Assembly: GCA_022616275.1 (NCBI GenBank)
Contig: JAKEFB010000046.1
Coordinates: forward strand, 1 to 64,000
Length of the DNA stretch: 64,000 nt
Direction of reading: 5' to 3'
Source: Chloroflexota bacterium
Lineage (GTDB): Bacteria; Chloroflexota; Anaerolineae; Promineifilales; Promineifilaceae
The notes below the pieces were generated by a model, which worked only from the letters and a program-made list of their open reading frames with translations, was not told the DNA's origin and did no database searches. Below, piece by piece: positions 1-64,000 of the stretch. Numbering within the stretch: the stretch's first letter is position 1; each line of letters starts with the position of its first letter. The translations under genes and the position numbers were made by a program.

Positions 1-1188
1 CGGCTCGCCGGCCGGCTTCTCCACCGGCCAGAACTCGATCTCCAGCATCCCCTCCACCAGCCGGCCGCTGCCGGCGCGCATCTTGGCCAGGACGTTGGGC
101 AGGATCATTTCGCGCTTGAAGTTGCCGATGGTGATGAACATCTCGTCGCCCCGCTTGCGCAGGCGGACGTCGCTGCTGCGGACGAAGGGCATGGGCAGGC
201 GCAGCAGGTATTGGCCGTCCTGGCCCTCGACGATCTCTTGCAACCGCCCCTGGTAAAAGACCTGGCCGGGGTCCTGCTCGCCAAAGCAGTCCCGGGCCAG
301 TTGGGCCAGGGCGGCCAGGCCCACGACTTCGTGGGCGTAGTAGGGCGCCTGCCACATGGGCAACGGCCGGAAGTTGGCCTCGATCATTTCCAGGTAGCGG
401 GCCTGGATTTCGTAGCGGCTCTCCAGGAATTCGTTGCCGCCGGCGCTCTCTTTGGGCAAGACCCGGTTGATGACGATGCTGTCCACCGGGTAGTTAAACA
501 GCCCCAGGTAGCTGATGGCCCGTTCCGCCTCGCGCACGACCATTTTTTCGGGAATGACCACCACCCGGTAACTGCTGATGGCCGGGTCGCTCAACGTCTG
601 GCGCAGCGCGGCCGTGGCTTCGTCCAGCTTGCGCAGCGCTTCCATGACCTCGGCCGGGGCGCGCAGGAAGCGGCCGGCCAGGGGGGCGATGGCCTTCATG
701 ATGCCCCGTTCCAGCCGGGTGACGTGGCCGGCGTACCAGCGGAAGGTGTCGGGCATGGTCAGGAGGCGAATCGTCTCGCCGGTGGGGGCGGCGTCAATAA
801 TCACCCGGTCAAAGTTTCGCTCCCTGGCCTGCTTGTCAATGTGCAGCAGGCTGACAATCTCGTCCATGCCGGGAATGGCCGACAACTCGTCGGCTACAAT
901 CCGGTTCAGCCCGCTGCTGTTGCTGATTAGCCCGGCGACAAAATTCTGCAACGTGTCCCAATAATTGTAGATGTCGGCCACGACACTGATCTCTTGCGCC
1001 CAGAGGTTGTTGGCCACCTGGAGCGGCTTGGCCTCCAGGGGAATGTCCAGCGAATCGGCCAGGCTGTGGGCGATGTCGGTGCTGGCCACCAGCGTCCGGT
1101 AGCCCAGCTCGGCGCAGCGCAGCGCCGTCGCCGCCGCCACCGTCGTCTTGCCCACCCCGCCTTTGCCCAGATACAGAATGATGCGCAT
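1..1188 (-). CDS. ArsA-family anion-transporting ATPase (3' end beyond window)
   Basis: Reading from 1188 down to the window edge gives 396 codons without a stop, so the C-terminus is missing. The protein opens with the deviant Walker A of the ArsA/Get3 class, GKGGVGKT at residues 8-15. It continues with a switch-like segment ('STDIAHSLADSLDIPL') and 'VIIDAAPTGETIRLL', the DxAPTGxTLRLL signature of ArsA/Get3. The family couples ATP hydrolysis to arsenite export or to tail-anchored-protein targeting; nothing here decides between them, and no ars genes are visible. The ATG at 1188-1186 is chosen because TGGAG lies just upstream and the P-loop follows immediately. A cytosolic ATPase is certain; the substrate is unknown. 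Confidence 0.9.
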   Translation of the reverse strand, partial: MRIILYLGKGGVGKTTVAAATALRCAELGYRTLVASTDIAHSLADSLDIPLEAKPLQVANNLWAQEISVVADIYNYWDTLQNFVAGLISNSSGLNRIVADELSAIPGMDEIVSLLHIDKQARERNFDRVIIDAAPTGETIRLLTMPDTFRWYAGHVTRLERGIMKAIAPLAGRFLRAPAEVMEALRKLDEATAALRQTLSDPAISSYRVVVIPEKMVVREAERAISYLGLFNYPVDSIVINRVLPKESAGGNEFLESRYEIQARYLEMIEANFRPLPMWQAPYYAHEVVGLAALAQLARDCFGEQDPGQVFYQGRLQEIVEGQDGQYLLRLPMPFVRSSDVRLRKRGDEMFITIGNFKREMILPNVLAKMRAGSGRLVEGMLEIEFWPVEKPAGEP

Positions 1189-1244
1189 GTTATTCTCCAG
1201 TACGTAGCGGCCGGTTGCTACGTTGCGAAAAAACGACGCTTAAG

Positions 1245-1280
1245 TGGCGCGGTCGAAGACCGGCCACAGCTTGAGAGGCT
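1245..1280 (+). repeat. Interspersed palindromic repeat, copy 1
   Basis: A GGTC/GACC palindrome followed by GGCCACAGCTTGAGAGGCT lies between the converging-spaced ArsA and HD genes. A closely similar element is at 13,698-13,732, and a third, less similar one is inverted at 47,976-48,007. All three are intergenic, which suggests a REP-like element or a processed hairpin. Confidence 0.55.
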
Positions 1281-1306
1281 TAACAGTTGCAACACAAAGG
1301 GGAAGC

Positions 1307-1912
1307 CTACAAGAGCGTGCGGCCGTTGAGGAGGGCTTCAATTTCCTCGATGTTCTTCTGCTTGCCGGGCTCGCGAAAGGAGCGGGCCGCGGCCGTAAAA
1401 TAGCTGTGCTCCCGCAGGAAATTGAGCTGCCTTTCGTACCACTCGCGCAGCGTGGACGGCTGGCCATACACCAACTGCTCCAGCCGCAGGCACTGGCTGA
1501 CAATAAAAAAATCTTCCCGCCCCAGGGAATCCAGGTCGGCGTCGCAAATAATCTCTTGCAGCAGGTTGGCCGGCTCCTGGGGCAGCCGGGTGGCCATGAT
1601 GATCTCCCCGACCGCCTCGATTTGCGCCGGCGAATAGCCATAGCGGGGCAAGGCCCCGGCGGCAATGCTGACCCCAATCTCTTCATTGGCGTAATACTGG
1701 ACCAGGTAACCGGCGTCGTGAAAGAGGGCGGCCGTCTCCAATAATAAAAGCTCCTCGCCATTGACGCTCATCATCTCCCCCAGTTTGCGGACGGCCGCTA
1801 AGACGTCTCTGCTGGTGTGTTGTATCCCGTGGTAGTACAAATCAGGCGCTAACTCGTGGGCCAACCTGTCCAGAATGTATTGCTTGGCACCGGCAAAATC
1901 TGGTTTTGTCAT
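1307..1912 (-). CDS. HD-domain metal-dependent phosphohydrolase
   Basis: A 201-residue soluble protein. HD-superfamily metal ligands are visible in order: H32 ('GIQHT'), H65-D66 in 'ALFHDAGYL', and D124/D126 in 'CDADLDSLG'. The length matches stand-alone HD phosphohydrolases, which hydrolyse nucleotides or phosphoesters. The substrate cannot be read from sequence, and no RelA/SpoT synthetase domain or signalling output domain is attached. It lies downstream of nothing obvious on its strand: the ArsA gene follows after about 118 bp containing a palindromic repeat. The start at 1912 puts the first helix directly before the HD core. Confidence 0.85.
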   Translation of the reverse strand: MTKPDFAGAKQYILDRLAHELAPDLYYHGIQHTSRDVLAAVRKLGEMMSVNGEELLLLETAALFHDAGYLVQYYANEEIGVSIAAGALPRYGYSPAQIEAVGEIIMATRLPQEPANLLQEIICDADLDSLGREDFFIVSQCLRLEQLVYGQPSTLREWYERQLNFLREHSYFTAAARSFREPGKQKNIEEIEALLNGRTLL

Positions 1913-1963
1913 CCTTGAACCTGTGCTTTAAGTGTACCTGGGATTACGCAAAATAGCCAAATT

Positions 1964-1991
1964 GACGACGGACGACGGACGATAGACGGCA
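1964..1991 (+). repeat. 7-bp tandem repeat (GACGACG-like, 4 units)
   Basis: Units GACGACG, GACGACG, GACGATA, GACGGCA are in register between the HD gene and the cyclase gene. It is the shortest member of the 7/8-bp array class that recurs across the window. Confidence 0.6.
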
Positions 1992-2022
1992 GTAAATCAA
2001 GACACAGCTTTGCCACCTGGGG

Positions 2023-2028
2023 TATAAT
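2023..2028 (+). promoter_or_regulatory. -10 box overlapping the cyclase start (leaderless candidate)
   Basis: A perfect TATAAT occupies 2023-2028 and overlaps the first in-frame ATG (2027). If it is the -10 element, transcription would start near 2034-2036, exactly at an in-frame GTG (2036-2038). The real start would then be a leaderless GTG three codons further in. The -35 is weak (AAGACA at 1999-2004, spacing 18). Confidence 0.5.
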
Positions 2029-5000
2029 GAGAGCCGTGTCACAGACTGAGGAAGGAAAGCGTAACGTTCTGGCCGAGTTTGGCCTGGGTTTCGGCGGCGA
2101 AGCTGAACCGGCCGATAGCGGACCTCTTACCCTCCCTGAACAGATCGGCCGCTACCTGCCGCCTGATTTATTGGCCAAATTAACGGCCGAGGAGCCACCC
2201 CGGCGGGGCGTCCTTCTGAACGCCCTGGATCGCCTGCGCTCGCTGCAGTACCTCCTGTCCACCTATTTGCCGGCCAACATGGTCCATCAAAAATTGCGCC
2301 GGCCGCTGCCAGGCCAGGTCAGCGGCGAATTCCAGCAGGGCAGCCTGCTCTTCTCCGACGTGAGCGGTTTCACCGCCCTCTCGGAAAGGCTGGCCATCCT
2401 GGGCCAGGAAGGGGCCGAACAGCTTACGGAGATGATGAACCGCTATTTCGAGACGATGCTGGAAATCCTGGCCTGGTCTGGGGGGACGCTGCTCAAATTT
2501 GCCGGCGACGCCACCCTGGTCTACTTTCCGGCCCAGGAAGGGGGCGAACAAGCCCGCTGGGCGGTCCGCGCCGCCCAGCGGATGATGGCCGCCATGACCC
2601 ATTTTGCCGCCATCGAGACCCCCCTGGGAACGGTGGGGCTGAAGATGAAGGTCGGCGTCAGCACCGGCCGCTTCCTGGAAGTCCACGCCGGTTCGGCCGG
2701 CCGGATGGAATACGTCGTCCTGGGCGAGGCCGTGGCCCGGACGATGGCCGCCGAAGGCGCGGCCGAGGCCGGGCTGGTGGTGGTGGACGAGGCCACGGCC
2801 GCCTTGCTGGACCCGGCGGCCGTCGTCGAGCGCGCGCCCGGCTTTTACGCCGCCGCCCCCGTCGAGGAGTTGGGCGATTTTGAAATTAAGGTCGAGTCGC
2901 GCCGCGCCCGCAACAGTATGTCCTGGAACGCCACGCCCCACGCTATTGCCGCCCAAATGGAAGTGGCCGTCCGCCAGATCGAGGTCCTGACCCCTTACCT
3001 GGCCCAGGAGCTGGTCAGCACTATCATTAGTAGCGCCCGGCAGCGGCGCGTCCCCAGCGAATTCCGGCCGACCACCGTTATTTTCACCAACGTCACCGGC
3101 TTTGAAGCGTTGCTGGCTCATTGGGGCGACCTGGGGGCGCGCCGCGTGGCCCGGATGTTCAGCGATTATTTTGAGGCCATCCACCAGGTCATTGTCGCCC
3201 ACGGCGGCGTCGTCACCCGCATTGACCCCTACAGCAAGGGTTCCAAGATGCTCATCCTCTTTGGCGCGCCGGTCGCCCACGAGGACGATCCCCAACGGGC
3301 CGTCGGCGCCGCCCTGGCCATGCAGGCTGCCCTGGCCGAGCTGAACGACGACTGGCGGCAAACGCTGGCCCGGCAGCTCCCGCCCGATCTGGAAGGCCCG
3401 CCTATTCAACAGCGCCTGGGTATCACCCAGGGCCTGACCTTTGCCGGGCAGGTCGGCTCGTCCACCCGGCGCGAATACACGGTCATGGGCGACGACGTGA
3501 ACCTGGCAGCGCGCCTGATGGGCGCCGCCGAACCCGGCCTGATTTTACTTAGCCAGCGCGTTTACGACGCCGTAGTGGACCACTTTGCCGCCACGGCCCT
3601 GCCCTCTATCCGGGTCAAGGGTAAGAGCAAGCCCATTCCCATCTTCCAGGTTGAAGGCCGCCGGGACGACGCCCTGGCCCGCCGCCGGCGCGGCCGCGGC
3701 CCGCTGTTCGGCCGGACCCGGGAAGTGGCGCGCGGCCGGGTCGCCCTGCGGCAGGCGGCCCTGGGCCAGGGGGCTGTGCTGGCCATCCAGGGGCCGGCCG
3801 GCAGCGGCAAGAGCCACCTGGCCGACGACCTGGTCGCTTACGCCCTGGCCCGCGATTACCGGGTCCTCTTTAGCGAGTGTTATTCTTACACCGCCGATTC
3901 GCCCTACGTTCCCTGGATCAGCCTGCTGCAAAACCTGGCCGGCATCTCTGGCGGCGATAACCGTGACGTTTCCAGCCAGAAGCTCCACCACCTGCTGGCC
4001 GGGTTAGGGCTGGACAACGATGATTACACCCGCCCGCTGGCCAATCTGCTGGGCGTCCGCAGCCAGGCCGCCGGCGGCGCCAGCCGGGCTTTGGGCCAGC
4101 CACCTGCCCCGGCCGCCGCGCCAGCGCAGGCGCCGCGCGGCTCGTCTCTGTTCGGCCAGTTGGGCCAGAAGCTGGCCGCCCAAAAGGAAACGGCCGGGCC
4201 GGCTGGCGGCGACGGCCAGGGTTCGGCCGGGCGGTCCAACCTGCTGCAACTGGCCCAGGAGCGGCAGCAGGGGCGATCCGGCCAGCTCTGGCGCCGCCTG
4301 CAGAGCCAGATTGCCGCCCGCGAGCAGGTCCGGCTCTACCGGGCCATGCACGGCCTGTTCTGGCACCTCTCGGCGCGCGGCCCACTACTCTTGCTCTTTG
4401 AAAACGCCCAATGGCTGGACGCCGCTTCGCAGGCGCTGCTGGACGACGTGAGCCAGCGGCTGGACAACGCTTCCATTCTCATCCTGGTCGTTAAGCGCCA
4501 GGAGGGCAGCGATCCGCCGGCCGGGGCCGGCCTGCTGGCGCTTGGCCCCCTGCCCCCGGAGGGCACGGCCGGCCTGGTGGCCCATTTACTGGACAGTGAC
4601 CCCCCGGCTGAACTTATTGAGGTTATCCACCAACAAAGCCACGGCAACCCGCTCTATGTCCTGGAATTGGTGGACTGGATCCAATGCAGCGGCCAGCATG
4701 ACCCGGCCCAGCTCAAAAACCGGCTGCAGGAGTCCACCACCGTCCAGGAGCTGCTGCTCAGCCACGTTGACCGCCTCTCACCTGATCAGCGCGACGTCGT
4801 CAAAGCGGCGGCCATAATTGGCAGCAGCTTTGCCTGCGGCGAACTGCTGGCCCTCACCGCGCCCGACCTGGACGAAAGGAGCCTGCGCACCTCCCTGGCC
4901 GGGCTGGAACAGGCCCGGCTGGCGCTGCAAACGGAAGCGGGCGACGACCCCCGTTACGTCTTCCAGCAAACGCTCATTCGCGAAGTGATTTACAACAGCC

Positions 5001-6091
5001 TCTCCTTCAGCCGCCGCCGCGACCAGCATGGCGTTCTGGCCGCCTACCTGGAAAAGCGCCACGCCGGCGACCGCGAACAGGCGGCCGAACTCCTGGCCTA
5101 TCACTTTGAGCAGGCCCAGCAATGGTTGCCGGCCGCCCGTTACCTGCTCCTGGCCGGCCACAAAGCCCGGCAGCGTTTTGCCTATGCCCAGGCGACCACC
5201 ATTTATGGCCGGGCTATGGCGGCCGTCACCCGGCTGCCGAAGGCCGAAGCCGGCGGCAACAGCGCCTTGTTGAAGGCCCAAATTCACGAGGCCCAGGGCG
5301 ACGTGGCCCTGGTCGGCGACGACCCGACCACCGCCGCCTGGGCTTACGTCTCGGCCGGCCACACGCTGGCCGCCGCCGGCCTGGAGTCGCCCACCGGCCT
5401 GTTGTTGAAGCTGGCCCTCACCCTGCCCACCCAGGGCGAGACGGCCGCCGCCACTGGCTACGCGACCCAGGTCCTGGCCGGGCAGCCTGGCCAGGCCGAG
5501 GAATTAGCGGCCCGGGCGACCCTGGCCTGGATGGCCTGGCGCGACCGGCCGGCCGAAGCCGGGGAACAGGTCCGGGCTGCCCTGGAACTGGCCAGCCGCC
5601 AGAATAGCCCCTGGGCGGCCGGCGTCCAGGCCCTGCTGGCCGACCTGTCCGGCGATTGGTCCACAGCCCTGGAAGCGTATACTGCTTTTGAACGGCCGGC
5701 CGGCGTTATCCTGGCTGCCTGCCGCCTGGGTGACCGGGCGCTCCAGCAGGGCGACCCGGCCGGGGCTTTGGCCTTTTACAACCAGGCGGCCGAGGCGCTG
5801 CCTAACGACGCCGGAACGGCCGGCGCGGCCCTGGTCGCTTATCGCCGGGCCGAGGGCCAGTGGCGGTTTGGCGGCGATCTCCCGGCGGCCCGGTCGAACC
5901 TGGAAAAAGCCAGCCAGTTGCTGGCCGCCGGCCGGTGGCCGATGCCGGCCGAGCGGCGTCTGGTGGACCAGGCCCTGGCGTTGCTGGCCGCTGGCGACGA
6001 GAGCCCCTGGCCGGCCTGGCAGTGGCGCTATTACGATGACATTCTGCGCACCGCCCTTCTCTTCCGCCCCGAAGCCACCATCCTGCCCTAA
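2027..6091 (+). CDS. Soluble adenylyl cyclase-like protein: two class III cyclase domains, NTPase, helical repeats
   Basis: 1354 residues in the order cyclase 1 (about 105-285), cyclase 2 (about 345-545), P-loop NTPase (GPAGSGKS at 589-596; Walker B-like 'LLLLFENAQWLD'), then TPR-like helices to the end. This is the order of mammalian soluble adenylyl cyclase. Domain 1 keeps both metal-binding aspartates (D111 in 'FSDVSGF', D161 in 'LLKFAGDATL') but lacks the catalytic Asn. Domain 2 has lost the aspartates (N355; S406 in 'KGSKML') but keeps N492 and R496 in 'GDDVNLAARL'. The halves therefore appear complementary, giving one composite active site. The next gene encodes a cNMP-binding protein, supporting cAMP as product. 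A -10 box overlaps the ATG, so GTG 2036 may be the true start. Confidence 0.88.
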   Translation: MRAVSQTEEGKRNVLAEFGLGFGGEAEPADSGPLTLPEQIGRYLPPDLLAKLTAEEPPRRGVLLNALDRLRSLQYLLSTYLPANMVHQKLRRPLPGQVSGEFQQGSLLFSDVSGFTALSERLAILGQEGAEQLTEMMNRYFETMLEILAWSGGTLLKFAGDATLVYFPAQEGGEQARWAVRAAQRMMAAMTHFAAIETPLGTVGLKMKVGVSTGRFLEVHAGSAGRMEYVVLGEAVARTMAAEGAAEAGLVVVDEATAALLDPAAVVERAPGFYAAAPVEELGDFEIKVESRRARNSMSWNATPHAIAAQMEVAVRQIEVLTPYLAQELVSTIISSARQRRVPSEFRPTTVIFTNVTGFEALLAHWGDLGARRVARMFSDYFEAIHQVIVAHGGVVTRIDPYSKGSKMLILFGAPVAHEDDPQRAVGAALAMQAALAELNDDWRQTLARQLPPDLEGPPIQQRLGITQGLTFAGQVGSSTRREYTVMGDDVNLAARLMGAAEPGLILLSQRVYDAVVDHFAATALPSIRVKGKSKPIPIFQVEGRRDDALARRRRGRGPLFGRTREVARGRVALRQAALGQGAVLAIQGPAGSGKSHLADDLVAYALARDYRVLFSECYSYTADSPYVPWISLLQNLAGISGGDNRDVSSQKLHHLLAGLGLDNDDYTRPLANLLGVRSQAAGGASRALGQPPAPAAAPAQAPRGSSLFGQLGQKLAAQKETAGPAGGDGQGSAGRSNLLQLAQERQQGRSGQLWRRLQSQIAAREQVRLYRAMHGLFWHLSARGPLLLLFENAQWLDAASQALLDDVSQRLDNASILILVVKRQEGSDPPAGAGLLALGPLPPEGTAGLVAHLLDSDPPAELIEVIHQQSHGNPLYVLELVDWIQCSGQHDPAQLKNRLQESTTVQELLLSHVDRLSPDQRDVVKAAAIIGSSFACGELLALTAPDLDERSLRTSLAGLEQARLALQTEAGDDPRYVFQQTLIREVIYNSLSFSRRRDQHGVLAAYLEKRHAGDREQAAELLAYHFEQAQQWLPAARYLLLAGHKARQRFAYAQATTIYGRAMAAVTRLPKAEAGGNSALLKAQIHEAQGDVALVGDDPTTAAWAYVSAGHTLAAAGLESPTGLLLKLALTLPTQGETAAATGYATQVLAGQPGQAEELAARATLAWMAWRDRPAEAGEQVRAALELASRQNSPWAAGVQALLADLSGDWSTALEAYTAFERPAGVILAACRLGDRALQQGDPAGALAFYNQAAEALPNDAGTAGAALVAYRRAEGQWRFGGDLPAARSNLEKASQLLAAGRWPMPAERRLVDQALALLAAGDESPWPAWQWRYYDDILRTALLFRPEATILP

Positions 6092-6126
6092 AAACCTCCC
6101 GGAGGTTGTGAACCTCCGGGAGGTTT
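6092..6126 (+). terminator. 16-bp hairpin after the cyclase gene
   Basis: AAACCTCCCGGAGGTT (6092-6107) pairs perfectly with 6111-6126 around a 3-base loop, directly after the TAA stop. There is no T-run. A related AACCTCCCGAAGGTT pair occurs at 43,117-43,150, so this is probably a dispersed palindromic element acting as a 3'-end structure. Confidence 0.5.
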
Positions 6127-6164
6127 GCCCCGCCAGGCAAGTACGCGTCCGGCTCAAAGTAGAC

Positions 6165-6170
6165 TATAAT
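6165..6170 (+). promoter_or_regulatory. -10 box upstream of the cNMP-binding gene
   Basis: TATAAT stands 104 bp before the start of the cNMP-binding gene and after the hairpin ending the cyclase gene. No good -35 is visible. It would allow the effector gene its own transcript, with the 7-bp array at 6183-6259 in the 5' leader. Confidence 0.35.
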
Positions 6171-6182
6171 CAGGACTGAGGC

Positions 6183-6259
6183 TTGATAGTTGATAGTTGA
6201 CGGTTGATGGTTGGCAGTTGAAAGCTGATAGCTGGCAGCTTATAGCTGATAGCTATTTT
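6183..6259 (+). repeat. 7-bp tandem repeat (TTGATAG/CTGATAG, 11 units)
   Basis: Eleven contiguous 7-base units begin TTGATAG, TTGATAG, TTGACGG, TTGATGG and change to CTGATAG, CTGGCAG, CTTATAG. There are no spacers, so it is not CRISPR. It ends just before the GAGGAGAAA ribosome-binding site of the cNMP-binding gene. Another array using the same unit family is at 57,990-58,042. Confidence 0.85.
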
Positions 6260-6273
6260 ACGAGGAGAAACGT

Positions 6274-7056
6274 ATGCGAGAAGCTGTGGCCCTTAAACAC
6301 AATTACCTGTTCAGCCGGCTGGCTGAGGAGCGCCTGGCGGAAGTTGAGGCCAGCCTGGAAACTCGCTATTTGCAGGCGGGAGAAGTGCTCTTCAACATGG
6401 GTGATCCGGGCGACGAGTTGTTTATTGTCGAAAGCGGCCGGGTCGCGATTTATGCGCCCGACGACAAAAATCCGGGCCAGGAACAGCCCATCCGCATTTT
6501 TCGCACCGGCGGCGTGCTGGGGGAAATGGCCCTCATTGACCGCCAGCCGCGCTCGTTGAGCGCCCGCGCCCTGGAACCGTCCGCCGTCTACGTTCTCAGC
6601 GGCAACACCTTCCGGCAGCTTATTCGCGAAGACCCTGACATGGCTTACGCCGTGATGTACGGCCTGAGCGACCGCATTCGCTACACCACCGAGTTTCTGA
6701 ATGAAGTGCGGCAATGGGTCGGCCGGGTGACCCAGGGCGATTATGGCTCCCATCAATTCCTGGACGAGGTCCGCCACTGGGTCAAGCAGGTCGCCGAGGG
6801 TGAGTACCACGAAACGGTGGAGCGCAACGGCAAGTATCAGGACCAGACCCTGGCCACGCTGGCGGCCGAGTTTGCCCAAATGGCCGCCCGGGTCCAGGAG
6901 CGAGAGAATGAGCTGCGCCAGGAAATTGCCCAGCTCCGCATTGAAATTGACGAAACCAAACGCAAACAGGAAGTTTCCGAAATCACCGGCAGCGATTATT
7001 TTAAGTCCTTGAAAGAGCAAATCAAGTCCATGCGTGATCAACAAAGTGAAGAGTGA
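6274..7056 (+). CDS. Cyclic nucleotide-binding domain protein with C-terminal coiled coil
   Basis: 260 residues. The N-terminal 140 residues form a cNMP-binding domain. Its phosphate-binding cassette is recognisable as 'GGVLGEMALIDRQPRSLSAR' (Gly-Glu pair and the Arg that contacts the cyclic phosphate). The C-terminal half is highly charged and predicted helical ('QERENELRQEIAQLRIEID'), consistent with a coiled coil; there is no HTH, so it is not a CRP-type activator. GAGGAGAAA precedes the ATG. Coming directly after the cyclase, it is the likely cAMP effector, with partners bound through the coiled coil (inference). Confidence 0.88.
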   Translation: MREAVALKHNYLFSRLAEERLAEVEASLETRYLQAGEVLFNMGDPGDELFIVESGRVAIYAPDDKNPGQEQPIRIFRTGGVLGEMALIDRQPRSLSARALEPSAVYVLSGNTFRQLIREDPDMAYAVMYGLSDRIRYTTEFLNEVRQWVGRVTQGDYGSHQFLDEVRHWVKQVAEGEYHETVERNGKYQDQTLATLAAEFAQMAARVQERENELRQEIAQLRIEIDETKRKQEVSEITGSDYFKSLKEQIKSMRDQQSEE

Positions 7057-7309
7057 CGCCGGCCGGCTGTACTCTGTCACGCGATTTGGCAGAGCGAAAA
7101 GAGTTCGGCGGCCGAACTCGGGTTTCGCCTCGCGCCACGATGCAGCACCAAAACTCGTCTCCTTTCGTTGCAACCTTTGCGCCAACAAAACGTAATAGGT
7201 GGTAGTGTGCCGGCGTGGCAGGCGCGACAATCGTCCCCTGTCCAGGACAACTCCTGAAACCCGGCAGCACAGGCATGTTGTTCACAATCTTGAAGGAAGG
7301 AAATCAACC

Positions 7310-9997
7310 ATGAGTCCTAAACAGCACAGTGACAAATACGGCGAACTGCGCACATCTCTTGGAAAACTACCCTACATTAGCGCCTCCCAGGTCGAGCAAT
7401 GGGTCCAGTTACAGCAGACGATAGACGCCAGCCGCGATTACCTCATCCGGGCCGTCCCCCAGGCCCAGCAAAGCGTGGACGAAGCGCAAAAAATTCTGGC
7501 CCAACGCACCTATACTCTCGTCTTCTTCGGCGGCACGGGCGTGGGCAAGAGCACGCTCATTAACGCCCTGCTCAGCCGCAACCTGCTGCCCACCGGGGCC
7601 GTTACCGCCGTCACCGGCACGATCATTTACATCGAGCAGGCGGCCGAGGGCGAGGCCGAGTCCCTGACCCTGAGTTATTGGGGCCGGGACGAATTTGCCA
7701 GCCGCGTCCGCCGCCTCTGCCAGTTAGCCGGCATCGAGGGCTTTGACGTCACCAACGCCGGAGAGCGGGACCAGGCTCGCGAGACCATCCAGAAGATGAA
7801 GGAAGACAGCCGCGACGAGGCCAAGACCGAGCAGGATGAGTACCTGGACATCCTGGTAGACTGTCTGGATACCTACGAGGCCCACAAAGACCTCTTCACC
7901 AACGGGCCACCTCCGCCCCAGGCCTTTGCCCTGGACAACGAAGAAGCCCTGACCCACCTGCGCGAAGATGGTTTCAAGGGCAGCAAGAAGCGCCAGATCC
8001 GTCTGGTCAAGTCGGCTACCTTTAAGCTCCAGCCACGCGCCGGCCAGCCTAACCTGCTCATGAACGGCTATCTGCGTATTGTAGACGTGCCGGGCCTGGG
8101 CGCGGGGATGCGCCTTCACGAGGCCATTACCCTGGAGGAAATGAAGCGCGAAGACGCCATGATTGTCCTGGTCACCGACGCCGGCCGGCAGCGGGTGGAC
8201 GAAATGAAATCCCTCTCGGCCGTCAACTGGATCAAGGAAAACCGGCTCTTTGGCCTCAGCGGCAGCGACCTGGACGAGGCAGCGGCCAAAATCTTCCTGG
8301 CCGTCAACGGGGCCAACGTGCGCCAGGCTTTCGACCGGCTGAACGCCGGCCTGCCGGAAAGCGAGCGGGAAGTCAAAGAAGTGACCCGCTACATTGCCCC
8401 CAATTACTGGGAGCGGTACGAAAACCGGGGCAGCAACCGGCCGTACTTCCTGATCATGGCCCCACCGGCCCTTTACGTTCAGGACCCCGACCACGCGCCG
8501 GCCGAGTTTGCCAGCGAGACCGAGCGCATCCTCAAGGTCTTTGCCGACCAGTTGGGCAACGTGGACAAGAGCGACCCGCTCAACCCGGACACGAAGGAAG
8601 CGCTCCTGGCGCTGAGCGAGGTGCCCTTGCTGCGGCAGCGGCTGATTGATTTCATCCAGACCGAGCGAGTCCGCGGCCAGTTGCGCGAAGCCAGCACCCG
8701 CGTCCGCAACGCCCTGCAATCGCTGCGCTTCTACTACGAAAAACAACTGGCCGCCCGGGGCGTTCACCCACCCTTTGCCAGTAGCTGGCAAAGCCTGCAA
8801 GAACGGCGTTACGAAAACGTCCTGGCCCGGCAGCAGAAAGAGTTGCCGCGCGCCTTCCACGCCGCTCTGTTAGAGTTAAGCCAGCGCACCAACAGTAAAG
8901 AGCGTTTCCGCAACCTGTTGCAGCCCACTTTAAGCGGCGTGCGCAGCATGGTCCAGGACGCCGTCCAGCGCGAGGTAGAAACGCTACTGGAAAGTTACGG
9001 GACCGAGCATTGGGACGACCGCGACGTGACTTACGACAACCTGGTCTGGGGCACCAGCGGCATTGAAGTGCCGATCAAGCGCATCCTTTACCAGGTGGAG
9101 TTGGTGATGCAGGAAGCGGTGTCTAACTTTATGCCGGAAGTGGCCGAAGTCATGGCCAGCGAGCTGCAACGCACCCTGGAAGGCCACGACGTGCTCGGCC
9201 GCTTGCAGCGGTCCACCTACGGCCAGGCCTACAACTACACCCTGCCGGGCGACCCTGGCGCGGTCTACAACCTGGAAGAGGCCTACCAGCGCCTGGTCGA
9301 GCGGGTCGGCCAGAGTTTCCGCCACGTCTGCCAGCAGGCGACCATGTACGAGCTGGTCAAGCCGGAACGCTCCATTCACCACCGCGTCCGGGAAGGCGAA
9401 CAAGAACTGGCCCTGCCTGAAGACGACCGGCTGCTGGACGTGGTCCTGCACGGCGTAGACATCGTTCGCCGCGAGCTGGCCAGCCAGGCCCAGGCTGTTC
9501 TTAACAGCTCGGCCGCCCAGCGGGTGCGCGGCGCGGTCAACGCCACCAGTGGCGGCGCGGCCGAGCCGGAAGTGGCCCAGGAAGATATTGTCATCAACAT
9601 TCTCGACGGCAGCCCGGCGGCCGGCGAGGTAGACATCCGGCTGCCCGGCGAATCTGCCCCCGGCGGCTACGGCGACCTGGAAACGAGCTACGCCGAAAAG
9701 CTGGACAACATCGCCCTCAAGACCAACAAAATCTTCAGCGAGATCATCAACGACCTGTTCAGCGACGACGAGTTGCTGCCCCGCCTGCGCCGTCTCTTCT
9801 GGCTGGAAGCGACCCGGGTGGAGCGGGACTTCAACAACCACCTGGTCAAGCCGATGATCAAGCAGCACGACCGCAACCTGCACAAGGACGAGCTGCGCCA
9901 GGCGATGGAAATTGACCTGGAAACCGTCTCCGACGTGGAAGAGTTGATGCGCGTCTGGGATGGCCTGCACAAGCTGGAAGCGAAGTTGCCGGTCTGA
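7310..9997 (+). CDS. Dynamin-like large GTPase
   Basis: 895 residues with a G1 motif GGTGVGKST at 74-82 following a beta strand. A switch-I-like Thr cluster follows ('GAVTAVTGTIIYI'), and G3 is DVPG near residue 259. The long helical C-terminal part (about 480-895) is what bacterial dynamin-like proteins use for a stalk; no clear transmembrane paddle is seen. The G4 motif is not a canonical NKxD. ATG 7310 is chosen because GAAGGAAGG precedes it; upstream in-frame codons to 7199 have no ribosome-binding site. It ends 94 bp before the ubiquitin-pathway island, all on one strand, so it may remodel the membrane at which that system acts (inference). Confidence 0.75.
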   Translation: MSPKQHSDKYGELRTSLGKLPYISASQVEQWVQLQQTIDASRDYLIRAVPQAQQSVDEAQKILAQRTYTLVFFGGTGVGKSTLINALLSRNLLPTGAVTAVTGTIIYIEQAAEGEAESLTLSYWGRDEFASRVRRLCQLAGIEGFDVTNAGERDQARETIQKMKEDSRDEAKTEQDEYLDILVDCLDTYEAHKDLFTNGPPPPQAFALDNEEALTHLREDGFKGSKKRQIRLVKSATFKLQPRAGQPNLLMNGYLRIVDVPGLGAGMRLHEAITLEEMKREDAMIVLVTDAGRQRVDEMKSLSAVNWIKENRLFGLSGSDLDEAAAKIFLAVNGANVRQAFDRLNAGLPESEREVKEVTRYIAPNYWERYENRGSNRPYFLIMAPPALYVQDPDHAPAEFASETERILKVFADQLGNVDKSDPLNPDTKEALLALSEVPLLRQRLIDFIQTERVRGQLREASTRVRNALQSLRFYYEKQLAARGVHPPFASSWQSLQERRYENVLARQQKELPRAFHAALLELSQRTNSKERFRNLLQPTLSGVRSMVQDAVQREVETLLESYGTEHWDDRDVTYDNLVWGTSGIEVPIKRILYQVELVMQEAVSNFMPEVAEVMASELQRTLEGHDVLGRLQRSTYGQAYNYTLPGDPGAVYNLEEAYQRLVERVGQSFRHVCQQATMYELVKPERSIHHRVREGEQELALPEDDRLLDVVLHGVDIVRRELASQAQAVLNSSAAQRVRGAVNATSGGAAEPEVAQEDIVINILDGSPAAGEVDIRLPGESAPGGYGDLETSYAEKLDNIALKTNKIFSEIINDLFSDDELLPRLRRLFWLEATRVERDFNNHLVKPMIKQHDRNLHKDELRQAMEIDLETVSDVEELMRVWDGLHKLEAKLPV

Positions 9998-10000
9998 TGT

Positions 10001-10074
10001 GAGTTTGCGAGTTAGCGAGTCTGCGAGTTGGCGAGTTGGCGAGTTTGCAAGTGCGCAAGCAGGCAAATGGCAAG
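10001..10074 (+). repeat. 8-bp tandem repeat (GAGTTTGC family, about 9 units)
   Basis: Units GAGTTTGC, GAGTTAGC, GAGTCTGC, GAGTTGGC, GAGTTGGC, GAGTTTGC, then AAGTGCGC, AAGCAGGC. The array fills the gap between the GTPase stop and the next start. The same unit recurs at 54,231-54,295 and, as its complement, at 58,455-58,550. Confidence 0.85.
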
Positions 10075-10090
10075 AGGATAAACGATTTTC

Positions 10091-11308
10091 ATGACAGAAG
10101 ATTCTGCTCTTCAAACGATTCAATCGCTGCCGGACAGCCAGCACCTGGCTGCTTTTGCCGGCCGGCTGCGGGAGTGGCTGGTTAGCGACCTGAACAGCGG
10201 GGGGGAAAATCCCCCGGAGTTCACCGAGTCGCGGGCCAAAGCGCTGCTGCGCGCCGCCGCGGCCGTTGACGACCCGACCCTGAACGACTTTGCCCGGCTG
10301 GTGGAAAACGATTCGGTCGCCCGGGTGGCCCTCTACGATCTGCTCAAGGACAGCGCCCTGGGCGTCGAGCCGCAAGTGGCCGCCCTGGCCGGGCCGAGCC
10401 CGGCCGGCTCCGCCGCACTGGCCACGATTCCCTGGCTGTCGCTGGCCGTGGCCGCCTTTGCCTGGAAAAGTGGCTATCTGCTCCACCAGCTCGACCCGGC
10501 CTCGCCTCCCGGCGCCCATAGCCCGGCCGGACAACTCCTGAAACGGGCCGCCCATTACCTGCGCCAGCAGGTACAGCGCAGCGCCACCGAGCGCGACAAG
10601 CTGGGCCGCAAGCTGAGCCAGGCGCCGGCCGGGGCGCGTAGCCTGGAAGCGTTGCGCCCAGAAGCGCCTATTGCCCCGCTGCCGCCCCACTTCCGGCCGC
10701 CCATTCCCGTGCGTTACCCGGAAGTGGCCCGCGAGATGATACAGGTAGACCCGGCCGAATCGCCGCCGGCCACTCCCGCCCGGGGCGAGCCGCTGGTCAT
10801 TACCAACGAGGATTTGCCGGCCGAGCCGCGGCCGCCTGACGCCCCGGTGCGCATGCCGCCGATCACCATCGGCCAGGAACAGTTGACCCCCGAACGCCGC
10901 CGGCCGCCCACTCCCCTGCCCGGTTCGGCCGTGCTCATGCCCAATTCGTCGGTCGAGTCCCGGCCGAGCCTGACCGTGGCCTTGCGGCAAATGTTGGGCC
11001 AGGAGGAAATGAAGACAACCAAGCTGCACATCCTGGTCCAGGAATACCCGGACGGCCCCGGCCTGTACGGCCTGCAGGTGCGCGTCACCTGCCACGGCAT
11101 CAAAAGCTACGTGGCCGGTACCACCGACCGCGAGGGCAAGTTTGTCTGCGAGCTGCCTGTTCGCCTGCATGCCGGCCTGACCTACGACGTGGACGTGACC
11201 TGGCCGCGCGACGCCGGCGGCGACGTCGAGCGCAAATCCATCACCCTCAACGCCGACCGGACCTACTTTACTTTGCCCTTCTACCGCCGCTTGAACGCGC
11301 AAGGCTAA
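10091..11308 (+). CDS. Protein of unknown function with Pro-rich linker and Ig/prealbumin-like C-terminal domain
   Basis: 405 residues with three parts: a helical N-terminal region (1-175), a Pro/Arg-rich linker (180-290), and a C-terminal beta-rich domain (308-405). The last resembles carboxypeptidase-regulatory or prealbumin-like folds ('LYGLQVRVTCHGIKSYVAG', 'GLTYDVDVTW'). The linker holds two copies of a short peptide, 'PLVITNEDLP' (234-243) and 'PPITIGQEQLTP' (256-267). Versions of it recur in the CAP and RING proteins downstream, which is my reason for counting this gene in the island. No signal peptide, catalytic motif or named family is recognised. A scaffold or target of the Ubl pathway is one possibility, but this is inference. 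Confidence 0.6.
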   Translation: MTEDSALQTIQSLPDSQHLAAFAGRLREWLVSDLNSGGENPPEFTESRAKALLRAAAAVDDPTLNDFARLVENDSVARVALYDLLKDSALGVEPQVAALAGPSPAGSAALATIPWLSLAVAAFAWKSGYLLHQLDPASPPGAHSPAGQLLKRAAHYLRQQVQRSATERDKLGRKLSQAPAGARSLEALRPEAPIAPLPPHFRPPIPVRYPEVAREMIQVDPAESPPATPARGEPLVITNEDLPAEPRPPDAPVRMPPITIGQEQLTPERRRPPTPLPGSAVLMPNSSVESRPSLTVALRQMLGQEEMKTTKLHILVQEYPDGPGLYGLQVRVTCHGIKSYVAGTTDREGKFVCELPVRLHAGLTYDVDVTWPRDAGGDVERKSITLNADRTYFTLPFYRRLNAQG

Positions 11309-11410
11309 GGGGCAAGGGGCAAGTATGCAAGGAGGCAAGGGGCAAGTGGCAAGTGCTGTGCATACTCGCAAACTCGCTACCTGACACATGACACGTGATA
11401 CTTGACACAT
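11300..11410 (+). repeat. Mixed 7/8-bp repeat array
   Basis: GGGGCAA, GGGGCAA and GTGGCAA-type units are followed by CTGACAC, ATGACAC, GTGATAC and TTGACAC. The array starts at the stop codon of the preceding gene and runs to within a few bases of the CAP-protein start. Confidence 0.75.
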
Positions 11411-11414
11411 CCAC

Positions 11415-12089
11415 ATGAGTGACGACTGGCTGCAACTGACCGAAGAAGACATTGCCCGCGCCCAGCGGCTGACCCGCGCCCGGCCGGTGATGACCGAGAT
11501 TATCACCATTACGCGAGACGAGATTCCGGCCGAGCCGCCACCGGCCCCGCCCCGGCGCAATGAAGCCATCTTGACCATTACCCGGGAAGATTTGACGCCC
11601 ACCCCACCCCAGGCCAGCACGACGGCCGATTTGCGGGAGCTGGAGACGCTGATGTTTGCCCTGGTCAACACCGCCCGGCAGCACAACCTGCCCGGCTGGC
11701 TGGGCACGGCCCGCCTGAAGTGGCACGACGGCCTGGCGGCCGTCGCTCGGGGCCACTCGGCCGACATGCTGCGCCGCCAGTACGTGGCCCACGTGACGCC
11801 CGAAGGAATCACCGCTGCCCGCCGCATTGAGCGCCACGGCGTTGGCTACGTGGCCTGTGGCGAAAACATCGGCATCGTCTACGGCGAAACGACCAACATG
11901 GCCCAGGCCGTCCACGACATCCACAACGCCTTCATGAACCAGCCCCGCAGCCTGACCAACCACCGCGGCAACCTGCTCAACCCCATCTGGACCCACGTCG
12001 GCATCGGCGTGGCCTACACCCCCGACGGCTCCCTGGTCGCCACCCAAAACTTCATCTCCGCCCCGGCCGCCCGGCTGCGAGGGCGATAG
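11415..12089 (+). CDS. CAP (SCP/PR-1) domain protein without signal peptide
   Basis: 224 residues. The CAP core spans about 75-224 with the family landmarks 'RGHSADM', 'HVTPEG', 'CGENIG' and 'WTHVGIGVAY', including two histidines and a Glu of the usual cavity. CAP proteins are normally exported, but residues 1-70 here are acidic/Pro-rich and carry no hydrophobic signal. Instead they hold three repeats of one short peptide: 'LQLTEEDIA' (6-14), 'IITITRDEI' (29-37) and 'ILTITREDL' (52-60). The first closely matches the N-terminus of the RING-like protein at 16,451. The E1 gene follows after 25 bp. A cytosolic role inside the Ubl system is inferred. Confidence 0.82.
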   Translation: MSDDWLQLTEEDIARAQRLTRARPVMTEIITITRDEIPAEPPPAPPRRNEAILTITREDLTPTPPQASTTADLRELETLMFALVNTARQHNLPGWLGTARLKWHDGLAAVARGHSADMLRRQYVAHVTPEGITAARRIERHGVGYVACGENIGIVYGETTNMAQAVHDIHNAFMNQPRSLTNHRGNLLNPIWTHVGIGVAYTPDGSLVATQNFISAPAARLRGR

Positions 12090-12113
12090 GGGTGTACTCG
12101 CTAAGGAAAGTGT

Positions 12114-13289
12114 ATGACCGAAACCATCATCATTACCGACCCCGACACCGACCGCTACCACACGTTTGGCTACATCAGTTGGTGGCAGCAGGAGGTGGTG
12201 CGCCAGGCCACCATCCTGGTGGTTGGCGCCGGCGCGCTCGGCAACGAAGTGATTAAGAACCTGGCCCTCATGGGCATTGGCAACCTGCTCATTGCCGATT
12301 TCGACACCATCGAGGACAGCAACCTGAGCCGCTCGGTGCTCTTTCGCACCACGGATCGCGGCCGGCGCAAAGCCGAAGTCGCCGCCGCGGCCGTCAAAGA
12401 GCTGAACCCGGACGTTAACGTTAAGGCCTGGCACGGCGACATCAACTACGAGATGGGCCTGGGCGTTTTTCGCCACGTGGACGCCGTCATCGGTTGCCTG
12501 GACAACCGCGAGGCGCGCCTGTCGCTGAACCGCTTTAGCTGGGCCACCGGCCGGCCCTGGGTGGACGGCGCCATCCAGGAGCTGATGGGCATTGTCCGCG
12601 TCTTCTGGCCTGGCCAGGGGGCCTGCTACGAATGCACCCTCACCGACCAGGACTACCAGTTGATCAGCCTGCGCTACTCCTGCCCGCTGCTGGCCCGCGA
12701 AAATATCCTCCAGGGCAAAGTGCCCACCACCCCTACCAGCGCCTCCATCGTCGCCGCCTTCCAGACCCAGGAAGCGCTCAAGCTCATTCATGGCCTGGAG
12801 GTCCAGCCGGGCAAGGCGCTGATGATCAACGGCCTGACCAACGACGTCTACACCACTGAGTACCCGGTCAAAGAAGAGTGTCTCAGCCATTCCCGGCTGG
12901 AACCCATCGAAGAGCTGCCCGGCGCCACCGCCACCGGCGCCACCCTGTGCGACCTGTTGAACCTGGCCCGGGAGCGCCTGGGACCGGAAAGTGTGCTAGA
13001 ATTCGACAGCGAAATGGTCGTCGCCATGCGCTGCCCGGAGTGCGGCCGGGAGACGCCCGTTTTCAAACGAATGGCCCGGCTCTACGAGAGCGAGTTCGCC
13101 TGCCCGGCCTGCGGCGGCCGGCGCGAGATGCGCCTCACTCACCGCCTCACCGGCGACGAAGAGTACCTGGACCTTTCCCTGGCCGATTTTGACGTGCCGC
13201 CGCTGGCCATCATTCGCGCCCGCAACGGCCGGGAGCGGCTCTATCTGGAATTGACCGGCGACAAAGAAATCTTTTTACGCTTTAAGTGA
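12114..13289 (+). CDS. E1-like ubiquitin-activating enzyme (ThiF/MoeB/UBA fold)
   Basis: 391 residues. The Rossmann-type adenylation domain shows GAGALG at 38-43, D62 and D64 in 'IADFDTIEDSNLSR', R73, K86, and 'CLDNREAR' with D130, all standard E1/ThiF ATP and Mg contacts. C190 in 'RYSCPLL' is the likely thioester cysteine. Zinc-type pairs are C171/C174 plus a later 'CPECG...CPACG' ribbon, an insertion not found in plain MoeB. The C-terminal part may bind E2. It would adenylate the C-terminal Gly of the Ubl encoded next (after 115 bp holding a 42-bp palindrome) and pass it to the E2. The N-terminus, 'TETIIITDPD', resembles the short island peptide. Confidence 0.92.
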   Translation: MTETIIITDPDTDRYHTFGYISWWQQEVVRQATILVVGAGALGNEVIKNLALMGIGNLLIADFDTIEDSNLSRSVLFRTTDRGRRKAEVAAAAVKELNPDVNVKAWHGDINYEMGLGVFRHVDAVIGCLDNREARLSLNRFSWATGRPWVDGAIQELMGIVRVFWPGQGACYECTLTDQDYQLISLRYSCPLLARENILQGKVPTTPTSASIVAAFQTQEALKLIHGLEVQPGKALMINGLTNDVYTTEYPVKEECLSHSRLEPIEELPGATATGATLCDLLNLARERLGPESVLEFDSEMVVAMRCPECGRETPVFKRMARLYESEFACPACGGRREMRLTHRLTGDEEYLDLSLADFDVPPLAIIRARNGRERLYLELTGDKEIFLRFK

Positions 13290-13291
13290 GG

Positions 13292-13333
13292 TTAGGTTGC
13301 AGGTGTCAGAGCGCTCTGACACCTGCAACCTAA
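13292..13333 (+). repeat. Perfect 42-bp palindrome between E1 and Ubl genes
   Basis: Left arm 13,292-13,312 and right arm 13,313-13,333 are exact reverse complements with no loop bases. It contains the GTGTCAG heptamer used in the tandem arrays. As RNA it would form a long hairpin that could terminate the E1 message or protect the 5' end of a Ubl transcript. Confidence 0.85.
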
Positions 13334-13403
13334 TAGCCCCAATTCTCGTAATACCTTTCAATACCTGTTATGTAAGCAACAATGGAGGCTTTAGTTAGTA
13401 AAA

Positions 13404-13670
13404 ATGGCTAGTGTGAAAGTAATCATCTACGACCCGACTGGCTCGAAGAAAACCCCGGTTGAGCTACCGGATGACGTGCCGATGCGCCGCCTGATCCCGG
13501 CCCTGGTCAGCAAGATGGGCCTGCCCACCAACCAGGGGGCCAACCCCATCACCTATCGCCTGGACCACCGGGCCTCCGGCAAGCGCCTGGCCGACGATGA
13601 TTCCCTGAGCGACGCCGGCGTATCCGAAGACGACATCCTCAGCCTGTTCCCGGAAGTAACGGCCGGCTAA
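13404..13670 (+). CDS. YukD/EsaB-like ubiquitin-like protein ending in free Gly
   Basis: 88 residues with a beta-grasp pattern: strand 'VKVIIYDPTG', second strand, helix 'MRRLIPALVSKMG', strand 'YRLDHRASGKRL', and the ubiquitin-like turn 'LSDAGVSEDDILSLFPEV'. The chain stops at '...EVTAG', so the C-terminal glycine is already exposed and needs no peptidase maturation. Length and the 'DDDSLSDAGV' segment fit the YukD-like class. A GGAGG lies rather far from the ATG (about 15 bases), so the start region may be unusual. The flanking genes (E1 before, E2 after) make it the conjugated modifier. No ESX/type VII secretion genes occur in the window. Confidence 0.88.
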   Translation: MASVKVIIYDPTGSKKTPVELPDDVPMRRLIPALVSKMGLPTNQGANPITYRLDHRASGKRLADDDSLSDAGVSEDDILSLFPEVTAG

Positions 13671-13688
13671 CGGAGTTGGAGTTTTGGT

Positions 13689-13740
13689 AACTGCTCAGGC
13701 CGGTCATGAGACCGGCCACAGCTAGAGAGGCTGAGTAGTT
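13689..13740 (+). repeat. Nested hairpin after the Ubl gene; interspersed repeat copy 2 (13,698-13,732)
   Basis: The outer stem AACTGCTCAG pairs with CTGAGTAGTT and the inner stem GGCCGGTC with GACCGGCC (loop ATGA). The inner part is the interspersed repeat also seen at 1245-1280. Together with the 42-bp palindrome upstream it brackets the Ubl gene with strong RNA structures. Confidence 0.75.
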
Positions 13741-13766
13741 ACGAGTTTTGAGTTAGAGTTAAACCT

Positions 13767-14303
13767 ATGTCTTTCGACATTCGCGAAACCCGGTTGCGCA
13801 ACGACCATAACCGCCTGCGTGACCTGGTCAACCGCAGCGATCTCATCCATATCATGGCCACCGAAGGTGAGCCGCCGGAGAAATATCTGATCCGGTTCAC
13901 CTGCCGGGGTGTGGAAAAGCTGTCTCCGGGCGGAACGCCGGTTTACCGGGAGTTGCACGAAGTCAGCATCTACCTGCACGCCGAGTACCCGCTCAAGCAG
14001 CCACAGTTGAAATGGCTCACCCCCATTTTCCATCCCAACATTCACAGCACGGGGGCGGTCTGCATCGGGGCCTGGTGGCCGGCCAAGACGCTGGATGAAC
14101 TGCTGTTAACCCTGGGCGAGATGGTGCAGTATAAAAACCTCGGCCCCAAGGATCCGATGAACTCCAAGGCGGCCGCCTGGGCGCTACGCAATAAGCACCT
14201 CTTCCCCATAGACAGCCGGCCGCTCAAGGGCCAGTCGCTGGAAGACCAGATCGTGATCATGATGGACGAGGAAACGAATGACCTCGGCATCAACATCCTC
14301 TGA
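13767..14303 (+). CDS. E2-like ubiquitin-conjugating enzyme
   Basis: 178 residues with a clear UBC fold. 'YPLKQPQLKWLTPIFHPNIH' is followed by 'GAVCIGAWWPAKTLDELLL', then 'LGPKDPMNSKAAAWALRN'. The HPN motif is H89-P90-N91 and the catalytic cysteine is C99. The eight-residue step from Asn to Cys equals that of eukaryotic E2s, and 'W-PA-T' plus the 'DP' segment also match. The enzyme would accept the Ubl from E1 as a thioester and transfer it to lysines. The JAB gene overlaps its 3' end by 26 bp, so the two are translationally coupled. The C-terminal acidic tail (about 160-178) is extra relative to a minimal UBC. Confidence 0.93.
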   Translation: MSFDIRETRLRNDHNRLRDLVNRSDLIHIMATEGEPPEKYLIRFTCRGVEKLSPGGTPVYRELHEVSIYLHAEYPLKQPQLKWLTPIFHPNIHSTGAVCIGAWWPAKTLDELLLTLGEMVQYKNLGPKDPMNSKAAAWALRNKHLFPIDSRPLKGQSLEDQIVIMMDEETNDLGINIL

Positions 14304-15219
14304 TCTGGCCGCCGCCAGGGAAGCCAACCCCTCGGGAGGGCAACCTGTCACCGCCCAGCCTGTTGTCGGGCAGCAGGCTACGGTGACGGCCGGCCGGCCG
14401 GAGCTGGAAGGATTGCCGCAGCGACCGGCCCGGCCCGGCGGGTTGAACGGCGCGGCCGTCCATCTGCACGGCCGTGAGCCGGCCCCTGGCCAGGTACAGG
14501 TCACCGTTGGCCAGGCCGCGCTGCGGCAAATTGAGGCCCACGGGGCCAGCAACCTGCGCAGCGAAGTGGGCGGCGTCTTGCTCGGCCACGCCAGCCAGGA
14601 TAACGGCCGGATTGTAGTCGAAGTCCTGGCCGCCTTGCCGGTCGTCACCGACGACCACGGCCCCGTCCACTTTACCTTCACCGCCGACGCCTGGGCCCAG
14701 TTGCACCAGGACCGCACTGCCCGCTACCCGACCTTGCAGATCGTCGGCTGGTTCCACACCCACCCTGACCTGGGCGTCTTTTATTCGTCCGACGATGTGG
14801 TCGTCCACTCGGTCGCCTTCGTCCTGCCCTGGCACGTCGGCCTGGTGCTGGACCCGGTGCGCAACGAGGGCTCTTTCTTTGGCTGGCAGCCCGGCCCGGC
14901 CGGCGCGCCCGGCGACACGCCGGGCGACGACACGCCGGACAGCGATACATCCGGCGGCGAGCCGGAGTACGAGCTGGCCCCGCTGAATGGTTATTATGAA
15001 CTCCTGGACGAACAGGCCGGCAGCGTGGCCAACTGGCGGGTGGTCAGGACGACCGTCTGGCGCCAGGGGGCGCCGGATGGCTTCCTGGCCAGCCAGGTCT
15101 ACCTGCCGTCCACCGGCTGGCCGGCCCTGCCGCCGATCAGCCCCTGGGTGGGCGCGATCCTGGGCGGCCTCAGCCTGCTCATTAGTTTAATTCTGCTGCT
15201 GGAGCGGCTGCTTAACTAA
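14278..15219 (+). CDS. JAMM/JAB-domain isopeptidase with C-terminal membrane anchor
   Basis: 313 residues. The metalloprotease motif is complete: E96 in 'SEVGGVLLG', H160 and H162 in 'FHTHPDLGVFYSSDD', S170 and D173 (HxH-x7-S-x2-D). The N-terminal 60 residues are low-complexity. The last 25 residues ('ISPWVGAILGGLSLLISLIL' and on) form one transmembrane helix, giving a tail-anchored enzyme facing the cytosol. It overlaps the E2 gene by 26 bp in another frame. The role is removal of the Ubl from conjugates, probably at the membrane. The Ubl itself needs no trimming, so deconjugation is likelier than maturation. Confidence 0.92.
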   Translation: MTSASTSSDLAAAREANPSGGQPVTAQPVVGQQATVTAGRPELEGLPQRPARPGGLNGAAVHLHGREPAPGQVQVTVGQAALRQIEAHGASNLRSEVGGVLLGHASQDNGRIVVEVLAALPVVTDDHGPVHFTFTADAWAQLHQDRTARYPTLQIVGWFHTHPDLGVFYSSDDVVVHSVAFVLPWHVGLVLDPVRNEGSFFGWQPGPAGAPGDTPGDDTPDSDTSGGEPEYELAPLNGYYELLDEQAGSVANWRVVRTTVWRQGAPDGFLASQVYLPSTGWPALPPISPWVGAILGGLSLLISLILLLERLLN

Positions 15220-15282
15220 GTGTCAGGTGTCAAGTGTCAAGTGTCACGTTCTACTTGGCACTTGACACCTGACACTTGACAC
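15220..15282 (+). repeat. 7-bp tandem array folding on itself (GTGTCAN x4, loop, NTGACAC x4)
   Basis: Four GTGTCAG/A/C units, one GTTCTAC unit, then TTGGCAC, TTGACAC, CTGACAC, TTGACAC: nine 7-base units starting the base after the stop codon. The second half is the reverse complement of the first, so the RNA forms a long hairpin between the two JAB genes. Confidence 0.9.
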
Positions 15283-15292
15283 GGAACACAAG

Positions 15293-16399
15293 ATGATGAC
15301 TGAACCAAACGAACCAACCTACGCTGCCGTTATTACCATTTCGCTGCCGGGTGCGGACAAGGCCGTCAATCTGGTCGTGACCCTCACTCCGGCCGCGCCG
15401 GTAGCCGTAGGCAACGGCCGGGTCAAGCCGCTGCGTGATTGCACCCTGGCCGAGCTGCAGCAATTTGCCGACGCCGTCGAGGCCGGTATCCTGGCCCAGT
15501 ACGAAAACGCCCGGCTGGCCGACCTGGCCCGCCAGGAGCCGGCCCAGATCAACGTGACCATCCTGGACGCGGCCGACGCGCCGCAGCCGGTCGAAAGTAT
15601 GCTGGAGCATGCTATCGTCTTCCCGGAGCCGGCCCAGGAAGCGGCGACTGAGGCCGAGGCCACGCCCCCGGCCGGTGAAACAACGCCTGGGCTGGAAACC
15701 CCGGCCGCCCCTGGAGAGGAAGTTCCTGCAGAGGAAACCGCTACAGAGGAAGCGACTTCAAAAGAAGAGGCCGAAGAGTTGGAACCGGAAGTCTCGGTGT
15801 CCGAATCAGAGCCGGTCTACCAGGAGCGCGAGGCCCCACCGGTGGCCGAGACGCCAGTGGCTGTCCCCTCACGGGTCCGCATCCTGGGCAAGCGCCGGCC
15901 GCTGCACCACCCCACCTGGACGGCCGTGGACATCCTCATGAACGAGCCGGCCTTCCGCGACGCCCAGGCCCACTCGTTGACCAGCCTGGACCGGGAAGTG
16001 GCCGGTATCCTGATCGGCCCGCCGCCGGAAAAGCAGCCGGACGGCCGCTACGTCGTCCACGTCAGCGACACCATTATTGCCAGGCACACCAAGATGCAAG
16101 GGGCCAGCGTCACCTACACGCCGGAAAGCTGGCGCTACGTCAACGATAAGCTGGCCGAAATGTATCCCGACGAAACGGCCGTCATCGTCGGCTGGTATCA
16201 CACTCACCCTGGCTTTGGCATCTTCCTGTCCAGCATGGACCAGTTCATTCACCAGAACTTTTTCACCCAGATCTGGCACGTCGCCCTGGTGCTGGACCCC
16301 CTGGCCCGGCGCAGCGGCTTCTTCTGCTGGGACCGCTATAAGTCGCGGGTAGACCGTTACGAATTTCCCTGGCCTGAGTGGGCGGGGGATTCGTGGTAA
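15293..16399 (+). CDS. Second JAMM/JAB-domain isopeptidase, soluble, with acidic linker
   Basis: 368 residues: an N-terminal domain of unknown type (1-110), a Glu/Pro-rich linker (111-190), then a JAB domain with E235 ('REVAGILIG'), H303, H305, S313 and D316 in 'YHTHPGFGIFLSSMD'. All metal and catalytic residues are present. No membrane segment is seen, in contrast to the preceding JAB. The N-terminal region contains 'AAVITISLPG', loosely like the short island peptide. Two intact JABs in one pathway suggest different substrates or locations. The start could be the first or second of two adjacent ATGs. Confidence 0.92.
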   Translation: MMTEPNEPTYAAVITISLPGADKAVNLVVTLTPAAPVAVGNGRVKPLRDCTLAELQQFADAVEAGILAQYENARLADLARQEPAQINVTILDAADAPQPVESMLEHAIVFPEPAQEAATEAEATPPAGETTPGLETPAAPGEEVPAEETATEEATSKEEAEELEPEVSVSESEPVYQEREAPPVAETPVAVPSRVRILGKRRPLHHPTWTAVDILMNEPAFRDAQAHSLTSLDREVAGILIGPPPEKQPDGRYVVHVSDTIIARHTKMQGASVTYTPESWRYVNDKLAEMYPDETAVIVGWYHTHPGFGIFLSSMDQFIHQNFFTQIWHVALVLDPLARRSGFFCWDRYKSRVDRYEFPWPEWAGDSW

Positions 16400-16402
16400 A
16401 AT

Positions 16403-16440
16403 GGTAATTGGTTAGTGGTCGTTACCACTAACCAATTACC
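16403..16440 (+). repeat. 7-bp repeat hairpin, 17-bp perfect stem
   Basis: GGTAATT, GGTTAGT, GGTCGTT, ACCACTA, ACCAATT and onward. Bases 16,403-16,419 pair exactly with 16,424-16,440 around CGTT. It lies four bases after the JAB stop and eleven before the RING-like start. Confidence 0.88.
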
Positions 16441-16450
16441 AATAACAACT

Positions 16451-16879
16451 ATGGACGACGAAGAACAGTTTATCCGCATCACCGCCGACGACATTGCCGA
16501 GGCCAACCGGCTGAGTTTGAGCTGCCCGATTTGCGCCAGCGCCGTGGAGAACAACGTGAATGCGCCGGCCCTGGCCCCGGTGGTCTGCGCTAACTGCCAG
16601 ACCCTCTACCACGCCGCCTGCTGGGAGCAAAACGGCAGCAAGTGCGCCATCCTGGGCTGCGGCCACCGCCAGGCCCGCCCCTATGGCGTGCCGGCCGCCG
16701 CCCGCCTGGTCATCCGCCACGCCGACCTGCCTGTCCACGTGCCCCGCGCCCCCGTACCCAACGGCCGCAACCAGCAGCTCAAGGAACAGGAAAAGCGCCT
16801 GCAGCAGGAAAGGGCGCGCCGTGACTTCTGGAACAACCTGGTCCAGAATATCTTGCGAGCATTTGGATGGCGGCGCTAA
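16451..16879 (+). CDS. RING-like zinc treble-clef protein (candidate E3), soluble
   Basis: 142 residues. Zinc ligands are C25/C28 ('CPICAS'), C46/C49, H54, C57, C65 and C70 in 'VCANCQTLYHAACWEQNGSK' and 'CAILGCGH'. This is the bacterial RING-related pattern (HxxCW, CxxxGC) rather than a textbook C3HC4 RING. Residues 1-22 ('DEEQFIRITADDIAEANRLS') closely match the N-terminus of the CAP protein. The C-terminus is a charged helix ('LKEQEKRLQQERARRDFW'). ATG 16,451 is used because upstream in-frame codons lie inside the repeat hairpin. It is the likely E2-binding specificity factor (inference from context and fold). Confidence 0.8.
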   Translation: MDDEEQFIRITADDIAEANRLSLSCPICASAVENNVNAPALAPVVCANCQTLYHAACWEQNGSKCAILGCGHRQARPYGVPAAARLVIRHADLPVHVPRAPVPNGRNQQLKEQEKRLQQERARRDFWNNLVQNILRAFGWRR

Positions 16880-17355
16880 GAGCCATTCTAATTGACAAAC
16901 GGTCGCCTTTCCTGGGGGAAGCCTGCGCCCTTTGCAAACACCCCTTTTCGCCCGGTGAAGAGATCGTCATCTGCCCGGAGGACGCCACCCGCCATCACGT
17001 CCACTGCTGGCGGGCCTACGGCAACCGCTGCACCGCCTACGGCTGCACCGGCCATGGCGAGGTCGTCGAAGCAACGCCGGCCCAACCACGGCCGGCGGCC
17101 TCACCCGGCCGCGTCCGCCCGGCCGGCGACGAAGAAACCAAGGTCCGCACGCTGCCAGCCACCGGCTTCCACTGCGCCCAAAGCTGCCTGGTCATCGCCA
17201 TTGCCGTGGCCATCGTCTTCTTTTCCATCGGCTGCTTTGGCCTGTGGGCTATCGCCGATTACATCATGCTGGAGATGCTCCACTGGAGCTACCGGCCGCC
17301 CTTCCCCGGCCTCCTTCCCCCGCTAACTCTCACCCTCTCTCTGCTTCTCACATAG
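16867..17355 (+). CDS. RING-like treble-clef membrane protein
   Basis: 162 residues overlapping the previous gene by 13 bp. The zinc segment is C20/C23, C36, H43/H44, C47, C55 and C60 ('RHHVHCWRAYGNRCTAYGC'). It shares the HxxCW and CxxxGC pattern of its neighbour, but one expected cysteine is replaced by Asp39. A transmembrane helix follows ('LVIAIAVAIVFFSIGCFGLW', about 115-135), perhaps with a second hydrophobic segment at the end. It appears to be a membrane-bound paralogue of the soluble RING-like protein, which pairs well with the tail-anchored JAB. The stop codon lies in the first bases of a strong 18-bp hairpin. Confidence 0.72.
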   Translation: MAALRAILIDKRSPFLGEACALCKHPFSPGEEIVICPEDATRHHVHCWRAYGNRCTAYGCTGHGEVVEATPAQPRPAASPGRVRPAGDEETKVRTLPATGFHCAQSCLVIAIAVAIVFFSIGCFGLWAIADYIMLEMLHWSYRPPFPGLLPPLTLTLSLLLT

Positions 17356-17417
17356 TGCCTGGCACGGGGCAGGACCACTCTGGATAATCTAAGGCCCTTT
17401 GCCCCGTGCCAGGCACT
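17354..17417 (+). terminator. 18-bp hairpin closing the Ubl island
   Basis: Bases 17,354-17,371 pair perfectly with 17,400-17,417 around a 28-base loop; the stem includes the last two bases of the stop codon. There is no T-run, so intrinsic termination is unproven, but its place at the end of the co-directional island is suggestive. Confidence 0.55.
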
Positions 17418-17477
17418 GCTGAGGATTTTGTCTTAGGAAATTAGACCCACTTAGCCCGGCCGGACGGCGATCCGCTA

Positions 17478-17505
17478 TTGCAGGGGTGCTTTTTTAGGGT
17501 AAACT
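17478..17505 (+). promoter_or_regulatory. Promoter candidate for the M32 pair
   Basis: TTGCAG (17,478-17,483), 16-bp spacer, TAAACT (17,500-17,505), 33 bp before the first carboxypeptidase start and downstream of the hairpin that ends the previous unit. Confidence 0.4.
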
Positions 17506-17538
17506 TTCCGGCTGTTCACTCATGCAAGCGACGAACCA

Positions 17539-19044
17539 ATGGCGACTAAATACCAGGCTTTACTCGAAAAAGTTCACGAAATCTACGACCTCCGCAAAGC
17601 AGCCCGCGTCCTGACCTGGGACCGGGAAACGGTCATGCCCAGGGGCGGCGACGCCGACCGGGTAGACCAGATCACCACCCTGCGCAAGCTTAGCCACGCC
17701 CTGTTTACCTCCGACGAGATGGGCGAGCTGATTGAAGCGGCCGCCGCCGAGCTGAACGGGGTTGCCTACCACAGCCTGGAAGCCAGCCTGGTCCGTTTTC
17801 TTAGCCGCGACTATGCCAGCGCCCGCAAGCTGCCGGCCGCCTTCGTCGCCCAGCAGACGGCCGCCAACAACCAGGCCACGGCCGTCTGGAAGCAGGCCCG
17901 CGCCGAGGACAACTTTGCCCTCTTCCAGCCCTGGCTGGAGCGCGTCGTCGAGCTGGCCCGCGAAATGGCCAGGCTGTACGGCTACCAGGACGATTTGTAC
18001 GACGCCCTGCTCGACAAATATGAGCCGGGGGCCAAAACGGCCGACGTCCGGGCCATCTTCGAGGCCGCCAAAAACGCCCTCATCCCCCTTTACCAGGCCG
18101 TCGGCCGGCGCCGCCTGGCGGTGGACAACCGCATCCTCCGCCAGCCCTTCGACGTGGCCCGCCAGGCCCAACTGGCCCACTACCTGGCCACGGCCGTCGG
18201 CTACGACTTTGACCGCGGCCACCTGGCCACGGCCGTCCACCCCTTCTCCACCAGCCTGTCGCCCAACGACGTGCGCATTACTACCCGTTACGACCCATAC
18301 TTCCTGGGTATGGCCATGTTCGCCACCCTCCACGAGTCCGGCCACGCCATGTACGTGCAGAACGTCCACCCCGCGCTGAACCGCACGCCGCTGGCTGAGG
18401 AAACGTCGGCCGGGCTGGACGAGTCCCAATCCCGGCTGGTGGAGAACTTCGTCGGCCGCAGCCGGGGCTTCTGGCGGGTCCACCTGCCCCGGGTCCAGGA
18501 GTTCTTCCCCAGCCAGTTGGGCCAGGTCAGCGTAGAACAATTCTATCGAGCCGTCAACAAGGTCGAGCCGGGTTTCATTCGCGTCGAGGCCGACGAGCTG
18601 ACTTATAACATGCACATCATTTTGCGCTTTGAGCTGGAACAGGCCCTGCTGGCCGGCCGCCTGGTCGTGGCCGACCTGCCGGCCGCCTGGAACCAAAAGA
18701 TGAAGGAGTTCCTGGGTATCGTCCCGCCCACCGACCGCCAGGGCGTGCTCCAGGACATCCACTGGACGATGATGGGCTTTGGCTACTTCCCGACCTATAC
18801 CCTGGGTAACCTTTACGCGGCCCAGTTCTACGAAGCGGCCGTTGAGCAAAACCCCAGCCTGCTTGAGGAGATGGCCGCCGGCCGTTTCGGCGCTCTGCTC
18901 GACTGGATGCGGCAATACGTCCACCAGCACGGCCGCAAGCTGACCCCGGCCGAGATCGTCACCCAGGCCACCGGCCGCCCCCTCAGCCACCACCCCTTCG
19001 TCCGCTACGCCACAGCCAAGTACAGCGAAATTTACGGTCTGTAG
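17539..19044 (+). CDS. M32-family metallocarboxypeptidase (first of tandem pair)
   Basis: 501 residues, the usual length for carboxypeptidase Taq-type enzymes. The zinc motif HESGH lies at 265-269 within 'TLHESGHAMY', and family blocks 'HPFSTSLSPNDVRITTRY' and 'GLDESQSRLVENFVGRSRGF' are present. M32 enzymes trim C-terminal residues from cytosolic peptides using zinc or cobalt. No signal peptide is present. The next gene is a close paralogue 47 bp downstream, so this is a tandem duplication. Neighbouring Ubl-pathway genes may be coincidental; the hairpin and promoter between them argue for a separate transcript. Confidence 0.95.
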   Translation: MATKYQALLEKVHEIYDLRKAARVLTWDRETVMPRGGDADRVDQITTLRKLSHALFTSDEMGELIEAAAAELNGVAYHSLEASLVRFLSRDYASARKLPAAFVAQQTAANNQATAVWKQARAEDNFALFQPWLERVVELAREMARLYGYQDDLYDALLDKYEPGAKTADVRAIFEAAKNALIPLYQAVGRRRLAVDNRILRQPFDVARQAQLAHYLATAVGYDFDRGHLATAVHPFSTSLSPNDVRITTRYDPYFLGMAMFATLHESGHAMYVQNVHPALNRTPLAEETSAGLDESQSRLVENFVGRSRGFWRVHLPRVQEFFPSQLGQVSVEQFYRAVNKVEPGFIRVEADELTYNMHIILRFELEQALLAGRLVVADLPAAWNQKMKEFLGIVPPTDRQGVLQDIHWTMMGFGYFPTYTLGNLYAAQFYEAAVEQNPSLLEEMAAGRFGALLDWMRQYVHQHGRKLTPAEIVTQATGRPLSHHPFVRYATAKYSEIYGL

Positions 19045-19080
19045 CCTACAAAAGTCTTGAGAGACTTTTGTAGGCTACAG
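19039..19080 (+). terminator. 19-bp perfect hairpin between the M32 genes
   Basis: 19,039-19,057 pairs exactly with 19,062-19,080 (loop TGAG). It covers the first stop codon and ends next to AGGAGAAA, the ribosome-binding site of the second gene, so it may cut or modulate read-through. Confidence 0.6.
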
Positions 19081-19091
19081 AGGAGAAACAA

Positions 19092-20603
19092 ATGCCAAGC
19101 GAGACCAAATTTAACACCCTTCTGGAAAAGATTTACGAAATTAACGACCTGCAAAAAGCCAGCGCCTTGCTGGGCTGGGACCGGCAGGTGAATATGCCCA
19201 AGGCCGGCGTTATGGCCCGCGCCCAGCAACTGGCCACGCTGAACCGGATTGTCCACACCACCTTTACTGCCGACGAAATGGGCGAGCTGATCGAAGCGGC
19301 CGCCGCCGAATTGAACGGGGCCAGTTACGACAGCGACCAGGCCAGCCTGATCCGCTACCTGCGCGAGAGCTACGCCGACTCCCGCAAATTGCCGGCCGAG
19401 TTCGTCGTCCGCCGGACGATGATCAGCAACCAGGCCCACGCCGCCTGGGAGCAGGCCCGCGAAAAGGACGACTTTGCCTCCTTCCGGCCGTGGCTGGAAA
19501 AAATCATCGGCCTGGCCCAGGAAATGGCCGGCTATTACGGTTACGAAGACGAAAAGTACGACGCCCTGCTCGACCAATACGAGCCGGACATGAAAACGGC
19601 CGAGGTCCGGGCCATTTTCCAGGCCCTGAAAGAGAGCCTGGCGCCCCTGGTTGAAGCCATTCGGGAGCGGGGCCGGCCGCTGGACGACGCCATCCTTCAC
19701 CAGGCCTACGTAATTGCCCGGCAAGAGCAATTTGTTCGGGCCATGGCCACGGCCGTCGGCTACGATTTCTCCCGTGGCCACCTGGGCACGGCCGTTCACC
19801 CCTTTGCCGCCAGCTTTTCGCGGGACGACGCCCGCATCACCACCCGCTGGTATGCCGATTTTCTCAGCCCGGCCCTCTTCGGTACCCTCCACGAGTCCGG
19901 CCACGCCATGTATGAGCAGGGCACGCACCCCGACCTGGCCCGCACCCCGCTGGCCCGGGGCGCCTCGATGGGCATTCACGAGTCGCAGTCGCGGATGATC
20001 GAAAACATTGTCGGCCGCAGCCGGGGTTTCTGGCAGGCCCACTTCCCCAAACTGCAAGAGATATTCCCGGAGCAGTTGGGCCAGGCCACGGCCGGCGACT
20101 TCTACCGGGCGATTAACAAGGTCCAGCCCTCCTTGATCCGCGTTGACGCCGACGAGCTGAGCTACAACCTGCACATCATCCTGCGCTTTGAGCTGGAGCA
20201 GGCCATGCTCAACGGCGACCTGGTCGCTGCGGATGTGCCCGCCGCCTGGAACGACAAAATACGCCAGTTGTTGGGCGTCGTTCCGCCCACCGACCGGGAT
20301 GGCTGCCTGCAAGACGTTCACTGGTCTACCCCCAGCTTCGGCTACTTCCCCACCTACGCCCTGGGCAACCTTTACGCCGCCCAGTTCTACGAAACCGCCC
20401 AGCAGCAAGACCCGGCCGTCGGCCAGGAGCTGGCTGAAGGCAAAACGACGGCGCTCCTGGCCTGGCTGCGCGAAAACATCCACCAGCACGGCCGCAAATT
20501 CACCCCGGCCGAACTGGTCCAGCGAGCCACCGGCCGCCCCCTCAGCCACGACCCCTTCCTCCGCTACGCCACCGCCAAATTCAGCGAAGTCTACAACCTC
20601 TAG
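19092..20603 (+). CDS. M32-family metallocarboxypeptidase (second of tandem pair)
   Basis: 503 residues, aligned end-to-end with the preceding gene ('GMGELIEAAAAELNG'-type blocks and the C-terminal 'TGRPLSH.PF.RYATAK' are shared). HESGH is at 267-271 in 'TLHESGHAMYEQG'. 'GIHESQSRMIENIVGRSRGF' replaces 'GLDESQSRLVENFVGRSRGF', so this copy has the more typical HESQSR. AGGAGAAACAA precedes the ATG. Two paralogues probably differ in substrate preference. A 19-bp palindrome follows the stop. Confidence 0.95.
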   Translation: MPSETKFNTLLEKIYEINDLQKASALLGWDRQVNMPKAGVMARAQQLATLNRIVHTTFTADEMGELIEAAAAELNGASYDSDQASLIRYLRESYADSRKLPAEFVVRRTMISNQAHAAWEQAREKDDFASFRPWLEKIIGLAQEMAGYYGYEDEKYDALLDQYEPDMKTAEVRAIFQALKESLAPLVEAIRERGRPLDDAILHQAYVIARQEQFVRAMATAVGYDFSRGHLGTAVHPFAASFSRDDARITTRWYADFLSPALFGTLHESGHAMYEQGTHPDLARTPLARGASMGIHESQSRMIENIVGRSRGFWQAHFPKLQEIFPEQLGQATAGDFYRAINKVQPSLIRVDADELSYNLHIILRFELEQAMLNGDLVAADVPAAWNDKIRQLLGVVPPTDRDGCLQDVHWSTPSFGYFPTYALGNLYAAQFYETAQQQDPAVGQELAEGKTTALLAWLRENIHQHGRKFTPAELVQRATGRPLSHDPFLRYATAKFSEVYNL

Positions 20604-20643
20604 TCGCAGGGAGCCGGTGAGGGTCCTCACCGGCTCCCTGCGA
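20604..20643 (+). terminator. 19-bp hairpin after the second M32 gene
   Basis: 20,604-20,622 pairs with 20,625-20,643 with only two loop bases, starting the base after the TAG stop. It separates the peptidase unit from the signalling cluster. Confidence 0.6.
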
Positions 20644-20691
20644 TCCCCTAATTGTAGGATTTGTCCGACAGAATATTCAGGCAATTGCCAG

Positions 20692-20697
20692 TATAAT
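20692..20697 (+). promoter_or_regulatory. -10 box before the histidine kinase cluster
   Basis: TATAAT lies 64 bp before the first kinase start, after the hairpin. No good -35 is at the right spacing. Confidence 0.35.
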
Positions 20698-20761
20698 AGT
20701 TGCTAATTGTTCGTCGCGCTTTCACTATTCTTGCGTAATGACAGCCTGATACAGGTGAGCC

Positions 20762-22378
20762 ATGGCTAAAGCGACCGCTGAAAGCGGCCCGATTAAGAAA
20801 ACCCGCCTCTTCGACAGCGCCATTGTGAAGACGGCCCAGGAGGCGGTAGATTTTATTGGCAACATCCTGGAGTCGTCCACCGAATATTCTATTATCGGCA
20901 AGGATCTGGACGGTAAAATTCTGCTGTGGAACGAAGGGGCGCGGCGGCTGTACGGCTACGAGCCGGAAGAGGTCGTCGGCCAGGCGTATTCTTCCATCCT
21001 CCACACCCCGGAGGATGTCCAGGCCGGCAAGCCGCGCGAAATTATGGACGCAGCTCTGCAGCACGGCAAATGGGAGGGAACGCTTGACCGGGTGCGCAAG
21101 GATGGAGAGCGTTTCACTGCCCGCGTCGTCATCACCCCCCGGCGCGACGCCGCCGGCCGGCCGGCCGGCTTTCTGCTCATCTCCAAAGATATCTCCAACG
21201 AGATCCGTCTGACGGAGGAGTTGCGGGCGAACCAATCCTATACCCGCTCCTTGACCGAGCGCGCCGAGGAAAAGTTTAGAGGGCTGTTGGAATCCGCGCC
21301 GGACGCCATTGTCATCGTGGATAAAGACGGCCGGATCACGCTTGTTAACTCACAAACAGAGCAGCTTTTTGGCTATGGTCGTGATGAAATTCTCGGCGAA
21401 CCGATTGAAATTCTTGTGCCTTCACGTATGCGGGGCAAACACCCGGCGCACCGCATCCATTACTTCGCCGATCCGCGTGTCCGGCCGATGGGGGCCGGCC
21501 TTGAACTGTATGGGCTGCGCCAGGACGGCCACGAATTCCCGGTTGAGATCAGCCTCAGCCCGCTGGAGACCGAAGAAGGCATTCTGGTTACCGCCGCCAT
21601 TCGCGACGTCACCGAGCGCAGGCGATTCGAGCAGACGCTACAGGAAAAGAACCTGGAGCTGGAAAACGCCAACCGGGCCAAAGACCGCTTCCTGGCCAGC
21701 ATGTCCCACGAGCTGCGCACCCCGCTCAACGCCATCATCGGCTTCACCGGCACGCTGCTGATGAGACTACCTGGCCCGCTGACGGCCGATCAGGAGAAAC
21801 AGTTGAAGACGGTCCAGGCCAGCGCCCGCCATTTGCTGTCGCTCATCAACGATTTGCTCGACCTGGCCAAGATTGAATCGGGTAAGATCAAGCTCAACTT
21901 TCAGCCGGTCGCCTGCCGGGAAGTGCTGGAAGAAGCGGCCACGACCCTGCGCCCGCTGGCCGAGGCCAAGGGTCTGCAATTTGACTTACGTTTGCCTGAA
22001 GGTGACGCCGTCCTGCTGACTGACCGGCGGGCCCTCAGCCAGATCGTCCTTAACCTGGCCAACAACGCCATCAAGTTCACGGAAAAGGGGCGGGTTGGCC
22101 TGGCCCTCGGCCGGGGCCAGGCCAACGGCCGTCTGCTCACAACTATCAGCGTCAGCGATACCGGCGTCGGCATTCGGGCCGAAGACCAGGCCCGGCTCTT
22201 CCAGGCCTTTACCCAGTTGGAGACCACCAGCGCGCGTCGCCACGAAGGCACCGGGCTGGGCCTGCACCTGTCGCAAAAGCTGGCCGGCCTGCTGGGCGGC
22301 TACATCACCTTTGAGAGCGAATATGGCCAGGGCAGCACCTTCACGCTGGTAATCCCGGGCAAAGAAGGTCTGCCATGA
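20762..22378 (+). CDS. PAS-PAS sensor histidine kinase
   Basis: 538 residues: PAS 1 (about 28-150, '[20 protein letters not shown]'), PAS 2 (about 170-285), HisKA with phospho-acceptor H316 in '[16 protein letters not shown]', and HATPase with '[13 protein letters not shown]', 'DTGVGI' and 'GTGLGLHLS'. There are no membrane segments, so it senses a cytosolic cue. The stop overlaps the next start as ATGA, so both kinases are translationally coupled. PAS 1 and the catalytic core are near-copies of those in the next gene, indicating duplication followed by expansion of the PAS region there. Confidence 0.93.
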
Positions 22379-25300
22379 CCCAGACGGCCATTGAAGGTGG
22401 TCTCATTAAAAGAACTCGTCTCTTCGACAGCGCCATTGTCAGCACGGCTCAGGAAGCGGTGGATTTTATTGGCAACATTTTGGAGTCGTCCACCGAGTAC
22501 TCCGTTATTGGCAAAGACCTGGACGGCAAGATATTGCTGTGGAACGAAGGGGCGCGGCGGCTGTATGGCTACGAACCCGAAGAGGTTATCGGCAAAGCCT
22601 ATTCTTCCATTCTTCACACCCCGGAGGACGTCGAGGCCGGCAAGCCCCAGGAAATCATGGGCGTTGCCCTACGAGACGGTAAGTGGGAAGGAACGCTCAA
22701 CCGGCTCCGCAAGAATGGGCAACGCTTTACCGCCCGCGTCGTCATCACCCCCCGGCGCGACGTTTCCGGCCAGGCCATTGGCTTTTTGCTCATTTCCAAG
22801 GATATCTCCGACGAGATCCGCCTGACCGAAGAGCTGCAGGCCACCCAGTTCTACACCCGCTCCCTGATTGAATCGAACATTGACGCCCTGATGACCACCG
22901 ACCTGCTGGGCCTCATCAGCGACGTCAACCGGCAGATGGAAGCCCTGACCGGCTACAGCCGTGAGGAGCTGATCGGCTCGCCGTTCAAGACGTATTTTAC
23001 CGACCCGCAGCGGGCCGAAGAGGGCATCCGGCTGGTCCTGCGCGAGGGGCGGGTAACCAACTACGAACTGACCGCCCTCTCCAAAGAAGGCCGGATGACC
23101 GTCGTTTCCTACAACGCCTCGACCTTCCGCGACGCCGCCGGCCGGCTCCAAGGCGTCTTCGCCGCCGCCCGCGACATCACCGAGCAGAAAAAGCTGGAAC
23201 AACAGCTCCGTGAGTCCGAGGCCTATAACCGGGGCCTCATCGAAGCCTCGGTAGATGGGCTGATTACGGTAGACCCGTCGGGCATGATCTCGGACGTGAA
23301 CGAGCAACTATGCCGCATGTCGGGCTACGCCCGCGAGGAACTGATCGGCACGCCCTTCGCCGACTATTTTGTGGACGCGGAACGGGCGGCCGACGGCGTC
23401 AGTGAAACGTTTGATAAAGGCATTGTGACCGACTACGTGCTGACCCTGGCCACGCGCGGCGCCCGGCAGTTGGCCGTGTCGTTCAACGCCTCGGTCTTCC
23501 GCGATCCTTCCGGCGACATACGCGGCATCTTCGCCAGCGCCCGCGACATCACCGAGCAGGCCCGGCTGCAGACCCAACTGGCCGAAGAGCGGGCCTACAA
23601 CCGCGGTCTGATCGAAGCCTCGCTGGACGGCCTGATCACCGTAGACCCGATGATCACCATCACCGACGTCAACGAGACGATGTGCCGCATGTCCGGCTAT
23701 AGCCGCGAAGAACTGATCGGCTCGCCGTTCCAGCAATACTTTACCGACCCCAAGCGCGCCGCCGCGGGCGTGCGGCTAACGCTCGACAAAGGGGCGGCCA
23801 CCAACTACGAGCTGACGCTGCGGACCAGGGACCGGCGCGAAATCCTGGTCTCTTTCAACGCCGCCATCTTTAAAGACCAGGTTGGCGCCGTGCGCGGCAT
23901 TTTCGCCAGCGCCCGCGATATCACCGAGCAGGCCCAACTGCAGGCCCAACTGGCCGAAGAGCGGGCCTACAACCGGGGATTGATTGAGGCTTCGGTAGAT
24001 GGCCTGGTGACCGTAGACGAATCCATGACCATCACCGACGTCAACGAGACGATGTGCCGGATGGTCGGCCGGCGGCGCAACCAGCTTATTGGCTCCCCAT
24101 TTCCTGAATATTTCACCGAGCGTGAGCGCGCCGTCGAAGGCGTCCGCCTCACCTTCAAAGAGGGCGCCGCCACCAACTACGTCCTCACCCTGCTGGCGGC
24201 CGACGGCCGCCAGGTCCCGGTCTCCTTGAACGCCGCCGTCTTTAAGGATACCGCCGGCGCCATACGCGGCATTTTCGCCAGCGCCCGCGACATTACCGCC
24301 CAGAAGCAACTGGAAGGCCAGCTCCAGGGCGCCCAGTTCTACACCCGCTCCCTGATTGAATCGAACATTGACGCCCTGATGACCACCGACCCGCTGGGCC
24401 TCATCAGCGACGTCAACCAACAGATGGAAGCCCTGACCGGCTACAGCCGTGAGGAGCTGATTGGCTCGCCGTTCAAAACGTACTTTACCGATCCGGCCCG
24501 GGCCGAGGCCGGTATCCAGTTGGTGCTGCGCCAGGAAAAGGTCACGAACTACGAGCTGACTGCTCGCAGCAAAGACGGCCGGGAGACGGTCGTCTCCTAC
24601 AACGCCGCTACCTTCTACGACCAGGAGGGTAAATTACAGGGCGTCTTCGCCGCCGCCCGCGAGGTGACCGAGCAAAAGAAATTGGAGCAGCAGCTACGCG
24701 AGCAACAAAATTACCTGCGCGGGCTGATCGAGTCTTCGGTAGACGGACTGGTCACTGTAGACCCCTCCGGAACGATCAGCGACGTCAACGACCGGATATG
24801 CCAGATGACCGGCTACACCCGGGTCGAGCTGATCGGCACGCCGTTTGCCGATTACTTCACCGAGCCGGAACGGGCCAGGGCCGGGGTGGAACAGACCTTC
24901 CGCGAAGGGGTCGTCACCGAATACGCCCTGACGCTGATTTCCCGGACCCGGCGGTTGCTCCAGGTTTCTTTCAACGCCTCGGTTTTCCGCGACCCGTCCG
25001 GGGCCGTGCGCGGCATCTTCGCCAGCGCCCGCGACATCACCGACCGGGTCCGGCTGGAGGAGCAGCTCCGCGAACAACAGACCTACCTGCGCGGCCTGAT
25101 TGAGTCCTCGGTAGACGGGCTGATCACTGTAGACCCGGAAGGTTTCATTACCGACGTCAACGAGCAGATGTGCCGCCTGTCCGACTACCCTCGTGAGCAG
25201 CTCATCGGTTCCCCCTTCAAGCAATATTTCACCGAACCGGAGCGGGCCGATCTGGGCGTCCGGCGGACGCTGGCCGAAGGCGTCGTCACCAACTACGAGC

Positions 25301-26907
25301 TGGTGCTGAAGAGCCAGTCCGGCCGTAAGATGACCGTCTCCTTCAACGCCTCCGTTTTCCGCGGGGCCGACGGCCGGGTCCAGGGTATCTTTGCCAGCGC
25401 CCGCGACATTTCAGAGCAGGCCCGGCTGCAGACCCAACTGGCCGAACAGCAGGCTTACAACCGCTCCCTGATCGAAGCCTCGGCCGACGCCCTCTTTGCC
25501 ATTGCCCCCGACGGCGTTATCACCGACGTTAACGAGGAAGCGACCCGGCTGACCGGCTACTCGCGCAAGCATTTGATTAACTCGCGCTTTAAGGAGTACT
25601 TCACCGAACCGGAGCGGGCCCGCACCGGCGTGGAGCAAACGCTGGCCGAGCGGCGGGTCATCGGTTACGAACTGACCCTCATCACCCGCTACGGCCGGCG
25701 TATTACCGTCTCCTTCAACGCCGGCGTTTTCAGCGACGCCGCCGGCCAGCCCCTGGGCATCCTGGCTGCCGCCCGCGACATCACCGCCCAAAAACAACTG
25801 GAAATGCAATTGCGCGACCAGCAATTCTACACCCGCTCGCTAATTGAATCGAACATTGACGCCTTGATGACCACCGACCCGCTGGGCATCATCACCGACG
25901 TCAACCGGCAAATGGATGCTCTGACCGGTTACAGCCGCGAGGAACTGATCGGCACGCCCTTCAAAACATACTTTACCGACCCGCAGCGGGCCGAGGAAGG
26001 CATCCGGCTGGCCCTGCGCGAAGAGCGGGTGACCAACTACGAGCTGACGGCCCGCAGCAAGGCCGGCCGGGAGACAGTCGTTTCTTACAACGCGGCCACC
26101 TTCTTTGACCGCGATGGCAAGCTGCAAGGGGTTTTCGCCGCCGCCCGCGACGTGACCGAGCGCAAGCGTTTCGAGCAAACGTTGCAGGAAAAGAACGTCG
26201 AGCTGGAAAATGCCAACCTGGCCAAAGACCGCTTCCTGGCCAGCATGTCCCACGAACTGCGCACCCCGCTCAATGCCATCATCGGCTTCACCGGCACGCT
26301 GCTGATGAAGCTGGCCGGCCCGCTGACGGCCGATCAGGAAAAACAGTTAAAAACCGTCCAGGCCAGCGCCCGCCATTTGCTGTCGCTGATCAACGATTTG
26401 CTCGACCTGGCCAAGATTGAATCGGGCAAGGTCGAACTCAACTTTGAACCCGTCCCCTGCCGGGAGGTGTTGGAAGAAGTGGCCACCACTCTGCGCCCGC
26501 TGGCCGAGTCCAAGGGCCTTCGCTTTGAGCTGCGCCTGCCGGAAGATGAGTTCGTTCTGCACACTGACCGGCGCGCCCTCAGCCAGATCGTCATTAACCT
26601 GGCCAACAACGCCATTAAATTCACAGAGAAAGGCCAGGTCGGCCTGACCCTCGGCCGGCGCCAGGACAACGGCCGGTCACTAACGGAGGTCAGTATCAGC
26701 GACACCGGCGTCGGCATTCGCGCCGAAGATCAGGCCCGGCTGTTCCAGGCTTTCGCCCAGTTGGAAACCACGACGGCGCGTCGCCACGAGGGCACCGGGC
26801 TGGGCCTGCACCTGTCGCAAAAGCTGGCCGACCTGCTGGGCGGCTACATCACCTTTGAGAGCGAATATGGCCAGGGCAGCACTTTTACGCTGGTCATACC
26901 TGAATGA
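22375..26907 (+). CDS. Histidine kinase with ten PAS domains
   Basis: 1510 residues, soluble. PAS 1 (about 28-158) resembles the preceding kinase. PAS 2 to 10 form nine repeats of exactly 124 residues (159-282, 283-406, and so on to 1151-1274). PAS 2, 6 and 10 share '[18 protein letters not shown]' and lie exactly 496 residues apart, so a four-repeat block was duplicated. PAS 3-5 and 7-9 start '[10 protein letters not shown]' or 'YLRGLIESS'. HisKA carries H1293, followed by a HATPase with 'DTGVGI' and 'GTGLGLHLS'. The ligand is unknown. The response regulator starts 11 bp downstream and is the likely partner. Confidence 0.94.
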
Positions 26908-26917
26908 ACGAGCCGCT

Positions 26918-27727
26918 ATGGCTAAAGTCCTTGTTATTGAAGACAACCCTACTAACCTGGAGCTGATGACTTATCTGCTGCAAGCCTTTGGCCACGTGGC
27001 GCTGACGGCCGCCGAGGGGGCGGCCGGCCTGGAAATTGCCCGCCGCGAGGCCGTGGACCTGATCATCTGCGACGTACAACTGCCAGGCATAGACGGCTAC
27101 GAGGTCGTCCGCCAGCTCAAAAACCACCCCGCCCTGCGCCACGTCCCGGTCGTGGCGGTGACGGCCTTTGCCATGGTCGGCGACCGGGACCGGGTATTGG
27201 CGGCCGGCTTTGACGGTTACATGGCCAAGCCCATTGAGCCGGAAACCTTCGTCCAACAGGTAGAGGGCTTCCTTCGGAACGCGCGGCGCGGCGCCCCTAA
27301 ACCGGCCAGCCAACCCCCGCCCGCGCCCCGGGCCGACCGGCGGGCCACCATCCTGGTGGTGGACAACACCGCCGTCAACCTGGAGGTTATTCGTACCACG
27401 TTGGAACCGTTCGGCTACGCAGTCGTGGCCGCCCACACCGTGCCCGAGGCGCTGGCCCTGGCCCGCGCCAACCTGCCCGATCTGATCCTGTCCGACGTCC
27501 ACATGCCGGTTGAAAATGGGTTCGACTTTATCCGGGCGACGCGGGCCGACCCACAGTTGAGCAATATCCCTTTCGTCTTTATCTCCAGCTCGGTCTGGCT
27601 GGACTCGGACCGCCGGCAGGGCCTGGAGTTGGGCGCTGCCCGCTTCATCGCCCGCCCCATCGAGCCGCAGCAACTGCTAGAGGAAATCGAGTTGTGTTTA
27701 CAGCATGGCAACCATTCTGATCGTTGA
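26918..27727 (+). CDS. Tandem-receiver response regulator
   Basis: 269 residues with two receiver domains and no output domain. Receiver 1: D52 in 'CDVQLPGIDG', K104 in 'MAKPIEP', all conserved. Receiver 2 (about 143-269): D193 in 'SDVHMPVENG', but the usual Lys is Arg (R246 in 'IARPIEP') and the acidic pair is 'VDN', so its phosphorylation may be altered. ATG 26,918 starts directly at the first beta strand; longer reading has no ribosome-binding site. It overlaps the next gene by 23 bp. Likely a phosphorelay intermediate or receiver of the ten-PAS kinase signal. Confidence 0.9.
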   Translation: MAKVLVIEDNPTNLELMTYLLQAFGHVALTAAEGAAGLEIARREAVDLIICDVQLPGIDGYEVVRQLKNHPALRHVPVVAVTAFAMVGDRDRVLAAGFDGYMAKPIEPETFVQQVEGFLRNARRGAPKPASQPPPAPRADRRATILVVDNTAVNLEVIRTTLEPFGYAVVAAHTVPEALALARANLPDLILSDVHMPVENGFDFIRATRADPQLSNIPFVFISSSVWLDSDRRQGLELGAARFIARPIEPQQLLEEIELCLQHGNHSDR

Positions 27728-29453
27728 CGATAACCCGATCAACCGGGAAGTCTTTGTGGCGCTCCTGGAGTATACCGGCCATCGCCTCTTGGAGGCGGCC
27801 GACGGCGCCGAAGGGCTCCAGATCGTGCGGTCCGCCCGGCCGGACCTGATTATTGCCGACGTCCTCATGCCGACGATGGACGGCTTCGAGTTTGTCCGCC
27901 AGGTACGGGCCGACCCGGCCATTGCTCATAGCCGGGTCATTTTTTACACCGCCGCTTATCACGAGAACGAAGCCCGCCGGCTGGCCGAAAAGTGTGGCGT
28001 CATAGACATCCTGACCAAGCCAACCGAAGCAGAGGTGGTTCTCGACACAATAAACACCGCGCTTGGACTGGCCGAGCCGCCGGCCGGGCCTCCTTCAGCC
28101 GAGGAGTTTGATCGTGAGCATCTGCGGCTGATGACCGACAAGCTGTCCCAGAAAGTGGCCGAGCTGGAAAGCGTGAGCCTGCGCCTGGCAGCGCTGATCG
28201 ATTTGAGCCGAAACCTGGCCTCCCAACACAACCCGGAGCAGTTGTTGGAAGACGTCACGACGATGGCCCGCCAGCTTATCGGGGCTATGGTGGCAGTGGC
28301 CGCTATCGTAGACGAGGAAGAGGAGGCGCTGCGTCACTTTAAAATCAGCGGCCTGGACGACGAGACCAAAGCTCACCTGAGCTGGCCATCCCCAAACGAG
28401 GGGGTCAATCAATTCTTGATGACTGAACGGCGGCCGCTACGGCGGCGGAACCCTGGTGGTGACAGTCGTGCCCTGGGTCTTCCCGCCGACCATCCGTCGG
28501 TGTACTCCTACCTGGGGGTCCCGATTACCTCGCCAAGCCATTTCTATGGCTGGCTTGGTTTCCGCAACAAGCTGGGTGGAGACGAGTTTAGCGAAGAGGA
28601 CGAACGGCTGGCCATGAGCCTGGCGGCGCAGGTGGCCGTGGTCTACGAGAACGCCCTGCGCTACGAGGAAATTCAGCGCCACGCCGCCGAATTGGAACAG
28701 CGGGTGAAGGAGCGGACAGCCGAGTTGGCCCGTTCCAACGCCGAGCTGGAGCAGTTTGCCTACGTCGCCTCGCACGATTTGCAGGAGCCGCTGCGCAAGA
28801 TCGTTGGCTTCACTCAACTCCTGGCCCATCGCTACCACGGCCAGTTTGACGCCGAGGCCGACGAGTTCATCACCTACGTCGTGGACGGCGCGTTGCGTAT
28901 GCAAAATCTTATCCAGGACCTATTAAGCTATTCCCGTGCCGGCCGTTTACCGACCGCCCTCGCTCCCGTGGATTGCCAGGTGGTTTTGGCGCGCGCCCTG
29001 AGCAACTTGCAGGCCGCCATTGAAGAGAATAGGGCTGTGGTTACCAGCGATCCGCTGCCAACGGTCACGGCTGAGGCCGGGGCGCTCGTCCAGTTGTTCC
29101 AAAACCTGATCGGCAACGCCATTAAGTTTCGCGGCGACAGACAGCCGCTCATCCACGTTTCTGCCCAACCGGCCAGATCCGACGAGCCCACCCCCCCTGA
29201 AGAGGTCGTTGCCCCGCCGGCTGGCTGGCTCTTTTCAGTCCGCGACGATGGCATTGGTCTTGACCCACAATTCGCCGACCGCATCTTCGGTATTTTCCAA
29301 AGGCTGCACGGCCGGGGCGATTATCCCGGCACCGGCATCGGCCTGGCAATCTGCAAGAGGATCGTCGAGCGCGACGGTGGGCGCATTTGGGTCGAGTCCC
29401 AACCCGGCCAGGGGGCAACTTTCTACTTCACCCTCCCGGCCGGAGATGAGTGA
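27705..29453 (+). CDS. Receiver-GAF-histidine kinase hybrid
   Basis: 582 residues: receiver (D52 in 'ADVLMPTMDG', K105 in 'LTKPTE'), linker helix, GAF domain (about 165-325), coiled coil, HisKA with H357 in 'YVASHDLQEPLRKI', and HATPase ending 'GTGIGLAICKRI'. The HisKA is of the phytochrome-like type that pairs with Rcp1-type single-receiver proteins, and such a protein is encoded next. No transmembrane helix. It overlaps the tandem-receiver gene, implying one transcript. Its closest relative is the hybrid at 31,141, with the same layout. Confidence 0.92.
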   Translation: MATILIVDDNPINREVFVALLEYTGHRLLEAADGAEGLQIVRSARPDLIIADVLMPTMDGFEFVRQVRADPAIAHSRVIFYTAAYHENEARRLAEKCGVIDILTKPTEAEVVLDTINTALGLAEPPAGPPSAEEFDREHLRLMTDKLSQKVAELESVSLRLAALIDLSRNLASQHNPEQLLEDVTTMARQLIGAMVAVAAIVDEEEEALRHFKISGLDDETKAHLSWPSPNEGVNQFLMTERRPLRRRNPGGDSRALGLPADHPSVYSYLGVPITSPSHFYGWLGFRNKLGGDEFSEEDERLAMSLAAQVAVVYENALRYEEIQRHAAELEQRVKERTAELARSNAELEQFAYVASHDLQEPLRKIVGFTQLLAHRYHGQFDAEADEFITYVVDGALRMQNLIQDLLSYSRAGRLPTALAPVDCQVVLARALSNLQAAIEENRAVVTSDPLPTVTAEAGALVQLFQNLIGNAIKFRGDRQPLIHVSAQPARSDEPTPPEEVVAPPAGWLFSVRDDGIGLDPQFADRIFGIFQRLHGRGDYPGTGIGLAICKRIVERDGGRIWVESQPGQGATFYFTLPAGDE

Positions 29454-29456
29454 GCG

Positions 29457-29505
29457 GTGGCAGGTGGGAGGTAACAGGTGACAGGTAACAGGTGACAGGT
29501 GAGGG
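29457..29505 (+). repeat. 7-bp tandem repeat (GTGACAG/GTAACAG, 7 units)
   Basis: GTGGCAG, GTGGGAG, GTAACAG, GTGACAG, GTAACAG, GTGACAG and GTGAGGG occupy nearly the whole gap, starting three bases after the hybrid kinase stop. Confidence 0.85.
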
Positions 29506-29514
29506 AAAGTAGTG

Positions 29515-29967
29515 ATGCCGAACAAATTGGCCCGACATGAAGTCCACGTTCTGCTGGTGGACGACGATCCCGGTGACGTGCGGCTGACGATAGAGGCCCT
29601 GCGGGAAAGCAAGCTAAACATCGAACTGAGCGTCGCCAGGGACGGCTTCGAGGCCCTGGCCCGGCTGCGCCAGGAAGGGCACTTCGCCGGCCGGCCCATG
29701 CCAGACCTAATCCTCCTCGATCTGAACATGCCCCGCAAGGACGGGCGGGAAGCGCTGGCCGAAATCAAAGCCGACCCAGAATTGCGGCGCATCCCGGTCG
29801 TCATCTTGACTACGTCCCAAAGCGAGCAGGACATCCTGGCCAGCTACAACCTGGGCGCTAATTGCTTCATCACCAAGCCGGTTGACCTGGGTCAATTTGT
29901 CCAGGTTGTCCAATCCATTGAAGAGTTTTGGTTTACTGTCGTCAAACTGCCGCCATCATCAGGGTAG
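29515..29967 (+). CDS. Rcp1-like single-domain response regulator
   Basis: 150 residues, one receiver: '[17 protein letters not shown]', phospho-acceptor Asp in '[11 protein letters not shown]', Lys in '[11 protein letters not shown]', and the Rcp1-type tail ending near '[13 protein letters not shown]'. No output domain. AGGGAAAG precedes the ATG; a GTG three bases earlier is possible. Rcp1-type regulators receive phosphate from phytochrome-like kinases, which suits the hybrid kinase just upstream. Confidence 0.93.
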
Positions 29968-29999
29968 CGCGTCAATTTGGCGGGTCAGGGGGAAAGACG

Positions 30000-31136
30000 A
30001 TGAACAACAATCAGACCATCACCGTTTTGATGGTTGAAGATGATCCCGGCGATGCTCGCCTGGTCCGGGCGCTGCTGGCCGAAGCCCAGCCCGATTCCTT
30101 CCAACTTGTCACCGCCGGCCGCCTCTTGGACGGGCTGGCCCGGCTGGCCAGGGGCGGCATTGACGCCATCCTGCTTGACCTCTCCCTGCCGGACAGCCAG
30201 GGGGTGCAAACGCTGACCCGGATGTTGTCCTGGGCCGGAAGCGTGCCTGTCATCGTTCTTACTGGTATGGACGATGCCAGGCTGGGGCTGGAAGCGGTTC
30301 AGGCCGGCGCACAGGATTACCTGGTCAAAGGGCAGCTTGACGCGTCGCTGCTGGCCCGCGCCCTGCGCTACGCCATCGAGCGGCAACGGCTGGTCATCGA
30401 ACGTGATCGGCTGATTGAGGACCTGGATGCCTTTGCCCATACGGTGGCCCACGACCTGAAAGCTCCTCTGGGCGTTATGACGACTTATAGCTACCTTCTG
30501 AAAAAGCGTTGCGACGCACTTCCGGAAGCCGGGGAGTATACCCGGGTGATTACCCAGACGGCCCGCAGCATGGCTAAGATTATTAGCGACTTGCTCCTGT
30601 TGGCCAGCGTGCGCCAGAGCGAGGTGGCCACCCGGCCGCTGGACATGGGCCACGTCGTGGCCGGGGCGTTGGAACGCCTGGAGCACCTGGTAAAAGAATG
30701 TGAAGGCCAAGTCGCGCTGCCCGACTGCTGGCCTCCGGCCGTCGGCCACGGTCCCTGGATCGAGGCAGTCTGGGTCAACTACGTGGCCAACGCCCTCAAG
30801 TACGGCGGCCGGCCGCCCCAGGTAGAACTGGGAGCGACGGCGGAGGGCGATGGCATGGTCTGCTTCTGGGTCCGGGACAACGGCCCCGGCCTGGAACCGG
30901 AGGCCCAGGCCCGTCTCTTCACCCCCTTCACCCGCCTGGATCAGATAGACCTGGAAGGGCCCGGCCTGGGGCTGTCCATCGTCCGCCGCATTGTGGAGAA
31001 GCTGGGCGGCCGGGTCGGCGTGGAAAGCGCTCCCGGGCTGGGCAGTCGCTTTTATTTTACCCTGCCTGAACCACCCGTAGACCCCGCAGGTCGGGGCACG
31101 GAACGTGCCCGGGGAGACCTGCAGGGTCTGGGGTAA
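30000..31136 (+). CDS. Receiver-histidine kinase with palindrome-encoded tail
   Basis: 378 residues: receiver (Asp in 'ILLDLSLPDSQG', Lys in 'DYLVKGQLD'), HisKA with H151 in 'HTVAHDLKAPLGVM', and HATPase ('NYVANALKYGG', 'DNGPGLEPE', 'GPGLGLSIV'). The domain ends at 'RFYFTLPEP'; the last about 21 residues are encoded by a nested palindrome (31,079-31,129), so they look like a repeat insertion rather than part of the fold. The ATG at 30,000 follows GGGGGAAAG. It starts 32 bp after the Rcp1-like gene. Confidence 0.9.
   Translation: MNNNQTITVLMVEDDPGDARLVRALLAEAQPDSFQLVTAGRLLDGLARLARGGIDAILLDLSLPDSQGVQTLTRMLSWAGSVPVIVLTGMDDARLGLEAVQAGAQDYLVKGQLDASLLARALRYAIERQRLVIERDRLIEDLDAFAHTVAHDLKAPLGVMTTYSYLLKKRCDALPEAGEYTRVITQTARSMAKIISDLLLLASVRQSEVATRPLDMGHVVAGALERLEHLVKECEGQVALPDCWPPAVGHGPWIEAVWVNYVANALKYGGRPPQVELGATAEGDGMVCFWVRDNGPGLEPEAQARLFTPFTRLDQIDLEGPGLGLSIVRRIVEKLGGRVGVESAPGLGSRFYFTLPEPPVDPAGRGTERARGDLQGLG
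31079..31129 (+). repeat. Nested palindrome forming the 3' end of a kinase gene
   Basis: The outer arms 31,079-31,092 and 31,116-31,129 and the inner arms GGGCACG/CGTGCCC (31,094-31,110) pair. It lies inside the coding region, five bases before the stop, and supplies the terminal residues. Confidence 0.7.
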
Positions 31137-31140
31137 CAGA

Positions 31141-32847
31141 ATGGCCACCATCCTCATTATTGACGACAGCCCCACCAACCGGGAATTCCTGGTCACGCTG
31201 CTTGGCTACGTTGGCCACCACCTGTTGGAGGCCGCCGACGGGGTCGAAGGGTTGGCAATCGTGCGGTCAACCCGGCCTGACCTGGTCATTGCCGACATTC
31301 TTATGCCGACGATGGACGGCTTCGAGTTTGTCCGCCAGTTGCGGGACGAACCGGACGTTGCCGCCACACCGGTCATTTTTTACTCGGCCACCTACCTTCA
31401 GGGCGAGGCCCGCGCGCTGGCTGAGGCCTGCGACGTTCACTACGTCCTGACCAAGCCGGCCGAGCCGCAGGTCGTTCTGGAAACGGTCGAAGCGGCGCTG
31501 GGGCTGGCGCCCCCCCTGGCTCCGCCCGCGCCTTCGCCTACGGAAACGTTCGACCGCGAACACCTCCGCCTGCTGACCGACAAGCTGGTCGAAAAAGTGG
31601 GCGAGCTGGAAAAAGCCAACCAGCGACTGGCAGCGCTGGTCGAGGCCGGCCAGCAACTGGGGTTAGAACATGATCCGGCGCGGCTGCTGGAAAATTTCTG
31701 CCGCGCCGCCCGCGACATCATTGGCGCCAGGGTTGCCGCCATTGGCATCCTGGACGATACCGGAGAACAGCTAAGTTGGTTGTACGCCAGCGGCCTGGAC
31801 CCCCAGGCGGCTGGCCGCCTGGGAAAGTCGCCCGCCGACCAGGGGCTGTTTGGCCTGGTCCTGGCCGAACGCCGGCCGCGCCGTCTGCACGGCCTGAACG
31901 GTGGGCCGGCCGCGGCCGGCCCACCGTCCGATTATCCAGCCATTCATTCCCTCCTCGTCGCTCCTGTCGCCTCGCCAGCGCGGGCCTACGGTTGCTTATA
32001 CCTGGCCGATAAGCTAGGCGCAGAGGAGTTTGGCGACAGCGATGAGCAACTGGCCATCGCATTAGCCGCCCAGGTAGCCCTGGCCTACGAAAATGCAGCC
32101 CGGCACGACCAGCTCCAGCGCTGGAACGCCGAGCTGGAAAACGTGATCACCGAGCTGGAATCGTTTTCCTATTCGGTAGCCCACGACCTGCGCGCTCCGC
32201 TGCGGGCCGTCATCGGCTTTGCCACGGCCATGCTCGAAGACTTTGGGGCCCAGTTGGATGCCGAAGGGCAGCGCTACCTGGCCGTGATTCGGGATAACGC
32301 CCAGAACATGGGCCGGTTAATTGACGACCTGCTGGCCTTCTCGCGGCTAGGCCGCCAGAGTATGAGCAGCGGTAACGTCAATATCGCGACCCTGGCTAAC
32401 ACCGTTTTTGAGGAACTGATCCAGGCCGAGCCTGGGCGAAAGGTTAAACTGAAGCTGGGCAAGCCGCCGCCGGCCCGCGGCGACCGGGCCATGGTCCGCC
32501 AGGTGCTGGCTAATTTGCTGGCCAACGCCATTAAATTTACCCGCGGCCGGAAAACGGCCGTCATTGAAGTTGGAGGGTACGAAGGTACGCTTGAGAACGT
32601 CTACAGCGTGAAGGATAATGGCGCCGGCTTTGACATGCGCTACGCCGACAAGCTGTTTGGCGTCTTTCAGCGGTTGCACCCGACTGAAGAATTTGAAGGT
32701 ACGGGGATTGGTTTGTCCATCGTTCGCCGGGTGATCCAGCGGCACGGTGGCCGGGTATGGGCGGAAGGAGAAGTGGGCCGGGGCGCGACCTTTTACTTCA
32801 CCCTTCCCCCAGGAACAAAGAGTGATGAGCAAGACGGCCGAGATTGA
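31141..32847 (+). CDS. Receiver-GAF-histidine kinase hybrid (second)
   Basis: 568 residues with the same order as the hybrid at 27,705: receiver ('IIDDSPTNREFL', Asp in 'ADILMPTMDG', Lys in 'LTKPAEP'), GAF (about 175-325), HisKA with H348 in 'YSVAHDLRAPLRAV', and HATPase ending 'GTGIGLSIVRRV'. Chosen start: ATG 31,141, four bases after the previous stop, aligning with the paralogue's start. It overlaps the following Rcp1-like gene by 23 bp, repeating the hybrid-plus-Rcp1 unit seen at 27,705-29,967. Confidence 0.92.
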   Translation: MATILIIDDSPTNREFLVTLLGYVGHHLLEAADGVEGLAIVRSTRPDLVIADILMPTMDGFEFVRQLRDEPDVAATPVIFYSATYLQGEARALAEACDVHYVLTKPAEPQVVLETVEAALGLAPPLAPPAPSPTETFDREHLRLLTDKLVEKVGELEKANQRLAALVEAGQQLGLEHDPARLLENFCRAARDIIGARVAAIGILDDTGEQLSWLYASGLDPQAAGRLGKSPADQGLFGLVLAERRPRRLHGLNGGPAAAGPPSDYPAIHSLLVAPVASPARAYGCLYLADKLGAEEFGDSDEQLAIALAAQVALAYENAARHDQLQRWNAELENVITELESFSYSVAHDLRAPLRAVIGFATAMLEDFGAQLDAEGQRYLAVIRDNAQNMGRLIDDLLAFSRLGRQSMSSGNVNIATLANTVFEELIQAEPGRKVKLKLGKPPPARGDRAMVRQVLANLLANAIKFTRGRKTAVIEVGGYEGTLENVYSVKDNGAGFDMRYADKLFGVFQRLHPTEEFEGTGIGLSIVRRVIQRHGGRVWAEGEVGRGATFYFTLPPGTKSDEQDGRD

Positions 32848-33271
32848 AATTTTGTTGGTCGAAGACAATCCCAACGACGTCGAGTTAACCTTGCGAGCCT
32901 TGAAGAAGCACAACCTGGCTAACTGGGTGGTCGTCGTTCGGGACGGCGTCGAGGCGCTGGACTACCTCTTTGCCACCGGCAGCTTCGCCTACCGGCGGGG
33001 CGAGCCTAATCCCCGGGTGGTTTTCCTGGACCTGAAGCTGCCGCGCGTCAACGGGATTGAAGTGTTGCGCCGCCTGCGGGCCGACGAGCGCACCCGGACG
33101 TTGCCGATTGTGGTCATGACCGCCTCCGAAGAAGAGCGGGACATCGTCGAGGCTTATCAACTGGCCGTCAATAGTTACGTCGTCAAGCCCATGGATTTTG
33201 AACAGTTCGCCCGGGTGATTGCCAGCCTGGGTTATTATTGGGTGGCCGTCAATCTGCCGCCTCCAACCTAG
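32825..33271 (+). CDS. Rcp1-like single-domain response regulator (second)
   Basis: 148 residues: 'LLVEDNPNDVELTLRALKK', Asp in 'FLDLKLPRVNG', Lys in 'YVVKPMDFEQF', tail 'IASLGYYWVAVNLPP', a typical Rcp1-type receiver. ATG 32,825 lies within the end of the hybrid kinase gene (coupled translation). Probable phosphate acceptor for that kinase. Confidence 0.93.
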   Translation: MSKTAEIEILLVEDNPNDVELTLRALKKHNLANWVVVVRDGVEALDYLFATGSFAYRRGEPNPRVVFLDLKLPRVNGIEVLRRLRADERTRTLPIVVMTASEEERDIVEAYQLAVNSYVVKPMDFEQFARVIASLGYYWVAVNLPPPT

Positions 33272-33332
33272 TCAGGGGGAGAGCGCTGCGAGGTTTGGTA
33301 AACTTCGTAACCCCTGGCCCAAGAGAGTCTAT

Positions 33333-36300
33333 ATGAATTCAGATCTACGTATCCTGATGTTGGAAGATGTGCCCACCGACGCCGAGCTGGCCGAGCGAAT
33401 GCTGCGTAAAAACGGCCTGGTCTTCACCGCCCAACGGGTCGAGAGCGAAGCAGCCTTCGTCCGGGCGCTGGAGAGCTTTGCCCCCCACCTGATCCTGGCC
33501 GACTATTCCCTGCCCAGTTTTGACGGCCTGTCGGCCTTGACCATTGCCCGGAGGAAGCGCCCGGACGTCCCTTTCATCTTGATCTCGGCCACGCTGGGCG
33601 AGGAGCGAGCCATTGAGGCGCTGAAGCTGGGGGCCACCGATTACGTTGTGAAGCAGCGGCTGGAGCGGCTGCCTTCTGTGGTGGAGCGCGCCTTGCGTGA
33701 GGTCGAGGAACGGCGCGAGCGCCAGCAGGCCGAGGAGGCGCTGCAGGAAAGCCAGACCCAGCTCACCGGCATTATCGGCTCGGCCATGGACGCCATTATC
33801 AGCGTGGACGCGGATCACAAAATCATCCTTTTCAACCGGGCGGCCGAGCGCCTGTTTGGCTATCCGGCCGCCGATATGATCGGGCAAGCCCTGGATCGCC
33901 TTATTCCTGAACGGTTTCGCCAGGCCCACCAGGAACACGTCCAGCGTTTCGGCCAGACCGGCGTCACCAACCGCTCGATGGGAGCCTCGGGAAACCTCTA
34001 TGGGTTGCGCGCCGACGGCAGCGAGATGCCGTTGGAGACCTCTATTTCCCAGATCGAGATTGGCGGGCAAAAGATTTACACCGTCATCGTTCGTGACATT
34101 ACCGAGCGCGTCCGGGCCGAGAAAGCGTTGCGCCAATCGGAAGAACGCTTTTCCAGGATCTTCCACGCCAGCCCGGTGGCCATCAGCCTCACTGCCCTGC
34201 CGGATGAGCGTTTTCTCGACGTGAACGAGAGTTTTCTCCGCCTGACGGGTTACAGCCGGGAAGAGATCATTGGTCACAGTTCGGCAGAATTGAATCTGTG
34301 GCCAGACCCCAAGAAACAGGCCAGGCTGGCCAGGTCGCTGGTGGGGAAACAGGCTGTCTACGGTGTTGAACTTTCCTTTCGGCGAAAAACGGGGGAGATC
34401 GTCTACACGCTGACCGCTCTGGAATTGATTGAGCTGGCCAGCCAGCAGTGCGTGCTCACCCTGGCCCACGACATTACCGAGCGCAAGCAGCGGGAGCAAC
34501 AACTGGAGGCCATTGCCACGGTAAGCGCCGCCCTGCGGGTAGCCCAGACCAGGAGCGAAATGTTCCCGGTCATTCTGGAGGAAGTGAGCAAGCTGCTCAA
34601 AGCCGACGGCGCCGCCCTGGCCATGCGCGACCCGGCCACCGGCGAGGCAGTGATTGTGCAGGGATACGGCGCCTGGACGATTCTGACCGGGGACCGCGTC
34701 ACGGCCGGCACCGGCCTGAGCGGCCACGTACTCGCCACCGGCCAGCCCTACTGGAACAACGACATCAGCACCGAGCCGCGCTTCACCAGGCCGGACGTGA
34801 TTGGCGAGCTGCGCGCTGTGGCCTGCGTCCCACTCACTGCCCGCGAGCAGACGATCGGCGCGTTGTGGATTGCCTGCAGAAATGACATCACCCCGGAAGA
34901 AATCCGCCTGTTGACGGCCGTCAGCGACATCGCCGCCATCGCCATCTACCGGGTGACACTGAACGAACAGACCAGGTCGCAGGCCAGGCAGGTCCAGCAA
35001 ATTATAGACACGATACCCGAGGGGGTGCTGTTTCTGGATACGGCCCAGCGCGTGGTCATGGCCAACCCGGCGGCGCGCAGCCACCTGGCCCTGCTATCTG
35101 GGGCAGACGTGGGCGACGCGGTGATCGCCCTCGGCGACCGGCCGTTGGCCGAGTTGCTGAAACCGGTGGGGCCGGGCATCCCCTGGCAAGAGGTGCTCAT
35201 TCCCGACGCGCGGCGGGTCTTCGAGGTCGCCGCCCAGCCGCTGACGGCCGGGGCGCAGGTCGAAGGCTGGGTCGTGGTCTTGCGTGACACGACCGAGGAG
35301 CGAGAGCATGAGCGGTATCTCCAGGCGCAGCAACGGCTGGCCACCGTCGGCCAGTTGGCGGCCGGCGTGGCCCACGACCTCAATAACGTCATGGCCTCCA
35401 TCGTCCTTTATGCCCAGATGCTTGGCTATACCCCGGAGCTAACCGGCAAGCAGCGCGATCGGCTGGCGGTCATTGCCAGCCAGGCCCAACACGCCTCGCA
35501 CCTTATCCATCAAATCCTGGACTTCAGCCGGAGTTCGGTTATGGCTCGCAGCCCGGTAGACCTGCTGCCGTTTCTCCGGGAGTTAGTGAAGCTCCTGGAG
35601 CGAACGCTGCCGGAAAACATTCAGGTTTCCTTGAACTTCGGCCGGGGAGAGTACGTTGTCAGCGCCGACCTGACGCGCTTGCAGCAAGTCGTCATGAACC
35701 TGGGGGTCAACGCCCGCGACGCCATGCCTGACGGCGGTAAATTACGGGTCAGGTTGCAAACATTGGCCTTGCTACCAGGGGAGAAGCCCCCTCTGCCCGA
35801 TATGGTCCCTGGCCAGTGGATTCAAATAGAGGTTTCTGATACCGGCAGTGGCATCAGGCCGCAAGATTTGTCCCATATCTTTGAGCCATTTTTCACCACC
35901 AAGCCACCTGGCCAGGGTACGGGGTTGGGCCTGGCCCAGGTCTACGGTATCGTCAAACAACACGACGGCTACATCCACGTCACCAGCGAAGTTGGCCTGG
36001 GCACCACCTTCACCATTTATCTACCAGCCCTAACCTTGCCTGGTCTGATCGCGCCGGCCCAGGCCAGAGAAGCGCCGGCCCAGGGGGCGGGTGAAACGAT
36101 CCTGGTTGTCGAAGATGAACGGCAGGTGCGGGAAGCAGTTGTGGAAATACTGGAAACGCTGAGTTACCGTGTCCTTTCGGCCGCCAACGGTGAACAGGCC
36201 CTGGCGCTCTTTGAAAAGCACGCCAGAGAGATTGCCCTGGTCTTTAGCGACCTGGTCATGCCCGATATGAGAGGAGACGCTCTCTACAAGCAGTTAAAAG

Positions 36301-36455
36301 TACAAAACCCGGCCGTCAAAATGGTCATTGCTACCGGCTACCCCCTCGAAGAAGTCGGCCGGGAATTGCTCAACCAGGGTATTGTCGCCAGCGTCCAGAA
36401 GCCCTTTGAAATAGATCAAATAGCCAAGGTCGTCCAGGAAGCGCTGGCGGGCTAA
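33333..36455 (+). CDS. Hybrid kinase: receiver-PAS-PAS-GAF-PAS-HisKA-HATPase-receiver
   Basis: 1040 residues. Receiver ('LILADYSLPSFDG', Lys in 'DYVVKQRLERL') at 1-125, PAS at about 140-265, PAS at 270-390, GAF at 395-545, PAS at 550-655, HisKA with H681 in 'AAGVAHDLNNVMASI' (the NtrB-like 'HDLNN' class), HATPase ('NLGVNARDAMPDGG', 'GTGLGLAQVYG'), and a C-terminal receiver with Asp in 'FSDLVMPDMRG'. ATG 33,333 follows 'AAGAGAG'. It closes the cluster; a 7-bp repeat hairpin follows the stop. Soluble; the signal is unknown. Confidence 0.93.
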   Translation: MNSDLRILMLEDVPTDAELAERMLRKNGLVFTAQRVESEAAFVRALESFAPHLILADYSLPSFDGLSALTIARRKRPDVPFILISATLGEERAIEALKLGATDYVVKQRLERLPSVVERALREVEERRERQQAEEALQESQTQLTGIIGSAMDAIISVDADHKIILFNRAAERLFGYPAADMIGQALDRLIPERFRQAHQEHVQRFGQTGVTNRSMGASGNLYGLRADGSEMPLETSISQIEIGGQKIYTVIVRDITERVRAEKALRQSEERFSRIFHASPVAISLTALPDERFLDVNESFLRLTGYSREEIIGHSSAELNLWPDPKKQARLARSLVGKQAVYGVELSFRRKTGEIVYTLTALELIELASQQCVLTLAHDITERKQREQQLEAIATVSAALRVAQTRSEMFPVILEEVSKLLKADGAALAMRDPATGEAVIVQGYGAWTILTGDRVTAGTGLSGHVLATGQPYWNNDISTEPRFTRPDVIGELRAVACVPLTAREQTIGALWIACRNDITPEEIRLLTAVSDIAAIAIYRVTLNEQTRSQARQVQQIIDTIPEGVLFLDTAQRVVMANPAARSHLALLSGADVGDAVIALGDRPLAELLKPVGPGIPWQEVLIPDARRVFEVAAQPLTAGAQVEGWVVVLRDTTEEREHERYLQAQQRLATVGQLAAGVAHDLNNVMASIVLYAQMLGYTPELTGKQRDRLAVIASQAQHASHLIHQILDFSRSSVMARSPVDLLPFLRELVKLLERTLPENIQVSLNFGRGEYVVSADLTRLQQVVMNLGVNARDAMPDGGKLRVRLQTLALLPGEKPPLPDMVPGQWIQIEVSDTGSGIRPQDLSHIFEPFFTTKPPGQGTGLGLAQVYGIVKQHDGYIHVTSEVGLGTTFTIYLPALTLPGLIAPAQAREAPAQGAGETILVVEDERQVREAVVEILETLSYRVLSAANGEQALALFEKHAREIALVFSDLVMPDMRGDALYKQLKVQNPAVKMVIATGYPLEEVGRELLNQGIVASVQKPFEIDQIAKVVQEALAG

Positions 36456-36459
36456 TTAC

Positions 36460-36498
36460 GTGTCAGGTGTCACGTACTTGATACTTGACACTTGACAC
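36460..36498 (+). repeat. 7-bp repeat hairpin between convergent genes
   Basis: GTGTCAG, GTGTCAC, GTAC, TTGATAC, TTGACAC, TTGACAC: the same unit family and fold-back design as 15,220-15,282. It exactly fills the gap between a plus-strand and a minus-strand stop, so it may serve as a two-way transcript end. Confidence 0.85.
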
Positions 36499-37941
36499 TT
36501 ACTCCTGTTCTCTCTCGGCTTCCTCCACGTGAACGGGAAACTCAACTTTGGCCCGGGCCACGGCCAGCCCATCCACGTCCAGCACCGTCATAGTTACGGC
36601 CGGGTTATGTCGCGGTTTCACCCGGTCTCCCACCTTCGGCGGCCGGCCCAGCCAGGTATGAATGAGGCCACCCACCGTTTCCACGTCTGGCAACTCTTCT
36701 TCCTCGCCCAGGAAAACGAATTCAGACAGGTCGTCTACCAGGAAATTGCCGGCCACTTCCAGGACGCCCGGGGCCAGCTCCACAACCGGCTCTTTTTCCT
36801 GGTCGAATTCGTCCCTTACCTCGCCGACAATCTCTTCCACCAGGTCTTCCAGGGTGACAATGCCGGCCACGCCGCCAAACTCGTCCAGGACAATGGCCAT
36901 GTGAATGCGCTGGCGCTTAAAAGCGGCCAGCAGCCGTTCTACCGACTGGTTCTCCGGCACGGCCGGGGCCGGGCGGAGAAGTAGCCGGAGGTCAAAACTG
37001 CCCCGGCTGCGCAATTGCTGGCGAACCAGGTCTTTCAGGTGCAGGATGCCAATCACGTGGTCAAGGTCGCCTTCATAAACGGGAAAACGAGTCTGCCTGC
37101 TTTCCGTCACCAGCTCCAGCAGCTCTTCGTGAGGCATGTCGTAGGGAATGGCCTGGACCCTGGTCCGAGGCGTCATCACCTGGCCTACCTGCCGGTCGCT
37201 GAAGTCGAAGATGTTGCGAATCATCTCCTCCTCTTCCTCGTGCAGCAACCCGCCCTCGGCGCTTTCGGAGACGATCAGCTCCAACTCCTCGGGTGAGTGA
37301 AGGCGGGCTTCGCCTTCAGCCGGTGGAATCTTGAAGAGGTGCAGCAGCAGGCGGCCGACCCAGTTCAGCGCCCGGACCGGAACCGCAAAGATAAGTTCTG
37401 ACAGGCGCATCGGCCGGGCAACCCACAGGACCGAGCGGTCGGCCGAAGCTAGAGACAGCGACTTTGGCACCATTTCGCCAATCACAATGTGCAAATAGGT
37501 CAACAGCCCCAACCCCACCACCGAGCCGGCCGTCTGGATGACGGCCGCGTGGGGTGGGAGTTCGGTAAACTCAGCCAGGTAAGCCTCGACAAAATGGGCG
37601 ATTTGCGGCTCGCCGTACATCCCCAGCCCCAACGAGGCAATGGTAATACCCAGTTGGGCCGTGGCAATGTAGCGGTCCTGCCGGGCCGGCGAGTCCAACA
37701 CGGCCAGCACCTGCCGGGCCGGCCGGTTGCCCTCCTGAACCATTTGTTCCACCTGGCTGGGGCGAACGCCGATAATGGCGAACTCGGCGGCCACGTAAAA
37801 CCCGTTGAGCAGCACCAGGATGATAATGACGATAAAAGGCAACAGCAACGTGCCCAACCCGGGCAGTTCTTCGGCCGCCTGGGTGGCCGACCACACCGCC
37901 AGCGCCGGGAAGACGAGCAGCAACAACAACAGCCTACTCAT
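36499..37941 (-). CDS. CNNM/CorC (HlyC)-family membrane protein
   Basis: 480 residues: a signal/first helix, DUF21 (CNNM) membrane domain (about 30-215) with 'LLNGFYVAAEFAI' and 'IGEMVPKSLSLA', a CBS pair (about 235-360, 'VMTPRTRVQAIP', 'MAIVLDEFGGVAGIVTLEDL'), and a CorC_HlyC domain at the C-terminus. The family is linked to Mg/Co efflux or transport. The start overlaps the upstream paralogue by 8 bp, so the pair is coupled. Confidence 0.93.
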   Translation of the reverse strand: MSRLLLLLLVFPALAVWSATQAAEELPGLGTLLLPFIVIIILVLLNGFYVAAEFAIIGVRPSQVEQMVQEGNRPARQVLAVLDSPARQDRYIATAQLGITIASLGLGMYGEPQIAHFVEAYLAEFTELPPHAAVIQTAGSVVGLGLLTYLHIVIGEMVPKSLSLASADRSVLWVARPMRLSELIFAVPVRALNWVGRLLLHLFKIPPAEGEARLHSPEELELIVSESAEGGLLHEEEEEMIRNIFDFSDRQVGQVMTPRTRVQAIPYDMPHEELLELVTESRQTRFPVYEGDLDHVIGILHLKDLVRQQLRSRGSFDLRLLLRPAPAVPENQSVERLLAAFKRQRIHMAIVLDEFGGVAGIVTLEDLVEEIVGEVRDEFDQEKEPVVELAPGVLEVAGNFLVDDLSEFVFLGEEEELPDVETVGGLIHTWLGRPPKVGDRVKPRHNPAVTMTVLDVDGLAVARAKVEFPVHVEEAEREQE

Positions 37942-39322
37942 GGCGGGCCACCTCCCATTCGCCGACCTGGGCTGAAACTTCGGCCGGGACTTTTTGCAAG
38001 GAAATTTCTGTTACCCCCAGGTCGGCCATGGCCTCGACACGAATGGCCGTATTGCCGATGGTCATCTCATCCCCGACTTCCGGCGGCCGGCCGAGGGCAT
38101 TCAAAACCAGCCCGCCCAGGGTATCAGCCTCCTCATCGGGCAGTTCCAGGCCCAGGTACTCGTTGACGTCCGTCACCAGCAAGTCGCCGCGCAGATAAAT
38201 ACGCCCTTCGGCATCCAGGGAGATCAGCGCCGTCTCTTCGTCAAACTCATCCTGCAACTCGCCAAAAATCTCCTCAATCAGGTCTTCAAAGGTAATTAGC
38301 CCGGCCGTCCCGCCAAACTCGTCAAAGACGATGGCCATATACTGGCGCTTATTTTCTAACGTGGCCCACACGTCCACCACCGGCAGCGTCTCCGGGACGT
38401 AGAGGACCTCCCGCAAAATCTCGGCCAGGTTCTCCTTGCCCTGGATATACAGCCGGAAGACATCCTTGACGTGGACGAAACCGATAATGTGGTCAATATC
38501 GTCCTGGTAGAGCGGGATGCGGGTGTGGCCCGCGTCCAGCACCTTGTTCATGAGTTCCAGGACAGTGCTGCCGGCCGGGGCGGCGATGATCCGCGTCCGG
38601 TGAACCATCACCTGGCGAGCGGTCAGGTCCCGCAGGCGAAAAGCGTTGCGCAGCATCTGCCGCTTTTCGTCGTTCAGCAACCCCCCTTCGTGGCTCTCAG
38701 TGACCAGGATTTCAATCTCTTCCGGCGAATGGACGCCCCGGCCGTGGCCGCGCTTCAAATCTACCCCCAACAGGCGTAAGATCAGTTCGCCGCTGCCGTT
38801 GAAGAACCAGATGAACGGCCGGAAAATGGCCAGCGACCACTTCATCGGCAAGACCGTAAACATGGCTACCCGCTCCGGATACTGGATGGCGACTGACTTG
38901 GGGAACAGCTCGCCAAAAACTACCTGCAACACGGTCAGCAGGATCAGAACAGCGGTCACAGAGATCGAGACGGCAATGGCCGCAGCCGCCTGTTCGGAAG
39001 AAATATCCAGCCACGGCCGCAACAAAAGAAGCAACCGGGTAATCGGTCCGGCCAATTGGCCGGCGATCACATTCTGGCCGTAAGCGCCAAGAACCAGCGA
39101 AGAAACGGTAATACCTAACTGGCAGGCGGCGACGTAGCGATCCAAAGCGCGGGGATCTTCCATGAACGGCGCGAGCGCTTTGGCCAGCGGGTTACCCGTG
39201 GCTGCCAGGTGGCTGATCCGGGTGCGCCGCGCCGCAACCGTGGCAAACTCGGCCGCCACGTAGAGGCCGGTAAAAAAGATCATCACGGCGGTGAGGGCGA
39301 CTATCGCAATCAGTGTGGACAT
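37934..39322 (-). CDS. CNNM/CorC-family membrane protein (upstream paralogue)
   Basis: 462 residues with the same architecture as its neighbour: DUF21 ('FTGLYVAAEFATVAARR', 'FGELFPKSVAIQ'), CBS pair ('VMVHRTRIIAAP', 'MAIVFDEFGGTAGLITFEDL') and CorC_HlyC domain. Similarity is family-level, so this is an old duplication and the two may form a heterodimer. A consensus promoter and about 320 bases of structured leader precede the ATG. Confidence 0.93.
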   Translation of the reverse strand: MSTLIAIVALTAVMIFFTGLYVAAEFATVAARRTRISHLAATGNPLAKALAPFMEDPRALDRYVAACQLGITVSSLVLGAYGQNVIAGQLAGPITRLLLLLRPWLDISSEQAAAAIAVSISVTAVLILLTVLQVVFGELFPKSVAIQYPERVAMFTVLPMKWSLAIFRPFIWFFNGSGELILRLLGVDLKRGHGRGVHSPEEIEILVTESHEGGLLNDEKRQMLRNAFRLRDLTARQVMVHRTRIIAAPAGSTVLELMNKVLDAGHTRIPLYQDDIDHIIGFVHVKDVFRLYIQGKENLAEILREVLYVPETLPVVDVWATLENKRQYMAIVFDEFGGTAGLITFEDLIEEIFGELQDEFDEETALISLDAEGRIYLRGDLLVTDVNEYLGLELPDEEADTLGGLVLNALGRPPEVGDEMTIGNTAIRVEAMADLGVTEISLQKVPAEVSAQVGEWEVARHE

Positions 39323-39440
39323 GATTTAGAGGTGCAGGCAGCATGGGTGCGTGACGGTGTCCACCGGTGGCGGCGGGTCACTACACAACAAGGATTTGAA
39401 AGCGCGAAAGGGTCGTCGGCTAGGGCCAGGCGGCTCTAGA

Positions 39441-39639
39441 CTGGGCTCTGTCACCGCACTTGCTCCCCCTGCTGCCCAGACATTGCAAGTGCAACTTTCC
39501 GTTTTCGATAGGTGGTCATTAACTCGTAATTTATCTGCTTCTCCCCTGTTCGGCAGCCCACTGCCAGGCGGGCTCCCGATACTCACGGTAAGGGCACGAT
39601 AGTTCATGTCCCTACGCCACTTATTTGTGACCAGAGGAT
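39441..39639 (-). ncRNA. Candidate structured leader RNA or small RNA, class unknown
   Basis: The 377-bp gap before the CNNM pair contains no convincing gene. It has a consensus minus-strand promoter and several helices in the predicted transcript: 39,588-39,615 (GTAAGGG pairing with CCCTAC), 39,555-39,574 (AGCCC/GGGCT), 39,485-39,492 with 39,456-39,463 (8 bp), and 39,441-39,446 with 39,474-39,479 (6 bp). The last two overlap as alternatives or a pseudoknot. A metal-sensing riboswitch would suit the downstream genes, but I could not match the M-box or Mn2+ classes. A mobile-element RNA such as a HEARO/omega-type RNA is another option. The remaining part, 39,323-39,440, shows nothing I can name. 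Confidence 0.4.
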
Positions 39640-39645
39640 AACCAG

Positions 39646-39674
39646 ATTATAGTTTAGCCAGGGGGATTGGTCAA
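39646..39674 (-). promoter_or_regulatory. Consensus promoter of the CNNM unit/leader RNA
   Basis: On the minus strand TTGACC (39,674-39,669), a 17-bp spacer and TATAAT (39,651-39,646). It is the best sigma-70-type promoter in the window. Predicted transcription starts near 39,639, giving a leader of about 317 bases. Confidence 0.7.
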
Positions 39675-39699
39675 ACCACTCTAACTCTAACTCCCCACC

Positions 39700-42600
39700 C
39701 TAACTCTGCACCGGTATCGTAAAAGTAAAGCGCGTCCCCCGGCCCGCGGCGCTCTCCGCCCAGATACGTCCCCCGTGGGCCTCGACGGCCAGGCGGCAAA
39801 AGGCCAGCCCCAGGCCGCTGCCCCGGTTGATCAGGTCGCCGGTCACAAATTTTTGAAAAAGGCGGCTGTGGACGTCCGGGGGAATGCCCGGCCCGGTGTC
39901 GCTCACCGTGATAGACAGCGCCGGCGCCTCACCGTCCAATAGGGCGGCCGTCACGCCGATGACGCCGTCGGCCGGGGTAAACTTGAGGGCGTTGCCGACC
40001 AGGTTTTGCAGCACCCGCTGCAGCAACCGGGCATCAACCCAGGCCGGCGGCAGCCCGGCCGGCACCCGGTTTTCCAGGTGGACCTGCCTCTCGGCCGCCA
40101 CCGGGGCCTGCAATTCTAACAACCGTGAGACCAGCTCCGCCAGCGCCACCGGCTCCCGCTCCAGCGGCATTTGCCCGCTCTCCAGGCGGTTGATGTCCAG
40201 AATGGCGTTGACCAGGTTCAACATCTGGTCTATGCCGCTGCGGGCAATGGCCAGGGCCTTCTGCTGCACCTCCGTCAACGATTGCCCTTTGCCCCTGGTC
40301 AGTAACTCCAGCGCGCCAAAAATGGACGTCAGGGGATTCCTCAAGTCGTGGACCGTGGTATGGATCAGGTCGTCTCGCAGCCTGGCCACGGCCCGCTCCC
40401 CGGTCACGTCCCGCAGCACCACCAGCCGCCCCATCGGCAGGCCCTCGGCCATCACCGGCAGGTTGATCCAGCGGATCGCCCGGGGCGGGATTTCATATTC
40501 TCCCTCGCCAGGCGGCTCATCCCCCCGCTGAGTGCGCTGCAATTCGGTGCGGACCAGCGCCACGACCCTGGGGGCCTGGGCCTCCATCACTTGCAGCGCT
40601 TCATCAATCGGCCGGTTGGTCCACGTTTCCGGCTCTCCCGGCAGGCTCAGGTAAGTCAGGGCCGCTACATTAATCACCGTCAGGCGACGCTCCAGGTCAA
40701 CCAGGATGATGCCGTCGCGGCTGGCGCTAATGGTGGCCTCCAGACGGCTGCGCTCGTCGGCAATACTCTTGTGCAGTTGGGCGTTGTTCAGCGCCAGGGA
40801 AACGGCGTCGGCCAGCGATTCGGCCAGCAGGCGCTCTTCGCCGTCAAAGCCATCGGCCTGGTCACTCTCGACGTTCAACACCCCGACCACCTCGCCGCCG
40901 TGGACCAGGGGAATGGCCAGCTCGCTGCGCGTGGTTGGCAGCCTGGCAACGTAATCCGGGTCCTGGCTCACGTCGGGTACGTATTGGGTCTGGGCTGTGC
41001 GGATGGCCCGGCCGATTACCCCTCTGTCCACCGGGAAGACGAGCCGCTGTCCCTCGGCCGGACCTGCGGCCGGCGCGTCCAACACCCACTCTTGCCGTTC
41101 CTCGTTCAACAAAGCAATGGCCGTATCCGGCCAGCCCGCGTAGCGGCTAATCGCCGTCCGGGCCACCTGCGCCACCCCGTCCCGGTCAAGCTGTTCGCTG
41201 GTCACTCGCAGGACCTCATAAAGCGTCACCTGCCGCTCGGTTAGCCGGCGCTGCTCGTCAAAAATTTGGGCGTTGCGCACCGCCAGGGCCATCTGGTCGG
41301 CCGCGGCCTGCATCAGGCGCAGGTGGTCGTCGCTAAAATGGCCCGGCTGCCGGTGCGTGAGCGTCAACACCCCCAGCACCAACGTTCCGCTCAAGATCGG
41401 CACCCCCAGCGCCGATCCCGTGCTGGGACGCCGGCCCGGCGCCGCCAGCCAGCGCTCGTCATGGCGCGTGTCGGCAATAAACGCCGCCTGCCGGTTGCGG
41501 ATCACCCAGCCCAGCAGCCCTTTGCTCGTGTCGTAGCCAATGGCCACCCGGCCCGGTTCATCCTTCCCACCATCCCGGGTCAAAAGGCGATGCGTCAGCC
41601 CGCCGGCTTCGTCCAACAGGAACAGGCTACCGTGTTCAGCGTCGGTAATTTCCTTGGCTACCTGCAGCACATTTTGCAGCGTCGTTTCCAGCTCCGGCCG
41701 CCTAGCCGTGGCCCGCGCCACCGCCACCAGGTTTTCAAACAACTCCTTTTGGGTCCGCAGTTCTGCCTCGGCCCGCTGGCGCTCGGCCAGTTCCAGTTGC
41801 AACTGGTCGTTGGCCTGCCGTAGCTCGGCCGTACGCTCGGCCACCCTCAGTTCCAGGCTTTCCTTGGCCCGGCGCAACGCTTCCACATAGCGGCGCTCTG
41901 CTTCGTGCAGGCGTACCTTTTCAATGGCCGTGGCCAGTTGGCCGGCCAGTGTCAGTAATAACTGCTTATCGCTCTCGGTGAAGGCGTTCGGCCGGGCGCT
42001 TTCGACGTTAATTACCCCCAGAACACGCTCGCCGGCTCGCAGCGGCACACAAATTTCGGAGCGCGTGCGAGAAACACCGGCCACGTAATCCGGTTCCTGG
42101 GTCACGTCGCCCACCAGCCGGGCCTGGCCGGTGAGGGCCACCTGGCCGGTAATACCCTTGCCCAGTGGGACGCCGGCTGGGCCGGCCGCTTTTAGCCGGC
42201 TGCGCGAAGCCGGGTGCGGCCACAACAGGCCGGCCGCTTCGTCCAGCAGCAGCACGCCCAGGTTCTCCGAGTACAGCGTCCAGATCGCCTCGGTAGCCCG
42301 TTCAATCAACTCGTCCTCGGTGGCGGCCTCGGCTCCAGCGGCGGCAATGGCGTGCAAAACACTTAGCTCTTCTACCTGGCGCTGAGTGGCCCGGAACAAC
42401 TGCGCCCGTTCGATGGCCACGGCCGTCTGGTCGGCCATCGCCTGGGCCAGCCGCAGCTCCTCGGCCGAAAATTGCCGCTCTGCCTCCTGGGCGTACAGTT
42501 CCAACAGCCCCACGTTCCACTTGCCAATGCGCAGCGGCAGCAACAACACCGCTCCCAGGCCAAGCTGGCGCAAAATAGCTACTTCTACTGCGTCCCCATC

Positions 42601-43020
42601 GGCGTCTGACACCCGGACGTGGGCCAGGTCGCCGGCCCGGAGCACCCGCGCCCGCGTCGGGTAATCGGCCAGTCCATACAACTCCAGTCCACTATCGGCC
42701 GGCGTTTCTGGGGCTGGATAGCGAGCCACTGTCTGCAGCGCATCCAGCTCTCCCTGGTAAACCGACAAAGCCCCATAGGCCAGCTTCATGGCCTGGACCA
42801 CAGCGCTGGCCACGCGCGGCAGCACCTCTTCCAGTTTCAGGCTGACCGAAACACTCTGGGCCGCGTCCAGCAAGGTGGTCAGTTCCTGTTGCCGTTCCGT
42901 CAGTTCCCGCAGCGTCTCTTCGGCAATAGCCTCGGCTTCTAGCCGGGCCTGCCGTTCCTGCTCCAGGCACTGCTGCAGGCGCTCTATTTCCTGGTTGCTC
43001 ACTGCGGCCGTCACCGCCAT
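39700..43020 (-). CDS. Multi-GAF sensor histidine kinase
   Basis: 1106 residues: an N-terminal coiled coil, GAF domains at about 45-200, 215-380, 445-610 and 615-765, a PAS domain (about 775-890), HisKA with 'HTTVHDLRNPLTSIF', and HATPase ('NLVGNALKFTPADG', 'DTGPGIPPD', 'GSGLGLAFCRLAV'). Soluble. GAF 2 and GAF 4 share 'VSRTRSEICVPL'/'LPTTRSELAIPL'-type cores, indicating internal duplication. AAGGGAAGG precedes the ATG. It is transcribed away from the kinase-STAND gene at 43,166, and the gap holds a 7-bp array. Confidence 0.92.
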   Translation of the reverse strand: MAVTAAVSNQEIERLQQCLEQERQARLEAEAIAEETLRELTERQQELTTLLDAAQSVSVSLKLEEVLPRVASAVVQAMKLAYGALSVYQGELDALQTVARYPAPETPADSGLELYGLADYPTRARVLRAGDLAHVRVSDADGDAVEVAILRQLGLGAVLLLPLRIGKWNVGLLELYAQEAERQFSAEELRLAQAMADQTAVAIERAQLFRATQRQVEELSVLHAIAAAGAEAATEDELIERATEAIWTLYSENLGVLLLDEAAGLLWPHPASRSRLKAAGPAGVPLGKGITGQVALTGQARLVGDVTQEPDYVAGVSRTRSEICVPLRAGERVLGVINVESARPNAFTESDKQLLLTLAGQLATAIEKVRLHEAERRYVEALRRAKESLELRVAERTAELRQANDQLQLELAERQRAEAELRTQKELFENLVAVARATARRPELETTLQNVLQVAKEITDAEHGSLFLLDEAGGLTHRLLTRDGGKDEPGRVAIGYDTSKGLLGWVIRNRQAAFIADTRHDERWLAAPGRRPSTGSALGVPILSGTLVLGVLTLTHRQPGHFSDDHLRLMQAAADQMALAVRNAQIFDEQRRLTERQVTLYEVLRVTSEQLDRDGVAQVARTAISRYAGWPDTAIALLNEERQEWVLDAPAAGPAEGQRLVFPVDRGVIGRAIRTAQTQYVPDVSQDPDYVARLPTTRSELAIPLVHGGEVVGVLNVESDQADGFDGEERLLAESLADAVSLALNNAQLHKSIADERSRLEATISASRDGIILVDLERRLTVINVAALTYLSLPGEPETWTNRPIDEALQVMEAQAPRVVALVRTELQRTQRGDEPPGEGEYEIPPRAIRWINLPVMAEGLPMGRLVVLRDVTGERAVARLRDDLIHTTVHDLRNPLTSIFGALELLTRGKGQSLTEVQQKALAIARSGIDQMLNLVNAILDINRLESGQMPLEREPVALAELVSRLLELQAPVAAERQVHLENRVPAGLPPAWVDARLLQRVLQNLVGNALKFTPADGVIGVTAALLDGEAPALSITVSDTGPGIPPDVHSRLFQKFVTGDLINRGSGLGLAFCRLAVEAHGGRIWAESAAGRGTRFTFTIPVQS

Positions 43021-43043
43021 CCTTCCCTTCTTTTCTGGCCTAA

Positions 43044-43112
43044 GGAGACTAGAGGTTGGAGATTAGAGGTTCAATCTCCAATCTCCAATCTCTAATCTCC
43101 TATCCTCTATTA
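43044..43112 (+). repeat. 7-bp repeat array (AATCTCC/GGAGATT family)
   Basis: GGAGATT-type units on the left and AATCTCC-type units on the right (ATCTCCA, ATCTCCA, ATCTCTA, ATCTCCT) are complementary, so the array folds back. It lies between divergent genes. Confidence 0.75.
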
Positions 43113-43116
43113 TCCC

Positions 43117-43150
43117 AACCTCCCGAAGGTTAGCAACCTCCCGAAGGTTT
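43117..43150 (+). repeat. Doubled AACCTCCCGAAGGTT element
   Basis: Two direct copies of AACCTCCCGAAGGTT, each nearly palindromic, end next to the -10 box of the kinase-STAND gene. It is related to the hairpin at 6092-6126. Confidence 0.55.
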
Positions 43151-43153
43151 GGT

Positions 43154-43159
43154 TAAAAT
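43154..43159 (+). promoter_or_regulatory. -10 box six bases before ATG (leaderless candidate)
   Basis: TAAAAT, six bases, then ATG 43,166, with no ribosome-binding site between. TTAGCA (43,130-43,135), spacing 18, may be the -35. Predicted transcription would start at or next to the A of the ATG. Confidence 0.55.
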
Positions 43160-43165
43160 AGAGTC

Positions 43166-46100
43166 ATGGTTTCAGCTCGTGTCATTGACGGCCGGTATCA
43201 AATTGAAGATTTCACCAGAGACTTGCTTGGCCAGGGGGGCATGGGTGCCGTTTACCGGGGCCTGGACGTAAAGGTCAACCAGCCAGTAGCCATTAAACAC
43301 CTCAAGCCCGACATCGTTGCCGGCGATCCCGAGCAGGTCGAGCGCTTCGGCCGCGAAGGTGAAGCCCTGCGCCAGCTCAACCACCCCAACATTGTCAAAG
43401 TCCTGGCCACCGTGGAGGAGGACGGCCAGCACTACATCGTCATGGAATACGTCGGCGGCGGCTCGCTGCGCAGCCTGATGGACGCTCAGCCCCAATTACC
43501 TGTGGACCGGGTCATCCAGATTGGCCTGGAGCTGGCCGACGCGCTGACCCGCGCCCACCACCTGCACATCATCCATCGCGACATCAAGCCGGCTAACGTC
43601 TTGCTGGCCGAGGATGGGACGCCGCGCCTGACCGATTTCGGCATTGCCCACATGGGCGACTACAGCCGCATCACCCAGGCCGGCGCGTTGACCGGCACCT
43701 ACACCTACCTCAGCCCGGAGGCCTGCAACGGCGAGGCGCTGGACGCCCGCACCGACATCTGGTCTTTTGGCGTCATGCTGTTCGAGATGCTGGCTGGCCG
43801 CCATCCCTTCGAGGAAAAGCAACTGGCCGCCACCCTGATCGCCATTCTCAACAAACCGACCCCCAACCTGCTGGTCTACCGACCGGACGCGCCGGCCGAC
43901 CTGACCAACCTGATCAATCACATGCTGATCAAAGAACGGGACAATCGCCTGGCCAGCGCCCGCCTGGTAGGGGCCGAGCTGGAAGCTATCCAGCAGGGCG
44001 TGGACACCGCTTCTTTCCGCGCCACCGGCCACACTTCCCGGTTTGCCACGCCCACGCCGGGCAGTCTCCCGCTCCCCCGGCACAACCTGCCAGCCCAGCC
44101 CACACCCTTCGTCGGCCGGGCCGAAGAGCTAAGCGAAATTGCCGGCCGGCTGGCTAACCCCAACTGCCGGCTGTTGACCCTGGTCGGCCCCGGCGGCATC
44201 GGCAAGACCCGGCTGGCCGTCGAGGCCGCCACGGCCGAGCTGGCCCACTACGGCCATGGCGTCTACTTCGTCGCCCTGGCCCCGCTCAGCTCGGCCGATT
44301 CGCTGGTGCCCACGATTGCCGAAGCTCTCGACTTCACCTTTTACCGCAGCGACGACCCCAGCCACGTCGGCCCCGGCCCGCGCGCCCAGCTTCTGGATTA
44401 TCTACGCGAAAAACAGGTCCTGCTGGTCATGGACAACTTTGAACACCTGTTGGCTGGTACAGAGCTGTTGGCAGACGTTCTGGCCAACGCCCCGGCGGCC
44501 AAGCTCCTGGTCACTTCGCGGGAGCGGCTAAACGTCCAGGGCGAGTGGGTGCTGCCGGTCGAGGGCATGCCCTTCCCGGCCGAGGCCGCACCCGATTATC
44601 CCGGCTCCGGGAGCACCGCCTATAGCGCCGTTCAACTGTTCTTGCAGCACGCCCAGCGGTTGGACGCCACTTTTAGCCTGGACACAAATAACGAATCGGC
44701 CGTGGTCCGTATCTGCCAGTTGGTGGCCGGCATGCCCCTGGGCATCGAGCTGGCCGCCTCCTGGCTGCAAATGCTCTCGCCCCAGGAAATTGTCCAGGAG
44801 ATTGAAAACAGCTTCGACTTCCTGGAAACGTCCTGGCGCGACGTGCCGGCCCGCCATCGCAGTTTGCGGGCTGTCTTTGAATATTCCTGGAACCTGCTCC
44901 AACCGGCCGAGCGCGATTTTCTGATCCGGCTGTCGGTGTTCCGGGGTGGCTTCAGCCGCGAGGCCGCCACCCAGGTCGCCGGCGGCGGCCGTCCGGCGGC
45001 TACCCTGTCTCTGTTGTCCTCCCTGGTCAATAAATCGCTGCTGCGCCGCACCCCGGCCAGCCGCTACGAAATCCACGAACTGCTGCGCCAGTTTGCCGCC
45101 GAAAAGCTGGCCGCGCCGCCGGCCGGTGGCCAGCAGAGTATTCAGGACGAGGCCCACGATCGGCACTGCGCCTACACCCTCGACTTCCTGGCAACCAGGC
45201 AGGCGGCCCTCAACAGCAACCGGCAACGGGCCACCCTGGGCGAAATTGAAGCGGAAATTGAAAACGTCCGCGCCGCCTGGCAGTGGGCCATCGGCCAGGG
45301 CCGGGTGGCCGACATTGAAGCTGCCCGGACGGCCCTGGAGAACTTTTGCTGGCTGCGCAACTGGCAGGAAGAAGGGGTCGAGGTATTTAGCCGCGCCGTC
45401 GCCGGCTTGCGGGGTAACCCGGCCGCCGGCGAACAGCTTCTAGCCCGGCTTGGCAACCAGGAGGCCGGTTTCCGCAGCGCCCTGGGACAGTTGGACACGG
45501 CCGCCCGGTTGCTGGAAGAAAACCTGGCTGCGTTCCGCCGGCTAGAAACAGTCAAAGATGAAGCCGACGCCCTGGTCCGGCTGGGCTGGGTGGCCAGCAA
45601 CCGGGGCCAACTGATCGTCGCCCAACGCTTCTTCGAGGAGGGCCTGGCCCTCTTCCGCCAGATTGGCGACCAGAAAGGGATCGCCGATCAAATTTTTCAG
45701 CTCGGCCGGATTGCCAACGAGCATGGCCGCTACGACGACGCCCAGGCGCTGCTAGAAGAGACCATCTCCCTTTACCGCCAAATTGGCGACCAGTTGGCCC
45801 TGGGTAACGCTCTTAACTTCCTCGCCTTCCTCGCCTATCGCCGGGGCGAGCAGGAAAAGGTAGAGCGTTTGGGCCAGGAAAGCCGGCTGATTGCCGAAGC
45901 CTTTAACAACCCGGCCGGCGTGGCCCAGGCTATCCGCCTGTTAGGCACGGCCGCCAACCTGGCCAACGATCACGAGCGGGCGCAAAAACTGAACCGGGAA
46001 TTTCTGGCCATCCACCAGTCAATTGGCAACCGCAACGGTGTGCTCCTGGCCCACATCAACATGAGCCACACCGCCCTGCTGATGGGCGACTACCAGGCGG

Positions 46101-46525
46101 CGCGGGAACATGCCCAGGAGGCCCTGCGGCTAGGCCAGGCGATCAACAACCGCTGGAACCAGATTTACGCTTACAATAACCTGGGCCACGCGCTGCTTAA
46201 GCTAGGCCAGCTTGCCGAAGCCGGGCAGGCGCTGCGCCAGGCGCTGGCCATTGCCCGGGAAATGGGCGCCGTCCCCCTGGCGCTGGAAATCCTGACCGGT
46301 CTGGCCGAGGTCCTCGCTTCCCAGGGCGATCCAGAGCGCGCCCTGGAAGCGCTGGCTTTCGCCAGCCGCCACCCGGCCCTCATCAAAGAGACTGGCAAGC
46401 TCATCCAACCCCTTTGGCAAAAGCTGGTAGACGGCTTACCGGCGGAGAGTATCGCCGCCGCCGAAGCCCGCGCCCAGGCTCGCACTTTGGAGGAGCTATT
46501 TGAAGAGATGGCGGGCGTGGCGTAG
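43166..46525 (+). CDS. Ser/Thr protein kinase fused to STAND-type NTPase and TPR repeats
   Basis: 1119 residues. The Hanks-type kinase (about 10-275) has a Gly-rich loop 'LGQGGMGAVY', K44, the catalytic loop 'HRDIKPANV' (D139), DFG D157, and 'TGTYTYLSPEA'. A linker is followed by an AP-ATPase/STAND module with P-loop GPGGIGKT (341-348), 'LLVMDNFEHLL' and a winged-helix-like segment. TPR-like repeats run from about 700 to the end ('GDQKGIADQIFQLGRIANEH'). No transmembrane segment, unlike PknB. Such fusions act as signal-triggered switches; the target is unknown. Confidence 0.92.
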   Translation: MVSARVIDGRYQIEDFTRDLLGQGGMGAVYRGLDVKVNQPVAIKHLKPDIVAGDPEQVERFGREGEALRQLNHPNIVKVLATVEEDGQHYIVMEYVGGGSLRSLMDAQPQLPVDRVIQIGLELADALTRAHHLHIIHRDIKPANVLLAEDGTPRLTDFGIAHMGDYSRITQAGALTGTYTYLSPEACNGEALDARTDIWSFGVMLFEMLAGRHPFEEKQLAATLIAILNKPTPNLLVYRPDAPADLTNLINHMLIKERDNRLASARLVGAELEAIQQGVDTASFRATGHTSRFATPTPGSLPLPRHNLPAQPTPFVGRAEELSEIAGRLANPNCRLLTLVGPGGIGKTRLAVEAATAELAHYGHGVYFVALAPLSSADSLVPTIAEALDFTFYRSDDPSHVGPGPRAQLLDYLREKQVLLVMDNFEHLLAGTELLADVLANAPAAKLLVTSRERLNVQGEWVLPVEGMPFPAEAAPDYPGSGSTAYSAVQLFLQHAQRLDATFSLDTNNESAVVRICQLVAGMPLGIELAASWLQMLSPQEIVQEIENSFDFLETSWRDVPARHRSLRAVFEYSWNLLQPAERDFLIRLSVFRGGFSREAATQVAGGGRPAATLSLLSSLVNKSLLRRTPASRYEIHELLRQFAAEKLAAPPAGGQQSIQDEAHDRHCAYTLDFLATRQAALNSNRQRATLGEIEAEIENVRAAWQWAIGQGRVADIEAARTALENFCWLRNWQEEGVEVFSRAVAGLRGNPAAGEQLLARLGNQEAGFRSALGQLDTAARLLEENLAAFRRLETVKDEADALVRLGWVASNRGQLIVAQRFFEEGLALFRQIGDQKGIADQIFQLGRIANEHGRYDDAQALLEETISLYRQIGDQLALGNALNFLAFLAYRRGEQEKVERLGQESRLIAEAFNNPAGVAQAIRLLGTAANLANDHERAQKLNREFLAIHQSIGNRNGVLLAHINMSHTALLMGDYQAAREHAQEALRLGQAINNRWNQIYAYNNLGHALLKLGQLAEAGQALRQALAIAREMGAVPLALEILTGLAEVLASQGDPERALEALAFASRHPALIKETGKLIQPLWQKLVDGLPAESIAAAEARAQARTLEELFEEMAGVA

Positions 46526-46577
46526 AACAATTCTGGAAAATTGTCCTACCTGGAACAATTTTGGAAAATTGCTCTAC
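46522..46577 (+). terminator. Doubled AT-rich hairpin between convergent genes
   Basis: Two direct copies of a 28-base unit (46,522-46,549 and 46,550-46,577), each with ACAATT/AATTGT-type pairing. They fill the gap between the kinase-STAND stop and the anti-sigma stop. Confidence 0.55.
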
Positions 46578-47303
46578 TTAGGGGTTATGCAAGGATCCAT
46601 CCAGGACTGGCTCGCCGGTTGGATAGGGACTGCCTTCGGCCGGCTCGATAGTGACGCGGACGGCCGAGTATTCTAGTAAGGAATCAGGCGCTTCGATCCG
46701 TAGCCCCCTATAACCGCTCTCATCCACGGCGAAGAGCCCGCCACTGGTAGTCTCCCCATTGCGGACCAGCCACACCTGGTATTGCTGCTCCGGCTCCAAT
46801 AATGGCATGGCATCCACGACCATGGCCCCGTTGGCGCCGTCGGCGCTGATGATGACGAACCCGCTGGCCTGGGGGGCCACGTCGGTACTGTGCAGGGCAA
46901 TCGCCCGCATCCCTTGAGGTCCGATGAGGAGTTCTAAGCGATCGATCCGCTGCCAGAGCAGCAGATTGGCAACGGCCAGGGCCACGATTAACAGGAGCGC
47001 GACCATGGCCCAGCCCGGCCGGAGACGTTGTTGGAAGGGCCATCGGGCGGCTTGAGGGCCAGCAAGGCTCGCCGGCCGCAACTCCTGGACCCGGTCCATC
47101 AATTGGCGCTTCAAATCGGGTGGCGGGGCCGCATCCGGCGCGGTCAGCGCCAGTTGTTCCACAACCGCCTGGAAGAGGTTCAGCTCACTCCGGCAGAGGG
47201 TACAACTGGCCAGATGTTCGGCCACGCGCCGGGTCTCAGCTTCATCGAGGCAGCCGAGGGCATAAGCCGGCAGCGATTCAAGAATGTGGGTCTCGTCTGG
47301 CAT
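46578..47303 (-). CDS. Membrane anti-sigma factor (RskA-like, zinc-binding)
   Basis: 241 residues. The N-terminal anti-sigma domain carries the H-x3-C-x2-C zinc motif (H30, C34, C37 in 'HLASCTLC'). One transmembrane helix follows at about 95-118 ('MVALLLIVALAVANLLLW'), then an extracytoplasmic RskA-type domain ('YQVWLVRNGETTSGGLFAVD'). It would hold the ECF sigma factor encoded 69 bp upstream and release it on an envelope signal through proteolysis. Gene order sigma then anti-sigma is usual. Confidence 0.93.
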   Translation of the reverse strand: MPDETHILESLPAYALGCLDEAETRRVAEHLASCTLCRSELNLFQAVVEQLALTAPDAAPPPDLKRQLMDRVQELRPASLAGPQAARWPFQQRLRPGWAMVALLLIVALAVANLLLWQRIDRLELLIGPQGMRAIALHSTDVAPQASGFVIISADGANGAMVVDAMPLLEPEQQYQVWLVRNGETTSGGLFAVDESGYRGLRIEAPDSLLEYSAVRVTIEPAEGSPYPTGEPVLDGSLHNP

Positions 47304-47372
47304 ACAAAGTCCTTATCACTTCTTATTATGATAGTACGCAGTCAAAGCGCTTTCAGATTCATCGAGTGACGG

Positions 47373-47936
47373 CTATTCCTCTGGCAACATCTTCCTGAGT
47401 TTCTGCATGGCCAGCCGGATACGCGTTTTGATGGTTCCCAGCGGCTGCTTTAACGCTTCGGCGATCTGGTGGTGGGTATAGCCCTTGAAGTAAGCCAGGG
47501 CCAGGGCCTGCTGCTGTTCGGCCGGCAATTGGGCGACCGCTGCCCGAACGCGTTGGTACTTCAAAGAAAGTTCCACGCGTTCTTCCAGTTCACGGGCGGC
47601 CGGCCCGGCCGGCAGTGCTATCTCATCCCAACTCACGCTATGGGCTTCTGATCGCGAGTTTTGCCGGCGCAGGACATCAATCGCATGATGGCGGGTAATG
47701 GCCGTCAGCCAGGTACTTACCCTGGCTTGCTCCGCACGATACGTCCCGGCCCGTTGCCAGACATGGACAAATACGTCCAGCGTGATCTCGCCGGCCGTCG
47801 CCCGGTCGCCAATAATTGCTAATGCTACACTGAACACAACACGATTGTACCGGTCATACAATTCACCCAATGCGTTAGTTTGGGCCTGGGCGATCAACCT
47901 TATTAAGGTCGCATCATCTTGCATCGAGTAATTCAT
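47373..47936 (-). CDS. ECF-type RNA polymerase sigma factor (SigK-like)
   Basis: 187 residues: sigma-2 region (about 20-90, 'LGELYDRYNRVVFSVAL', 'FVHVWQRAGTY', 'STWLTAITRHHAIDVLRR') and sigma-4 region (about 125-182, 'LPAEQQQALALAYFKGYTHH', 'GTIKTRIRLAMQKLR'). Paired with the zinc anti-sigma factor downstream. A TATAAT at 48,059-48,054 lies about 118 bp upstream on the same strand, and an interspersed repeat copy is in the leader. Confidence 0.95.
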   Translation of the reverse strand: MNYSMQDDATLIRLIAQAQTNALGELYDRYNRVVFSVALAIIGDRATAGEITLDVFVHVWQRAGTYRAEQARVSTWLTAITRHHAIDVLRRQNSRSEAHSVSWDEIALPAGPAARELEERVELSLKYQRVRAAVAQLPAEQQQALALAYFKGYTHHQIAEALKQPLGTIKTRIRLAMQKLRKMLPEE

Positions 47937-47975
47937 TTAAATCCCGTTAAAGCCAAGCCAACGAATTCTGTCTCC

Positions 47976-48007
47976 GTCGGGCTATGGCCGGTCTCTGACC
48001 GCGCCAC
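47976..48007 (-). repeat. Interspersed palindromic repeat, copy 3 (inverted)
   Basis: On the minus strand GGCGCGGTC, AGA, GACCGGCCATAGCC matches the core of the elements at 1245 and 13,698; the flanking part differs. It lies in the leader of the sigma-factor gene. Confidence 0.45.
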
Positions 48008-48053
48008 CCCTACCTTTCGCCACCCTTCTCCCGCCTGGTTGCGCCAGCAACCC

Positions 48054-48059
48054 ATTATA
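48054..48059 (-). promoter_or_regulatory. -10 box for the ECF sigma gene
   Basis: TATAAT on the minus strand in the 214-bp divergent gap. The predicted start is near 48,047, giving a leader of about 110 bases. The -35 is not clear. Confidence 0.4.
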
Positions 48060-48150
48060 GCAGCAATAGCGACTTTTGAATCCCTCTCGTTTCCATTGCC
48101 CATAGCCGAGGCTTCTTTCCACTGCTAAAATATTCGTTGTCTGGCAAGAG

Positions 48151-48915
48151 GTGGAGAGAAGAAAAGGCAAGGTGACGACCGTGGACCAGGTGGTGGACAT
48201 TTTGGTGGTAGAAGATGAGCCGGCCATTGCCGACGTGGTCAGCCTCTATTTGCAGCGTGAGGGCTGGTCGGTGCGGGTGGCGCGGGACGGGCAGGAGGCA
48301 TTGGAGGCCATTGACCTGCGCCGGCCGGACCTGGCTATCCTCGACCTGAACCTGCCCCGGGTGCATGGACTGGAGATTTTGCGCCGGCTGCGTAACCATC
48401 CGCCCCGCGACATGTCGCGGGGCGACGTGCTGGTGGTCATTCTCACCGACCGGAGCGAGGAGCGGGACCGCATCCAGGGGTTGGAAATGGGGGCGGACGA
48501 CTACGTGGCCAAGCCTTTCTCCACGGCCGAGCTGGTGTCGCGGGTAAAAGCGCTGCTGCGCCGGGCCAGGTGGGGGCCGGCAGCCGGCGCGCCGGAAAAG
48601 CGGCCGTTGCAATTTGGCCAACTGATGATTGATCCCCTGACGCGAACGGTGCGGGTAGAGGGGCAAGAAGTCAGCCTGACGGTGACGGAATTTGAACTGC
48701 TCCACTTCCTGGCCCGCCATCCCCGGCAGGTCTTCACCCGTGAACAGCTCCTGGAGAGCGTTTGGGGCTACAACGAGCCGCTGGACGCCAGGACGGTGTA
48801 CGTCCACGTTCGCCGCCTACGGCAGAAGATTGAGAGCGACCCCAGCCGGCCGGCCTGGCTGCAGACGGTCTGGGGAACGGGGTATAAGTTTGAGCCAAGT
48901 GACAGCGCACCCTGA
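48151..48915 (+). CDS. OmpR/PhoB-family response regulator
   Basis: About 250 residues: receiver with 'LVVEDEPAIADVV', Asp in 'ILDLNLPRVHG' and Lys in 'DYVAKPFSTAEL'; a winged-helix output with 'LTVTEFELLHFLARHPRQVF', 'TREQLLESVWGY' and 'RTVYVHVRRLRQKIE'. It is the only DNA-binding two-component regulator in the window. The start is uncertain: GTG at 48,151, 48,172 or 48,181 are all in frame, and the last puts the receiver strand nearest the N-terminus. TAAAAT at 48,126-48,131 is a possible -10. The partner kinase is not obvious; the soluble kinase at 49,888 is near. Confidence 0.92.
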   Translation: MERRKGKVTTVDQVVDILVVEDEPAIADVVSLYLQREGWSVRVARDGQEALEAIDLRRPDLAILDLNLPRVHGLEILRRLRNHPPRDMSRGDVLVVILTDRSEERDRIQGLEMGADDYVAKPFSTAELVSRVKALLRRARWGPAAGAPEKRPLQFGQLMIDPLTRTVRVEGQEVSLTVTEFELLHFLARHPRQVFTREQLLESVWGYNEPLDARTVYVHVRRLRQKIESDPSRPAWLQTVWGTGYKFEPSDSAP

Positions 48916-48932
48916 CCAGGGCGCGCTGTCAC
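48899..48932 (+). terminator. 16-bp hairpin between convergent genes
   Basis: GTGACAGCGCACCCTG pairs with CAGGGCGCGCTGTCAC (one G-U) around AC. It overlaps the regulator's last codons and ends one base before the SDR stop, so it suits a two-way terminator. Confidence 0.6.
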
Positions 48933-48933
48933 C

Positions 48934-49653
48934 CTAGCTGCGGCCGTAAACGGGGATGGCCGCGCCGTGGATGTCGCGGGCTGCAGCGGAGGCCAGGAAG
49001 AGAATGACGCCAGCCAGCGACTCTGGCTGGACCCAACGGCCGAAGTCGGCCTTGGGCGAAGCCTGGCGGTTCTGGGGCGTGTCTATCGTCCCCGGCAAGA
49101 TGCAGTTGACGTTGATGCCGCTGTCCTTGAGTTCGGCCGCCATGCTTTCCGTCAGGCGAAGGACGGCGGCTTTGCTGGCGCTATAGAAGGCGGCGTTCGC
49201 GTCGCCGTGCAGCCCCGGCCGGGCAGAGATGGAGACAATTTTGCCAGCCTGGCGTTTGAGCATGGTCGGGATCACGGCCCGGCAGGCAGTAATGACCGAG
49301 CGGGCGTTGAGGTTGAAGAGGAAGTCCAACGTTTCCAACGGCGTTTCGTGGAGGGGCGTCCCGGCGCGGTAGCCGCCGGCCGTGTTGACCAATACGTCTA
49401 TGCGGCCGAAACGGTCAAAGGCCGCAGCGGCCATCGCTTCCACGGCGGCTACGTCGGTCAAATCGGTGGAGTGGGCCAGCAGGTGATCGGGCGATCCGGC
49501 CAGTTCCGGGAAGGCGCGTTCCAGCCGGTCTGGAGTGCCCCGGTCTACCAGGACCAGCCTGGCCCCGGCAACGTGGAAGGCGCTGGTCACGGCGCTGCCC
49601 AGGTTTCCCACTGCGCCGGTGATGACGACGACCTGGTTCGAGAAATCAAACAT
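48934..49653 (-). CDS. Short-chain dehydrogenase/reductase
   Basis: 239 residues, classical SDR: nucleotide motif TGAVGNLG near 13-20, 'VLVNTAGG' (NNAG region with Thr instead of Asn-Ala), Ser in 'SISARPG', catalytic 'YSASK', and '[13 protein letters not shown]'. The end '[11 protein letters not shown]' is the usual last strand. The acidic residue after the second strand ('VLVDRG') suggests NAD(H). The substrate is unknown. It reads toward the OmpR-type regulator gene. Confidence 0.92.
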
Positions 49654-49811
49654 AGTGTCTCTCCTTATGGGACGCTGATTCAGGCAGATGGCGCTGATTT
49701 AAGATCGCGAATAACGCAAATAGGCGAATGGCGCGAATATTTTAAATATCATAAGGATTATAGGGGAGAGTTCTTACGGCCGGTAGAATTAATTTTTACA
49801 GTTCGCTTACG

Positions 49812-49840
49812 GTAGAGACGTTGCAATGCAACGTCTCTAC
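49812..49840 (+). repeat. Palindromic repeat GTAGAGACGTTGCA / TGCAACGTCTCTAC
   Basis: Two 14-base arms around a single A, in the divergent gap between the SDR and the next kinase. The same palindrome is, as I recall, a common dispersed repeat in cyanobacterial and other multicellular-phylum genomes. Confidence 0.65.
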
Positions 49841-49849
49841 AATGGAAGA

Positions 49850-49879
49850 TTGCGTTGCGCTTTTCTCTTGCCGTATAAT
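49850..49879 (+). promoter_or_regulatory. Promoter with -10 box eight bases before ATG (leaderless candidate)
   Basis: TTGCGT (49,850-49,855), an 18-bp spacer, TATAAT (49,874-49,879), eight bases, then ATG 49,888. No ribosome-binding site fits in the gap. Confidence 0.6.
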
Positions 49880-49887
49880 CATCTGTA

Positions 49888-51297
49888 ATGTCACTCCCTG
49901 TATCTTCGTCTGACGATTGGTTGTCCCTGATCCACGAACTTGAACTCCTCTCGGCTGGAAAGGAGCTGGACCTGCTGCTGCGAAAGGCACTGGCGCTGTT
50001 GGAGAAGGCCGGCGAAATGCAAGAGGCCGAGGAGATGCTGCGGACAATTTCGGCCGGGACGGCCGCCGTAACCGGCGCCGATTTCTTCCGCTTGCTGGTC
50101 CGCCACCTGGCCGACGTGATGCGGGTCAATTCGGCTTTTATCACCGAATGCACCGACAAGACGATGACGCGGGTCCGCACCCTGGCCTTCCTGGAAGACA
50201 ACGATTTTCTCGACAATATGGAATATGACCTGGAGGGGACGGCCTGCGAAGGGGTGATCGCCGGCTCGATCTGCTACTATTCGGCCCGCGTCCACGAAAT
50301 GTTCCCCAAGGAAGAGGGAGTGGAATCTTACCTGGGAGTACCGGTCCACAACACCACCGGAGAAATCCTGGGCCACCTGGCCATTATTGATATTAAACCG
50401 ATGCCCCCCGTCCTGGAGCCACACCGCCTGGCCATTTTGCAGATTTTTGCCGCCCGGGCCGGGGCAGAGCTGGACCGCCTGCGGACCCTGGCGGCACTGC
50501 AGCGGGCTAAGGACGATCTCGAGGTGCGGGTGGTCGAGCGGACGGCCGAGCTATCCCAGGCCAACAGGGCACTGCGGCAGGAAATTACTGAGCGGCAGCG
50601 GATGGAAGCTGAACGAGAAAGGCTGATTGACGAACTGGACGCCTTTGCCCACACCGTGGCCCACGACCTGAAAAACCCGCTGACCGGCATCCTGGCTTAC
50701 GGCGAGCTGCTGCAAACCGATTGGGCGACTGAGACCGACCGGCAGCGGGCGGCGGCCGGTATCCTAAAAAATGGCCAGAAGATGAGCGCGATTATTAAGG
50801 AACTGCTGACGCTGGCCGAAATGCGGCAGGTCGAAGAAGTTGCCTGGCAGCCCCTGGATATGGACCGCATCGTTCGTGAGGCGCAGCAGCGGCTGGAGCA
50901 CGCCATTGAGGCCGGCCAGGCCAGGATTGTCCGGCCGGCCGCCTGGCCGGCTGCCCTGGGATACGCGCCCTGGGTGGAGGAAGTGTGGGCCAATTACCTG
51001 AGCAACGGCCTGAAGTACGGCGGCCGGCCGCCCAGGCTGGAGCTGGGCGGAACGGCCCAGCCGGACGGGATGGTCCGTTTTTGGGTGCGAGACAACGGCC
51101 AGGGCCTGGCGGCCGAGGAGCAGGCTCGCCGCTTTAGGCCCTTTACCCGGCTGAACCAGGTCCAGGTGACCGGCCACGGCCTGGGCCTGTCTATCGTCCA
51201 GCGGATTGTCTCCCGCCTGGGCGGCCAGGTCGGCGTGGAGAGCGAGCCGGGGCAGGGTAGCGTTTTTTATTTTACCTTGCCGGCCGCCGGGAGGTAG
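49888..51297 (+). CDS. GAF-domain soluble histidine kinase
   Basis: 469 residues: an N-terminal helix, a GAF domain (about 45-205) with the block 'TACEGVIAGSICYY', a coiled coil, HisKA with H259 in 'HTVAHDLKNPLTGI', and HATPase ('NYLSNGLKYGG', 'DNGQGLAAE', 'GHGLGLSIVQRI'). The GAF block, two Cys eight residues apart, is also in the kinase at 61,843. The catalytic part resembles the kinase at 30,000. The start is supported by the leaderless promoter. Confidence 0.92.
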   Translation: MSLPVSSSDDWLSLIHELELLSAGKELDLLLRKALALLEKAGEMQEAEEMLRTISAGTAAVTGADFFRLLVRHLADVMRVNSAFITECTDKTMTRVRTLAFLEDNDFLDNMEYDLEGTACEGVIAGSICYYSARVHEMFPKEEGVESYLGVPVHNTTGEILGHLAIIDIKPMPPVLEPHRLAILQIFAARAGAELDRLRTLAALQRAKDDLEVRVVERTAELSQANRALRQEITERQRMEAERERLIDELDAFAHTVAHDLKNPLTGILAYGELLQTDWATETDRQRAAAGILKNGQKMSAIIKELLTLAEMRQVEEVAWQPLDMDRIVREAQQRLEHAIEAGQARIVRPAAWPAALGYAPWVEEVWANYLSNGLKYGGRPPRLELGGTAQPDGMVRFWVRDNGQGLAAEEQARRFRPFTRLNQVQVTGHGLGLSIVQRIVSRLGGQVGVESEPGQGSVFYFTLPAAGR

Positions 51298-51340
51298 GAC
51301 GACGGACGACAGACGCGTGTCCAGGGCGAAGCCTGGACCA
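51298..51340 (+). repeat. GACGACG units plus CCAGG-GCGAAG-CCTGG palindrome
   Basis: Three 7-base units (GACGACG, GACGACA, GACGCGT) run into a palindrome with TCCAGG and CCTGGA arms around GCGAAG (51,319-51,340). The palindrome recurs at 58,393-58,413 as TTCAGG/CCTGAA with the same GCGAAG loop: arms changed together, loop kept. Confidence 0.65.
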
Positions 51341-51364
51341 GCGATAGGTGGTGATAGTCAGGCG

Positions 51365-52018
51365 ATGATCTGTCCAGCTTGTCGCCAGGAGAGAGCTGCC
51401 GGGGATTTTTTGCCCGGGGCCGTGCTGCCGGAGGGCGCGGCCGCGGCTGTGGCCCAAAAACACCCGCACTGGTCGCGGCAGGAGGTCGTGTGCCGGGTGT
51501 GCGCCAACGAAGGTAAGGCCGATTACCTGCAAGGGCGGCTGGAAGCGGCAATGGGGCCGCTGTCGGCTGACGAGATGACGGTGGTAGAGAGTATTCGCCA
51601 GGAAATGCCGCTGGCGACTAACGAAAACGTCCTGGCTGAAAAGCGGCTGCACTGGAACGAGCGGGTGGCCGACCGGGTGGCGGCGGTGGTTGGAAGCTGG
51701 TACTTCTCCGGGGGAATCATCCTTTTCCTGGTGTCCTGGATTGGCGCCAATGTCCTCTGGCGGCCGTTTGAGCCATACCCGGTCATTATCCTGGCGGTTA
51801 TCAGCGCCGTTCTAGGCTCGCTGGCGGCTATCCAGGGGCCGATTATCCTGATGAGCCAGCGCCGCCAGCTCAAGCGCGACCGGCTGCGGGCGGACAACGA
51901 TTACCAGGTGAACCTGAAGGCCGAGCTGGAAATCGAGTACCTGCATGAGAAGCTAGACCGGCTCGCGGCTTACCAGCAGGCGCGGTCAGGAGACCGGCCT
52001 GAGCGGTTAAACTCTTAA
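51365..52018 (+). CDS. DUF1003 membrane protein with N-terminal zinc-ribbon-like segment
   Basis: 217 residues. The N-terminal 'CPACRQ' and 'CRVCANEGK' pairs suggest a zinc ribbon. The DUF1003 core is clear: 'VADRVAAVVGSWYFSGG', a first membrane helix, 'RPFEPYPVIIL', a second helix, then 'GPIILMSQRRQLKRDRL' and 'LKAELEIEYLHEKLDRL'. The family has no established function. The ATG at 51,365 starts directly at the zinc-ribbon motif; earlier in-frame codons lie inside the kinase gene and repeat. Confidence 0.88.
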   Translation: MICPACRQERAAGDFLPGAVLPEGAAAAVAQKHPHWSRQEVVCRVCANEGKADYLQGRLEAAMGPLSADEMTVVESIRQEMPLATNENVLAEKRLHWNERVADRVAAVVGSWYFSGGIILFLVSWIGANVLWRPFEPYPVIILAVISAVLGSLAAIQGPIILMSQRRQLKRDRLRADNDYQVNLKAELEIEYLHEKLDRLAAYQQARSGDRPERLNS

Positions 52019-52128
52019 GCATTTTGTAAAAAGTCACCAAGAGTTCTGTAAAAACCGTGGCCTATACTCCCGTTCATGCCTGAGCCGACGAAGACGATCC
52101 TGGCTGTCTATCTGAGTAGGAGACACGA

Positions 52129-53031
52129 ATGCCCAAAAACGGATGGCCCGCGCCTTATGGGGCCGATGATCAGATTGGAACGTTGAACGAAATAACGCCG
52201 GCGCGGGTGGCAGCCGCGGCGCGGCTGGTGCGCCAGGGGCAGATCTACGACCTGGGCCGTATCCTGGACGAACACGTGCCGGCTTTTCCCGGCCGCAGCT
52301 TTCGCCAGCACCTGGTCAGCAACGCCCACTTGATTAACCGCCGCCGCCCGGACGCCGGGCCGGCCGGCTGGGGGGAGAACAACGTCAACTGGATCGTGGA
52401 CGTAATTTATGGCACGTCGCAAATGGGCACGCACCTCGACGCCTTGAACCATTTGCAAAGTGGCGATTGCTTTTACAACGGTTACAGGCTGGGCGACATT
52501 GCCGAGGAGTGGGGGACCAGCCGGCTGGGGATGGAGACAGTGCCGCAGATTATTACCCGTGGCCTGCTCCTGGACGTGGCCGGTCTGTTGCGCGCGGACT
52601 TCCTGCCGAGGGGGTACGTGATCACGGTAGACGACGCCGAAAGGTGCCTGGCCCGACACGGCCTGCAGATTCAACGAGGCGACGCCGTCCTTTTTCACAC
52701 CGGTTGGGGCCGCTTCTGGATGAAAGATAATGACACCTACCTCTCAGGCCAGCCGGGGCCAGGGCTGGCGCTGGGCCGGTGGTTGGTGGAGCAAGGCGCA
52801 GTGCTGTCAGGGTGCGATACCTGGAGCTATGGCCCGGTGCCGCCCGAAGACCCCAGCCGGCCGTTCGCCGTGCCCCAGACCTTGAATGTCGAGCATGGCT
52901 TTTTCATCGTCGAGAACCTGGCCACGGCCGAGCTGGCCCGCGACCAGGTCTACGAATTTATGTTTGTCCTGACTCACGCCCGCGTGCGCGGCGCCACCGG
53001 GGCCTGGGTTGCTCCCCTGGCTGTCACCTGA
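52129..53031 (+). CDS. Cyclase-family (kynurenine formamidase-like) hydrolase
   Basis: 300 residues. The metal-binding motif of the family, HxGTHxDxxxH, appears as 'GTSQMGTHLDALNHL', with supporting 'RGLLLDVAG', 'GDAVLFHTGW' and 'DTWSYGPVP'. Members hydrolyse amides or esters such as N-formylkynurenine or act on polyketide/isatin-like substrates. A 99-residue gene follows after 9 bp and an SDR after that, suggesting a small catabolic unit (inference). Confidence 0.88.
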   Translation: MPKNGWPAPYGADDQIGTLNEITPARVAAAARLVRQGQIYDLGRILDEHVPAFPGRSFRQHLVSNAHLINRRRPDAGPAGWGENNVNWIVDVIYGTSQMGTHLDALNHLQSGDCFYNGYRLGDIAEEWGTSRLGMETVPQIITRGLLLDVAGLLRADFLPRGYVITVDDAERCLARHGLQIQRGDAVLFHTGWGRFWMKDNDTYLSGQPGPGLALGRWLVEQGAVLSGCDTWSYGPVPPEDPSRPFAVPQTLNVEHGFFIVENLATAELARDQVYEFMFVLTHARVRGATGAWVAPLAVT

Positions 53032-53040
53032 GGAAACACG

Positions 53041-53340
53041 ATGATTTCTGAAACTCTCAAACAACAATTGATCGATCTGTTCTGTGAAAGCGCTGAGGCC
53101 CACCACCGCACTTATATTGCTACCAATGGCCATAACCCGGAGTGGCCGCTGTGGTACGCCGGCAATCTCTGCCAGCCATTGAGCCGGCTGCTTGGCGCGG
53201 CTATCGGCCGGGAGGAACTGGCGGGATTGTTGGAACTGGTCGAGGAGCGCCGCCTGGAGGAGAATATATCCACTTACTGGCCAGAGTACTACGCCCGCTT
53301 CTTTATGCAGCGCTACCTCTCGGCCGAGCCTGCTAATTAA
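53041..53340 (+). CDS. Small conserved-looking protein, unknown function
   Basis: 99 residues, soluble and helix-rich ('ISETLKQQLIDLFCESAEAH', 'GREELAGLLELVEERRLEEN'), with aromatic patches 'EWPLWYAGNL' and 'YWPEYYARFF'. No family recognised. It begins nine bases after the cyclase-family gene behind GAGGAAAC, so it is co-transcribed. Its size and position suit an accessory subunit, but that is a guess. Confidence 0.75.
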   Translation: MISETLKQQLIDLFCESAEAHHRTYIATNGHNPEWPLWYAGNLCQPLSRLLGAAIGREELAGLLELVEERRLEENISTYWPEYYARFFMQRYLSAEPAN

Positions 53341-53389
53341 GACTCTTTCTGGAGTTCAGTCCTCAGTCCTATTTTTGGAGGTTTAAATA

Positions 53390-54229
53390 ATGAAAGGGTT
53401 AACTGGTAAGAATGTGTTGGTGACGGGGGGTAGCTCCGGGATTGGCCAGGCGATTGCCGTTCGCTTTGGCCAGGAGGGGGCTAACGTGGCCATTAATTAC
53501 CGTAAGGGCCTGGAGGAAGCGAAGCAGACGGAGGCGATGATTGCCCAGTCGCGGATAGAAGAAGAGGCGGTGCAAAGCTGCATGAACCAGGTGCGGGCGG
53601 CCGGCGGCCGGACGGTGCTGGTCCAGGCAGACGTATCCAGGGAAGAAGACGTGCTGCGCATGATAGAGGAGGTCATCACTGAGTTGGGCGGCCTGGACAT
53701 TCTCATCAACAACGCCGGCTTCCAGATTTCCGGCCCGTCGCACGAGATTTCTACCGAGAGTTTTGACCGGGTGCTGGCCACCAACCTGCGCGGGGCCTAC
53801 CTGTGCGCCCGCGAGGCAATCAAACATTTCCTGGGCGCGGACAAGCCGGGAGTGGTCATCAACATTTCCAGCGTCCACCAGATTATCCCCAAGCCCAGGT
53901 ACGTCGGCTACTCCGTCAGCAAGGGCGGGATGCAGAACCTGACCCACACCCTGGCCCTGGAGTACGCCGGCCAGAACATTCGGGTCAACGCCATCGGGCC
54001 GGGGGCGACGATTACGCCTATCAACCGGGCCTGGGTGGATGACCCGGAAAAGCGGGCGATGGTCGAGAGCCACATTCCGATGGGCCGGGCCGGCACGTCG
54101 GAGGAAATGGCTGCGGCCGTGGCTTTCCTCTGTTCCGACGAAGCCGCTTACATCACCGGCCAGACGCTCTACGTGGACGGCGGCCTGACGCTCTATCCCG
54201 ACTTCCGCACGGCGTGGTCGTCTGAGTAA
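53390..54229 (+). CDS. SDR oxidoreductase, glucose 1-dehydrogenase-like
   Basis: 279 residues: TGGSSGIG nucleotide motif near 13-20, NNAG ('LINNAGF'), Ser in 'NISSVHQ', 'YSVSKGG' catalytic Tyr/Lys, '[18 protein letters not shown]', and '[11 protein letters not shown]'. There is an insertion after the second strand ('[16 protein letters not shown]') about 20 residues longer than usual. GGAGG precedes the ATG. Next to a GH63-like glucosidase and a GMC oxidoreductase, it could oxidise a released sugar (inference). Confidence 0.92.
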
Positions 54230-54230
54230 C

Positions 54231-54295
54231 GAGTTTGCGAGTGGGTGTGTGGACGAGTCGACGAGTAGGCAGGTGACTCGCAAACTCGCAGACTC
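54231..54295 (+). repeat. 8-bp repeat array (GAGTTTGC family) folding back
   Basis: GAGTTTGC, GAGTGGGT, GTGTGGAC, GAGTCGAC, GAGTAGGC are followed by GACTC, GCAAACTC, GCAGACTC, the reverse complement. It lies between the SDR stop and the glucosidase start. Confidence 0.8.
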
Positions 54296-54323
54296 AGTCC
54301 TCATTACTATTCAGGAGTTGCTA

Positions 54324-56993
54324 ATGACTGATTACAAGAGTATTGAACACCAGCGGCTGGCGGATTCGGAGGGGCGGCAAGCGGATTGGAAGAATTGGGG
54401 GCCGTACGTCAGCGACCGGGCCTGGGGGACGGTGCGGGAGGATTATAGCCCTTACGGCGAGGCCTGGGACTCCTTCCCCCACGACCACGCCCGCAGCCGG
54501 GCCTATCGCTGGAACGAGGACGGCCTGGGTGGTTTTTGCAACCGTTTCCAGAACGTTTGCCTGGCGGTGGCCTTGTGGAATGAAAAGGACCCGATTCTTA
54601 AGGAGCGTCTCTTCGGCCTGACCGGCTCGGAGGGCAACCACGGCGAGGACGTGAAGGAGTATTACTTCTACCTGGACGGCACGCCAACCCATTCTTATAT
54701 GAAGATGCTGTACAAATACCCCCAGGTCGAGTACCCCTATGGCCAACTGGCGGAGGAAAACCGGCGCCGCGGCCGGCACGCACCCGAATTTGAATTGGTA
54801 GACATCCTGCACAGCGCGTTGGCCGAGGGACGTTACTTCGAGGTCTTCGTCGAGTACGCTAAGGCCAGCGAGGAAGACATCCTCTGCCGGGTTACGGCCG
54901 TTAACCGGGGCCCGGAGCCGGCGGCCATTCACCTGCTGCCCCACCTGTGGTTTCGCAACACCTGGTCGTGGGGGTACGACCGGCCCAAGCCCCAGTTGCA
55001 GGCGATCAAGTCGCCCCGGCGGGGCGTGGCAGCGGTCAAGCTCCAGGACCGCCACCTGGGCGAGCGGTGGTGGTACGTCAACGCCGGGGAGAAGGAAATG
55101 CCGCTGCTCTTTACGGAGAACGACAGCAACAGCGAGCGGCTGTGGGGCGTGCCCAACGGCTCCCCCTACGTCAAGGACGGCATCCACGAGGCAGTGGTCC
55201 ACGGCCGGCTGGACCGGGTCAATCCCGAGGGGACCGGCACGAAGGTGGCGGCCCACTACCAGGCGGTCGTGCCGCCAGGTGAATCGGTGACAATCCAGAT
55301 GCGCTTCAGCGACCGGCCGAACAGCAAGCCTTTGGCCAATTTCGACGCCATTTTTGCCCAACGGTTGCAGGAAGCAGACGAATTTTACGCTACCGTCCAT
55401 GCCCCCCATTTGAACGAGGACGAACGGCAGGTCCAGCGCCAATCGCTGGCCGGGCTACTGTGGTCCAAGCAGTTCTACCACTACGGGGTCCAGCTCTGGC
55501 TGGATGGCGACGCGGCCGGGCCGCCCCCGCCGGAGTCGCGCAAGCACGGTCGCAACAGCGACTGGACGCACCTCTACAACCTGGACGTCATCTCCATGCC
55601 CGACAAATGGGAATATCCCTGGTACGCCGCCTGGGACCTGGCCTTCCACATGCTGCCCGTGGCCCTGGTGGACCCGGAATGGGCCAAGCGCCAGCTTGTC
55701 TTGATGCTGCGGGAGTGGTACATGCACCCCAACGGCCAGATCCCGGCTTACGAGTGGGCCTTTGGCGACGTCAACCCGCCGGTCCACGCCTGGGCGGCCT
55801 GGCGGGTGTACAAGATCACCCGCAACGTCACCGGCACGGCCGACGTGGCTTTCCTCGAACGAGCTTTCCAGAAGCTGCTGCTGAACTTTACCTGGTGGGT
55901 TAACCGCAAGGACGCCGAGGGGAATAACATCTTCCAGGGTGGTTTCCTGGGGCTGGACAATATTGGTGTTTTTGACCGCAGCGCAGCCCTGCCAACCGGC
56001 GGGCACGTGGAGCAGGCCGACGGGACGGCCTGGATGGGGATGTATTGCCTGAATATGCTGGCCATCGCCCTGGAGCTGGCCCGCCACAACCCGGCCTACG
56101 AGGACATGGCCACCAAGTTCTTCGAGCATTTCATTTACATCGCCGACGCCATCAATGATACCTGCGGCAAGGATGGGCTGTGGGACGAGGCCGACGGCTT
56201 TTACTACGACAAGCTGCACCTGCCCGACGGCCGCTACACCCCCCTGCGCACCCGCTCCTTCGTCGGTCTGATTCCCCTGTTTGCCGTGGAGACGCTGGAG
56301 CCGGACCTGCTGGCCAGGCTGCCCCGCTTCCAACGGCGAATGGAATGGTTCATCAAGTACCGGCCGCACCTGGTGGATAACATCGCTTCGCTGACCGAGC
56401 CGGGCGAAGGCGGCCGGCGGTTGCTCTCTCTGGTCGGCCGGCGGCAACTGGAGCAGGTAGCGGCGCGGATGTTTAACCCCGGCCAGTTCCTATCGGATTA
56501 CGGCTTGCGCTCGGTCTCCAAGGAGCACGAGGCTAATCCCTATACCTTTAACGTCGGCGGCCAGGTCCACACCGTGCAATACGAGCCGGCCGAATCGTCG
56601 AGCGGGTTGTTTGGCGGCAACTCCAACTGGCGCGGCCCGATCTGGTTCCCGGTCAACTACCTGATGATCGAGTCGCTGCAAAAGTACCACCACTACTACG
56701 GCGACCGGCTGCAAGTCGAACTGCCAACCGGCTCCGGCCAACTGGCTAACCTGGATCAGGCCGCGGCCGAGCTATCGCGCCGCCTGTCCCGCATTTTCCT
56801 GCGTGACGAGAACGGCCGGCGGGCCTTTTACGGCGGCGTGGAGCTGTTCCAGAACGACCCCCACTGGCGCGATTACATTCTCTTTTACGAATACTTCCAC
56901 GGCGACAACGGCGCCGGCATTGGCGCCAGCCACCAGACCGGCTGGACGGCGCTGGTGGCCAAGTTGATTCAGCAGAGTGGGGGACAGGGATGA
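54324..56993 (+). CDS. GH63-like glucosidase (MGH1-type alpha/alpha-barrel)
   Basis: 889 residues, cytosolic. An N-terminal beta-rich domain (about 60-340, '[20 protein letters not shown]') is followed by an alpha/alpha-barrel (about 370-889). Barrel landmarks are '[20 protein letters not shown]' (candidate catalytic Asp), '[20 protein letters not shown]', '[15 protein letters not shown]' and the terminal '[14 protein letters not shown]'. The family hydrolyses alpha-glucosides, and related proteins act on mannosylglycerate or glucosylglycerate. GGAG precedes ATG 54,324; the earlier in-frame region is the repeat array. Confidence 0.88.
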
Positions 56994-56995
56994 AA

Positions 56996-57050
56996 GGTAA
57001 TTAAGCGATTGGTAATTACCAATTACTTTATTACCAATTACTTTATTACC
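56996..57050 (+). repeat. AATTACC/AATTACT repeat array
   Basis: GGTAATT, GGTAATTACC, then AATTACTTTATTACC twice: 7/8-base units with fold-back potential between the glucosidase and the DUF5996-like gene. Confidence 0.7.
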
Positions 57051-57065
57051 AGAAGTTGAGGAACA

Positions 57066-57947
57066 ATGACGACTTTACCAACGCTTGAAAATCTAGATCG
57101 CACGGCCCGCAACCTGCACCAGGCCGGCCGGTTGCTGGCGGCGCTGCGGAAGTTGCTGCTGGAACCGATGGCCAATTACCTGGAGCTGGCGCTGGAAATC
57201 CGGCCGGAGGGGGTGTCTACCGGCCGGCTGCCCTTTGGCGGCGAGTTGACGAGCGAAGTATCGCTGGATTTCACCCAGGCGGCACTGGTCTTTAAGCCCT
57301 CCGAAGGGGCGGCGCTGTCGTTGCCCGTGGCCGGCCGCAGCCAACGTTCTTTGTTTGAGGATCTGCTGGCCATCCTGGCCGCCGGCGGGCACGACGTGGC
57401 CCCCCGGACGGCCCAATACCCCAGCCACACCGATGCCTTCCTGGCTGTCTTTGCCGCTAAAGGTTACCAATTGGGGCACAGCCTCCAGCTAGCGGGGGAG
57501 ACGCCGCTGGAAGTGGACCGGAGGGTGGCGGCCGATTACGCCCAGGCCCTGTACCGCATTTTTACGGCCGTGGCCCGCTTTCGGGCGCGCCTGGCCGGCC
57601 CGATGACGCCGATCATTGTCTGGCCAGGCGGATTCGACCTGTCCACGCTGTGGTTTGCCACGCCGGCGGCCACGGAACGACACCCGCACCTGAACTTTGG
57701 TTTTGCGCCGTACAGCGCGGGCTTTGACCGGCCGTACTTCTACAGCTACGTCTACCCGCTGCCGGAAGGCTTCGTCCCGGCCGGCCTGCCGGCCCTGGCC
57801 TATTGGAACCGCAAACATTGGACCGGCGTCATCCTGCCCTACGACGACGTGGCCCGCGCCGGCGATCCCGAAGCGTTGATTGAGGAGAGTTTCACAGCTA
57901 TTTACCAGGCCCTCCTGCCGGCGCTTCAGCAAAGCAATGAGCGATGA
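57066..57947 (+). CDS. DUF5996-like protein
   Basis: 293 residues, soluble. 'LALEIRPEGVSTGRLPFGGE', 'FTQAALVFKPSEGAALSLPV' and the late 'HPHLNFGFAPYSAGFDRPYF' followed by 'YSYVYPLPEGF' match what I recall of DUF5996. No catalytic residues are assigned for that family. AGAAGTTGAGGAACA precedes the ATG. The last codons run into the next repeat array, so the C-terminal 'SNER' may be repeat-derived. Confidence 0.75.
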   Translation: MTTLPTLENLDRTARNLHQAGRLLAALRKLLLEPMANYLELALEIRPEGVSTGRLPFGGELTSEVSLDFTQAALVFKPSEGAALSLPVAGRSQRSLFEDLLAILAAGGHDVAPRTAQYPSHTDAFLAVFAAKGYQLGHSLQLAGETPLEVDRRVAADYAQALYRIFTAVARFRARLAGPMTPIIVWPGGFDLSTLWFATPAATERHPHLNFGFAPYSAGFDRPYFYSYVYPLPEGFVPAGLPALAYWNRKHWTGVILPYDDVARAGDPEALIEESFTAIYQALLPALQQSNER

Positions 57948-58042
57948 GCGATGAGCAATGAGCAATGAGTGGGTGGTTGGTGGTTGATAGTTAGTGGCTT
58001 ATAGCTAATAGCTGACAGCTTATAGCTAATAGCTGAGAGCTA
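57933..58042 (+). repeat. 7-bp repeat array (GCGATGA, then CTAATAG family)
   Basis: GCGATGA, GCGATGA, GCAATGA, GCAATGA, then GTTGGTG-type, then CTTATAG, CTAATAG, CTGACAG, CTTATAG, CTAATAG, CTGAGAG. It starts inside the end of the DUF5996-like gene and runs to the next ATG, so the DUF1622 gene has no clear ribosome-binding site other than the array. Confidence 0.85.
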
Positions 58043-58429
58043 ATGATGGTCGAATTGATTGAGGTAGTTGGGAAGGGGGTGGATGTGGCCGGGGTGGCGG
58101 TGATCGTGCTGGGGATTCTCCTGGCCACGGCGCTCTTTTTGCGCGGCCGGTGGCCGGGCGGCGCGGGGATGGCCGGGTTTCAGAGTTACCGCCACAACAT
58201 CGGCCGGGCCATCCTTCTGGGGTTGGAAATCCTGGTGGCGGCCGACATTATCCAGACGGTGGCCGTGGAACCGACCTTTCAGAGCGTCGGCGTGCTGGCC
58301 ATCATTGTCCTGGTGCGGACCTTCCTCAGCTTTACCCTGGAGCTGGAACTGGAGGGGCGCTGGCCGTGGCAGAGAAGAAGGACTGAGGACGTGTTCAGGG
58401 CGAAGCCTGAACCAGGGACTGAGCGATGA
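58043..58429 (+). CDS. DUF1622 membrane protein with repeat-derived tail
   Basis: 128 residues: three hydrophobic helices ('VAVIVLGILLATALFL', 'ILLGLEILVAADIIQTV', 'VGVLAIIVLVRTFLSFTLEL') and the family end 'ELELEGRWPWQ'. The family fold should stop near residue 110. The last about 18 residues ('VFRAKPEPG...') are encoded by the GCGAAG palindrome also found intergenically at 51,319, so the repeat has invaded or extended the gene. Two adjacent ATGs are possible starts. Confidence 0.85.
   Translation: MMVELIEVVGKGVDVAGVAVIVLGILLATALFLRGRWPGGAGMAGFQSYRHNIGRAILLGLEILVAADIIQTVAVEPTFQSVGVLAIIVLVRTFLSFTLELELEGRWPWQRRRTEDVFRAKPEPGTER
58393..58413 (+). repeat. GCGAAG-loop palindrome, copy 2, inside a coding end
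   Basis: TTCAGG/CCTGAA arms around GCGAAG. It matches 51,319-51,340 except for compensating arm changes. Confidence 0.65.
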
Positions 58430-58550
58430 GCAATGAGCAATGAGTGATGAGAACACTTGCAAACTTGCAGACTCGCACACTCGCACACTCGCACACTCGC
58501 ACACTCGCAGACTTGCAAACTCGCAGACTTGCAAACTCGCAAACTCGTTA
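58422..58550 (+). repeat. Longest array: 7-bp units then twelve 8-bp units (ACTCGCAC family)
   Basis: Four GCGATGA-type 7-base units are followed by twelve contiguous 8-base units from 58,455: ACTTGCAA, ACTTGCAG, ACTCGCAC (four times), ACTCGCAG, ACTTGCAA and so on. The unit is the reverse complement of GAGTTTGC at 10,001 and 54,231. Confidence 0.92.
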
Positions 58551-58563
58551 GTGAGGTAAATAG

Positions 58564-60114
58564 ATGGCTAAGCATTATGACGTGATCATTATTGGCAGTG
58601 GGGCCGGTGGGGGAACGATGGCGCGGGCGCTGGCCCCAACCGGTAAGGAGATTTTGATTTTAGAGCGGGGTGGTTTTGTACCTCGCGAACGGGAGAATTC
58701 AAGCAGCCAGGCCGTGGCTGTGGAAAAACGGTACGCGCCCCAGGAAACCTGGTACTTTGATGACCGGCCGTTCCGGCCGTCGCACCCGCACTATTACGTC
58801 GGCGGCAGCACCAAGCTGTACGGGGCGGCGATGATCCGGCTGCGGGAGCGGGACTTTGAACAGGTCGAGCACGCGGGCGGCATCTCTCCGGCCTGGCCGA
58901 TCAGTTACGCCGACCTGGAGCCGTATTATTTGGAGGCGGAGAAGTGGTATTACGTCCACGGCGAGGCCGGGATCGATCCGACCGAGCCGCAGCGCAGCCA
59001 GTCCTTTCCCTATCCACCACTGGAATACGAACCGCGCATCCAGCAGCTCCACGACGACCTGAAAAGGCTTGGTTACCACCCCTTTCCCTTGCCGATGGGC
59101 GTTAAGCTGGGCTACGAGGATGGCGAGCCGGGGCCGGTAACGAGCCTGAATCTGATCAGCCAGTTCGACGGTTATCCCGACCCGACCGAATCGAAGGCGG
59201 ACGCTCACGTAGTCGGCATTAAATACGCCCTCAAGCACGATAATGTCACACTGAAGACACACAGCTACGTGGAACGGCTGGAAACGGACAATAGCGGCCG
59301 CCGGGTGACGGGCGTCGTCGTCAAAAAAGAGGATGGCGCCAACGAAATCTACACGGCCGATTGGGTTATTGTCGCCGCCGGAGCGATTAATTCGGCGGCG
59401 CTGTTTCTACGCTCGAAAAATGACAAACATCCCAACGGCCTGGCCAATAGCTCCGGTCTGGTCGGCCGCAACTACATGAGCCACAATAACGCCACTTTCC
59501 TGGCCATTAGCAAGGAAGTCAACGATTCGCTATTCCAGAAAACGCTGGCCCTGGCCGATTTTTACTGGGGAGACGACGAGTGGCGCTATCCGATGGGCTT
59601 TATCCAGATGTTGGGCAAGGTGGACGAAGTGCTGATGAAGTATGAGTCACCCCAACCGCTAGAGGGAATGAGTTACGCGGAGATGGCGCAACATTCACTG
59701 GATTTCTGGTTACAGTCGGAAGATTTACCTGACCCAAACAACCGGATCACACTGAACGCCGACAACCAGATTGTGTTCCATTACACTCGCAATAACGACG
59801 AGGCCCCCCAACGATTGACGGCTAAACTGAAATCGCTGTTGAGCTATATCGGCTGCCACGAGCACCTGATCCCGGTGGACTACTATCTGGGGACGCAGTT
59901 TGCCTTTAACCTGGCGCACGAGATGGGAACGATGAAGTTCGGCGCGGACGCGCGCACCTCGGTTCTGGATGTTTATTGCCGGCCGCACGAGCTGGAGAAC
60001 GTCTTTGTGACCGACGGTAGTTTCTTCGTCTCGGCCGGGGCGGTGAATCCGACGTTGACGATTGTGGCCCAGACGTTGCGGGTGGCCGATTTTATCAAGC
60101 GAGAGGTGTGGTAA
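58564..60114 (+). CDS. GMC-family FAD oxidoreductase
   Basis: 516 residues. The FAD dinucleotide motif is 'VIIIGSGAGGGTMAR' near 7-21, then 'GGSTKLYGAAMIRL' (GMC signature region), 'VIVAAGAINSAALFLRS' (second GMC signature), and the active-site end 'LAHEMGTMKFG' followed by 'FVTDGSFFVSAGAVNPTLTI', with the usual His and Asn. No export signal is seen. The family oxidises alcohols, including sugars and cholesterol. The position after the glucosidase and SDR suggests carbohydrate oxidation (inference). Confidence 0.93.
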   Translation: MAKHYDVIIIGSGAGGGTMARALAPTGKEILILERGGFVPRERENSSSQAVAVEKRYAPQETWYFDDRPFRPSHPHYYVGGSTKLYGAAMIRLRERDFEQVEHAGGISPAWPISYADLEPYYLEAEKWYYVHGEAGIDPTEPQRSQSFPYPPLEYEPRIQQLHDDLKRLGYHPFPLPMGVKLGYEDGEPGPVTSLNLISQFDGYPDPTESKADAHVVGIKYALKHDNVTLKTHSYVERLETDNSGRRVTGVVVKKEDGANEIYTADWVIVAAGAINSAALFLRSKNDKHPNGLANSSGLVGRNYMSHNNATFLAISKEVNDSLFQKTLALADFYWGDDEWRYPMGFIQMLGKVDEVLMKYESPQPLEGMSYAEMAQHSLDFWLQSEDLPDPNNRITLNADNQIVFHYTRNNDEAPQRLTAKLKSLLSYIGCHEHLIPVDYYLGTQFAFNLAHEMGTMKFGADARTSVLDVYCRPHELENVFVTDGSFFVSAGAVNPTLTIVAQTLRVADFIKREVW

Positions 60115-60117
60115 TTG

Positions 60118-60160
60118 AGTAATTGGGTAAGTACTGAATTACCTAATTACCCAATTACCC
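60118..60160 (+). repeat. AATTACCC repeat hairpin
   Basis: GGGTAA on the left, then AATTACCT, AATTACCC, AATTACCC: an 8-base unit with fold-back potential between the oxidoreductase and subtilase genes. It uses the unit family of 16,403 and 57,000. Confidence 0.75.
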
Positions 60161-60190
60161 CCGGTTATCTGCCACTTGGGGAATAATCCG

Positions 60191-61765
60191 ATGACGCACT
60201 TGACCCCCTGCCCCGGTTGCCAGACGCCGACGGATCCGGCCGTGCTGGCCGAGGCGAGCCAGTACGCTTTTTGGCGCAAACCGGACGGGGCCTGTCCGGC
60301 TTGTGTTCAACAGCAGCTTCTCCAGGAACTGCTCAAGAAAGGTGACGAAGCGCTGCACCAGGGAGTCCAGGCGGCCTGGCCGTTGGACGCCGGGGCGGCC
60401 TTCGGCGTGTTGCCCACGCCGTTGCGGCTGCACGCCGACCCGCGCTTCGCCGGCCGGGGAGTGACGCTGGCCCTGGTGGACTCCGGTTTTTATCCTCACC
60501 CCGATCTGGTGCAGCCACGCAACCGCATCCGGGCCTGGGTGGACGCCGGCCGAGAGCCAGTACGCGTGCGGCGCTTTACGCCGGAGAAAACGCCCCGGTG
60601 GCCGGGTTGGGATAGCCGGCGTGGCTGGCAGTGGCACGGGTTAATGACCAGCGTAGTGGCGGCGGGGAATGGCTTTCTCAGCCACAGTCTCTATCGCGGC
60701 CTGGCCAGCGAAGCGGACGTGGTGCTGGTTCAGGCGCGGGATAGCAGCGGGGCGATTACCAACGAGACGATTAGCCGGGCCTTGCGCTGGCTGCTGGCCC
60801 ACGCCTCCGAATTAGACCTGCGGGTCGCCAGCCTGTCGGTGGCCGGCGACCTGGTCTGGCCGCCGGCGCTCAATCCGGTGGATCGGGCGGTAGCCGACCT
60901 GGTGGCGGCCGGGGTGGTCGTGGTCGCCGCGGCCGGCAACGACGGTGTTCGCCGCCTGGTTCCCCCGGCCACAGCGCCCCAGGCGTTGACGATTGGCGGC
61001 ATTGACGACCACAACCTGCTGGACCACGAACAAATCGCCTTATGGCACAGCAACTATGGGCTAAGTAGCGGTGGCAGGCTGAAGCCGGAACTGGTTGCCC
61101 CCAGTATTTGGCTGGCCGCCCCAGTGCTGCCAGGCACGGCCGTGGCCGCCGAAGCGCAGCGGCTCTTTGCCACCCGAACCGGGGCCGGCCGGGCCAGCAG
61201 CGGGGCCATTGCCGAAGACCGGATTGCCGAGCTGAAGCTGATTACGCCCTATTACCAACACGTGGACGGAACCAGTTTTGCCGCGCCGTTGGTGGCCAGC
61301 ACGGTGGCCTGCCTGCTGGAGGCCCGGCCCTCGCTGGCTCCCCAACTGGTGCGGGATGTGCTCCAGGCGTCGGCCCATCCGGTGCCGGGGGTCGGGCGTG
61401 AACGCCAGGGGGCCGGCGCGTTGGAGGCCGGCCGGGCCGTGGCCCTGGCGCTGCGCGAGATGCACCGCCAGGTGCAGCCGTCGCCCCAGGTCAGTCCGGC
61501 CGGGGTATCTTTTTCCCTCCACGACCACCAGGCCCACCAGGTCCAGGTCTTTGGGGAATGGGACGGGTGGCGCGCGCCTGGCCTGGTAGCCCGGCAGATG
61601 GACAAAGGGGTCTGGCAAACCGAGGAGCGGCCGATTCCACCCGGCCGTTATGGGTATAAGTTTTTGCTGGATGGGACGCGCTGGTTGGACGACCCGGACA
61701 ACCCGGTGAAGGCTCCGGATGGCTTTGGTGGTCTGAATGCGCTGCTCAACGTGCCGGCCGGTTGA
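60191..61765 (+). CDS. Subtilisin-like (S8) protease with N-terminal zinc ribbon and C-terminal glycogen-binding-like domain, no signal peptide
   Basis: 524 residues. The N-terminal CPGC (7-10) and CPAC (35-38) pairs form a zinc-ribbon-like head. The S8 catalytic triad is D97 ('ALVDSGFY'), H149 ('WQWHGLMTSVVAAG') and S362 ('VDGTSFAAPLVAS'), with the oxyanion Asn in 'AAAGNDG'. An E-set/CBM48-like domain follows at about 430-524 ('HQVQVFGEWDGW', 'PPGRYGYKFLLDG'), as in AMPK-beta. No secretion signal or propeptide is evident, so it probably works in the cytosol, perhaps on polysaccharide-bound proteins. ATG 60,191 is preferred over an upstream TTG. Confidence 0.88.
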   Translation: MTHLTPCPGCQTPTDPAVLAEASQYAFWRKPDGACPACVQQQLLQELLKKGDEALHQGVQAAWPLDAGAAFGVLPTPLRLHADPRFAGRGVTLALVDSGFYPHPDLVQPRNRIRAWVDAGREPVRVRRFTPEKTPRWPGWDSRRGWQWHGLMTSVVAAGNGFLSHSLYRGLASEADVVLVQARDSSGAITNETISRALRWLLAHASELDLRVASLSVAGDLVWPPALNPVDRAVADLVAAGVVVVAAAGNDGVRRLVPPATAPQALTIGGIDDHNLLDHEQIALWHSNYGLSSGGRLKPELVAPSIWLAAPVLPGTAVAAEAQRLFATRTGAGRASSGAIAEDRIAELKLITPYYQHVDGTSFAAPLVASTVACLLEARPSLAPQLVRDVLQASAHPVPGVGRERQGAGALEAGRAVALALREMHRQVQPSPQVSPAGVSFSLHDHQAHQVQVFGEWDGWRAPGLVARQMDKGVWQTEERPIPPGRYGYKFLLDGTRWLDDPDNPVKAPDGFGGLNALLNVPAG

Positions 61766-61842
61766 GGGGAGAGGGGCGCTCTCGAGCGGGGTGAGGAGGA
61801 GACAAGAAGAGGGAACGACAGGCAGACACGGAGAAAGATTGT

Positions 61843-63987
61843 TCAGCATACATGGCGGCTGCCCTCCTTTGGTTCCTCCACCGGCCGGTACGTCGTGGGC
61901 AATTCGACGAAGAAGGTAGCGCCCTGGCCGGGGATACCGGCGCTTTCGACCCACAGCCGGCCGCCGTGCATTTCCACCAGGCGGCGGCTAATAGGCAGCC
62001 CCAGACCGGTTCCCGGAGCGTTGCGGGTGTGGGCATTGTTTAAGCGGCGGAAGGCTTCAAAGATGACCTCGCTTTGTTCCGGGCTAATTCCCGGTCCGGT
62101 GTCCTGAACGCTCAGGCAGAGGGCGCCATTCTGGTGGGTAGCGTCTATGGTCACGCCGCCCACGCTGGTAAATTTGATGGCGTTGCCGACCAGGTTGAGC
62201 AATACCTGGCGGATGCGCGTCCGATCCGCCTCCACGGCCAGGACCTGGTTAGCCCCGGGACCGAGCTGAAGAGCAAGGGATTTTTCCTGGGCCAGCGGCG
62301 TGGCAATGCCGACGACTTCAGTTAAGACCTCGTGCAGGTCGAAGAGCACCGGAGCCAGGTGCAACTTGCCGGCCTCGATCTTGGCCATATCTAGCACGTC
62401 GTTGATCAGGCTCAGCAAGTGCTCGCTGCTGGTGTGGATCACTTCCAGGTCAGAGCGGACCTTGGGCGGCAAGGGGCCGTCTAACTCCATCAACAACAGG
62501 TCGGTGAAACCCAGGATGGAGTTGAGCGGCGTGCGTAGTTCGTGGCTCATGCTGGCCAGAAAGGCCGATTTAAGCTGCTCCAGCTCGCGCAGGCGGGCGA
62601 CCAGGGCGGCCTGTTCGGCGTACAGCCGGGCGTTTTGCAGGGCCACGGCCGCCTGGGCGGCCAGGATGGAGTGGACGCGCAGGTCGTCGTCGGTGAAATA
62701 ATCACGTGTGTCGGCCTGGACGTCCAGCACCCCCAGCAACTGGCCGGCCACGGTGAGGGGGATGGCCATTTCGGCCCGGGTGTTGGGCAGCAGGGCGTTG
62801 GGCAGGTACTCCGGCGCGCTCCTGACGTCGTTGGCGATGATGCCTTGCTGCTTGCGGGCAGCGCTGGCCACCAGGGACCGCTCCTGGGCCAGGGGGATGG
62901 ACCAGCCCCGGCCCACCATTTGCCGGCCGATCTCGCCGGCTCCGGCAGCCAGAATGAGTTCGCTCTCGCTTTCGTCCAGCAGGTAAATGTGGGTGTGGTA
63001 GAGGTTGAAGTGGCGCCTGGTCAGGTCTACGACGGCCTGGAGCAGGGCCTGGCTGTCCAGGATAGTGGCCGTGGCCAGGCTGACCTGGGCCACCGTTTCC
63101 AGCTCGGTCGCCCGGCGGGCCAGGGCTTCTTCGGCGTGTTTCCGCTCCAGCTCAGCCGCGGCCCGGGCGGCAAAAATTTGCAAAATGGAGTTTCTTTTGA
63201 CCTGGTCCATGTCCTCCATCGGCTTGTCGTCGAGCACGGCCAGGTGGCCCAGGATAGCGCCGGCCGAATCGTACAGGGGGATACCGACGTAGCTTTGGGC
63301 GTCGAGGGTAACCAGATCTTTGTCTTCCGGGAAAAGGGCCTGGACCTCCTGCGGGTAATAACAGACGTTGCCGTCTATGACCCCCTCGCAAGGGGTGCCG
63401 GCCAGGGCATATTCAAAATCTTCGCCGAATTCCTTGCCCAGCCACAGGGCCAGCGTTCGTACCCGCGTCCGACTCTGGTCGGTGCATTCGCTGACAAAGG
63501 CGAAGCGCACCCCCAGGGTGGCGGCCATATTGCAGGTGAGGGAACGGAAAAAATTGCCGCCGGTCACCGGGGCGGTGGCCGAAACGAGCGATTGCAGCAC
63601 CTCGATGGACCCTTTCTGGTCGGTGACGTCACGGGCGTGGGCATAGACGTAATGTTCGTCGAGAAAGGAGGCAAGCTGCCACTGCAGCCAGCGGTAAGAG
63701 CCATCGTCGTGGCGGTAGCGAATCTCCAGGGGAATGGTGACGGCTTCCAGGGCCAGCCGGAAAAAGGCGTTGAGTAGTAGATCGTAATCGTCGGGGTGAA
63801 CCAGCTCCAGGAAGGAGTGAGACAGAATTTCGGCTTTGCTGAAGCCAAGCGTTTCCTCCCAGGCAGCGTTCAGGTAGGCAAAGCGGCCGTCGAAGCGAAT
63901 AACGGCCAGCATGTTAGAAGACAACGTCAGCAAGCGTTTCCAATCGCTGTTCTTGATTCGGAAAGGGTAGGTTTTGGCCTGGTTCAT
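61843..63987 (-). CDS. PAS-GAF-GAF sensor histidine kinase
   Basis: 714 residues, soluble: PAS (about 15-125, 'LGFSKAEILSHSFLELVHPD'), GAF 1 (about 135-285) with 'TPCEGVIDGNVCYY', GAF 2 (about 300-445), HisKA with '[16 protein letters not shown]', and HATPase ('NLVGNAIKFTSVGG', 'DTGPGISPE', 'GTGLGLPISRRL'). GAF 1 is closely related to the GAF of the kinase at 49,888. The start at 63,987 lies six bases after TATGCT on the minus strand, again a leaderless-type arrangement. The gap of 77 bp to the subtilase stop shows only G/A-rich sequence. Confidence 0.92.
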   Translation of the reverse strand: MNQAKTYPFRIKNSDWKRLLTLSSNMLAVIRFDGRFAYLNAAWEETLGFSKAEILSHSFLELVHPDDYDLLLNAFFRLALEAVTIPLEIRYRHDDGSYRWLQWQLASFLDEHYVYAHARDVTDQKGSIEVLQSLVSATAPVTGGNFFRSLTCNMAATLGVRFAFVSECTDQSRTRVRTLALWLGKEFGEDFEYALAGTPCEGVIDGNVCYYPQEVQALFPEDKDLVTLDAQSYVGIPLYDSAGAILGHLAVLDDKPMEDMDQVKRNSILQIFAARAAAELERKHAEEALARRATELETVAQVSLATATILDSQALLQAVVDLTRRHFNLYHTHIYLLDESESELILAAGAGEIGRQMVGRGWSIPLAQERSLVASAARKQQGIIANDVRSAPEYLPNALLPNTRAEMAIPLTVAGQLLGVLDVQADTRDYFTDDDLRVHSILAAQAAVALQNARLYAEQAALVARLRELEQLKSAFLASMSHELRTPLNSILGFTDLLLMELDGPLPPKVRSDLEVIHTSSEHLLSLINDVLDMAKIEAGKLHLAPVLFDLHEVLTEVVGIATPLAQEKSLALQLGPGANQVLAVEADRTRIRQVLLNLVGNAIKFTSVGGVTIDATHQNGALCLSVQDTGPGISPEQSEVIFEAFRRLNNAHTRNAPGTGLGLPISRRLVEMHGGRLWVESAGIPGQGATFFVELPTTYRPVEEPKEGSRHVC

Positions 63988-63993
63988 ACAATA

Positions 63994-63999
63994 AGCATA
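63994..63999 (-). promoter_or_regulatory. -10-like box six bases before ATG (leaderless candidate)
   Basis: TATGCT on the minus strand, six bases, then ATG at 63,987. The -35 region lies outside the window. Confidence 0.4.
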
Positions 64000-64000
64000 C

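Follow-up and report, generated by a model that had tools for sequence, protein, structure and literature searches.

Ubiquitin-like systems of bacteria studied to date are mostly sporadic immune operons, and the known bacterial E1-E2-JAB systems are mostly immune in function. Operons combining a YukD-like ubiquitin-like protein (Ubl) with E1, E2, JAB and RING genes were reportedly described by Burroughs, Iyer and Aravind in 2011, who are said to have proposed a conjugation system. The cluster considered here encodes the same core parts together; its core is of that type, and the cluster is a variant of it. Compared with those operons, the apparent additions are the set of a dynamin-like GTPase, a 405-aa protein and a CAP protein, the TAG end of the Ubl with its extensions, Ubl::E2 and GntR::E1 fusions, and a charge-matched motif. 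What appears to be new here is the invariant TAG end with its extensions, the shared short motif, and the opposition in charge between this motif and helix α1 of the Ubl. The initial annotation had regarded the whole set as new. That view is right only in part: the dynamin-like GTPase and the 405-aa protein recur as a pair in window-type genomes, CAP is an optional member, and the core type had reportedly been described in 2011. Absent from the initial annotation are the Ubl::E2 and GntR::E1 forms, the TAG end with its extensions, and the short motif common to several of the proteins.

We know of no dynamin in the ubiquitin cascade of Caldiarchaeum subterraneum. This cascade has been reconstructed experimentally (PMC5654768); it is archaeal and operates with ubiquitin, whereas the Ubl here is bacterial and YukD-like. 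BilABCD has E1, E2, Ubl and JAB in common with this cluster; in the available part of PMC11354881, BilA contains two Ubl domains, BilD contains an inactive and an active adenylation domain, and a RING is not named among the parts. Unlike BilA, the present Ubl has a single YukD domain, and unlike BilD, the present E1 has a single ThiF domain, to which the PADLOC BilD model gives only a partial match (residues 34–97). Unlike in type II CBASS and E1-E2 fusions, E1 and E2 are separate genes; no CD-NTase match is listed for the ten cluster proteins in Pfam and PADLOC (for E1, among the best 25 of 33 PADLOC families).

Composition and conservation of the predicted conjugation genes

The window, i.e., the whole stretch of DNA analysed, comprises 64,000 nt (positions 1–64,000, forward strand, of contig JAKEFB010000046.1, assembly GCA_022616275.1) from a Chloroflexota bacterium (GTDB lineage Bacteria; Chloroflexota; Anaerolineae; Promineifilales; Promineifilaceae). 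Proteins of each class that a ubiquitin-like tagging pathway needs are encoded in one stretch of this genome. E1, Ubl, E2, a pair of JAMM proteases and a pair of RING-like zinc proteins follow one another in one direction (12114–17355), preceded by the genes for the dynamin-like GTPase, the 405-aa protein and the CAP protein, in this order (Table 1). Key positions were read again directly from the DNA; all ten reading frames lie where the initial annotation had placed them, and the E2/JAB and RING/RING overlaps are real.

Table 1. Genes, sites and motif copies of the cluster, in window coordinates
Feature	Position	Strand	Pfam match (E-value) or detail
Dynamin-like GTPase, 895 aa	7310..9997	+	Dynamin_N 7.4e-12
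Motif copies in the divergent dynamin linker	9584–9604; 9626–9646	+	DIVINIL; EVDIRLP
405-aa protein, Pro-rich linker	10091..11308	+	without significant Pfam or NCBIfam match
405-aa protein motif	10793–10816	+	LVITNEDL
CAP-domain protein, without hydrophobic segment	11415..12089	+	CAP 2e-11
CAP motifs	11430–11453; 11502–11525; 11571–11594	+	
E1, 391 aa	12114..13289	+	ThiF 2.5e-54
E1 candidate catalytic residue	12681–12683		C190
YukD-like Ubl, 88 aa	13404..13670	+	YukD 1.3e-11
Ubl end	13659–13667		TAG
E2	13767..14303	+	UQ_con 1e-14
E2 active site	14031–14039; 14061–14063		HPN; C99
E2 C-terminal acidic motif	14277–14300	+	NDLGINIL
E2/JAB overlap	14278–14303		
First JAMM protease	14278..15219	+	JAB 1e-10
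C-terminal hydrophobic segment of first JAMM protease	15145–15201		
Second JAMM protease, long N-terminal region	15293..16399	+	JAB 2.3e-08
RING1	16415..16879	+	Prok-RING_1 1.2e-06
RING1 motif	16472–16495	+	IRITADDI
RING1 zinc finger	16523–16660		C4HC3
RING/RING overlap	16867–16879		
RINGtm	16867..17355	+	Prok-RING_1 2.5e-09
RINGtm zinc finger	16924–17046		
RINGtm hydrophobic segment	17188–17244		

The initial assignments of E1, Ubl, E2, the JAMM proteases and the RING-like proteins hold, and residue conservation was counted in alignments of the loci. The adenylation domain of E1 contains GAGALG, with G38, G40 and G43 conserved in 75/75 sequences, and the candidate catalytic C190 is invariant (77/77). 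This E1 also has Cys pairs resembling zinc ligands. In a whole-E1 comparison, the alignment of its model extends as far as residue 383, both for SAE2 (rmsd 3.8) and for UBA1 chains (rmsd 5–6); the C-terminal domain, aligned with the end of eukaryotic E1s (the UFD region), may be UFD-like. The Ubl does end in Gly: T86, A87 and G88 are found in all 84 sequences, and some relatives carry extra residues of varied sequence beyond TAG. An alignment of 12 E2 sequences reveals a eukaryote-like HPN...C site, with H89, P90 and C99 present in all 12 and N91 in 10. Covalent conjugation of the Ubl by E1 and E2 is predicted from these sequence features.

Both JAMM proteases are complete. In the first, E96, H160, H162, S170 and D173 are conserved in 39/39 sequences; in the second, the counts are 30/31 for E235, S313 and D316 and 29/30 for H303 and H305. 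A hydrophobic segment follows the JAMM domain in 37 of the 39 first JABs, the remaining two being cut by a contig end, and a hydropathy scan of the second JAB (n = 34) finds no such segment. The putative zinc ligands of RING1 (C37, C40, C58, C61, H66, C69, C77 and C82; 29/29) and of RINGtm (C20, C23, C36, H43, H44, C47, C55 and C60; 23/23) are likewise invariant. RINGtm scores above the Prok-RING_1 cut-off and RING1 (28.8 bits) narrowly below it (29.1). A hydrophobic segment follows the zinc finger in all 23 RINGtm proteins, and none is found by a hydropathy scan of RING1 (n = 29). The proposal that both the eraser and the E3 have membrane versions agrees with the data. By their sequences, the zinc fingers of both proteins appear C4HC3-like, and E3 activity is assumed. 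A search of PDB with RING1 gave a best E of 0.045 and nothing useful. It should be noted that RING1 may start at 16451 instead of the GTG at 16415, because several relatives begin at that Met.

Instead of tagging proteins, the Ubl might serve in sulfur transfer or in type VII secretion, given the relationship of E1 to ThiF/MoeB, the place of the Ubl in the YukD family, and the one WXG100 protein that the genome encodes. The WXG100 gene, however, is on a different contig (labelled C190), and conservation alongside the Ubl extends to both JAMMs, the HPN-type E2 and the RINGs, which makes this use highly improbable.

Conserved co-occurrence in related genomes had been set beforehand as a test, and such conservation is observed: E2 is present in 48 of the 53 genomes of the family, including 17/17 of the good ones, and the gene order is repeated in named contigs. 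A second form, with GntR::E1 and Ubl::E2 fusions, is found in Anaerolineales (locus L015 is without the Ubl::E2 fusion), and a third in Armatimonadota. Type A loci contain an FHA protein; linkage of type A to ribosomal genes, seen in 13/32 loci, is not a general rule. These comparisons used the best 80 of 138 relatives from genome contigs and, from the database proteins, the best 120 of 354, of 204 and of 550. Loci L013, L014 and L016, which come from the same genomes as L041, L079 and L099, were left out of the counts, as were L054 for E2 (its frame contains N) and L094 for the Ubl (cut by a contig end).

The distribution also bears on anti-phage defence, in which the cluster would be an immune operon of the Bil, Bub or CBASS kind and its tag would be placed on phage proteins. 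Such a role would accord with the immune role of most known bacterial E1-E2-JAB systems, and PADLOC models of E1-E2 match E1 (best 4e-17), those of JAB match the JABs, and those of Leo-type GTPases match the dynamin-like protein (5.3e-11). Nevertheless, the cluster is found in every good genome of the family, a carboxypeptidase-like gene lies downstream of it in 10 window-type loci, suggesting a settled chromosomal site, E2, Ubl and the RINGs have no PADLOC match among the ten cluster proteins scanned, and nothing exceeds an NCBIfam cut-off. We therefore regard defence as rather improbable. The cluster is apparently core-genome equipment of an entire bacterial family, and it includes an eraser, candidate E3s and membrane anchors.

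The dynamin-like GTPase, the 405-aa protein and CAP

A dynamin-like GTPase does stand in front of the cluster, as proposed. The description of the 405-aa protein as an Ig-like linker protein is unsupported; its best match in Pfam is a weak one to Pollen_Ole_e_1 (E = 0.08), and no significant Pfam or NCBIfam family is found. The CAP assignment is sound for the window, but CAP is present in only 7 of the 23 loci with enough upstream sequence. Its hydropathy scan yields a hydrophobic segment in 0/13 proteins; therefore, no signal peptide is seen. Upstream cyclase and cNMP-binding genes are missing from the conserved neighbour clusters listed and were rejected as members of the system.

In the same 23 loci, the dynamin-like GTPase is absent beside the operon in 10, the 405-aa protein in 9 and CAP in 16, as would be expected if these three were unrelated neighbours of a conjugation operon. 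That explanation is, in our opinion, quite improbable, because the motif described below occurs in all three proteins alike and because 10 of the 11 genomes in which the dynamin-like GTPase and the 405-aa protein are outside the examined locus carry them elsewhere, 8 of those 10 having both on the same contig. The two are thus a recurrent pair in window-type genomes. The 405-aa protein is confined to one family among the genomes of the class tested, so its co-occurrence with the operon could reflect shared descent.

A short motif and the charge of Ubl helix α1

A short, strand-like Φ-x-Φ motif is shared by E2 tails (113 of the 120 best relatives in the database), the dynamin linker (15/17 aligned sequences; the remaining two are truncated there), CAP (12/13), the 405-aa protein (17/20 family members, the window's own included) and RING1 (25/29). 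The motif patterns were written after the sequences had been inspected. The class-a pattern gives 11 matches genome-wide compared with 0 in the reversed control, of which only one, in CAP, is in the operon; most of the others fall in frames that appear folded or unrelated, another lies in an antitoxin-like tail, and the pattern is thus unspecific as a finder on its own. The class-b pattern, [DE]-Φ-x-I-[NSKR]-I-Φ, gives 6 matches in 8.5 Mb compared with 1 in the reversed control, and two of the 6 are the dynamin linker (at 9584) and the E2 tail, from which it was derived. Among type A proteins, a basic-tail motif is present in 1/38 JABs and 0/37 FHA proteins and is therefore not general there.

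The SUMO-interacting motif (SIM) is a short β-strand motif in the β2-α1 groove of SUMO, which has basic residues at one end, and SAE2 carries such a motif at its very C-terminal end (PMC12687455). The present motif is likewise short and strand-like, its E2 copy is C-terminal, and the basic β2-α1 face of the Ubl is its predicted dock; unlike in SUMO, the Ubl is YukD-like and bacterial, and the charges are reversed in one lineage. A hydrophobic strand motif with flanking charge opposite to the Ubl β2-α1 face is found in all three lineages, with acidic motifs and a basic helix α1 in two of them and a basic motif and an acidic helix in one (α1 charge is lacking for 4/120 third-lineage Ubls). This is in effect a single evolutionary switch among three lineages. 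The Ubls and E2s of the third lineage come from separate searches, and only L071 has both in one genome.

Charge was compared in 15-residue windows across Ubl, E1, E2, JAB and RING. In this comparison, which excluded the JAB2 N-terminal region and the FHA protein, strong reversal is confined to one stretch of the Ubl, namely α1; when the threshold is relaxed to a charge of at least 1 on either side, the reversing windows number 13/73 in Ubl, 5/104 in JAB and 1/371 in E1. Whole-Ubl charge is negative in every type (−1.6, −7.8 and, in L071, −4), and α1 alone flips. Positions 15, 29, 33, 37 and 39 of the Ubl shift charge in the same direction and fall in the region of SUMO's SIM groove (PMC12687455).

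On the basis of its sequence, the motif is read as a bacterial counterpart of SIMs, predicted to bind the Ubl. Alternatively, the motifs may bind another hub (RING, the JAB2 N-terminal region or lipid) or be kinase sites. The singleness of the charge switch is compatible with this, as are the Thr followed by acidic residues in class-a copies, as in kinase or FHA sites, the FHA protein of type A, and the likeness of class a to the antitoxin-like tail. The restriction of strong reversal to α1 and the joint shift of the five groove-region positions argue against it, and we consider another hub or kinase sites somewhat unlikely. An AlphaFold2 model of a natural Ubl::E2 fusion (A4; mean pLDDT 59.6, tail <50) is too poor to show in-cis docking of its basic tail on the Ubl.

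Proposed mechanism and implications

The reading of the cluster as a conjugation pathway is favored by domains, active sites, neighbourhood and whole-genome evidence, and the initial interpretation is borne out in part. On balance, we think it probable that E1, E2 and the RINGs attach the Ubl at the inner face of the membrane, that the JAMMs remove it, and that the tag recruits the dynamin-like GTPase through motifs predicted to bind the Ubl. JAMM proteases would cut Ubl precursors back to ...TAG. As the active sites and fold suggest, E1 would adenylate the TAG glycine and form a thioester at C190, and its putative UFD-like domain would deliver the Ubl to E2, at C99. Transfer to substrates would then be promoted by RING1 together with RINGtm, and the membrane and soluble JAMMs would erase the tag. 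Finally, motif repetition and charge reversal suggest that the basic β2-α1 face receives the acidic motifs, as SUMO receives SIMs, whether these motifs are carried by RING1, CAP, the 405-aa protein, the tail of E2 or the linker of the GTPase; the dynamin-like GTPase, whose acidic motif is of the same kind as that of E2, is likely recruited by the tag in this way. No proteasome-family match is found in this genome, which favors a non-degradative use of the tag.

More tentatively, and with somewhat less than even confidence, the cluster may embody a ubiquitin-like code with readers, in which the charge-matched SIM-type motif ties E2, E3, dynamin and scaffolds to the Ubl, Ubl marks on the membrane direct dynamin-driven remodelling, and, in Anaerolineales, GntR::E1 couples tagging to DNA binding. 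If so, the SIM groove would predate SUMO. The cluster offers a testable case for the origin of non-covalent reader motifs on bacterial Ubls, and a dynamin with an E2-like acidic motif would make ubiquitin-style signalling in bacteria directly testable. Experiments are realistic, because the relatives among the best 80 of 138 include the named strains Pelolinea submarina MO-CFX1 and Leptolinea tardivitalis YMTK-2.

Gene content and conservation of the operon

All ten open reading frames of the operon lie where the initial annotation placed them, and the domains it proposed are real by Pfam, namely a dynamin-like GTPase, CAP, E1, a YukD-like Ubl, E2, two JAMM proteases and two RING proteins; the tenth product, a 405-aa protein, has no assigned family. 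By hydropathy, one JAMM protease (JABtm, at its C-terminus) and one RING protein (RINGtm) carry a hydrophobic segment; their counterparts are termed JAB2 and RING1. Catalytic and zinc-binding positions are almost invariant in alignments of the related loci. In a PADLOC scan of the ten proteins, E1 and the JABs matched in part only, dynamin matched Leo-type GTPases, and E2, Ubl and the RINGs gave no match; in an NCBIfam scan of the operon proteins, no model exceeded its own cut-off.

A neighborhood search across Chloroflexota, proposed in the initial annotation, bore out conserved co-occurrence: the system recurs and is not unique to the window. The window E2 as query found 12 positives among 301 Chloroflexota genomes, its own counted. 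Of 53 genomes from the same family as the window, an E2 profile was positive in 48, including all 17 with completeness of 90% or more and contamination no higher than 5%. Class-wide, it matched 31 of 298 genomes, 17 within the family and 14 outside, one of the latter being doubtful (E = 5.3e-04, two stops inside). Named genome contigs yielded 138 relatives, the best 80 of which were retained for analysis. On these counts, the system behaves as core equipment of the family, which counts against a sporadic defense island.

Forty-one loci, the window included, share the order E1-Ubl-E2-JABtm-JAB2-RING1-RINGtm on a single strand (window type). Counting only loci long enough to judge each gene, the counts are Ubl 38/38, E1 30/32, JABtm 33/33, JAB2 28/28, RING1 25/25, RINGtm 19/25, dynamin 13/23, the 405-aa gene 14/23 and CAP 7/23. 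Ten of 11 window-type genomes without a 405-aa copy in the fetched locus carry one elsewhere; the same 10 also carry dynamin (E ≤ 1e-20), both genes sharing one contig in 8. The L063 genome and the three tested genomes of other types (L071, L074, L082) yielded neither gene. Across the same 298 genomes of the class, the 17 family members that carry the 405-aa protein are exactly those that carry E2; one additional, weak match (E = 4.4e-05) comes from a genome that lacks E2, and none of the 14 extrafamilial E2 carriers has the protein. Being confined to one family, this perfect match is also compatible with shared descent. Copies outside the operon in genomes G605, G606 and G607 were flagged with one TAG stop codon in the matched range, which could be a normal gene end or indicate a broken copy.

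Two further arrangements were recognized. Type A was sampled as 45 Anaerolineales loci, 44 of which have a Ubl::E2 fusion, with separate free Ubl and JAB too. An N-terminal GntR winged-helix domain is present in all 33 E1s scanned, from 39 of at least 500 aa, and predicts a Ubl-activating enzyme with a DNA-binding head. The type A RING protein has 2-5 hydrophobic segments (40/40). A downstream membrane protein forms a 37-locus cluster (36 type A plus L071), of which both scanned members have FHA; all four scanned members of a second, 40-locus cluster have VWA. The third type is one Armatimonadetes contig, L071, encoding two E2s, Ubl, E1, two JABs, one of them with LysM, and three RING-like proteins. 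For the second of these E2s, 204 relatives were retrieved from the database, some named Armatimonadota, Syntrophomonadaceae or Abditibacteriota.

The Ubl and a short shared motif

The tripeptide T86-A87-G88 is invariant in all 84 complete Ubls of the loci and forms the exact end in 80, with 2-5 extra residues in the other four (L025, L030, L049, L086). Among the best 120 third-lineage Ubls it stands near the end in 116, exactly terminal in 67 and followed by 1-10 varied residues in 49; in fused Ubls it is retained ahead of E2. An invariant tripeptide with variable extensions resembles a processed precursor, the extensions of which would be removed by JAMM cleavage.

Several operon proteins share a short motif. 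Its class a form, Phi-x-[IVL]-[TSR]-x-[DEN]-[DE]-Phi (Phi, hydrophobic), a pattern drawn up after inspecting the sequences, is present in CAP (12/13 proteins, 28 copies vs 0.15 expected from shuffling), the 405-aa protein (17/20, 18 copies vs 0.20) and RING1 (25/29, 25 copies vs 0.05), the window's own included each time. Outside these proteins it occurs in 1 of 34 window-type JAB2s; the window-type E1, E2, Ubl, JABtm, RINGtm and dynamin sequences lack it, as do 30 further ORFs of the window (16,464 aa). The class b form (acidic, then Phi-x-I-x-Phi) ends E2 in 113 of the best 120 relatives from the database (vs 3.6 in shuffled tails); the other 7 carry a version that is similar or displaced slightly inward. 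Overlap with the JAB gene does not account for this conservation, which is also seen at loci with non-overlapping E2 and JAB genes (L032, L061, L062, L063). Class b is also found in the dynamin linker, by eye in two copies (15/17 vs 4.0 shuffled; strict form 10 vs 0.39), the two sequences without it being cut in that region. Of 120 third-lineage E2s, 113 match a loose pattern within the final 45 residues (vs 32.7 shuffled) and 94 a strict one within the final 12 (vs 1.7). In Anaerolineales, a basic tail, [KR](x)Phi-[KRHT]-Phi-[KRH], ends Ubl::E2 (39/44 vs 3.9 shuffled), E1 (17/36 vs 1.5) and VWA proteins (26/40 vs 1.4); it is nearly absent from JAB (1/38) and absent from FHA (0/37).

The net charge of Ubl α1 (15 residues) is +2 to +3 in the window type (40/40) and +1 to +4 in the third lineage (116 measured of 120), and in Anaerolineales -3 to -1 in free (43/43) and -3 to 0 in fused Ubls (44/44). 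The last 20 residues of E2 have mean charges of -5.8, -5.2 and +6.5 in the window type, third lineage and Anaerolineales, respectively, third-lineage Ubls and E2s having been gathered by separate searches and sharing a locus only at L071. The strongest single switch is R29 (40/40 window type) vs Glu/Asp (43/43 Anaerolineales); positions 15, 33, 37 and 39 shift in the same sense, and further differences, at positions 3, 5, 10, 45, 47, 61 and 78, run in part the opposite way. The whole Ubl is negative in all types; thus, the flip is local. As a control, five aligned components were compared between the window type and Anaerolineales in every 15-residue window. Opposite signs with at least two charges on each side occur in 3/73 Ubl windows, all in α1, and in 0/134 E2, 0/371 E1, 0/104 JAB and 0/23 RING windows; with at least one charge, the respective counts are 13, 0, 1, 5 and 0.

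According to excerpts of PMC12687455, SUMO binds SUMO-interacting motifs (SIMs) in a groove between β2 and α1, one end of which is lined by basic residues; the E1 subunit SAE2 has a SIM at its extreme C-terminus. The position of this groove, together with the local α1 reversal, leads us to consider the motif a candidate bacterial SIM-like reader element, with moderate confidence because the reversal represents one evolutionary switch.

An 85-aa frame of the window's genome (L133), antitoxin-like by eye, ends in VTITDEDIAEARREMW plus a short tail; this ending closely resembles the RING1 N-terminus, possibly by convergence.

Proposed function and precedents

The hydrophobic anchors on one JAMM protease and one RING protein, the dynamin-like GTPase with its tandem motif, and the LysM, VWA or FHA membrane partners of the other types all suggest the envelope as the site of action. 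In the reading that we consider best, the Ubl would reversibly mark membrane-near proteins, and the marks would recruit dynamin. Degradation by the proteasome/HslV route is unlikely, because PF00227, the family of both proteases, had no match in the genome; among 14 control genomes, the same search detected the family in 10.

RING-containing operons with YukD-like Ubls were reportedly described by Burroughs et al. in 2011, and we rate the window system as a variant of this operon type. Excerpts of Iyer et al. 2006 (PMC1779556) describe operons of bacterial E1, E2, JAB and Ubl, place YukD with ESAT-6 secretion in a table, and report 6d E2s without the classical His; Bub and Bil are treated in excerpts of PMC13373217 and PMC11354881. 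No title or abstract opening listed in searches of an open-access library, which covers few subscription papers and no preprints, pointed to a GntR::E1, a dynamin-linked system or a bacterial SIM-like motif; this negative carries little weight.

Flanking genes

The cyclase/AAA gene of the window is followed, still upstream of dynamin, by one for a cNMP-binding protein; neither appears among the listed neighbor clusters conserved with the operon. The first M32-type gene is Pfam-confirmed and the second alike by eye only; in 10 window-type loci, a carboxypeptidase-like gene likewise comes after the operon. At L071, the three RING-like membrane proteins are placed between two E2/JAB sets. In type A loci (e.g., L018, L087, L091, L099), genes resembling rplK, rplA and rplJ (by eye) lie 5' of the operon in 13/32; past it, 12 loci have a LexA-like gene (by eye) in opposite orientation.

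Coordinates of the operon, its flanks and features of related loci
Sequence	Positions	Strand	Feature
Window	2027-7056		Cyclase/AAA protein (nucleotide-cyclase domain matched twice, one AAA domain), just 5' of dynamin
Window	7310-17355	+	Operon, dynamin to RINGtm
Window	17539-20603		Tandem pair of M32-type carboxypeptidase genes, immediately 3' of operon
Window	20762-36455		Densely packed PAS/GAF histidine kinases and response regulators
Window	22375-26907		1510-aa ORF with repeated PAS-like unit (by eye)
L071	13007-13987 and 13988-16127		Locus with JAB-LysM protein (hydrophobic segment) and three RING-like membrane proteins
L074	7043-8743		GntR::E1 of type A (example)
L133 (G000:C120)	42291-42313	-	Antitoxin-like frame
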